DNA from: Pelagicoccus enzymogenes
GTDB lineage: Bacteria > Verrucomicrobiota > Verrucomicrobiia > Opitutales > Opitutaceae
Direction of reading: 5' to 3'
Length of the DNA stretch: 35,020 bases
NCBI RefSeq assembly: GCF_014803405.1
Contig: NZ_JACYFG010000017.1
Location: forward strand, 1 to 35,020
Within the stretch, counting starts at the first letter, position 1, and each line of letters opens with the position of its first letter. A model generated the notes under the pieces. It ran no database searches and had not been told where the DNA came from. It saw nothing but the letters and a program-made list of their open reading frames with translations. The translations under genes were made by a program, and so were the position numbers. Below are positions 1 to 35,020 of this stretch, in pieces.

Positions 1-73
1 ATTGCGGCGCGAGGCCGCTTCCCACAAATGGATGGCAATCCGTTGCGGGCGTGTTCCTATTGGGGGATCTGCC

Positions 74-577
74 ATGGCGTTGTTGATAGGAAAGTTCATT
101 TGTTTGTTGGCCTGCTACTTTGGCGGGCTGGCCCTGGGCGTACTTCTGCATGAGCTGGGGCATGCCTTGGTGGCGCTGTTGGCGACGCGTCAGCGGGTGG
201 AACTGGAGCTGGGGGGCTCTGGCGGGCGAAGCCATCTGCAGCTGGGAAGGCTGTCCCTAGTCCTTCGCTCGCGAGGCTGGCGCTATGGGGCGACGCGCTA
301 CGAGCGCAGCAAGGAATCGCGGGCCGCTCAAGCTGCGGTGGCTTTGGGCGGACCCCTGGCGAGCTTGATGGCGGTGCTGGGGTTCGCTTACTTGATGCTT
401 AGCTCTCAAGTGGGCAGCTGGATGTGGATTGTGGCCTTGGGGGTGGCTATCGCCAATTTCCGGATCTGGCTCGTAGCGGTTTGGCCGATTGAGTACCGAC
501 CGCAGGGAGAAGGAGGCGAGCTTTGGGTCAGCGATGGTTTGGACCTGTGGCGCTTGCTGACAAATAAGCAGAGCTAG
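74..577 (+). CDS. M50-like membrane zinc metalloprotease (small)
   Basis: A 167-residue membrane protein. The first hydrophobic segment carries HELGH at residues 26-30, the zinc-binding HExxH signature of M50 (site-2-protease-like) peptidases. A second hydrophobic block contains GGPLASL and is followed by a third. The C-terminal SDGLDLWRLL segment sits where M50 enzymes usually supply the third zinc ligand (Asp). The ATG at 74 is chosen because GGGGGA lies about 8 bases upstream; the frame stays open to the window edge, so an upstream start cannot be excluded. The protein is much shorter than RseP-type enzymes and has no PDZ domain. The substrate is unknown. A proteolytically inactive M50-like protein is the main alternative. 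Confidence 0.6.
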   Translation: MALLIGKFICLLACYFGGLALGVLLHELGHALVALLATRQRVELELGGSGGRSHLQLGRLSLVLRSRGWRYGATRYERSKESRAAQAAVALGGPLASLMAVLGFAYLMLSSQVGSWMWIVALGVAIANFRIWLVAVWPIEYRPQGEGGELWVSDGLDLWRLLTNKQS

Positions 578-603
578 CGAAAGCGCTTGCTCTTGGTGGG
601 CTG

Positions 604-676
604 GGTAGGGCTCGCTGTCCCAGCGAGCCGCGAGCGAGGTTGCCAGTTGCGGTCCGCTGGGACAGCGGACCCTACC
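604..676. repeat. REP palindrome pair (GTAGGG-headed)
   Basis: Two short hairpins face each other. The left one starts GGTAGGG and contains CTCGCTGTCCCAGCGAG (stem, TCC loop, stem). The right one is its inverted counterpart with TCCGCTGGGACAGCGGA and ends CCCTACC. The same arrangement recurs at 2404-2485 and 2980-3061, so this is a mobile REP doublet (BIME-like) and not a gene-specific terminator. The spacer between hairpins differs between copies while the stems and the GTAGGG ends are kept. Confidence 0.85.
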
Positions 677-737
677 TCGGGGTGCCCTTATCCGGTGGAG
701 AAATGGATTCTTGTCAGCTTTAAGCTCATTCAAGGGA

Positions 738-753
738 GGGTATGGAAATTGCT
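738..753 (+). promoter_or_regulatory. Candidate sigma54 (-24/-12) promoter
   Basis: GGGTATG-GAAA-TTGCT matches the -24/-12 layout: GG, ten bases, then GC, with a full TTGCT -12 element and a partial -24 match (GG.A.G). It lies about 57 bases upstream of a sigma54-activator gene, which would fit autoregulation. No upstream enhancer site was identified. Confidence 0.35.
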
Positions 754-809
754 GACCGAAATTTATGGGATTGCACTCAATTGGTGGTTTACCAGAAAAC
801 GGTCCCTGA

Positions 810-2380
<1,571 letters not shown>

Positions 2381-2384
<4 letters not shown>

Positions 2385-2485
2385 GGAAGGTAGGGCTCGC
2401 CAAGGTAGGGCTCGCTGTCCCAGCGAGCCGCGAGCGTTGTTTGCGGATTTGCGTGTTGCGGTCCGCTGGGACAGCGGACCCTACC
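2381..2485. repeat. REP pair with extra GTAGGG heads, between convergent genes
   Basis: The full doublet is 2404-2485, with the same two hairpins as at 604-676. It is preceded by two further GTAGGG-type heads (2381-2386 and about 2390-2400) that lack complete hairpins, like partial tandem copies. The first GTAGGG supplies the TAG stop of the upstream response regulator. The last CCCTACC, read on the minus strand, supplies the TAG stop of the RAYT remnant. Confidence 0.85.
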
Positions 2486-2926
2486 TGTCGGGCGCGATGA
2501 AGTGGGGCCAGTCTTGGCTGTGTTTGACGAGTCCAGCTCGGACGGGATTTTCTCGGATATACTGCGCCTTGAGTTCCCAGTTTTCATCGTTGCGGATGCG
2601 GTGGTCGAAGAAGTTGGTCTGCCAGTCGATCGAAAGAGTGCGGGCTGTGTACCGTTTCCAATTTGCGATAGTTTTTGTCATCGAATCTCGACTGGGGAAT
2701 GCGATAAGGGCGTGGAGGTGGTCGGGCATGAGCAGGAAGAGACGGCAGTGCCAAGTGTGGCGCCGGTGGTAGAATTGAACGGTTTCGAGCAATTGTTGCG
2801 GGAGATCGCCGGCGGTCAGTCCGGGCTGTCTCGGTCTCGTTGGCAGATCGTGATAAAGTAAAGCTCTCCGTCTTTCACCCAGGAGGGCGGAACGTGATTC
2901 AACGTTTTGCGGCGAGGCAGGGGCAT
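2481..2926 (-). pseudogene. REP-associated tyrosine transposase (RAYT), frameshifted
   Basis: Minus-strand Y1/IS200-like transposase of the RAYT type, broken by one frameshift. The N-terminal piece starts at ATG 2926 (MPLPRRKTLNHVPPSWV, then GELYFITICQRDR) and hits a TGA at 2816-2818. The rest continues in another frame from about 2835 to the TAG at 2481-2483. It carries the HUH motif in MPDHLHAL, then FFDHR, and the expected catalytic-tyrosine helix YIRENPVRAGLV. Joined, the two pieces give about 145 residues, usual for compact RAYTs. The break is near a GAGACC/GAGACA near-repeat, suggesting a slippage indel; a sequencing error is possible. REP pairs flank it on both sides, as expected for RAYT loci. 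If repaired it would act on single-stranded REP DNA, recognising the GTAG head. Confidence 0.85.
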
Positions 2927-2979
2927 GGCGTTTTGTTCCTCTCGGAATTGGGATGCCCTGGCAAGCGCCTTGTCGCCAA

Positions 2980-3061
2980 GGTCGGGCTCGCTGTCCCAGC
3001 GAGCCGCTGGGGTTGTTTGCGGATTTGCGCGTTGCGGTCCGCTGGGACAGCGGACCCTACC
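2980..3061. repeat. REP palindrome pair upstream of the RAYT
   Basis: Same doublet as at 604 and 2404. Both hairpins are intact, but the left head reads GGTCGGG, so its GTAG tetranucleotide is mutated while the right CCCTACC end is kept. It lies between the RAYT start and fabD, completing the REP-RAYT-REP arrangement. Confidence 0.85.
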
Positions 3062-3130
3062 TTGGCTGCAGACGGGCTGCGTGTTTTTTGGTTGTCAGCT
3101 CTGAATAAATCCATTGCCAAGGTTGCCCTT

Positions 3131-4036
3131 ATGACGACCGCGTTGATGTTTTCCGGACAAGGCGCCCAGAAAGTGGGCATGGGCAAGGACCTTTACGAGA
3201 ACAGCGAGATTGCTCGCGCTCTCTACGACAAGGCTGACGAGATTCTCGGCTGGAAGATCACGGATCTCTCCTTCGAAGGTCCGCAGGAAGCTTTGACGGA
3301 AACCAAGGTCTGCCAAGTGGCTCTTTTCGTGCACGGCTATGCGGTGTACGAGATCATGAAAGCCCAGGGCAAGCTGGGCGACGTAAAGGTTGCCATGGGC
3401 TTGAGCCTTGGCGAAGTGACGGCTTACACGGCAGCGGGCGTCTTCGATTTCGAGACGGGCCTCAAGGTCGTGGCGGAGCGGGCTCGCCTGATGCAGGAGG
3501 CGTGCGAGGCGACCAACGGGTCCATGGCAGCTGTCATCGGCGTGGAGCGCGACGTGGTTGCGGCGTTTTGCGAGGAAATGGACGTGGAGATGGCCAACCT
3601 CAATTGCCCTGGCCAGATCGTAATTTCGGGTGAAGCTTCCAAGATCGCGGCCGCGGTCGAGGCAGGCAAGGAGCGCGGTTTCCGCCGCGTGATGCCGCTC
3701 GACGTGGCGGGCGCTTACCACAGCCGCTTGATGATGCCAGCTCGCGAAGGCTTTGCGGCCTACTTGGCGGAGGTTGAGTTCAAGGCTCCGCAGTTCACGG
3801 TTTTCACGAACACGACCGGCAAGGAAGTTTCCGAGCCCAACGATCTGCGCGAAGCTTTGGTGAAGCAGGTCGTATCTTCCGTGCTTTGGGAGGATTGCCT
3901 GGTCAACGCGGCTGCTGGCGGCGTGGACCTCTTCTGGGAACTCGGCGTGGGCGGAGTGCTCAAGGGGCAAGTCAAGCGTACCAACAAGGATTGGGCGAAC
4001 GCGGCCTTCGAGACTTGGGCCGACTTGGAAGCTTAA
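3131..4036 (+). CDS. fabD: Malonyl-CoA:ACP transacylase
   Basis: A 301-residue enzyme that moves malonyl from CoA to acyl carrier protein, the entry step of type II fatty acid synthesis. Visible landmarks are the oxyanion-side motif SGQGAQ (8-13), the nucleophile elbow GLSLGE (90-95) with S92, R117 (carboxylate binding) and H197 in GAYHSRL. Length matches the family. The nucleophile motif is usually GHSLGE; here the His is Leu. The ATG at 3131 is chosen because family similarity starts there (TTALMFSGQG); the open frame extends upstream but only through a REP element. No other fab gene is in the window. Confidence 0.93.
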   Translation: MTTALMFSGQGAQKVGMGKDLYENSEIARALYDKADEILGWKITDLSFEGPQEALTETKVCQVALFVHGYAVYEIMKAQGKLGDVKVAMGLSLGEVTAYTAAGVFDFETGLKVVAERARLMQEACEATNGSMAAVIGVERDVVAAFCEEMDVEMANLNCPGQIVISGEASKIAAAVEAGKERGFRRVMPLDVAGAYHSRLMMPAREGFAAYLAEVEFKAPQFTVFTNTTGKEVSEPNDLREALVKQVVSSVLWEDCLVNAAAGGVDLFWELGVGGVLKGQVKRTNKDWANAAFETWADLEA

Positions 4037-4057
4037 GCAGGTCTCCTTAGGAGAGGG

Positions 4058-4083
4058 GGTCCGCTGCGGCAGCAGACCCTGCC
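4058..4083. repeat. Degenerate single REP hairpin
   Basis: GGTCCGCTG-CGG-CAGCAGACC followed by CTGCC: a decayed half of the GTAGGG family (GCAGGG head on the minus strand), 20 bases after the fabD stop. A smaller hairpin, TCTCC-TTA-GGAGA, lies just before it at about 4042-4054. Either could stall transcription after fabD, but there is no T-run. Confidence 0.5.
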
Positions 4084-4161
4084 ATCGGGACGCAGTTGTA
4101 TCCTGACCGTCAGACGCTTCGGCGCTTGCCGGGGCGAGGGATTTCGTTTGGCTTTCCTCCG

Positions 4162-6186
4162 ATGTACCCGGCTCCTAAGCGATTTCTAGCCTACTCATTT
4201 CTTCTAAGCTTTTCCGCCGTTTGGCTACGGGCTCACGACGCGGTCTACTTGCCCGCTTTCGAGGTTGCGGGGCGGGAAAGCTCCTTGCACGGCGAAGCGT
4301 CGAGCGCGTCGCAGGGCTTCGTGGGAGCAGACGAGTTGCAGCTTTCCCTTGGCGAGGGGAGCGGGGGGCTGCTGGAGGCGGTGCCCGGGATGGTCGCCAC
4401 CCAGCACAGCGGTTCCGGCAAGGGCAACCAGTATTTCCTCAGAGGCTTCAACCTCGACCACGGCACGGATTTCGCGGTTTCGGTGGACGGCATGCCGGTG
4501 AACATCGCCTCGCACGGACACGGGCAGGGCTACGCCGACTTAAACTTCCTCATCCCGGAGATGGTTTCCATGGTCTCCTACTTGAAGGGCCCCTACTATT
4601 CGATGGTGGGCGACTTTTCCTCGGCGGGTTCGGCGAGCCTGCAACTGCGTGATTTGGTGGAGCGGGACTTTGCGGAAGTGGGTATTGGCGAATATGGGCA
4701 GCAACGCTTCGTGTCGGGCGTTTCCCGGGAGCTGGCCGGCGGCGATAGCCTGTTTGGCCTCGAGTTGGAGAACAACGACGGTCCTTGGGATCTGGACGAA
4801 AACCTCAGGAAGCGAAACGGATTCTTTCGGTATTCGAAAGGTAACTACGATCAAAAGTTTTCCCTGACCTTCATGGGCTACGATTCCAGCTGGACGGCTA
4901 CCGACCAGATCCCCGAGCGGGAAGTTGAATCGGGGCGTCTGTCGGATTTCGGTTTCGTGGATCCAACGGTTGGCGGCAGGACCAGCCGCTACAGCCTCTC
5001 GGCCAATTGGAAGCGAGATCGTGGACACGTGCGAACTTTTGCCACGGCTTACGGAATTCATTACGACATGAACCTGTGGTCGAACTTTACCTACTTCCTC
5101 GACGACGAAGAGGATGGCGACCAGTTCGAGCAGGCGGACCGGCGGCAGACCTATGGCTTGAGTCTGGGCAAGGTTTTTTATTACCAAGAGCTCTGGGGAA
5201 AGCAGGTGAACCATACCGTGATTTTGCAAGGCCGGTGGGACGAGATCGACAAGCTGGGGCTTTACAAGACGCGGGAACGGAGTCGGTTGGAAGCGGTACG
5301 CGAAGATGCGGCCAGCGTGGTTTCGACGGCCCTAGCCTACGAGGCGACCCTCGATTGGACTGCCCGCTTGAGGAGCCAGGTCGGGATGCGTTGGGATAGG
5401 GTTGACGGCGAGGTGCAAGCCATCGGAGGGCTCGCTTCCCGTAAGGCGGGCGACGATATCGTAAGCCCGAAGGCGAACTTGATTTTCACGCAGAACGACG
5501 CCTTTGAATGGTACGCGAGCTTTGGCGAAGCCTTTCACAGCAACGACGTTCGCGGCATGGTGGATGGGGCCGATCCCTTGGCGGGCTCGCAAGGGAGCGA
5601 GCTAGGTCTGCGTTACCAGATTCCCGGCAAGCTGAACGCGTCGCTGGCGGTGTGGGACTTGGACCTCGACTCGGAGCTGCTCTATGTTGGGGATGCCGGT
5701 ACCAACGAGATTTCAGGCGCCAGCGAGCGGAACGGAGTGGATGTGGCTGTTTACGCTGCCCTGAGCGGGAACCTAAGCATGGACTTGGACTACACCTGGA
5801 GCGATGCCCGCTACCGGGACGCGGCGGCTGGCGAGGCCTTCATTCCTGGAGTGGTGGAGGAGAAGCTGGGCTTGGGAGCGGTTTACCGTTTTGGCGAGGA
5901 CTACGATGTTTCCCTGCGCTATCGCTACTTCGGAGGCCGTCCTTTGGATGAAGCGGGATCCGTGTTTTCGGAATCCTCGGAAACGGTTTCCTTGCAAGTT
6001 GCGGGACGCTTGTCGGATTGGGAGTGGACGGCGCAGCTTTCGAATCTGTTCGATTCGCGGGATCCCGATATCAGCTACTACTACGAATCGCGCTTGCCGG
6101 GCGAACCGAGCGGAGGAGTAGCGGACATTCATTCCCACGTGATGAAGCCGCGTCGCTTGCAGCTTACGCTGAGGCGTCTTTTTTAG
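4162..6186 (+). CDS. TonB-dependent outer-membrane receptor
   Basis: A 674-residue outer-membrane transporter. The start at ATG 4162 gives a clear signal peptide (MYPAPKRFLAYSFLLSFSAV, cleaved near LRA-HDA). The plug domain follows at about residues 40-150, including FLRGFNLDHGTDFAVSVDG and the His/Gly-rich SHGHGQGYADLNF. The remainder is beta-barrel in character and ends in Phe (TLRRLF), as expected for BAM substrates. A TTG at 4096 in the same frame would add residues ahead of the signal peptide and is less likely. The substrate is not readable from sequence; no siderophore or sugar-uptake genes are adjacent. The convergent secreted protein at 6434-6937 could be a functional partner, but that is conjecture. 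Confidence 0.88.
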   Translation: MYPAPKRFLAYSFLLSFSAVWLRAHDAVYLPAFEVAGRESSLHGEASSASQGFVGADELQLSLGEGSGGLLEAVPGMVATQHSGSGKGNQYFLRGFNLDHGTDFAVSVDGMPVNIASHGHGQGYADLNFLIPEMVSMVSYLKGPYYSMVGDFSSAGSASLQLRDLVERDFAEVGIGEYGQQRFVSGVSRELAGGDSLFGLELENNDGPWDLDENLRKRNGFFRYSKGNYDQKFSLTFMGYDSSWTATDQIPEREVESGRLSDFGFVDPTVGGRTSRYSLSANWKRDRGHVRTFATAYGIHYDMNLWSNFTYFLDDEEDGDQFEQADRRQTYGLSLGKVFYYQELWGKQVNHTVILQGRWDEIDKLGLYKTRERSRLEAVREDAASVVSTALAYEATLDWTARLRSQVGMRWDRVDGEVQAIGGLASRKAGDDIVSPKANLIFTQNDAFEWYASFGEAFHSNDVRGMVDGADPLAGSQGSELGLRYQIPGKLNASLAVWDLDLDSELLYVGDAGTNEISGASERNGVDVAVYAALSGNLSMDLDYTWSDARYRDAAAGEAFIPGVVEEKLGLGAVYRFGEDYDVSLRYRYFGGRPLDEAGSVFSESSETVSLQVAGRLSDWEWTAQLSNLFDSRDPDISYYYESRLPGEPSGGVADIHSHVMKPRRLQLTLRRLF

Positions 6187-6220
6187 CTTCATCACCCTTT
6201 TGCGGGGAGACGCTTTTGAG

Positions 6221-6304
6221 CGCAGGGCTGGCGCTCGCGCCACGCCGCAAGGCAGGATATTCGATTAGGGATTTGCGGCACGTCGCGAGCGACGGCCCTA
6301 CAGG
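6221..6304. repeat. REP pair, GCTCGCG-core subfamily
   Basis: The left unit reads GCAGGGCTGGCGCTCGCGCC then ACGCCGCAA. The right unit, read on the minus strand, is GTAGGGCCGTCGCTCGCGAC then GTGCCGCAA. The heads, hairpin cores and GCCGCAA tails align, with compensatory stem changes. They face each other like the doublets near the RAYT but belong to another sequence subfamily. Located between the TonB receptor and the convergent secreted protein. Confidence 0.8.
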
Positions 6305-6433
6305 TAAACAGTCATTCCACTGCTTTGGGTCGTTTTGTTCTTCGAAAAATGGGGTCCTGCCAGCTTTGGGTTAATTCAAAGACAGACCATTGCGGAAATG
6401 GCCTGGTGCCGCGATTTCGCTTCGTCCAAGCGA

Positions 6434-6937
6434 TTAGCTGGTCGGAAGCGGAACGGTTGTCTTGTCGACGAAGATCATGAAGGGCGGATGCCAGCGGCCG
6501 GAGGCGTCGCGATAGGTGACGCGCACCCCGTAGCCGTCGGGCGGAAAGCGATTCAGGATGGGGGCCGCGAGAGTGAGAGCGGACGGGTCCTCTCTATTTC
6601 GCTCGAAGGTGTAGTTGATCACGACGTCGTCTTCCCTGCCGAGTCGAGTATCCAGGGTCTGGATAAGCATCTCACCTTCTGTATTTAGAATTTGGATAAG
6701 CTCTGGCGCCGCCTCTAGAAATTTGCTTTTCCATTCTGGAAACGCGGAGGGTTCGAAGAGAACGCCGTTGGAAGGCCGAGGATCGGTGGAAGCCACGGCG
6801 GTAGAGCGTGACATTTCCAGTTCTGCGTCGATTCGGTTCCTGCGGACTTGAATCTCAAGGGTGATCTCGAAGGTGTCGTGGCTGAAAGCGCTGCAGCAAA
6901 AGAGCAGAGATAAACTGAGGAGAAAAAAGCGTGTCAT
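6434..6937 (-). CDS. Small secreted protein, unknown function
   Basis: A 167-residue protein with a signal peptide (MTRFFLLSLSLLFCCSAFSH, cut before HDTFEITLEI). The mature part is mostly beta-prone with alternating polar and hydrophobic residues, e.g. VRRNRIDAELEMSRS and GYGVRVTYRDASGRWHPPFM, suggesting a small periplasmic beta-sandwich. It has no transmembrane segment after the signal and no catalytic motif that I recognise. The His directly after cleavage and the general layout vaguely recall the extracytoplasmic N-terminal region of HupE/UreJ-type proteins, but the membrane half of those is missing, so this is only a weak hint. It is convergent with the TonB receptor and separated from it by a REP pair. 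Confidence 0.6.
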   Translation of the reverse strand: MTRFFLLSLSLLFCCSAFSHDTFEITLEIQVRRNRIDAELEMSRSTAVASTDPRPSNGVLFEPSAFPEWKSKFLEAAPELIQILNTEGEMLIQTLDTRLGREDDVVINYTFERNREDPSALTLAAPILNRFPPDGYGVRVTYRDASGRWHPPFMIFVDKTTVPLPTS

Positions 6938-7199
6938 TGGTTTTGGGATACGTCGAAGCGGGGTACGTGACCACTCTTACTTTAAGGCGTTATAGAGGCA
7001 AATTGACAGAATTTTGACTGTCTGAATCAGCTGGATTGGAGTTTTCAAGCGGTGTGTGTGCCAATCGACATGCTGCCGCTCCGAGCGGTTGCTCATACCC
7101 GCAAAACTTTCATCCCCTTGAGTCTGCAAAGACCCTGTTTTTCGTACCTGTATACATTCTAGCACTACGCTAGAGCCTCTTAGTTTTATACCTAGCCCT
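6938..7199. promoter_or_regulatory. Divergent intergenic region with small inverted repeat
   Basis: This 262-base gap holds the promoters of the small secreted protein (minus) and the giant enzyme gene (plus). The base composition is more AT-rich than its surroundings. A TTGACA at 7003-7008 has no convincing -10 partner. An inverted repeat TCTAGC-ACTAC-GCTAGA (7158-7174) lies 25 bases upstream of the giant gene's ATG and could be a regulator site overlapping the promoter or leader. No riboswitch fold was recognised. Confidence 0.35.
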
Positions 7200-10100
7200 A
7201 TGTTTAGAACGCCGCGATTGATCCGTGGGATAGCTACTGCTTTGACTGCATTTTCGGCTATCTTGATTGCCCAAACATACGCCCAGCCGCACCAGTTGGA
7301 GTATCTTGACCGGGGAGTAGTGGCCGTGAAGGCCAACGAATCCCAGATCTACGTTTCCTGGCGCTTGCTAGTCAGCGACCCGGAGACGGTCGGCTTTAAC
7401 GTGTATCGCTCCTCCGGTGGGGAACCGGCGGTTCGACTCAATGGGTCTCCGTTGTATGCAACTACGGACTACATGGACAGCGCTGCGGATCTCGCCGTAG
7501 ACAACACCTACTTTGTGCGAACTGTGGTTGACGGTGTGGAACTGGCAGCGAGTCGCTCTTTCGAGATAGCGGCGAACGCTCCGGTCCAACAGTACCTCAG
7601 CTTGCCGCTTCAGATTCCGGAAGGGGGAACTACGCCGGATGGAGTCAATTACAGCTATTCCGCGAACGACCTTTCGGTGGGCGATCTCGACGGAGACGGC
7701 CGCTACGAAATCGTCGTCAAGTGGTACCCTTCCAATGCGAAGGACAATGCCCAGTCGGGGCATACGGGCAATTGTTTGCTCGACGCTTACACCTTGGAAG
7801 GAGAGTTGCTTTGGAGAATCGATCTGGGCGTCAACATCCGCTCGGGTTCCCACTACACCCAGTTCATCGTGTATGATCTCGATGGAGACGGGATCGCGGA
7901 GCTCGCTTGCCGCACCGCGGAAGGGTCCAAGGATGCGAGCGGCGCATTTGTAGCTGCTCCCGAGAATTGGTTTGGAGAAGTTCCTCCGATAGACCACACC
8001 GCTGACCGTCGCAATTCCAGCGGATACATCTTGGATGGGCCTGAATTCTTGACGGTCTACGACGGCCGCACGGGCCTGGAGCTTTCGTCTACGCTCTACG
8101 AGCCCCAGCGTGTACCGGGCACCTTCTTCCCGAGTCCTGCGGAAACGGAAGCGATCTGGGGAGACGGATACGGAAACCGTATCGACCGTTTCTTGGGTAC
8201 GGTGGCTTACCTCGATGGGGAGCGTCCTAGCCTTGTAATGTGTCGTGGATACTACACGGGCAGAAACGGGGTTCCGGGCCGTACCGTTTTGGCCGCTTAT
8301 GATTGGCGCGATGGGGCGCTCACCAAGCGTTGGGTTTTCGACACCTACAACAATCCAGAGAACGACGCATATCGTGGTCAAGGCGCCCACAGTTTGACGG
8401 TGGGCGACGTCGATGGTGACGGTCGGGACGAGATCGTCTACGGCGCCTGCGCGATCGACGACGACGGTACTGGACTTTATAGCACAGGCATTGGTCATGG
8501 TGATGCCTTGCATCTTTCAGACATGGATCCAGATCGCCCTGGTTTGGAGGTTTGGATGCCTCATGAGTCGCCCTCAAGCTACGGCGAGTACGGATCCGAG
8601 CTGCACGACGCGGGCACGGGCGAGGTTATCTTTGGGGTTTCGGGCGAAGGTTCGGATGTCGGACGTGGCGCTGCTGCGGACATCGACCCCCGCTACCGTG
8701 GATACGAGACCTGGGCGTCGCGGGGCGGCATGCATAGCATCGCCGGCCAGTCGATTGAGACCAATGGGCTCCCTTCCATGAATTTTCTCGTATGGTGGGA
8801 TGCGGATCCTCTTCGCGAGCTTTTGGACGGGACTCGGATCGACAAGTGGAATTGGGATCTCGGACAGCGCGAATTGATGTTCACGGACACGGGCATCGCT
8901 TCCAACAATGGCACGAAGGCGACTCCGGCTTTGAGCGCTGACATTTATGGGGACTGGCGCGAAGAGGTAATCTGGCGTTCGACCGATAGCTCTGAGCTAC
9001 GCATTTACAGCACGGTCATTCCTGCCGTCAGCCGCATGACGACGCTCATGCACGACCGGCAGTATCGCATTGCCATCAGCTGGCAGAACGTCGCTTACAA
9101 CCAGCCGCCGCACCCAAGCTTCTTCGTGGGGCATGGGATGGCGACACCTCCGAAACCCGACTACTATTTCGCCAGCAGCAACCAAGCTCCCTTCGTCAGC
9201 ATGGTTTCGCCCAGCGAAGGCGCGGTGTTCGAAGAGGGAGAAGTCGCTTCCCTGGTCGCTGAAGCGAGCGATGCCGATGGCGTGGTGGAGCAAGTGGACT
9301 TCTTCCAAAACAACAGTTTCCTCGGAATGGATCTCAGCGATCCTTACACCGCATTGTGGGATGCTGCCAGTGGTGGCTCTTATCTGTTGCGAGCCGTCGC
9401 TACTGACGACGATGGCGCTCAATCGATTTCGCTACCTGTCACTGTGACAGTGGGTCATACGGAGACGCATGACGAAGCAACGGCCTCGATGGGGTGGACC
9501 CCGTTGCAGTCGAGCCTAGAAGGGTATCGAGGAGATGGATACTTAGCGTTCAGCCGCCCATGGCACTTCATCGAGTTCACTAACCTGGATGGCGGGCTGC
9601 TCGCTGGGGAGAAAACGCTTAGAATCCGTTACAGCGCGGGCCGCCCCGGCATGAATCCCTGTTTCTTGACGGTGAACGGCGTGCGGCAGATGATTCAGCT
9701 CCCTTCCACCGGTTCTTGGACGGAGTGGGCGACGTTTGAAGTAAAGGTACCTCTGAATAGTGGGGCTGTGAATACAGTCCGTCTGCAAGCTCGCGGTGGT
9801 CAGACTATGGTTGACGAGCTCACGGTGGCGGGGATCGTTCGCAATCAAGACCCAGAGCTGCAACTGATCGCTCCCGCGGACGGCATGACATTTGCCGAAG
9901 GGGTCGATATCCAGATTCGGGTGGAGGCTCAGGACATCGGAGGTGAGATTGCCTCGGTCGAATTCTTTGCCGGCGAGCTGTCTCTAGGCAGCGTCAGCGA
10001 AGCGCCTTATCAACTCGTCTGGAATGACGTTGGCGAAGGGCTGTACGCTTTGAAAGCTACCGCTACGGACGACTTGGGCGCGACAGCTGAATCAGCCGAA

Positions 10101-13100
10101 GCCGTGGTATTGGTGAACAATCCGCCCAGCGTCTCGATCAGTTTCCCGAGCGATGGCGCTTACCTGCCGTCTGGCGAGGTGGTGACGATCACAGCTGAGG
10201 CTGACGATGGGGTGGGTAGCATTGCCGCGGTAGACTTCTTCGAAGGCGAAACCCTTCTCGGGAGCGACACGGAAGCACCCTATGCGGTCGACTGGTCGAG
10301 CGAGGTGGAGGGACCGTACTCCTTCTTCGCAGTGGCGACCGATAACCGCGGCGCCTCCACCCAATCCCAGCCTGTGGAGCTGATTGTGAACCCAGCTGGC
10401 TACAGCGTTGTTTATCAAGCGGAAGACGCGACGCTAAGCGGCGACTCTGTTGCGGAATCCTCGAACGACGGTTTCAATGGAACGGGATACGTGAACTCGC
10501 CGACGGATGGAGGTTCCATCCTGTTTGAAAACGTAGATGGCGGTTCGGGCAGCATGGCGATCTTGCGTATCCGTTACGTGCTCGGAGCGGCTGCGTCTCG
10601 TACGGGTAGCCTGACCGTCAACGGCATGACTCAGAGTATCGAGTTTCCACCTACAGGTAGTTGGACGACCTACGCGACGATGGATCTGCCGTTCCCGTTC
10701 GACGCAATGGAGTCGAACACGATCGAGATTCGCTCGACCGGAGAGGATCTTGCCAATATCGATGAGATCGCGGTGCTTGGCTTGCAAAGCGAAGCGGATC
10801 GCACCTACCACGCGGAAAACGCTTATGCGGAAAACGTTTCACTGGAAACGAACAACCTCGGCTACAACGGAACCGGTTTCTACAATTTCCCAAGCGCTGA
10901 CGGAATTCTCGAATTCCGCGATATCGACGGCGGTATTGGCGGAACCATTACAATGCGAGTTCGCTATGCTCTGGGAGCTTCCGGCTCTCGCGTAGGCACT
11001 CTCACCATCAATGGCGTTGAATCGCCCATCGACTTCCCATCGACGGGAGGCTGGACCAATTACGACACGATTGAGTTGAGCGTCAGCTTGTTGGCAGGTC
11101 CGCAAAACACTATCCGGATTGCCTCCATCGGAAACGACCTTGGGAACGTCGACGAAATCGTGCTTTCGGGAATCACTCCTAACGATATCCCGGAGGTTAC
11201 GCTTTTGACGCCGACCGATCTTGAACAGGATCCCGCGACCCTGTTCCTCGTGGGCGATTCCACGGTGGCCTCCTACGGTAGCAGTTCCTATCCGCAGCGA
11301 GGCTGGGGGCAAGAGTTGCAAGCCTTTCTGTTCGATGGCGAATTCGAGGTAGTCAATCGAGCCCGCGGGGGACGCAGCTCGCGCAGCTACATCGAAGAAG
11401 GCCTCTGGGACAACGTAAAGGCAGAGCTTTCCCCGGGCGATTACCTGATGGTCCAGTTTGGCCACAACGACCGGGACTGGTCGAAGGAAGAGCGCTACAC
11501 GCCACCTGAAGACTACAAGGTTTACCTCGCCCAGTACGTCAACGAGGCGAGGGCGCTCGGAGTGGAGCCCATCCTCGTGACTCCCATGGTGATGAACGCC
11601 TGGAGAAATGGGGCCATGCGTAACGTATTCACCGAGTCAGGAAACGACTATGCAGGCTCGATGAAAGAAGTGGCGGCCGAACTTGGGGTTCCCCTGGTGG
11701 ATCTCAATGCCAAGTCGCATGCCTTCTTCAGCGCGCTTGATTACGACACCGCAGGCCGTTTCTACTTCAACACGTATGTAGCGGGTGAATACCCGAACTT
11801 CCCGAACGGTAGCGGCGACGGGACCCACTTCCAGGAGATGGGCGCCTTGCTCATGGCCAAGATGATCGCCGAGGGGCTTCGCGAGCTGCAAGCTGATCCA
11901 GTCGCGGGCGTCCTTGCCGACGCTTTGACCGCCCAGTATCCGATCTCGATCAAGGCCAACGATCCTTCTCTCGGTCGCGTTTCGCTGAGCACGGAGCTTC
12001 CGGAAGGCGTGCAAGTGACTTTGAAAGCGCTGGCTGCCGAAGGGCAAAGTTTCGTCAGTTGGAAAGACGGCCAAAACAATCCAGTTACGGAAGAGAACAT
12101 CCACACGTTTGAGATGGGTCCCGAGGCAGCGTCGTTTATCGCTTACTTCAACGACGAGACTCCAGTTGGTCCACCGGCTCCAGGCGTGAAGCTTCCTGCA
12201 GGAGTAAACGCGACCGCAGGTTGGAAGCTGGGAGACCTGATGACTTTCACTGCGGAAGCGAGTGACCCGGACGGGGAAATCGTGAAAGTCGAGTACTTCG
12301 CCCGCGATACGCGCATCAAGATCGGGGAAGCTACGGAAGCTCCTTATACCTTCGACTGGATCGTGGAAGGCGGTACCTACGATGTCTGGGCGGAAGCCAT
12401 CGACAACCACGGCGCCCGCGGAGAGTCCGAGCCTTACTCCGTCAGCATCGATATTCTCAACGAGGTGCCAACGGTCGCGATCTCTAGGCCGTCCACGGGT
12501 GAGGTATTCGTGGAAGGGGAGAGCTTGATTATCGAGGCCTTGGCCAGCGATCCGGATGGCTCGATCCTACGTGTCGACTTCTACGCGGACGGCGAGTTGC
12601 TCGGGTCGGATAGTGAAGCTCCGTATTCAATGAATTGGGACAACCTGGAAGCGGGACCTCGCACCGTAGCCGTTCAGGCCGTAGACAACTTTGGCGAAGC
12701 GTCCAGCCTAGTGGAGCGAGCGGTAGGCGTGCTCTTCTCGGAGGGCGGTTCTTTGATCCAAGAGGCGGAAGACGGCATCCTTAGCGGAAACTTCGTCGTG
12801 ATTGACGATGAAGCAGCCAGCGGCGGAAAAGCGGTCGATGCGATTGGTGGATCTGGTCAGGATTGGGTCGAGTTCCGCTTCAACGTGGAAGTCGCTGGCT
12901 TCTACCACATCCGCACCCTCGTACGAGCGATTGATGGTACGCATGATTCCATGTTCGTGACCATCGATGGAGATACCGCGACAGAGCACACTTGGGATAC
13001 GGCCCGTTCGTCTGCCTTCATCGAAGACTACGTGAAGAATCGTCGCGGCGAAGATCCGGTCGAAGTCCTTTTGGAAGCCGGCGCCCATGTGGTTCGTTTC

Positions 13101-16064
13101 AGCTACCGTGAAAACCTGCAGCTTGATCTTGTCGAGCTGAAGCTCGATCGCGAGCGACCTGCGAACTTCGCCCCTGAGGTTGCCATCAACCAACCCACTG
13201 CGGGGCATGTTTTTGCGGCTGGCGAGTCAATCGAGCTCTCAGCGACCGCGGCCGACGCCGATGGGGAGGTTGCTCGCGTGGAGTACTACGTGAACGGCTC
13301 CAAGATCGGAGAAGCGAGCGTGGCTCCGTATTCATTAATCTGGGACGGTGCTGAAAGTGGCAATCACAGCCTCGTGGCGATTGCCACCGACGACCAAGGG
13401 GCCAGCGCCACTTCCGAACCGGTTGAAATCTCGGTCCTGTTCGCAAGCGGGGGTGAATCTTCCCAAGAGGCGGAAGGAGCCGTAGCTGTTGGTTTGATTA
13501 CGGTGGTGGACGATGCTGGCGCCAGCGGCGGTCAGTTCATGGCGTTCCATGACCCGGAGGCCACGGGCATCCAGTCGGGCGTTGCCTACCAGATCGTAAA
13601 CTTGGGCAGCGGACACGCGGTCGAAGCGAATGGTCGGGCTGTCTCCCAAGCGGTTGTCGATGGTTCGGCCGCTCAAAAGTGGATACTCACCGAGAACGCT
13701 GACGGATACTACAGTGTCATTTCCGTGGAGACGGGCGAGGCGCTGGACGAGTACCGCGGCGGATCGACCAATGTGGGGACTTGGACTTTCGGCGGGGCCT
13801 CCAACCAACAGTGGGGATTCGTGGAGGACGGTGGCGCCTACATCGTGAGCGCCCGGAGCAGTTCCAACGTGTTGTCGGTGGAAGAGCCGATGGATGCTGA
13901 TGGATCGAATGTCTACCGTACGGCCGACGGCGGCAGCGATTACCAGCGCTGGGCGCTGGTCGCGGCAAGCAGTGGAAGTGGGCCTGAATCGAACTACTTG
14001 GAATTCCGTTTCAACGTGGAAGAGGCCGAAACCTACAACCTATCGGTCACTTACCGAGCGCTCGATGAGAACCGCAATTCGGTCTACGTCTCCGTAGACG
14101 GAGGGCCTGCGGACCAGTACCTCTGGGAAATGCCGCTGACAAGCGGTTTCGAATCGGCGCTCGTTACTCCAGTCGGCCAGGATGAAACGCTTGAGCTGGA
14201 ATTGGCCGCTGGGCCTCATGTCGTGCGACTTGGATACAGCGAACCCGTTGACATAGACCAGGTGGAGCTGGTGCTCGATCCAGATATCGGAAACGGCCGT
14301 ACTTACCAGTTCGTCAACGTCGGCAGCGGCAAGGCGCTGCAGTCTACGAGTCGCGCGGTCACGCAGGGCGACAACCTGTTTGCCGATTCGCAACAGTGGG
14401 TCGTTGAGGAACTCTCCGAAGGGGAATACAGCATTATCCTGAAAGGCACCTCCGAAGGATTGGACCACTATATCAACGATGGCAACATCGGCACTTGGAC
14501 CTTCAACGCGTCCAAGCCGAACCAACGTTGGAGAATCGTCGAGGTGGAAGCGGGCAAGTACACGCTGTCGCCGGTCGATAGCGATGCGTCCATCGTAGCC
14601 AGCGTCTCGTCGACTGCGGACGGCGCCAATGTCGCTCCCGCTGCCTACGTCGCAGATCCGCTCCAGCAATGGCTGATCGTGGCTCCGGGCGTTGCGGAAC
14701 CCAAGGCCCATACCATCTACACGATTGGCGACTCCACGGTCGCGAATTACAGCGCCGGCTACTACCCGCAAACCGGATGGGGGCAGGTCCTCGGCGGTTT
14801 CTTCGACCCTGAGGTGGAAGTGAAGAACCGGGCGATCGGCGGCACGAGCTCGCGCAGCTTCTACAACAACCATTGGGCGACGGTGCGCGACGAGTTGAAA
14901 GAGGGAGACTTCGTCCTGATTGGCTTTGGCATCAACGACCGGGCGGCTGACGAGGAGCGAAATACCACGGGGGAGGAATTCAAGGAGTTCCTGACTCTGT
15001 TCGCTGCGGAAACGCAAGCAGCGGGAGCGATCCCTGTATTGGTTTCTACAGTACGGCGCAATGCGTGGAATGGAGAGTGGAACGGGGGAGACCCGACCAC
15101 GCTGTATGATTCCTACCACGAGCATCCAGTGATGACTCGGGAGCTAGCGGGAGAACTCGGATTGCCCTTGATCGATCTCGACCTCGAGGCGGGCATTCTC
15201 ATGGAGTCGCTGGGACCAGACTACACGGGCCCCTTCATGTACATGAACCTAGGTGCGGACGAATACCCGATCGGCGCCAAGGCCGATGACGTTCATTTCC
15301 AGGAAATGGGAGCCATCGAGATGGCGCGACTGGTGGTCGAAGGTATCGAATCTCTCGATACGGATCCGAATGTGAGCGCCTTGATCGAATGGATCGAGCC
15401 ATCTTACGAAGTGGCGGTGAGCAGCAACGACGCCTCCATGGGAATCGTCACGCGCACCGCGAGCTACCCCGAGGGTACGAACGTTACCGTCAAGGCCTTG
15501 CCCGCCGATGGATACGAGTTGGTTCATTGGGAAGATGCGAGCGGCGCGGTGGTGTCCACCGATGCCCTTATGATCTTCACGATGGGCGCCGAGCCGCTCA
15601 GCTTCCACGCGGTTTTCGGCGAGTCAGCTCCGGTTGAGCCGGATGCGGCGACGGGTATCCTTCCCGGCGAAACCTACACCATTGCGAACCTTGGAAGCGG
15701 GCTTCAGCTGCAGAACGCCTCCGGGCGCGAGGTCACTCAAGGCGCGGAGTCCGGGGCCGCTAACCAGACCTTTGTCCTAAGCAAGCTCGAAGACGGTTAC
15801 TGGACAGTCACCTCGGTGGCGAACTCGGAAAATTTGGATACCTACAACGGCAACCAAGTGGGGACCTACGTTGCGAGCCCCACAAACCCCAACCAGAATT
15901 GGACGATCGTCCTCGAGGGAGGGGCCTACCGTTTCGAATCGCGCTCAAGAGTCGGAAGCGTGTTGTCGGTTGACGGCGACAGCCTCGACGACGGGGCCAA
16001 TGTCGGTTGGACGGCGGACGCGGGGAGCGACTTCCAGCGCTGGACGCTGTCGATCGTAGAATGA
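7200..16064 (+). CDS. Giant secreted rhamnogalacturonan lyase / bi-acetylesterase
   Basis: A 2954-residue exported enzyme. The signal peptide is at about 1-28. A PL11 rhamnogalacturonan lyase spans about 30-660: LEYLDRGVVAVK, SWRLL, and calcium-type DLDGDG/DVDGDG loops as in YesW/YesX. Then follow Ig-like 668-755, CBM35-like 755-885, Ig-like 884-970 and 974-1065, CBM35-like 1069-1197 and 1202-1327, CE12 acetylesterase 1344-1568 (GDST, GGRSSRS, FGHND, DGTHF), InlB-like 1579-1654, Ig-like 1659-1756 and 1757-1849, CBM 1852-1984, Ig-like 1989-2080, a CBM split by a ricin-type domain (about 2085-2360), ricin-type 2364-2497, a second CE12 2502-2721 (GDST, GGTSSRS, FGIND, DDVHF), InlB-like 2734-2812 and ricin-type 2817-2954. 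Predicted role: deacetylation and eliminative cleavage of rhamnogalacturonan I. No membrane anchor or sorting tail is seen. Domain edges are approximate. Confidence 0.9.
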   Translation: MFRTPRLIRGIATALTAFSAILIAQTYAQPHQLEYLDRGVVAVKANESQIYVSWRLLVSDPETVGFNVYRSSGGEPAVRLNGSPLYATTDYMDSAADLAVDNTYFVRTVVDGVELAASRSFEIAANAPVQQYLSLPLQIPEGGTTPDGVNYSYSANDLSVGDLDGDGRYEIVVKWYPSNAKDNAQSGHTGNCLLDAYTLEGELLWRIDLGVNIRSGSHYTQFIVYDLDGDGIAELACRTAEGSKDASGAFVAAPENWFGEVPPIDHTADRRNSSGYILDGPEFLTVYDGRTGLELSSTLYEPQRVPGTFFPSPAETEAIWGDGYGNRIDRFLGTVAYLDGERPSLVMCRGYYTGRNGVPGRTVLAAYDWRDGALTKRWVFDTYNNPENDAYRGQGAHSLTVGDVDGDGRDEIVYGACAIDDDGTGLYSTGIGHGDALHLSDMDPDRPGLEVWMPHESPSSYGEYGSELHDAGTGEVIFGVSGEGSDVGRGAAADIDPRYRGYETWASRGGMHSIAGQSIETNGLPSMNFLVWWDADPLRELLDGTRIDKWNWDLGQRELMFTDTGIASNNGTKATPALSADIYGDWREEVIWRSTDSSELRIYSTVIPAVSRMTTLMHDRQYRIAISWQNVAYNQPPHPSFFVGHGMATPPKPDYYFASSNQAPFVSMVSPSEGAVFEEGEVASLVAEASDADGVVEQVDFFQNNSFLGMDLSDPYTALWDAASGGSYLLRAVATDDDGAQSISLPVTVTVGHTETHDEATASMGWTPLQSSLEGYRGDGYLAFSRPWHFIEFTNLDGGLLAGEKTLRIRYSAGRPGMNPCFLTVNGVRQMIQLPSTGSWTEWATFEVKVPLNSGAVNTVRLQARGGQTMVDELTVAGIVRNQDPELQLIAPADGMTFAEGVDIQIRVEAQDIGGEIASVEFFAGELSLGSVSEAPYQLVWNDVGEGLYALKATATDDLGATAESAEAVVLVNNPPSVSISFPSDGAYLPSGEVVTITAEADDGVGSIAAVDFFEGETLLGSDTEAPYAVDWSSEVEGPYSFFAVATDNRGASTQSQPVELIVNPAGYSVVYQAEDATLSGDSVAESSNDGFNGTGYVNSPTDGGSILFENVDGGSGSMAILRIRYVLGAAASRTGSLTVNGMTQSIEFPPTGSWTTYATMDLPFPFDAMESNTIEIRSTGEDLANIDEIAVLGLQSEADRTYHAENAYAENVSLETNNLGYNGTGFYNFPSADGILEFRDIDGGIGGTITMRVRYALGASGSRVGTLTINGVESPIDFPSTGGWTNYDTIELSVSLLAGPQNTIRIASIGNDLGNVDEIVLSGITPNDIPEVTLLTPTDLEQDPATLFLVGDSTVASYGSSSYPQRGWGQELQAFLFDGEFEVVNRARGGRSSRSYIEEGLWDNVKAELSPGDYLMVQFGHNDRDWSKEERYTPPEDYKVYLAQYVNEARALGVEPILVTPMVMNAWRNGAMRNVFTESGNDYAGSMKEVAAELGVPLVDLNAKSHAFFSALDYDTAGRFYFNTYVAGEYPNFPNGSGDGTHFQEMGALLMAKMIAEGLRELQADPVAGVLADALTAQYPISIKANDPSLGRVSLSTELPEGVQVTLKALAAEGQSFVSWKDGQNNPVTEENIHTFEMGPEAASFIAYFNDETPVGPPAPGVKLPAGVNATAGWKLGDLMTFTAEASDPDGEIVKVEYFARDTRIKIGEATEAPYTFDWIVEGGTYDVWAEAIDNHGARGESEPYSVSIDILNEVPTVAISRPSTGEVFVEGESLIIEALASDPDGSILRVDFYADGELLGSDSEAPYSMNWDNLEAGPRTVAVQAVDNFGEASSLVERAVGVLFSEGGSLIQEAEDGILSGNFVVIDDEAASGGKAVDAIGGSGQDWVEFRFNVEVAGFYHIRTLVRAIDGTHDSMFVTIDGDTATEHTWDTARSSAFIEDYVKNRRGEDPVEVLLEAGAHVVRFSYRENLQLDLVELKLDRERPANFAPEVAINQPTAGHVFAAGESIELSATAADADGEVARVEYYVNGSKIGEASVAPYSLIWDGAESGNHSLVAIATDDQGASATSEPVEISVLFASGGESSQEAEGAVAVGLITVVDDAGASGGQFMAFHDPEATGIQSGVAYQIVNLGSGHAVEANGRAVSQAVVDGSAAQKWILTENADGYYSVISVETGEALDEYRGGSTNVGTWTFGGASNQQWGFVEDGGAYIVSARSSSNVLSVEEPMDADGSNVYRTADGGSDYQRWALVAASSGSGPESNYLEFRFNVEEAETYNLSVTYRALDENRNSVYVSVDGGPADQYLWEMPLTSGFESALVTPVGQDETLELELAAGPHVVRLGYSEPVDIDQVELVLDPDIGNGRTYQFVNVGSGKALQSTSRAVTQGDNLFADSQQWVVEELSEGEYSIILKGTSEGLDHYINDGNIGTWTFNASKPNQRWRIVEVEAGKYTLSPVDSDASIVASVSSTADGANVAPAAYVADPLQQWLIVAPGVAEPKAHTIYTIGDSTVANYSAGYYPQTGWGQVLGGFFDPEVEVKNRAIGGTSSRSFYNNHWATVRDELKEGDFVLIGFGINDRAADEERNTTGEEFKEFLTLFAAETQAAGAIPVLVSTVRRNAWNGEWNGGDPTTLYDSYHEHPVMTRELAGELGLPLIDLDLEAGILMESLGPDYTGPFMYMNLGADEYPIGAKADDVHFQEMGAIEMARLVVEGIESLDTDPNVSALIEWIEPSYEVAVSSNDASMGIVTRTASYPEGTNVTVKALPADGYELVHWEDASGAVVSTDALMIFTMGAEPLSFHAVFGESAPVEPDAATGILPGETYTIANLGSGLQLQNASGREVTQGAESGAANQTFVLSKLEDGYWTVTSVANSENLDTYNGNQVGTYVASPTNPNQNWTIVLEGGAYRFESRSRVGSVLSVDGDSLDDGANVGWTADAGSDFQRWTLSIVE

Positions 16065-16084
16065 TTGCTTGCGAGAAAATGATT

Positions 16085-16110
16085 GGGACTGCCCCTGAGC
16101 GGGGAGTCCC
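16085..16110 (+). other. Strong intergenic hairpin, no T-run
   Basis: GGGACTGCCCC-TGAGC-GGGGAGTCCC pairs 10 bases with one bulged G. It sits 21 bases after the giant gene's stop and 28 bases before the next ATG. The missing T-run argues against a classical intrinsic terminator. It could end or protect the upstream mRNA 3' end, or attenuate read-through into the VPDSG protein. Confidence 0.5.
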
Positions 16111-16137
16111 GCCTTCGAATCCTATACCTACAACACA

Positions 16138-16731
16138 ATGAATATGAACTTAAAGAAACGCGCTCGGATTCTAGCGGGCGTACTCGCGGCGGGGATCGCT
16201 TGCTCCAGCGCCAGCGCCCTTAGCTTCACCTTTTCGCAAGGCGGTTTCGCGGAAGGAGCCACCCTGACGGGAAGCTTTTCTGGAGACGACGACAATGGAG
16301 ACGGTTACCTCTCCCACCTTCCGTTCGCTCTCCCAAGCGCGATCGAGGAGATCACGAGCTTCAGCCTCAGCTTTTCCGGCAACTCGCTGGTGGGGGCCTT
16401 CACGCTGGGGCTTTCGGAATTGGAGGGCCTCTCGTTCAAGCTAGGTGGGGACGCCTTGATTGGAAATGACTTCGATCCAGTGCTGGGCCCCGAGGGCTTG
16501 GCGGTCTTCGATGGGGCGACGGGGAGCTACTTTTTCGCAGGCGAGGTTTTCACCTCCCTCTCTGGAGCGCAGGGCGAGGTCGGAAACTTTTATTCTCTCT
16601 CGATGGACGTTTCCTCCAGCGGGGCTTCCGCGGTGGAGCAGGTTCCCGATGCGGGAAGTTCTGCGGCCTTGCTAGGGGGCGCCATGCTCGGGCTTTTGGC
16701 GATCGGCCGTCGTTGCTCGCGTAGCGGCTAA
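16138..16731 (+). CDS. Exported protein with VPDSG-type C-terminal sorting signal
   Basis: A 197-residue surface or exported protein. The N-terminal signal peptide (MNMNLKKRARILAGVLAAGI) is cleaved near SASA-LSF. The body is rich in Gly, Ser, Phe and Asp, with no recognised enzyme motif. The C terminus from residue 169 has the tripartite sorting layout: VPDAGSS, a hydrophobic helix (AALLGGAMLGLLAIG), then the basic cluster RRCSR. This is the VPDSG-CTERM variant of PEP-CTERM signals, expected to be processed by an exosortase; no exosortase gene is in the window. The motif reads VPDAG where the type sequence is VPDSG. The next gene starts 3 bases after its stop, so the two are probably co-transcribed. 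Confidence 0.75.
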   Translation: MNMNLKKRARILAGVLAAGIACSSASALSFTFSQGGFAEGATLTGSFSGDDDNGDGYLSHLPFALPSAIEEITSFSLSFSGNSLVGAFTLGLSELEGLSFKLGGDALIGNDFDPVLGPEGLAVFDGATGSYFFAGEVFTSLSGAQGEVGNFYSLSMDVSSSGASAVEQVPDAGSSAALLGGAMLGLLAIGRRCSRSG

Positions 16732-16734
16732 ACA

Positions 16735-17970
16735 ATGTCGGTCGTTGCGGGTAAGCTACGTTTTGCGGTGGTGAGCAGCCTTCTTTTTGGGGGCTGCTTG
16801 TTGTCGTTTGTTGCGGGGCGCTGGAGCGCTAGCGCAGGAACGGGGGAGTGGGGAGCAAGCCAGGCTCAACCAGGGCTGGAACGCGTTTCTACCGAGCCTC
16901 GTTCCTCTTTGCCTGCGCCCTCTGGTTCGATCCGGGCCACTCAGGACTCGGTCGAGGTCGAGTCGCTGGCCAGCCCGCCGGCGGAGCTCGAGCGGAATAC
17001 GCTCTTCGGAGCCTTGCTCGAGCGTCAGACCTTGGAACTGCGGGAATGGGCGGAGACCGATCCGCTAGGGGCCATGCGACGGGCGGGCTTGGCCCGTTTC
17101 AAGCAAGACAGGCTCAGCTTGCAGCGAGCGGCCCTAGAAGGCTGGGCCCGCCAAGACCCCTTGGCCGCAGCCCGATACGCGGCCGATTTCGCTCTGGAGG
17201 AGCGGGAAGGCGCTTTGTTCGCCGCTCTGCGCGGGGCGGCGATCGAGCCGGAGGGAGCCCTCCAGGTGATGGACTTTCTGGTGGAGGAGGCTGCCTTGGA
17301 GGGAGCGGCCCTGCGGCGCGCCAAATTGAGTTTGGTGTCGGCTCTCGCCCAGCACGGGCACTTCGGGGACGCGGTGGGCTTCGCCCGAGCGGAAGGGGAG
17401 GCCGCCCAGCGTGCGGTGTTGCTGGAAGCCGGCTTGTCCCAATGGGCCCGCTTTCAGCCCGAAGCGGCAGTTTCCAGCGCCATGTCCATCGACAATGCCC
17501 AGGAGCGCGAAGCCGCGTTTTCAGTGGTGACCGCGACTTGGGGCGGCGTTGATCCGGGGGGGCTGGCTGAGTTTGCGGATGAATTGCCGAAAGGCCGCCA
17601 GCGGTCGGAGGTCATGAGGCAGGCTTTGCAGCAGTGGGTTGCCCGCGCCCCGCTGGAGGCCGCGGAGTGGATGGAGGGGAGGGAACCCGCCGCGGAGTTG
17701 GACACCGGCGTGCTCGCCCTCGCCACTCATCCCTACCTGGCGGAGCGAAGCCCGCTGGTCGCGGTGAGTTGGGCGGAATCGCTTTGGGACGAAAATTTGC
17801 GGGCGAATACCTTGTCGCTGGTGGTGAAGCAATGGGCGGCCACGGATCGACGGGCCGCGATCGCCTACGTGAGAGAAAGTCCCGAAATTCCGCTTGCGGA
17901 ACGCCAGGAGCTGCTAGCCCTCTTCGGGGAGCCCAAGGAGTTTGGCATCGACGGGAGCTTGCAGCGGTAG
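16735..17970 (+). CDS. Membrane-anchored alpha-helical W..DP.AA repeat protein
   Basis: A 411-residue protein with one N-terminal transmembrane or signal-anchor segment (about 9-27, VVSSLLFGGCLLSFVAG), a short Ser/Pro-rich linker, then an almost purely helical domain rich in Ala, Glu and Arg. A degenerate unit recurs: WAETDPLGAMRRA, WARQDPLAAARYA, WARFQPEAAVSSA, WGGVDPGGLAEFA, WVARAPLEAAEWM, WAATDRRAAIAYV. The spacing is about 30-50 residues. This resembles HEAT/TPR-like solenoids seen in verrucomicrobial exported proteins. Function unknown; a scaffold or periplasmic protein-protein role is plausible. It starts 3 bases after the VPDSG protein's stop. Confidence 0.6.
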   Translation: MSVVAGKLRFAVVSSLLFGGCLLSFVAGRWSASAGTGEWGASQAQPGLERVSTEPRSSLPAPSGSIRATQDSVEVESLASPPAELERNTLFGALLERQTLELREWAETDPLGAMRRAGLARFKQDRLSLQRAALEGWARQDPLAAARYAADFALEEREGALFAALRGAAIEPEGALQVMDFLVEEAALEGAALRRAKLSLVSALAQHGHFGDAVGFARAEGEAAQRAVLLEAGLSQWARFQPEAAVSSAMSIDNAQEREAAFSVVTATWGGVDPGGLAEFADELPKGRQRSEVMRQALQQWVARAPLEAAEWMEGREPAAELDTGVLALATHPYLAERSPLVAVSWAESLWDENLRANTLSLVVKQWAATDRRAAIAYVRESPEIPLAERQELLALFGEPKEFGIDGSLQR

Positions 17971-18084
17971 ATTGGGCTGCTGCGGCGTTTTTTCCCGAGG
18001 AGCCTGGGGCGTTTCTAAGAGGTATTAGGCAAACTCTCGACTTGAAAGCGTATCGGGGAGCGCTCAACTTCATCCGCTTTTCGA

Positions 18085-19881
18085 ATGGAGACGGTAAATA
18101 AGCGCAACTTTAGCATCATTGCCCATGTGGACCATGGGAAGACGACTCTGTCCGACCGTCTGCTGGAATACACCAACACGGTTGCCCAGCGTGTTCTCGA
18201 GGCCCAGCACCTCGACTCTATGGACCTGGAGCGCGAGCGTGGCATCACCATCAAGAGCCATCCAGTGACCCTCGTGTACCCGGCCAAGGACGGCACGACT
18301 TACCAGCTCAATTTGGCGGACACTCCGGGGCACGTGGACTTTTCCTACGAAGTGTCTCGCAGCTTGGCGGCTTGCGAAGGCGCCCTGCTCCTGATCGATG
18401 CCGCCCAAGGCGTGGAGGCCCAGACGGTGGCCAACGCTCACCTCGCGGAAGAGCAGGGGCTGACCATCATTCCGGTCATCAACAAGATCGACCTGCCCAG
18501 CGCCAACCTCGAGCTTTGCTTGCAGCAGCTCGAGGACCTGTTGGCCATCCCTGCCGAAGATGCGATTCTCGCCAGCGGAAAGACGGGAATCGGGATCGAG
18601 GATATCCTGGAAGCGGTGGTTACCCGCATCCCTCCGCCGCGCTGGTCCGACTACGAAGCGACCCGTTGCCTCGTTTTCGATTCCGTTTACGACGCTTACC
18701 GCGGGGCGATCGCCTTCGTGCGCGTCTTCTCCGGATCGATCAAGCCCAAGGACCAAGTCCTCATGATGAGCGACCACACCCGAGCGGAGGTGAAGGAGGT
18801 TGGCGTGTTCACTCCGGCCCAGCAGAAGGTGGATTCCTTGCAAGCGGGCGACGTGGGTTACCTGGTGTGCAACATCAAGAACCCGGCCGATATCAAGGTG
18901 GGCGATACCATCACGCAAAACGCCAACCCGGCCGCCCAGATGCTTCCCGGCTACAAGGAAGTGCGGCCCATGGTTTTCAGCGGCATTTATCCTGTGGAGA
19001 CGCAGGATTTCGAGAAGCTCAAGAGCAGCATGGGCAAGCTACAGCTCAACGACGCTGCCTTCAGTTTCCAGGCTGAGAGTTCGGTGGCGCTTGGTTTCGG
19101 ATTCCGCTGCGGATTTCTTGGCCTCCTGCACATGGAGATCATCCAGGAACGCATTCGCCGCGAGTACGGGGTGGATATCATTTCCACGTATCCGAGCGTT
19201 GTTTACAAAGTTAAGAAGTCGAACGGCGAAGAGATCGAAGTCGACAATCCGATCAACCTGCCGGACCCGTCGCACATCGAAACGATTTTCGAGCCTACCA
19301 TCGTGGCTCACATCCACGTTCCCAACGATTGCGTCGGCGACATCCTGGCGCTCGTTATGGAAAAGCGCGGCTCCTGCGAACGCACCGACACGCTCGATGG
19401 CACCCGTCTGATTTTGGAGTGCATTTTGCCGCTCAACGAAATCCTGGTCGACTTCAACGACCGGCTGAAGAGCATCACCCGCGGCTATGGTTCCATGGAA
19501 TACGAGCTCGGCGAATACCGTCCAGCTAAGCTGGTCAAGATGGACATCTTGGTCAACGGCGAGCCGGTGGACGCGTTTTCCTCCATCGTGCACAACGAAA
19601 AGGCGCACACCAAGGGAGGCGAGCTCTGCACGAAGTTGGCGGACATCATTCCGCCGCACCTCTTCAAGATCGCGGTGCAAGCGGCGATCGGCGGCAAGAT
19701 CGTGGCTCGCGACAACGTGCGTACCATGCGCAAGGACGTGACGGCCAAGTGTTATGGCGGCGACATCTCTCGTAAGCGCAAGCTCCTCGACAAGCAGAAG
19801 GAGGGTAAGCGCAAGATGAAGAACATCGGCAACGTATCCATTCCGCCCGACGCCTTCATCAAGGTGTTGAAGAACGACTAG
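18085..19881 (+). CDS. lepA: Elongation factor 4 (back-translocating GTPase)
   Basis: A 598-residue ribosome-associated GTPase with the usual LepA length and architecture. G1 is AHVDHGKTT (13-21), the switch region contains RERGITIKS, G3 is DTPGH (79-83) and G4 is NKID (133-136). EF-G-like domains II, III and V follow, and the C-terminal LepA-specific domain ends KRKMKNIGNVSIP. The start METVNKRNFSIIAHVDHGKT matches the family exactly. It is separated from the upstream repeat-protein gene by 114 bases and from lepB by a REP pair. lepA followed by lepB is a common bacterial order, consistent with co-transcription here. Confidence 0.97.
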   Translation: METVNKRNFSIIAHVDHGKTTLSDRLLEYTNTVAQRVLEAQHLDSMDLERERGITIKSHPVTLVYPAKDGTTYQLNLADTPGHVDFSYEVSRSLAACEGALLLIDAAQGVEAQTVANAHLAEEQGLTIIPVINKIDLPSANLELCLQQLEDLLAIPAEDAILASGKTGIGIEDILEAVVTRIPPPRWSDYEATRCLVFDSVYDAYRGAIAFVRVFSGSIKPKDQVLMMSDHTRAEVKEVGVFTPAQQKVDSLQAGDVGYLVCNIKNPADIKVGDTITQNANPAAQMLPGYKEVRPMVFSGIYPVETQDFEKLKSSMGKLQLNDAAFSFQAESSVALGFGFRCGFLGLLHMEIIQERIRREYGVDIISTYPSVVYKVKKSNGEEIEVDNPINLPDPSHIETIFEPTIVAHIHVPNDCVGDILALVMEKRGSCERTDTLDGTRLILECILPLNEILVDFNDRLKSITRGYGSMEYELGEYRPAKLVKMDILVNGEPVDAFSSIVHNEKAHTKGGELCTKLADIIPPHLFKIAVQAAIGGKIVARDNVRTMRKDVTAKCYGGDISRKRKLLDKQKEGKRKMKNIGNVSIPPDAFIKVLKND

Positions 19882-19884
19882 TGA

Positions 19885-19954
19885 GTAGGAGCGAGCTTGC
19901 TCGCGATTATTTCTCGTTTCAGTTGGTTTCTTTCGCGACCAAGGTCGCTCCTAC
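19885..19954. repeat. REP pair, GTAGGAGCGA subfamily
   Basis: The left unit is GTAGGAGCGAGCTTGCTCGCGA. The right unit, read on the minus strand, is GTAGGAGCGACCTTGGTCGCGA. The two face each other over about 25 bases of spacer. The left unit begins 4 bases after the lepA stop. Another copy of this subfamily is at 33187. The GTAG head is shared with the RAYT-linked family, but the hairpin differs. Confidence 0.85.
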
Positions 19955-20020
19955 TTGTTTTTTTCGCTCGCGGGATCGAAGCGGGCTGGCCAGTGTCTGG
20001 CTTTCCTCAAGCGAAGCCCT

Positions 20021-21352
20021 ATGTTCTCCTTGTTTAAATCCGAATCCACCAAGTTGCGGGAAACCGCCAAGAACTGGCTCTACCACGCGGGTAAGGTCTA
20101 CCACTTTCGCAAGGACCGCTTGAGCGATTCCGACGTTTCCGAGCTGCTGCGGAGGAGCGAAGAGGTGAAGGCTGGCATGAAGGACAAGTCGGAGTCGTCC
20201 GACAACCGCTTGCGCTCCTCCATCGAATCCTTGAAGGAGCACATGGAGCAGGTGGGAGGGAACTACTATCCGCGCGGCTCCATGGCGGAGAACGTGGAGT
20301 TCTTCTTCGCGGCCCTTATCATCTACGTCGGCTTCACTACCTTTTTCATCAAGCCCTTCAAGATTCCGACCAATTCGATGTGGCCCAGCTACTACGGAAT
20401 GACGGGCGAGGTTTACGCGGACGAGGACGAGAAGCCGAACGCCATCGAAAAGGCCTTCCGCTTCGTGGCCTTCGGGGCGAAGCACTACGAGGTGGAGGCT
20501 CCTGCTAGCGGCGAGTTGCTGATTCCTATGGTCAAGACCGGCAGCGGATCCTATCGACTCTTCGAGCGGCCCGCTAACGTGAAACGCTATTTCGTCATGA
20601 ACGCTCCCGGCGTGGAGCGGGTGCTCTACGTGGGCAAGGAAAGCGTTTCCTTCAAGTACCCGGCGGATTTCAACATGGACCGCCAAGTCTTGCTGCCCTT
20701 GCAGGAAGCGGACGAGGAATCGCCCTTCGATCGCTTGTTGGAGCGGGGCAGCCTCAACCAGAATGCCTTTGCCGGCACGGCGAACGAGGTGGTCTACGAC
20801 CCGCGCTCCGGACGCAACGTGAACGTGACGGTCCACCTGCTGCGCACGGGCCGTCAAGTCGAAGCAGGGGAGAGTCTGCTGTCCTTCGACCTGATGACCG
20901 GCGACCAGCTTTTCGTGGACCGCATGTCCTACCATTTCGTGTCACCAAAAGTTGGTGACGGCTTTGTCTTCAAGACGGACACCATCCCTTCAGTGGCCGA
21001 GGACAAGTTCTACATCAAGCGCTTGGTCGGCACCCCAGGAGACAGGGTTAAGATCGAAGGCACGACCTTGTACGTGAATGGGGAGCCGGCGACGGGATCG
21101 GTGGCGTTCGACAAGAATTCCAAGATGCAAGACAACTACGGGGGCTACACCACGATGAAGGGACGAGGTCCCTTAGCGGTCGATTTATCGACCGAGCAAA
21201 CCGTGCCGGAGAGGCACTTCTTTGCCATCGGCGACAACAGCCACAATAGCTCGGACGGTCGCGTTTGGGGGTATGTTCCGCCGGATGCGGTCGTAGGGCG
21301 TCCGGTCATGATTTATTACCCCTTCACCAAACGTTTCGGTTTGGCCCAGTAG
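20021..21352 (+). CDS. lepB: Signal peptidase I, long form
   Basis: A 443-residue S26 peptidase that removes signal peptides at the membrane. An unusual hydrophilic N-terminal region of about 85 residues precedes a single transmembrane segment (about 92-110, FFFAALIIYVGFTTFFI). The catalytic serine is S119 in PTNSMWP and the general-base lysine is K333 in FYIKRLVGTPGD. The C-terminal box GDNSHNSSDGRVWG is intact. The Ser-Lys distance is 214 residues against 55 in E. coli LepB, because about 150 residues are inserted before the conserved DQLFVDRMSY strand. ATG 20021 is chosen over upstream in-frame codons, which fall in the REP region. It lies downstream of lepA. Confidence 0.93.
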   Translation: MFSLFKSESTKLRETAKNWLYHAGKVYHFRKDRLSDSDVSELLRRSEEVKAGMKDKSESSDNRLRSSIESLKEHMEQVGGNYYPRGSMAENVEFFFAALIIYVGFTTFFIKPFKIPTNSMWPSYYGMTGEVYADEDEKPNAIEKAFRFVAFGAKHYEVEAPASGELLIPMVKTGSGSYRLFERPANVKRYFVMNAPGVERVLYVGKESVSFKYPADFNMDRQVLLPLQEADEESPFDRLLERGSLNQNAFAGTANEVVYDPRSGRNVNVTVHLLRTGRQVEAGESLLSFDLMTGDQLFVDRMSYHFVSPKVGDGFVFKTDTIPSVAEDKFYIKRLVGTPGDRVKIEGTTLYVNGEPATGSVAFDKNSKMQDNYGGYTTMKGRGPLAVDLSTEQTVPERHFFAIGDNSHNSSDGRVWGYVPPDAVVGRPVMIYYPFTKRFGLAQ

Positions 21353-21410
21353 GGTCTGTAGGAAGCGGCCTTGTCGAAGACCGTGAGCCTGCCGACGGTG
21401 CGCCGAGGTC

Positions 21411-21427
21411 AGCGCTTAGCGCTTTTT
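21411..21427 (+). terminator. Weak intrinsic terminator after lepB
   Basis: AGCGC-TTA-GCGCTTTTT: a five-pair GC stem, a three-base loop and a five-T run, 58 bases after the lepB stop. The stem is short, so efficiency is doubtful. Confidence 0.4.
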
Positions 21428-21535
21428 CCTTTGGATTGACGCGAATCATCGCGTGACAACGGGCGTCGCTCGTATTCGCGCTAGGCCTCGTCATGAGCAC
21501 GCGTACCGCAAAATTAATCTGTTTCTCATGGCGAT

Positions 21536-21601
21536 GCGGACCGGGTGGCACCGGTCCCTCCAGAGCAAAAATAATGGAGGGACGACTGCCACGTCGTCCG
21601 C
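21536..21601. repeat. REP-like pair, GGAGGG-headed subfamily
   Basis: The left unit, read on the minus strand, is GGAGGGACCGGTGCCACCCG then GTCCGC. The right unit on the plus strand is GGAGGGACGACTGCCACGTC then GTCCGC. Heads (GGAGGGAC), core (TGCCAC) and tails (GTCCGC) match while the stem bases co-vary. The heads face each other, opposite to the other pairs. GGAG is one of the head tetranucleotides reported for REP families, which is why I group it here. Confidence 0.7.
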
Positions 21602-21680
21602 GCTGCAGGAGAACTCCAATCAGTAATCCGTAATTAATAATGCTCAAAAAACTCCGCGTCCTCAAATCCTCCGTCGCAGA

Positions 21681-21990
21681 GCCTGAACCTCGCCGAAGGG
21701 CGGTTGAGACACTGTCCTGGTAGGGCGGACTGGCCCAGTCCGCCGCGGAGAAATGATCCTGCAACGCGGCTGTCTGGGCCAGACAGCCCTACCCTCGTGC
21801 ATGCAGGAAACAGTTTTAATGGCACCCGAAAATCTGGGCGACCTGGAAGGTCCCGCCACTTTATCAGCAATCCGCAATTAGCAATCAGCCATCAACAATC
21901 CACCTCCGCGTCCTCTGCGTCCTCCGCGGTTTAAACCACACAAGCCGATCATCGGAGTAAATCAGAGCTATCGGTGGTTAAAAACAAACC
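21681..21990. repeat. Composite intergenic repeat, copy A
   Basis: About 310 bases repeated in inverted orientation at 33294-33613. In order: GCCTGAACCTCGCC start; a REP pair (21719-21793); a spacer with CCCGCCACTTTATCAGCAAT; an AT-rich stretch of AATTAGCAATCAGCCATCAA type; a CCTCCGCGTCCTCTGCGTCC tract; and a segment related to CACCGATAGCACTGATTTGC. All blocks occur in the same order in the other copy, with scattered mismatches. No protein is credible here. It fills most of the gene-free stretch 21353-22107. Confidence 0.8.
21719..21793. repeat. REP pair inside composite repeat A
   Basis: The left unit is GGTAGGGCGGACTGGCCCAG then TCCGCCGCG. The right unit, on the minus strand, is GGTAGGGCTGTCTGGCCCAG then ACAGCCGCG. 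It has the same GGTAGGG head and CTG.CCCAG core as the RAYT-linked REPs but different stems. Nearly the same pair in reverse order is at 33497-33571. Confidence 0.85.
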
Positions 21991-21999
21991 AGTCCAACG

Positions 22000-22072
22000 G
22001 TGTCTTGGGACAAGCCACCCTACCGCAAGCCTCAATCGCGCGACGCGGTCTGGACCAAGGTCCAACCCTACA
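22000..22072. repeat. Two tandem REP-like hairpins
   Basis: Both units read on the minus strand and point the same way. The unit at 22000-22025 is GGTAGGGTGGCTTGTCCCAA then GACACC. The unit at 22048-22072 is GTAGGGTTGGACCTTGGTCC then AGACC. The stems are imperfect, suggesting decayed copies. They lie just downstream of the sensor-kinase stop (22108), so they would be in the 3' end of that transcript. Confidence 0.6.
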
Positions 22073-22107
22073 AATACCCGAAATAGTAGACGGCTCTTGG
22101 TTCTGGC

Positions 22108-25100
22108 CTAGTTGCGGGAGTAGGACGTTTCCTTGGGGAGTTCCTTAATCCTCGGCTTTGTTCGCTGAGAAGGGGCGCAAGGTAGGGTCAGCGTTACGGT
22201 TGCGCCTTTGCCGAGGCCTTCGCTGCTGATTTGCAGGTGTCCGCCCAGGTTCTTGGCCGCGTTGGCGCAGCTGTGCATGCCGAAGCCATGTCCGTCGGGT
22301 TTGGTAGTGAACCCATGGGTGAAGATCTTGCGTTCGTTTTCTTCGGAGATGCCGACTCCGTTATCCGTAATCTGGATACGAACGTTGGCGCCTTGGTCGA
22401 TCCGGTGGGCGGATAGGTAGATCAACCCGAGGGGCTTTTGCGATTCGATGATGGACTCCTTCGCGTTCTTGATGAAGTTGGTGACCATTTGCAGGAGGCT
22501 GTGCTTGTCGGACTCGATCTCGAGTTCCGGTTCGAAGTCTCTTACGATTTCGAAGAGGGAGTGTTCGAGGTCCCCCGTGATCATCTCCAAGGCGTCGTCT
22601 ATCAGCTCTTCGATCTTCACCGCCTGCAGCACTTCGACGGTTTTGGCGTGGGCCTGTTGGGTGGCGATGATCTTTTTTACGTGCTCGATGTTTTCCTGCA
22701 TGCATTCCACATCTACGCGGTAGTGGGAATTGTCGTCGCTCAGCACGGCAGAAAGTTGGGTGAGGTAGGCCGGGATGGCTTTGCCTTTGGGGTCATTGGT
22801 CAGGAAGTCCGCCAAGTCATCTTGATGCTCGTTTATCATTTTGGATACACGAACCAACTTGCTCACTCTTTCCTGGGAGAGCCGCTCCGAAAGGGACAGC
22901 AATGCCACGTTGATGCTGTTGAGCACGTTGCCGACATTGTGCAGCACGTTGGTGGCGACCTCGGCCATGCCCGCCTTGCGCGAGGTGCTCATCAGCAAGT
23001 CTTGGGCGCTGCGAAGTTCTTCGAGGGTCGTCGAGAGTTCGTTGGCGTTTCGTTGCAGCTCGCTGTTTTTGCTTTCGATTTCCTGGGTGCGCTCGGCTAC
23101 CATCTTTTCCAGCTTGAAGTTGGTCTTCTTCAGGTTTTGGGCGAATAGCCCGTATCCCAAATACAGTAGCGCGAGGAAAAGCAGGATGTAGCAAAGGTAT
23201 GCGAGCGGCGTCTCGAAGAAGGTGGGAGCGATGGAGAGGGCGACCGTTAGTTCCTGAGGGGCGGTCGATTCGTTGGAGCGGGACCGCACTCTCAAGGTGT
23301 AGTCGCCGGCCTCGAGGCGCGTGAAGCTGATTTCGTTGGAGGTGCTCCATTTGGACCAGTCGCTCGACATTCCTTCGAGCAGGTACTGGTATTGCGGGAC
23401 TTTGACGGTGGCGGAGTTGGTGCTCCCCACGCGGATGGAGAGGCTGCGGCGGTCGCTTGCCAGCTCGAGCTTCTCCGGGTTGTTGCCATGGCCAGGATTT
23501 TGGTAGTAGGTGGAGGAGCCTTCGATGTCAGAAACTTCGAAGAGGAAGAGGCCTTGCTTAGGCGAGTCGCGGGGAGGAGCCAACAGGGAGCCGTTGACGT
23601 GGAAGAGTTCGGAGGCGGTGAGGAGTAGGGCGTCGCCGTTGGAGAGGAACTTGAACTGGTTGAAGAATTGGTCGCCGACGTGTCTGAGCGAACTCGAGTC
23701 CTTGAGGTAGGTTCCGTCTTCTTGCTTCCACAGGATGTAGTTGAAACTGTCATACGACGCCCAGATGTTTCCTTTCGGGTCGGTCGCGACGCGGTGGAAA
23801 ATGCCGGTGGAAGGGAGGTAGGCCTCGATGATGCTCGACTTTGCGAAAGCGTTGCCGCGGGGCTGAAATTCGAAGATTCCTTTGCTGCTAGTGAAGAGGA
23901 CTTCTCCTTCGTGTTCCCAGACGGCGATCCAGTCGGTAGGGAGTCCGCTCTCTTGCTTGAAAAGCTGGTACTCGATAGCTCCGCCCTGCACGCGGGCCCT
24001 CCCAACTTGTCCGATTCCGATCTCCAGCCAGAAGGTGTCGTCTGCCGCGCGAGCGATCTTGTTGATATGGCCGGCTTGGTGGGGAACTTCGCTGAGGATC
24101 TTCATTTGCTCGCCCTGACGCTGCAGGACGAGGAGGGAATCGGCGGTGGCGGCGAAAAGGGTATCGGGATCGTTTTCGAAGGGGGTCATGCGCTCGATGT
24201 ACCCGGTTCTACCCAGCTCGCGGGCGATTCCCTTTTGCAAAAGGTGGGTGTACTTGCCTCCTTGGAAGTAGATGCCGTCGCGGGTGGCGGAGGCGGCGAC
24301 GATGGAACGGTCGAGTTCCGGCGTGGTATCGACGAAGCCTTGCAGGCTGCCATGTTCGCTGAAGTCGGGTTTGAGGAGCCTCCCATTGGTGCGGAGGTAG
24401 ATTTGCCCGTCGACTTCGTGGGCGATGGGATATTCGACGCCGGTGCTGAGGCGCTCGTCGATCTGGGAGAGGGCGCTGTTGACGATGACTTTGCCGACCG
24501 TGGAATTGAATTGGACCCAGAGGGTTTGGTTTTGGTCGAGGTGGAGGGCGTTAGCGCTGACCCAGCGGTAGTCGAAGTCGCGAGCGAGGGTAGATAGGGT
24601 TCGTCCTTCGCGGTTCACGAAGTAGATACCTTTGTGGGCAACGCTGATGGCGAGCCGGTCTTCGGAAATAAACTCGAGATCGCGTATGGCGCCGCCGGCC
24701 TGGAAGGGAAAGGGGCTGTAGTCGGCCAGTTGCCCATCGGCGGCGATGCGATAGATCTCGTTGCTCTCGGTGGTGAAGTAAGTTTCGCCGGATGGGTTCG
24801 TTTCGATTTTGAGAATTACGTGCTTGTCGACGAATTCCTTGAAGGCGGGATGCGGGGCGTAGTCTTTGCCTTCGAAGACCAGGATCCCGTCCCGAGTGGT
24901 CGCGAGCAGCAGCTTGTCCCCGTAGATGGCGGAGCCTTTGACCCATGAGTCGAAGGCGATGGCGCCATACTCTTCGGTGGCGAGGTTCAGGTAGGCGACG
25001 CTCCGTTCTCCTAGAAAGTAGAGGGTGTCGCCCTGGCGCAGGATTTTGGAGTAGAACTCGCTGCTGTACTTCGTGAGCGGCTTGTCGTTGATGGGCTGCA

Positions 25101-25458
25101 GGCGGATGCCGTTCTCGTTTTGAAAGTCGATTTTTCCGATGGTGCCGTATCCGGCAGCGTAGACGCCGTTCTCCGTCCAGTAGAGCGAGCGGATCTTGTC
25201 TTGGGTGGAAGGGGTGCTGAGCACGTGCTTCCAACGGGTCCCGTCGAAGGTGTGCAGGCCGTTTTCGCAGCCGAAGAACAGGCGCCCGTCGGGAGCGGTC
25301 GTGATGAAGTTGGAGCGGGAGCTGTTCTCGATATCCTTCTCTTCGTAGATTTGGTAAAAAGGAATCCCGTTCAGGCGAGGGGGGCTTGGAGGCGAGAGAG
25401 TGTCGGCGCTCAAGGTGCCGATCAGGGCGAGCAGGAGAGGGGCGAGGAGGCGCTTCAT
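22108..25458 (-). CDS. Beta-propeller / Y_Y_Y membrane sensor histidine kinase
   Basis: A 1116-residue inner-membrane sensor kinase. A signal peptide (MKRLLAPLLLALIGTLSADT) leads into a long periplasmic region of reg_prop-type propeller repeats (about 25-660), e.g. APDGRLFFGCENGLHTFDG. Then comes a Y_Y_Y-like Ig domain (about 665-745), one transmembrane segment (about 748-772, LAYLCYILLFLALLYLGYGL), a coiled coil, and a kinase core. The phospho-acceptor is H840 in VLHNVGN, a variant H-box. ATP-site motifs are N-box NFIKNAKES (about 994), DNGVGI (about 1031) and HGFGMHS (about 1055). There is no receiver or DNA-binding domain, so it must hand phosphate to another protein. ATG 25458 is chosen over the longer frame because it starts the signal peptide and has AAAGGT upstream. 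It lies 14 bases after the hybrid kinase gene, so the two form an operon. Ligand unknown. Confidence 0.88.
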   Translation of the reverse strand: MKRLLAPLLLALIGTLSADTLSPPSPPRLNGIPFYQIYEEKDIENSSRSNFITTAPDGRLFFGCENGLHTFDGTRWKHVLSTPSTQDKIRSLYWTENGVYAAGYGTIGKIDFQNENGIRLQPINDKPLTKYSSEFYSKILRQGDTLYFLGERSVAYLNLATEEYGAIAFDSWVKGSAIYGDKLLLATTRDGILVFEGKDYAPHPAFKEFVDKHVILKIETNPSGETYFTTESNEIYRIAADGQLADYSPFPFQAGGAIRDLEFISEDRLAISVAHKGIYFVNREGRTLSTLARDFDYRWVSANALHLDQNQTLWVQFNSTVGKVIVNSALSQIDERLSTGVEYPIAHEVDGQIYLRTNGRLLKPDFSEHGSLQGFVDTTPELDRSIVAASATRDGIYFQGGKYTHLLQKGIARELGRTGYIERMTPFENDPDTLFAATADSLLVLQRQGEQMKILSEVPHQAGHINKIARAADDTFWLEIGIGQVGRARVQGGAIEYQLFKQESGLPTDWIAVWEHEGEVLFTSSKGIFEFQPRGNAFAKSSIIEAYLPSTGIFHRVATDPKGNIWASYDSFNYILWKQEDGTYLKDSSSLRHVGDQFFNQFKFLSNGDALLLTASELFHVNGSLLAPPRDSPKQGLFLFEVSDIEGSSTYYQNPGHGNNPEKLELASDRRSLSIRVGSTNSATVKVPQYQYLLEGMSSDWSKWSTSNEISFTRLEAGDYTLRVRSRSNESTAPQELTVALSIAPTFFETPLAYLCYILLFLALLYLGYGLFAQNLKKTNFKLEKMVAERTQEIESKNSELQRNANELSTTLEELRSAQDLLMSTSRKAGMAEVATNVLHNVGNVLNSINVALLSLSERLSQERVSKLVRVSKMINEHQDDLADFLTNDPKGKAIPAYLTQLSAVLSDDNSHYRVDVECMQENIEHVKKIIATQQAHAKTVEVLQAVKIEELIDDALEMITGDLEHSLFEIVRDFEPELEIESDKHSLLQMVTNFIKNAKESIIESQKPLGLIYLSAHRIDQGANVRIQITDNGVGISEENERKIFTHGFTTKPDGHGFGMHSCANAAKNLGGHLQISSEGLGKGATVTLTLPCAPSQRTKPRIKELPKETSYSRN

Positions 25459-25472
25459 CTTGCGGATTACCT

Positions 25473-27311
25473 TTAGTTGGAAGAGTGGGAGGACTTTGCG
25501 GCCCCGCTGATCCACCTCTCGAGGGTCTCGGCCAACTCGTTAACGCGCAGCGGCTTGGTGAGGAAGTCGTCCATGCCGGCGTTTTTGCACTGCTCGCGCA
25601 CGTCGGAAAAGGCGTTGGCGGTGAGGGCCACGATGGGCACTTCGCTGCGAGGCGCCGTCGACTGGCGAATCTTTTGCGTCGCCTCCATGCCGTCGAGTTC
25701 CGGCATTTGCAGGTCCATGAGCACGAGGTCGAAGTCGTTGCTGGTGGCGGTCTCGAAAGCTTCGCGTCCGTTGGTGGCCAGGGTGACGTGCACCTTCATT
25801 TGCTGCAGGAAGCGTTTGCCGAGCTTGCGGTTGATGGCGTTGTCGTCCACCAGCAGCACTCGTTTCTCGCCAAAGTCCTTTTGCACTGCCTTGCGCACGC
25901 TGGCAGCCTCTTCGGTCAGGGTCTGGCTTTTTTCGATGGCCACGCCCTGCACGTCGTCTTCGGGAAGCGGCAGCTCCAGCAAGAAGGCGAAGCAGGAGCC
26001 TTCGCCCAGTTCGCTGGTCACGTCGATCCGGGCGGACATGGCGTCAGCCAGAAGCTTGCAAATGGCAAGTCCCAGCCCGGTGCCGCCGTATTCGCGGGTG
26101 GTGGAGGAGTCGGCCTGCATGAAGGCGGAAAAGAGGCGCTCGATCGTTTCGGGCGACATGCCGATGCCTTGGTCTCGAATCTCGATGCGGAGCGCGACGG
26201 ACGTGTCCTTGATCGCGTCCGCTTTGATGGCGAGGCTTACGGTGCCGTCGCGGCCGAACTTGAAGGCGTTGTTGAGCAGGTTGAGGATGACTTGGCGGAT
26301 GCGGGCGGGATCGCCCACCACCAGCTCGGGCAGCTTGTCGTCGTGCTGCAGCTCGAGCTTGATGTTCATCCGGGTGAGGGCGGTGTCCATCAGGCTGGTG
26401 CATTCCTTGGCCAGCTCCTTGAGCGAGAAGGGGATCTTCTCCAGTTCCAGCTGTCCGCTCTCGTACTTCGAGTAGTCGAGGATGTCGTTGATGATTATCA
26501 TCAGGGCGTCGCCGCTCTTTTGGATGATATTGGCGAACTCGAGATCGGACTCCGGGAGGGTGGAGCTGTGGTTGAGCATGTGAGAGGCGCCGATGATACC
26601 GTTGAGGGTGGTGCGGATCTCGTGGCTCATGGTCGCGAGAAAGCGGCCTTTGGCCCGTTCCGCCGCCCGCGCTTCGGCCACCGCGACTTGCAGCTCGGAA
26701 TTGAGGGCGTTGAGCTGCTGGTTCGCTTCGGAGATTTGTTGGGTGCGCCTTTCGACCTTCTGTTCGAGAGCGGCAAGCAGGTCCCGGGTCTGCTTTTCGG
26801 TATGCCACTTTTCGCTCAAGGCGACCGCAAGTTGGTAGACCTCGGCGTGGTCGAAAGGCTTTTTCAAGATGAGCAGTCGATCCGTATGCCCGACCCGCTC
26901 GATGATTTCGCGCCAGGAGTAGTCTGAGTAAGCGCTGCAGATGACGAGTTGGATGTGCGGGTCCGCCTTGGATATTTCCTCGACGGTCTTCAATCCGTCC
27001 CAGCCGGGCGGCATGCGCATGTCGACGAAGGCTACGGAGTAGGGGGCGCCTGCTTCTCGCGCGTCCAAGATCCGCTGCAATCCCTCTTCGCCTTGGTAGG
27101 CGTGGCCGATTTCAAAATCGAACTGGGTGCCGCTGATCGGTTCCGCGGGAGTCTCCTCTTCGAACATGAGGCGGTCCAGCTCCTCGAGGGCCAGTTCGCT
27201 CTCGCTGGAGCTGGCGGGAGAGAGCACTTTCTCGAAGTCGGAATGAATCGATTCGGTATCATCGATAACGATGATGCGCCGAGGCAGCGCGTTGGAACGC
27301 TGCTCGCTCAT
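25473..27311 (-). CDS. Hybrid kinase with REC-HisKA-HATPase-REC layout
   Basis: A 612-residue soluble hybrid kinase with no membrane segment. The N-terminal receiver (about 12-165) has acidic pocket DD (17-18), a 35-45 residue insertion rich in Glu and Ser, phospho-acceptor D97 (FVDMRMPPGWDG) and K150/K151-P152. A coiled coil (about 175-220) leads to the HisKA H-box MSHEIRTTLNG with H230; the usual RTPLNG proline is Thr. The HATPase has N-box NLLNNAFKF (345-353), DQGIGM (380-385), and GGTGLGLAI (409-417). The C-terminal receiver has D533 (LMDLQMPELDG). With receivers at both ends it can take phosphate in and pass it on, so it may relay from the sensor kinase encoded 14 bases downstream. No output regulator is adjacent. 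Confidence 0.92.
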   Translation of the reverse strand: MSEQRSNALPRRIIVIDDTESIHSDFEKVLSPASSSESELALEELDRLMFEEETPAEPISGTQFDFEIGHAYQGEEGLQRILDAREAGAPYSVAFVDMRMPPGWDGLKTVEEISKADPHIQLVICSAYSDYSWREIIERVGHTDRLLILKKPFDHAEVYQLAVALSEKWHTEKQTRDLLAALEQKVERRTQQISEANQQLNALNSELQVAVAEARAAERAKGRFLATMSHEIRTTLNGIIGASHMLNHSSTLPESDLEFANIIQKSGDALMIIINDILDYSKYESGQLELEKIPFSLKELAKECTSLMDTALTRMNIKLELQHDDKLPELVVGDPARIRQVILNLLNNAFKFGRDGTVSLAIKADAIKDTSVALRIEIRDQGIGMSPETIERLFSAFMQADSSTTREYGGTGLGLAICKLLADAMSARIDVTSELGEGSCFAFLLELPLPEDDVQGVAIEKSQTLTEEAASVRKAVQKDFGEKRVLLVDDNAINRKLGKRFLQQMKVHVTLATNGREAFETATSNDFDLVLMDLQMPELDGMEATQKIRQSTAPRSEVPIVALTANAFSDVREQCKNAGMDDFLTKPLRVNELAETLERWISGAAKSSHSSN

Positions 27312-27805
27312 TTACGGAACAGTGGGCATGCTGCGAGTCGTAGCATTAGCGATAAGATATGAGTCAGGGATGGGGACGTAGGATGGGAATCCTCGCGTTT
27401 GATAAGGCCTAGACTTCGGCGTCTCCGCCAGCTTTCTGAGCGTAAGGGGCCCAGCCCTCGCGCTTTTGAAAGGTGTTTTACCCGCCTAGGTAGAATTTTC
27501 AGGGACGAATCACCCCGATTACGGGCAGGGGCCGACCTCGGAATGGAACCGGGCGGCCCTTTGAATCGTCGCTGAAGCAAGGCCGAACTATGTCTTTAAA
27601 TCTCAAGGGCTTTAGCCTTGACATCGAAGGGGTCAAAAAGGGTATTAGCCCCCTTTCTGACAGCGGTTTGCCTGCCCTGTCGTGCCTACTTTTCCGTTCC
27701 CTTTCCAAGGGGATACTTGCGCCAAGACGAACACAGAGTTTTAACAACTACCACTCAAACCATGTCCCTCCGGTCCTTTCGTCTGGGCGGCCTCACTTTT
27801 GACAT
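27312..27805. promoter_or_regulatory. Divergent promoter region, kinase operon / oxidase operon
   Basis: This 494-base gap separates the minus-strand kinase operon from the plus-strand oxidase operon. A possible sigma70-type promoter for the oxidase side is TTGACA at 27618-27623 with TATTAG at 27643-27648; the 19-base spacer is longer than ideal. Short open frames on both strands here lack family resemblance and ribosome sites. No REP or hairpin was seen. Both operons may be regulated from here. Confidence 0.4.
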
Positions 27806-28462
27806 ATGAAATCGATTATCTCGTCTCTCACTTCGAAGACTGGACTCCGACTCGCGATGGTCGGAGTTTTGGCGTCTCTGGTTTCCGCCGTTTCCCACGC
27901 TAACGACGAGCGTGGCAAGCAGCTCTACGCGAACTGCGTGGCCTGCCACCAGGCGGACGGTTCCGGAATGAAGTTGCTGAACGCTCCTGCGATCGCGGGG
28001 CTTTCCGAGAAGTACATCGCCAACCAGATCCAGAAGTTCAAGCTCGGTCACCGCGGCGGGGACCCCAAGGATGCGACTGGTTTGCAAATGCGCCCCATGG
28101 CGACCCTGCTGACGTCCGAAGCGGACATCGCTGCGGTTTCCAAGTACATCGCCTCCATGGAGCCGAAGCCAGCGGAAGCCACGATCACCGACGGCAACGC
28201 GGAACGCGGCAAGACGCTCTACGCCACTTGCCAAGCTTGCCACCAAGCGGACGGCTCGGGCAACGACCTGCTCAATTCCCCGTCGCTTCTCAACCAGCAC
28301 GACTGGTACCTCGCGGCCCAGCTGCACAAGTTCAAGGAAGGCGTACGCGGCTCCAACCCGCAGGACACCACGGGAGCTCAGATGCGTCCGATGGCCATGA
28401 TGTTGGCTGACGAGCAAGCCGTTAAGGACGTGGTCGCCTACATCCAGTCTCTCAACAAGTAA
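27806..28462 (+). CDS. Dihaem c-type cytochrome (cytochrome c553/c4-like)
   Basis: A 218-residue periplasmic electron carrier. The signal peptide covers about 1-32 (cut near SHA-NDE). Two homologous haem-c domains follow: CVACH (C44, C47, H48) and CQACH (C142, C145, H146), each preceded by ERGK.LYA.C and each with a GxQMRPMA motif that likely gives the axial Met (M95 or M98 and the equivalent in the second half). The halves align along their length, so the gene arose by internal duplication. It opens the oxidase operon and is the obvious candidate electron donor to subunit II, which lacks its own haem-c domain. Confidence 0.9.
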   Translation: MKSIISSLTSKTGLRLAMVGVLASLVSAVSHANDERGKQLYANCVACHQADGSGMKLLNAPAIAGLSEKYIANQIQKFKLGHRGGDPKDATGLQMRPMATLLTSEADIAAVSKYIASMEPKPAEATITDGNAERGKTLYATCQACHQADGSGNDLLNSPSLLNQHDWYLAAQLHKFKEGVRGSNPQDTTGAQMRPMAMMLADEQAVKDVVAYIQSLNK

Positions 28463-28502
28463 GACCTTACTTTTCTCCTCCTTCTAACCGCCTGACAGAA
28501 AA

Positions 28503-28652
28503 ATGAGCGAAGAGCCCGCCGAAATTGATCCTCAACAAGAGCACTACGTGTACGCCATTACGCGTCGTCTCTTCAAGTATACCCTGGTTGGGACTGTATT
28601 GTTCGCAGCCACGATTATCGGAATCTGGTATCTGTTCCATCTCGTCGCTTAG
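28503..28652 (+). CDS. 49-residue single-TM protein of the oxidase operon
   Basis: A short frame from ATG 28503 to TAG 28652 between the cytochrome c and coxB genes. It encodes a hydrophilic acidic N terminus (MSEEPAEIDPQQEHYVYAIT), a basic turn (RRLFKY), and one transmembrane helix (TLVGTVLFAATIIGIWYLFH) ending LVA. The spacing is 40 bases from the upstream stop and 45 bases to coxB. The orientation suggests N-in by the positive-inside rule. I do not recognise the family. By position it could be a small accessory subunit or assembly factor of the oxidase, comparable in size to small subunits of other haem-copper oxidases. Confidence 0.65.
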   Translation: MSEEPAEIDPQQEHYVYAITRRLFKYTLVGTVLFAATIIGIWYLFHLVA

Positions 28653-28697
28653 GCAGCCTGACAGCTGAGTCTTCGTTTCTAACCTAATCCGTCTCCC

Positions 28698-29432
28698 ATG
28701 CTAGAGTACTTTCTTCCTAGAGCATCATCCTTTGCCGGAAGCATCGACCACTTGTTTGATCTGATCACTTACCTGGTCATGTTCTGGTTCGTGCTGACCA
28801 TGGCGTTTTTCTTCTACGTCGTCTTCCGTTTTCGGGCCAAGCCCGGCCAGAAGGCGCAGTACATCACCGGCGAAACCCATAAGCAGAAGCAGGCTGTCGA
28901 GATTCCTCACTACCTGATCCTCCTCTGCGATTTGGCGATTCTCTTCTACACCTTCAAGGTCTGGCACGAGGTCAAGATCGACATGCCGGAATACGACGAG
29001 CAAGTGCGGGTGATCTCCCAGCAGTGGGCTTGGACTTTCGAGCATGCAGGCGCGGACGGGGTTCTGGACACCGACGACGACATCAAGCTCATCAACGAGC
29101 TCGTCCTCAAGAAGGACACCCAATACCAGTACGAGCTGCAAGCCTTGGACGTGATGCACAGCTTCTCCATCCCTGTCTTCCGCCTCAAGCAAGACGCGGT
29201 GCCGGGCCGCAAGATCTTCGGCCACTTCAAGCCCATCCTGGAAGGGGAGTGGGACGTACAGTGCGCGGAAATGTGCGGCTACGGGCATGGTTTCATGCCG
29301 GCTCGGGTCAAGATTTTGGCGGCTGACGAGTACTACGCCTGGATCGCTGAACACACCCCTGCACACCTCAAGCAAGACACTGCTTACGCTAACACCGAAT
29401 CTCAATTGAAGGAGGCGCCAAACAATGGCTGA
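28698..29432 (+). CDS. coxB: Cytochrome c oxidase subunit II
   Basis: A 244-residue protein with two N-terminal transmembrane helices (about 20-43 and 70-88) and a periplasmic cupredoxin domain. The binuclear CuA site is complete: H154, C189, E191, C193, H197 and M200, in MHSFSIP and CAEMCGYGHGFM. The electron-entry aromatic QQWAW is at 108-112. An acidic loop, DGVLDTDDDIK, is inserted in the beta domain. There is no C-terminal haem-c domain, so a separate cytochrome must donate electrons; the dihaem protein two genes upstream fits. The 3' end overlaps coxA by 8 bases. Confidence 0.95.
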   Translation: MLEYFLPRASSFAGSIDHLFDLITYLVMFWFVLTMAFFFYVVFRFRAKPGQKAQYITGETHKQKQAVEIPHYLILLCDLAILFYTFKVWHEVKIDMPEYDEQVRVISQQWAWTFEHAGADGVLDTDDDIKLINELVLKKDTQYQYELQALDVMHSFSIPVFRLKQDAVPGRKIFGHFKPILEGEWDVQCAEMCGYGHGFMPARVKILAADEYYAWIAEHTPAHLKQDTAYANTESQLKEAPNNG

Positions 29433-31146
29433 TACCGCAACTGCAACGGCTGGCGTCGACCATCACGACGACCACGGCCACCACGAATCTTTCTGGAGCA
29501 AGTACTGCTTCTCCACTGACCACAAGATCATCGGATTCCAGTACCTGTTCACAGGTATGGCGATGGGACTGATCGGAGGCTTTTTCTCCTACGTCTTCCG
29601 CATGCATCTTGCCTTCCCAGGCTCCTCCATTCCTTTCTTCGGAGTGGTTTCGCCTGCGGCCTACAACTCGCTGGTCACCAATCATGGTACCATCATGATC
29701 TTCTGGGTGGCGATGCCGGTACTGATCGCCGCTCTGGGTAACTTCCTCATCCCGCTGATGATCGGATGTGACGATATGGTCTTTCCGAAGATCAACCGTC
29801 TTTCCTACCAAGTCTTCCTTCTCAGCGCCATCGTGCTGATCGCTTCCTTCTTCGTCCCACAAGGCGGATTTGGCGGCGCATGGACGGCTTATCCTCCACT
29901 GTCAGCAGAATCCCAATACAACGGAACGCCCTTTGGAGCGCCCATGTGGTTGATAGCGGTGACGCTGGAAATCGTGGCCTTTCTCTTGGGCGGTATCAAC
30001 TTCATCACTACGGTCATGAACGCTCGCGCCAAGGGGATGAAGCTCTACGACATCCCTATGGTCGTTTGGATGATCGTCATCGCCTCCATCCTCTTCATGG
30101 CCTCGGTTGGTCCACTGGTAGCGGGCGCGGTGATGCTCCTCTTCGACCAGACGCTGGGCACCGGTTTCTTCGATCCGGCCGCTGGTGGCGACCCTGTCAT
30201 GTGGCAGCACTTGTTCTGGTTCTTCGGCCACCCTGAAGTTTACGTGGTACTGCTTCCCGCGATGGGCGTCGTGATCGAAATCATCTGTACCTTCTCTCGC
30301 AAGAAGCTCTTCGGCTACAAGATGATCCTCTACAGCTCCATTGGCTTGGGTATTTTGAGCTTCTTCGTTTGGGCTCACCACCAATTTATTTCCGGGGTCG
30401 ATCCGCGGGCAACCTACCTCTTCACCACGACCACGCTGCTCATTTCCATTCCGGTCGCCATCATGCTTTTCGCCATGATCGGAACCCTTTGGGGCGGCTC
30501 CATCCGCTTCACCACTCCGATGCTCTTCGCCCTTTCGTTCATTGCCGAGTTCTTGATCGGCGGCGTGACGGGAATCTGGCTCGGATCCAGCGGTACGGAC
30601 ATCTACTTGCACGATACCTATTTCGTCTTGGCTCACTTCCACTACACCTTCGTGCCGATCGCTATCATCGGAACCTTCTCGGCGATCTACTACTGGTTCC
30701 CGAAAATGTTCGGTCGCCACATGAACGAGTTCTGGGGCAAGATTCACTTCTGGGGAACGGTTATTCCCTTTAACGGAATCTTCCTTCCGCTCTTCGTCCT
30801 GGGAGCTGCCGGTCAGCATCGTCGTATCGCCGGTTACACCGCTTATCCTGACCTCTATACCGAGAACTTCCAGGACCTGCGCGTCTTTGCCACGGGTTCG
30901 CTCATCGTTCTCATCCTTTTCCAGATCCCGTTCTTCGTGAACTTCGTGGTCAGCTTGGTACGTGGACGCAAGGCCGAGGCGAATCCTTGGAAGGCGAACA
31001 CCTTGGAGTGGGTTGCTCCATCGCCCCCACCGCATGGCAACTTCGGAGACAATCTCCCCGAAGTCTATCGTGGTCCCTACGAATTCTCGGTCGAAGGACG
31101 CGAGAAGGACTACTGGCCGCAAAACGAGCCTGAAACAGCCAAGTAA
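29425..31146 (+). CDS. coxA: Cytochrome c oxidase subunit I
   Basis: A 573-residue, 12-helix catalytic subunit reducing O2 at the haem a3-CuB site. Ligands are visible: H87 (NHGTIMIF) for low-spin haem, the CuB ligand and cross-linked Tyr in GHPEVY (H269, E271, Y273), H318-H319 (WAHHQF), and H404/H406 (LAHFHYTF). D-channel residues are present (D117 in DDMVFPKIN; E271). At the position of the canonical K-channel lysine (PTGIK in Paracoccus) the sequence reads PVAIM, with M347. The N terminus is His-rich (HHDDHGHHE). A strong ribosome site AAGGAGG is at 29409-29415. A1-like oxidase otherwise. Confidence 0.96.
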   Translation: MADTATATAGVDHHDDHGHHESFWSKYCFSTDHKIIGFQYLFTGMAMGLIGGFFSYVFRMHLAFPGSSIPFFGVVSPAAYNSLVTNHGTIMIFWVAMPVLIAALGNFLIPLMIGCDDMVFPKINRLSYQVFLLSAIVLIASFFVPQGGFGGAWTAYPPLSAESQYNGTPFGAPMWLIAVTLEIVAFLLGGINFITTVMNARAKGMKLYDIPMVVWMIVIASILFMASVGPLVAGAVMLLFDQTLGTGFFDPAAGGDPVMWQHLFWFFGHPEVYVVLLPAMGVVIEIICTFSRKKLFGYKMILYSSIGLGILSFFVWAHHQFISGVDPRATYLFTTTTLLISIPVAIMLFAMIGTLWGGSIRFTTPMLFALSFIAEFLIGGVTGIWLGSSGTDIYLHDTYFVLAHFHYTFVPIAIIGTFSAIYYWFPKMFGRHMNEFWGKIHFWGTVIPFNGIFLPLFVLGAAGQHRRIAGYTAYPDLYTENFQDLRVFATGSLIVLILFQIPFFVNFVVSLVRGRKAEANPWKANTLEWVAPSPPPHGNFGDNLPEVYRGPYEFSVEGREKDYWPQNEPETAK

Positions 31147-31172
31147 TTCAACCTAATCCCTCTCTCGATACA

Positions 31173-31751
<579 letters not shown>

Positions 31752-31779
31752 TTACAACTTAGATACGGAATTTTTAGAA

Positions 31780-32208
31780 ATGGCATCAGAAAACCATCCA
31801 AGCTACTTCAAGATCTACATCATGCTGCTGGTCCTCTTCGTGATCAGCGTGCTGGGGCCGGAAATTGCGGAGATTTTCGACATGAAAGGGGCCCCGCGCC
31901 TCGTGCTCGTTCTCGTGACCGCATTTGGTATCGCCCTCGTCAAGGCTTACTACGTTCTCGCCTACTTCATGCACCTGAAGTTCGAGAAGATCTACGCTCC
32001 TTACTTGCTGCTCTCCATGGTGGCTCTGCTCTTCGTTTTCTTCTTCGGAACCGCAACGGATTCCATGAAGTCCGAAGGGCACAACTGGGAAAAGCTGCCG
32101 ATCGTCTTGCCGGAGGACAAGGGCTTCGATCACCACGGCGAAGCCCATGGTGACTCGCATGGGGCGGAGGATCACTCTCACGACGACCACAGCGGACACG
32201 CCCACTAG
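31780..32208 (+). CDS. Cytochrome oxidase subunit IV-like protein (caa3 type), His-rich tail
   Basis: A 142-residue protein with three transmembrane helices (YIMLLVLFVISVLGPEIAEI; LVLVLVTAFGIALVKAYYVL; YLLLSMVALLFVFFFGT) and the AYFMHLKFE motif typical of prokaryotic subunit IV of caa3/bo3-type oxidases. The tail after residue about 115 is rich in His, Asp, Gly and Glu (HHGEAHGDSHG, HSHDDHSGHAH) and could bind metal. The longer open frame upstream overlaps coxC in another frame, so the ATG at 31780 is taken as the start, 28 bases after the coxC stop. Confidence 0.85.
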   Translation: MASENHPSYFKIYIMLLVLFVISVLGPEIAEIFDMKGAPRLVLVLVTAFGIALVKAYYVLAYFMHLKFEKIYAPYLLLSMVALLFVFFFGTATDSMKSEGHNWEKLPIVLPEDKGFDHHGEAHGDSHGAEDHSHDDHSGHAH

Positions 32209-32237
32209 GCGGGACCATTGACCAAAGGAGGAGGGAA

Positions 32238-32834
32238 ATGAGATACGCGGAAGCAGGAATTCATGGCGAGGGCGGTTCGGTACGCGAACCGGCCCTTTCG
32301 AACAGCGTTCTAGGAGTCATCGTCTTCATCATGGCGGAGATGATGTTCTTCTTGGGATTGATCAGCGCCTTCATGATTTCCAAGGCGAACGCGGTCGAAT
32401 GGCCTCCCCTGGACCAGCCGCGCCTTCCCATCGGCGCGACTGCCTTCAATTCGGTCGTGCTTTTGGCCAGCGGTCTGACCATGTACCTGACGGGCCGCGT
32501 GTTTCAAAACGAAGGCTTTGGCGCCAAGAGCAAGCGGCTCTTCCTTCTGACCTTGGGCTTGGGAACCTTTTTCGTTCTCTTCCAAGGGTTCGAGTGGGTT
32601 CGCATCCTCAGCCAAGGCCTGACCCTGCAGTCCAGCACTTACGGAGCCTTCTTTTACCTCATCATCGGCGCTCACGCCCTGCATGCGATTGGCTCGATCG
32701 TGGCTCAAGTACGGCTTTTCTTGAAGTTTCGCAAGGGCACGCTGCGTCTGCAGAGCTTCCGGGCAGGTCAGGCCTTCTGGTACTTCGTTGTCGGACTTTG
32801 GCCCATCCTCTACGTTCTCGTATACCTCAACTAG
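32238..32834 (+). CDS. Second haem-copper oxidase subunit III-type protein
   Basis: A 198-residue five-helix membrane protein of the subunit III superfamily: LGVIVFIMAEMMFFLGLISA, FNSVVLLASGLTMYLTGR, GTFFVLFQGFEWVRI, YLIIGAHALHAIGSIV and the terminal FWYFVVGLWPILYVLVYLN. It differs clearly from coxC and is not a recent duplicate. It has the best ribosome site in the operon (AAAGGAGGA, 32224-32232). It may form part of the same oxidase or be an assembly or lipid-binding paralogue. Confidence 0.85.
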   Translation: MRYAEAGIHGEGGSVREPALSNSVLGVIVFIMAEMMFFLGLISAFMISKANAVEWPPLDQPRLPIGATAFNSVVLLASGLTMYLTGRVFQNEGFGAKSKRLFLLTLGLGTFFVLFQGFEWVRILSQGLTLQSSTYGAFFYLIIGAHALHAIGSIVAQVRLFLKFRKGTLRLQSFRAGQAFWYFVVGLWPILYVLVYLN

Positions 32835-32844
32835 TGACTCCGCA

Positions 32845-33057
32845 ATGAAACGATTTTTCGAAGGTAACTCCCTGAGCAAAGCGATCGTTTTCCTGGCAGC
32901 CCTGGGCTTAGCGGCTTCCGCGGAAGCCTGTTCCGTTTGCGCGGTTGGCAAGGAAGAGGCCCGCGCGGCTTATTATGCCACCACCGCGATCCTCAGCTTC
33001 CTGCCGCTCATCATGATCGGTGGAGTCGTTTATTTCCTTTTCAAGAAGAAGCGGTAA
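32845..33057 (+). CDS. 70-residue membrane protein with CxxC motif
   Basis: A small protein closing the oxidase operon, 10 bases after the second subunit III. It has a signal-like N-terminal segment (LSKAIVFLAALGLAASAEA), then ACSVCAVGKEEARAAYY, a transmembrane helix (FLPLIMIGGVVYFLF) and the basic tail KKKR. After cleavage, the CSVC would lie on the outer face right at the mature N terminus. CxxC next to an oxidase suggests copper handling or thiol redox during CuA assembly, but I do not recognise a named family. The longer frame starting at 32788 overlaps the upstream gene and is rejected. Confidence 0.7.
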   Translation: MKRFFEGNSLSKAIVFLAALGLAASAEACSVCAVGKEEARAAYYATTAILSFLPLIMIGGVVYFLFKKKR

Positions 33058-33069
33058 GGCAAGCCGCCT

Positions 33070-33115
33070 CGCTGCTGGATTGGAGGAATACGATTCGTTG
33101 CAGCGGTTTTTTTTT
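33070..33115 (+). terminator. Intrinsic terminator of the oxidase operon
   Basis: CGCTGC (33070-33075) pairs with GCAGCG (33100-33105), with a smaller GAAT-ACG-ATTC hairpin inside, followed by a nine-T run at 33107-33115. It starts 12 bases after the last stop codon. The T-run is immediately followed by AAACCGCGGAGGACGCAGAG, the dispersed repeat tract. Confidence 0.6.
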
Positions 33116-33186
33116 AAACCGCGGAGGACGCAGAGGTGCTCCTGCATTGTTGTTTTGACCACGAATGGACGCGGAGGGATTTGGTT

Positions 33187-33208
33187 GTAGGAGCGACCTT
33201 GGTCGCGA
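33187..33208. repeat. Single REP, GTAGGAGCGA subfamily
   Basis: GTAGGAGCGACCTTGGTCGC then GA: the same unit as the right half of the pair at 19885-19954, in the opposite orientation. A partial copy (GGATCTTGGTCGCG) follows at about 33271-33284. It is part of the gene-free stretch 33058-33780. Confidence 0.75.
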
Positions 33209-33280
33209 TAACTGATGGCCGACACTGTGGCGGGACCACATGTCTCGGCGTAGCCGTCGTTGGCGAAGACGGATCTTGGT

Positions 33281-33344
33281 CGCGTGAGATGTGATTTTGT
33301 TAAAACCACCGATAGCACTGATTTGCACCGATGATTTGGTTGTG
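33281..33344. repeat. 64-base direct repeat, first copy (second at 33664-33727)
   Basis: A block beginning CGCGTGAGATGTGATTTTGT, containing CCACCGATAGCACTGATTTG and ending GGTTGTG, recurs at 33664-33727 with only a few mismatches. The two copies are 383 bases apart and flank most of composite repeat copy B. A related segment closes copy A near 21950-21990. Part of a dispersed intergenic repeat family. Confidence 0.8.
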
Positions 33345-33613
33345 TCTTTTGAACCGCTGAGGGCGCAGAGGACGCGGAGGTGGATTGTTGATGGCTGATT
33401 GCTAATTGCTAATTGCTGATTTCTGATAAAGTGGCGGGACCTTCCAGATCGCTCAGATGGACGGGTGTCATTAAAACGGTTTCCTGTTTTCAAGAGGGTA
33501 GGGCTGTCTGGCCCAGACAGCCGCGTTGCAGGATCATTTCTCCGCGGCGGACTGGGCCAGTCCGCCCTACCTGGACCGTGTTTCAACCGCCCTCGGCGAG
33601 GCTCAGGGCAGGC
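33294..33613. repeat. Composite intergenic repeat, copy B (inverted relative to A)
   Basis: Reverse-orientation counterpart of 21681-21990. The same blocks appear in mirrored order: the CACCGATAGC segment, the GCAGAGGACGCGGAGG tract, GATTGTTGATGGCTGATTGC, TGATAAAGTGGCGGGACCTT, a REP pair (33497-33571) and a final CGGCGAGGCTCAGGGCAGGC. Mismatches and small indels are scattered, so neither copy is recent. The pair brackets 11.3 kb. Confidence 0.8.
33497..33571. repeat. REP pair inside composite repeat B
   Basis: Mirror image of 21719-21793. The left unit starts GGTAGGGCTGTCTGGCCCAG and the right one ends CCGCCCTACC. Both stems are perfect. The spacer (GTTGCAGGATCATTTCTCCG) is also conserved between copies, so the doublet moves or is copied as a unit. 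Confidence 0.85.
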
Positions 33614-33780
33614 ATTGAACACGGATCCAGCGTCGCCCTTTGGGCTATGCCGAGACAAGTGGACGCGTGAGATGTGATTTTGTTTAAACCACCGATAGCA
33701 CTGATTTGCACCGATGATCGGGTTGTGCGGTAGGTTTCTGGTTTGATCGGGTTGTAAATTTTAACCGCCGAGCAACTGTG

Positions 33781-34713
33781 TCACTGAGCAAGCTGTAAGT
33801 TAAGTTTTTTGAACAGGCTTTGTATGTGTATGAGCATCTTCCTCATTCCAGCGACGATGGCGCACTTGTACGGCTTGCCCTTGTCCCTGAGCTTCTGGAC
33901 GTAAGGTCTTATCACTTCGTTGTGCACCGCAGCAGTTTTGGTCGCCATGTAGAGGCACCGTCTGACTTTGGCTCTACCCTCTTGGATGCGTCTTTTCTTC
34001 TTGGTCTTTCCGCTGTCGTCGTTGAAGGGGGCGATTCCAGCCAAGGCGACGATCTGGTTCCTGTTGAGGGACTCGATCTCGCTGAGGTGCGCGAGCAGGG
34101 TCCAAGCCGTGACTTCGCCCACGCCGCAGACCGAGAGGGCGATGCCTTGCTGGGAGCGCATCTTCGCGTCGCTTTGGACGAGCTCCCTGATGTCCTCTTC
34201 GATCGTCTCAAGCTCGTTCTGCACGATCGCGATCATGCGCTCGATGGATGGGTGGATGAGAGGATCGCTGTTTTGCCGCCGGTTTTTCTCGCGGCTTAGC
34301 TGTTCGCTCAGATGGCTTCTGCGGTCGAGCAGGGCGGCGAGCTGCTGGCGTTTTTCGCAGGGAGGCGTTTGGGGTCGTATGTTCTTCTCTTTCGCGAAGT
34401 TGCGAATCATGCGCGCGTCGATGGGGTCGGTCTTTGCCTTGACCCCCTCGCTCTTGGCGTAGTGTCGCACTCGAGCCGGGTTGACCCTGGCGAAGGGGAG
34501 GCCCTTGGCGAGGAGTTGCTGCATGAGGATTCGCTCGTATCCGCCGGTCGCCTCGAAGACGGCCAAGGGCGTCTTGAAGGTGGCGATGTGGTCGGTCAGC
34601 TCGCTAAGGGCGTCTGCTTTGTTGGATACGCTGAAACTTCGCTTGTCGCTGAGCGCTTCAAGTGTATCTTTCGATATGTCGATTGCGATAATGTCGTATT
34701 CGGTGGGATTCAT
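33781..34713 (-). CDS. IS110-family transposase (DEDD/serine recombinase type)
   Basis: A 310-residue, apparently intact transposase. The N-terminal RuvC-like domain has the DEDD set: D12 (AIDISKD), E54 or E60 (FEATGGYE), D96 and D99 (KTDPIDARM). A helical middle segment follows, then the C-terminal Tnp domain with CGVGEVTAWTLL, the serine-bearing loop APFNDDSG (S234), GRAKVRRCLYM and KPYKCAIVAGMRKML. These enzymes use a structured bridge RNA from the element's non-coding end to pair donor and target DNA. The start at ATG 34713 (MNPTEYDIIA) is chosen because family similarity begins there; the frame stays open upstream through 35001, but that part looks like structured non-coding DNA. Confidence 0.92.
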   Translation of the reverse strand: MNPTEYDIIAIDISKDTLEALSDKRSFSVSNKADALSELTDHIATFKTPLAVFEATGGYERILMQQLLAKGLPFARVNPARVRHYAKSEGVKAKTDPIDARMIRNFAKEKNIRPQTPPCEKRQQLAALLDRRSHLSEQLSREKNRRQNSDPLIHPSIERMIAIVQNELETIEEDIRELVQSDAKMRSQQGIALSVCGVGEVTAWTLLAHLSEIESLNRNQIVALAGIAPFNDDSGKTKKKRRIQEGRAKVRRCLYMATKTAAVHNEVIRPYVQKLRDKGKPYKCAIVAGMRKMLIHIQSLFKKLNLQLAQ

Positions 34714-34990
34714 GGCTTGTATCTGTCTTGTAGAGGTGAGCTCGCGTCTTTGATGACGGGCTCTTTCAACTGTTTGATATCCAAGCCAGGTCGCTTCGAG
34801 GGATCGCTGCTCAGCGCTGAGCTCGCTCAATGAGGGCTCCGGACGCAGATTGATCTCACTCGAAACGCGTTCGGACCGGTGGCCGCCGGTTCGAACGATC
34901 CTGGCATCCTCTGAAAATGCCATTTGCAGAGGGCTTTTCGAGCCCTTCCTCCGACGAGTTATGGACTCATTCTCGGAAGGGCTCAAAAAG
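34714..34990 (-). ncRNA. Candidate IS110 bridge RNA region
   Basis: The region directly 5' of the transposase, where IS110-group elements encode their bridge RNA. On the minus strand it shows several consecutive stem-loops: an outer stem (34975-34990 with 34934-34949, 15 of 16 paired, 25-base loop), GGCAT...ATGCC, a stem CGTTCG-A-ACCGG / CCGGT-C-CGAACG around a CGGCCA loop, and the perfect palindrome GCTCAGCGCTGAGC. The internal loops that would bind target and donor DNA were not assigned because the element's flanks are not defined. Confidence 0.45.
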
Positions 34991-35020
34991 CTGGAAATCA
35001 ATGGTGGGGAACCTACAAGG

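What the first reader, a model, noticed from the sequence alone, without database searches (positions are those of the whole stretch)
7200..16064. Single-chain rhamnogalacturonan-I degradation machine with three catalytic modules
One 2954-residue secreted protein carries a PL11 lyase and two separate CE12-type acetylesterases plus about fifteen accessory modules. These activities are normally encoded by separate genes. Coupling deacetylation to eliminative cleavage in one chain would suit acetylated pectin in plant or algal debris. The window has no other pectin-pathway genes nearby.
Basis: partly seen in the sequence, partly recalled or inferred. Interest (0 to 1): 0.75.

Follow-up and report, generated by a model that had tools for sequence, protein, structure and literature searches.

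The report
Three-enzyme pectin-cutting protein in Opitutaceae
A very long, probably secreted bacterial protein carries one pectin-cutting enzyme and two pectin-deacetylating enzymes on a single chain; it is real and kept in related species, but such fusions have already been noted in print, so it is a good example rather than a surprise.

Summary
Confirmed: one ORF, 7200-16064 (+), 2954 aa, with an N-terminal PL11 rhamnogalacturonan lyase, two SGNH esterases whose nearest solved structures are CE12, and about sixteen accessory modules (6 Big_7, 3 clear and 2 weak CBM35/6-like, 3 ricin-type, 2 InlB-type). Catalytic motifs are intact in both esterases. The catalytic set is kept in 3 of 8 genomes of the genus (Opitutaceae), in the same gene order. 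A paralogue in the same genome has the same chain without either CE12, inside a pectin gene cluster, so the esterases look like later additions. It is not a new kind. Paenibacillus has CE12-PL11 chains (7 of the 80 best PL11 loci), of separate origin on a PL11 tree; a 2023 paper counts 50 CE12+PL11 proteins in CAZy and speculates on linked synergy; a 2026 metaproteome table lists an expressed 'PL11;CE12;CE12' protein. Most likely mechanism (inferred): the esterases strip acetyl groups from RG-I beside the lyase, while CBM35 modules hold the protein on freshly cut ends. No activity was measured.

The parts
7200..16064 (+). whole gene, 2954 aa PL11-CE12-CE12 protein
7200..7283 (+). signal peptide, residues about 1-28 (judged by eye)
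   Evidence: sequence; no signal-peptide program was run
7290..9158 (+). PL11 rhamnogalacturonan lyase: RGI_lyase beta-sheet domain (31-121) and RGL11_C (132-653)
9189..10316 (+). Big_7, CBM35/6-like, Big_7, Big_7 (residues 664-1039)
10395..11189 (+). CBM35a (1066-1196) and CBM35b (1198-1330); PDB relatives 2w87/2w46, 2w3j, 2w1w/2w47, 2vzp
11217..11924 (+). first CE12-type esterase (1340-1575): Ser1354, Asn1423, Asp1540, His1543
11949..12158 (+). InlB-type repeat after the first esterase; absent together with it from the C4 and G002 relatives
12183..13376 (+). Big_7, Big_7, weak CBM35-like module, Big_7
13452..14270 (+). CBM35-like module interrupted by a ricin-type trefoil (about 13551-13964)
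14271..14669 (+). second ricin-type module
14691..15404 (+). second CE12-type esterase (2498-2735): Ser2512, Asn2579, Asp2696, His2699
15417..16061 (+). InlB-type repeat and C-terminal ricin-type module
4096..6186 (+). neighbour kept in synteny: TonB-dependent receptor, nearest to siderophore receptors in NCBIfam but under their cut-offs; link to pectin not shown
16138..17970 (+). neighbours kept in synteny: VPDSG-CTERM protein (197 aa) and 411-aa protein without a Pfam or NCBIfam match

Best explanation
A secreted, single-chain rhamnogalacturonan-I depolymerase. The N-terminal PL11 module cuts the RG-I backbone by beta-elimination, probably endo (shown: family by sequence; inferred: activity and endo mode). 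Two CE12-type esterases of different subtype remove acetyl groups from galacturonic acid that would block the lyase (shown: family, intact motifs; inferred: substrate, and that the two differ in acetyl position or substrate length). CBM35 and ricin-type modules keep the chain on pectin; because PL11 leaves unsaturated uronate ends, and these CBM35s are related to one solved with such a ligand, the lyase may make the docking sites for its own esterases (inferred). The chain arose in one genus of Opitutaceae by adding a CE12-InlB cassette inside, and a CE12-InlB-ricin tail to, a PL11-CBM35 protein (supported by relatives, not proven).
For: PL11: Pfam E 5.6e-225, PDB 4cag 6e-209, YesW 6e-202; the insertion that YesX shows in this alignment is absent, as in YesW. 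CE12: 1deo and 2o14 hit by both modules; Ser, Asp, His, Gly and Asn invariant in 7 aligned sequences; Foldseek best three are CE12 structures of two proteins; the 5 plasmid hits listed (of 29 records matched) are annotated rhamnogalacturonan acetylesterase. CBM35a/b hit, among others, 2w1w/2w47, the CBM35 of the CE12 protein Cthe_3141; the 2w47 ligand named in a figure legend of PMC10483417 is an unsaturated digalacturonate. Both esterases with PL11 on one chain in G001 and G006 with the same neighbours. dN/dS against G001: PL11 0.042, CE12a 0.069, CE12b 0.125; against G006: CE12a 0.173, CE12b 0.056, PL11 not computable (silent sites saturated). The C4 paralogue and G002:C7 join CBM35b directly to Big_7d, without CE12a-InlBa, and lack the CE12b tail. 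A standalone CE12-InlB-ricin gene in G011 is sister to CE12b with SH-aLRT 99.
Against: No activity, ligand or secretion data. CE12 includes xylan as well as pectin acetylesterases, so RG-I specificity of either esterase is inferred. The gene is not in a pectin gene cluster, unlike its paralogue. The best PDB matches of the two CBM35s are not 2w47 but 2w87 and 2w3j, CBM35s with other partners (2vzp, 5f7u, 3zm8) also match, and ligand residues were not checked. 5 of 8 genus members lack the fusion; 2 of those (G004, G005) have no PL11 match at all. The paralogue could have lost the esterases instead: SH-aLRT for the fused group is 88. Whether a 2954-aa chain stays intact after secretion is unknown.
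Confidence: 0.65

Rival explanations
1. The three catalytic modules work independently on different pectin or hemicellulose parts; sharing a chain mainly shares anchoring to the cell wall and secretion, with no deacetylate-then-cut coupling.
For: Long spacers and many binding modules between the domains; the nearest paralogues do without any CE12 on the chain; CE12 covers xylan as well as pectin esters (passages of PMC10483417 and PMC4189754).
Against: CE12 and PL11 share a chain in two separate places of the PL11 tree (2 changes), which suggests a shared benefit.
Confidence: 0.3
2. One of the two esterases is inactive and serves as a binding module.
For: The second module has GIND in place of GHND and is the weaker match to 1deo (1e-6 against 1.3e-14).
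Against: Triad and Gly/Asn residues are intact; YxiM also has GIND; dN/dS of CE12b is 0.125 and 0.056.
Confidence: 0.08
3. The fusion is an assembly or gene-prediction artefact.
For: The window is a whole contig of a 60-contig draft.
Against: Chains with PL11 and both CE12 modules, without stops, in two other genomes with the same flanking genes.
Confidence: 0.01

Closest known systems
CE12:CBM35:PL11 proteins (Metabacillus HUW50_16055; 50 CE12+PL11_1 proteins in CAZy, PMC10483417) and the seven Paenibacillus chains found here
   Same: CE12 and PL11 with carbohydrate-binding-type modules on one chain; linked synergy already proposed in that paper
   Different: HUW50 and the seven Paenibacillus chains run CE12 then PL11 with one CE12 and other accessory modules (Pfam run on 4 of the 7); the Paenibacillus ones have a separate origin on the PL11 and CE12 trees
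Expressed 'PL11;CE12;CE12' protein in Table 1 of PMC13386854 (mSystems 2026)
   Same: identical catalytic string and order; named bifunctional rhamnogalacturonan endolyase and pectin acetylesterase; Opitutaceae are among the main degraders of that study
   Different: source organism and sequence not seen here (Table S2 is not held; Paenibacillus is prominent in the control lakes too), so orthology is open; not discussed in the pectin section
Cthe_3141 (CE12 protein with CBM35; 2w1w, 2w47)
   Same: CE12 with related CBM35 modules
   Different: no PL11 on the chain as far as I recall (not tested here)
PL11-CBM35 relatives without CE12: own paralogue G000:C4 (L021, 1855 aa) and G002:C7 (L027, 1838 aa)
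   Same: same modules in the same order up to CBM35b, then Big_7d, Big_7e and CBM35-like modules; 77% identity in PL11 for L021
   Different: no CE12; lie with a TonB-dependent receptor and a GH28 (both loci), and in the own genome also a GH2 and a separate CE12-like gene

Membership tests
PL11 rhamnogalacturonan lyase | RGI_lyase plus RGL11_C domains over full length | tested here: met
PL11 rhamnogalacturonan lyase | beta-elimination of RG-I | not testable with these tools
   needs an enzyme assay
PL11 endo type (YesW-like) | lack of the insertion that YesX has | tested here: met
   alignment; that this loop decides exo mode is recalled (paper not held)
CE12 | closest solved relatives are rhamnogalacturonan acetylesterase and YxiM | tested here: met
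   sequence for both modules; fold for the second only
CE12 | Ser-Asp-His triad with Gly and Asn of the SGNH fold | tested here: met
   residue roles recalled from RGAE
CE12 | assignment by a CAZy or dbCAN model | not testable with these tools
   no CAZyme library on hand; the NCBIfam PaeY match (1.4e-41, 142.8 bits) is far below its cut-off of 1000
CE12:PL11 single-chain proteins | both catalytic families on one chain | tested here: met
CE12:PL11 single-chain proteins | common descent of the fusion with the Paenibacillus chains | tested here: not met
   two changes on the PL11 tree; separate CE12 clades; no formal clade test was run
CBM35 for unsaturated uronates | sequence relation to 2w1w/2w47 | tested here: met
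   not their best matches
CBM35 for unsaturated uronates | ligand-binding residues | not tested
   source paper not held
Pectin utilisation cluster | adjacent pectin enzymes | tested here: not met
   the paralogue's locus does have them

The most novel reading that the evidence does not exclude
A self-targeting enzyme: the lyase's own unsaturated product ends are the docking sites for the CBM35s that place two esterases of different acetyl-position preference, so each cut recruits the next deacetylation on the same chain; lyase-esterase linking arose at least twice independently, and one genome holds the versions with and without the esterases as a natural experiment.
Probability: 0.3. Interest if true: 0.55.

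Novelty: new member of a known kind. Interest (0 to 1): 0.33.

Why it matters
It gives a clean case of convergent gene fusion between a lyase and its likely helper esterases, with an in-genome paralogue lacking the esterases as the control. That makes the proposed benefit of linking deacetylation to cleavage directly testable, and supplies a ready multi-enzyme for acetylated pectin.

Tried and rejected
Artefact of assembly: rejected, two orthologues without stops and with the same neighbours. Non-CE12 assignment of the esterases: tested and rejected. Recent tandem duplication of the esterase inside the chain: not supported, CE12b is sister to a standalone gene of G011 (SH-aLRT 99) and 42% identical to CE12a; the deeper joining of CE12a and CE12b is unresolved (weak fork, 60), so an old duplication stays open. 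Common origin of the fusion with Paenibacillus: not supported. A wider hunt for more PL11-CE12-CE12 chains: in 252 family genomes (92 with a PL11 match; the tool cut its list of matches) I fetched and scanned every listed frame of 1100 aa or more, and only the three known ones carry CE12; five of the fetched family frames (L135, L136, L138, L142, L146) run off contig ends, so CE12 beyond them is not excluded. Of the phylum listing (387 genomes) several frames of that size were not fetched.

Led nowhere: the model of the interrupted CBM module (mean pLDDT 45.5, not used); papers on CBM35 ligands and YesW/YesX mode are not held; text searches with 'same polypeptide' and with 'multicatalytic' gave 0 papers. 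Rates are rough because silent sites are near or at saturation. The PL11 tree used 56 of 107 collected domains (those over 780 bits and 540 aa) plus the window; the CE12 tree used all 60 modules that passed its filter (over 120 bits and 180 aa), but loci L001-L020 were skipped, so the window's own two modules are represented by their G001 and G006 orthologues. My draft gave the best explanation 0.8; I lowered it to 0.65 because it contains the coupling step that the first rival (0.3) denies.

Full report
What is there. The ORF at 7200-16064 (+) is 2954 aa with no internal stop. Pfam places the RGI_lyase beta-sheet domain at 31-121 and RGL11_C at 132-653; two GDSL/SGNH modules; six Big_7 domains; CBM6/35-like domains at about 755-880, 1066-1196 and 1198-1330 and two weaker ones (about 1850-1980, and 2085-2357 seen by alignment); an InlB-type repeat after each esterase; ricin-type modules in three places. 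The window is the whole of a 35,020-base contig in a 60-contig draft genome. The family is Opitutaceae, inferred because contigs of two 'same family' genomes have the exact lengths of named records: G035:C177, 52,153 bases, as JACSRI010000105.1 (Opitutaceae bacterium VE3), and G009:C8, 169,206 bases, as an Ereboglobus contig.

Catalytic modules. The PL11 part aligns almost end to end with 4cag, YesW and YesX; it lacks the insertion that YesX carries towards the end of the domain, as YesW does. That this loop marks exo action is recalled; the paper is not held. Both esterases match YxiM (2o14) and Aspergillus rhamnogalacturonan acetylesterase (1deo): E 3.7e-18 and 1.3e-14 for the first, 8.5e-15 and 1e-6 for the second. 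Motifs begin at GDST-1352, GGRSSRS-1390, GHND-1421, DGTH-1540 and GDST-2510, GGTSSRS-2547, GIND-2577, DDVH-2696; the corresponding Ser, Gly, Asn, Asp and His are invariant in the 7 sequences aligned. A model of the second esterase with its InlB repeat (mean pLDDT 80.1) has 1deo, 2o14 and 3c1u (a mutant of 1deo) as its first three of 58 Foldseek matches at E <= 0.001, ahead of thioesterases and a xylan esterase; TM-scores are modest (0.50-0.51 by query, 0.47-0.68 by target). The first esterase was not modelled. The second shares GIND with YxiM, the first GHND with 1deo, which suggests two subtypes; this is inference.

Relatives and origin. Of 8 genomes of the genus, 3 (own, G001, G006) carry PL11 with both esterases on one chain; the G001 chain (2821 aa) differs in the second half, lacking the ricin modules before CE12b and having two after it. 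G002 has the unfused relative; G003 and G007 have other PL11 genes; G004 and G005 have no PL11 match. In the three fused genomes the order TonB-dependent receptor, 167-aa gene, this gene, VPDSG-CTERM protein, 411-aa protein, lepA is kept. Nei-Gojobori dN/dS against G001 is 0.042 for PL11, 0.069 for CE12a and 0.125 for CE12b; against G006 0.173 for CE12a and 0.056 for CE12b, with PL11 saturated. The own genome has five PL11 matches. The nearest, on contig C4 (L021, 1855 aa), and its counterpart in G002 (L027, 1838 aa), have the same modules in the same order up to CBM35b, then go straight to Big_7d: the CE12a-InlBa cassette is missing, and so is the CE12b-InlBb-ricin tail. The C4 paralogue lies with a TonB-dependent receptor, a GH28, a GH2 and, beyond the GH2, a separate CE12-like esterase. 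CE12b groups with a standalone CE12-InlB-ricin gene of G011 (SH-aLRT 99). The data favour insertion of one cassette and addition of another; loss from the paralogues is less likely but not excluded, because support for the fused group is 88.

How unusual. Of these 80 loci, 7 (each Paenibacillus) have one CE12 on the same chain, N-terminal to PL11; 23 have a separate CE12-like gene within the DNA held; 50 have neither. The fused state changes twice on a PL11 tree of 57 rows. Among 152 PL11 ORFs in loci L021-L170 (some loci repeat the same record), scanned with a CE12 model made from 40 sequences, two or more CE12 modules occur only in G001 and G006, and outside that count in the window's own gene (L001; L002 and L003 repeat the other two). 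In 252 family genomes 92 have a PL11 match, and among listed frames of at least 1100 aa only the three above 2800 aa carry CE12.

Prior print. PMC10483417 (section 27 read whole, other passages) reports 50 CAZy proteins with CE12 and PL11_1, names CE12:CBM35:PL11 a candidate novel architecture and speculates on linked synergy; to its authors' knowledge none had been characterised. PMC13386854 (section 11 part 1 of 3 with Table 1, section 16, passages) lists an expressed 'PL11;CE12;CE12' protein as bifunctional rhamnogalacturonan endolyase and pectin acetylesterase; its organism is in a supplement that I could not open. Nine text searches were made; in their listings and the passages read I saw no other description of such a protein from Opitutaceae.

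Mechanism. Shown: families, intact active-site motifs, conservation. Inferred: secretion (signal peptide by eye), substrate, coupling. The two best CBM35s match a set of solved CBM35s that includes 2w1w/2w47, from a CE12 protein of Acetivibrio thermocellus, though other CBM35s score slightly better or as well; the ligand named for 2w47 in PMC10483417 is an unsaturated digalacturonate. PL11 lyases leave unsaturated uronate ends (established chemistry), so the lyase could create the docking sites for its own esterases. Ligand residues were not checked.

Verdict. The kind is known; this is an independently evolved member with two esterases and a different module order. Interest 0.33.

Noticed in passing
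window 13452-14270: A ricin-type trefoil sits inside a CBM35-like module; G006 has the same, while the counterpart in G001 and the sister modules of this chain and of the C4 paralogue are uninterrupted.
   Followed up: partly
L041:6225-9041 (G000:C35), also L047, L048, L049: 938-aa protein with three SGNH/CE12-like esterase modules in one chain; similar chains in G003, G006 and G007.
   Followed up: partly
L036:6395-10345 (G009): PL11 fused to a GH42 beta-galactosidase, another two-enzyme pectin chain.
   Followed up: no
window 16735-17970; L027:13186-14346: The 411-aa protein next to the fused gene has a 35% identical relative directly after the unfused PL11 gene of G002, followed there by a GH28 whose best NCBIfam match is alpha-galacturonidase BT4155, below its cut-off.
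   Followed up: partly
window 16138-16731: VPDSG-CTERM sorting-signal protein 73 bases after the fused gene, with relatives at the same place in G001 and G006.
   Followed up: no
window 22108-27311: A Y_Y_Y-type sensor kinase and a hybrid histidine kinase on the minus strand; target unknown.
   Followed up: no
L101:5416-12294: One Paenibacillus CE12-PL11 chain carries three S-layer homology stretches (best at 2115-2157 of 2293), so it is probably held on the cell surface.
   Followed up: no
L042:2-10846 (G000:C4): Open-ended 3615-aa frame with cadherin-like, laminin-G and RHS repeats beside the paralogue's pectin cluster.
   Followed up: no
window 33781-35001: IS110-type transposase at the contig end, a possible reason for the contig break.
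   Followed up: no
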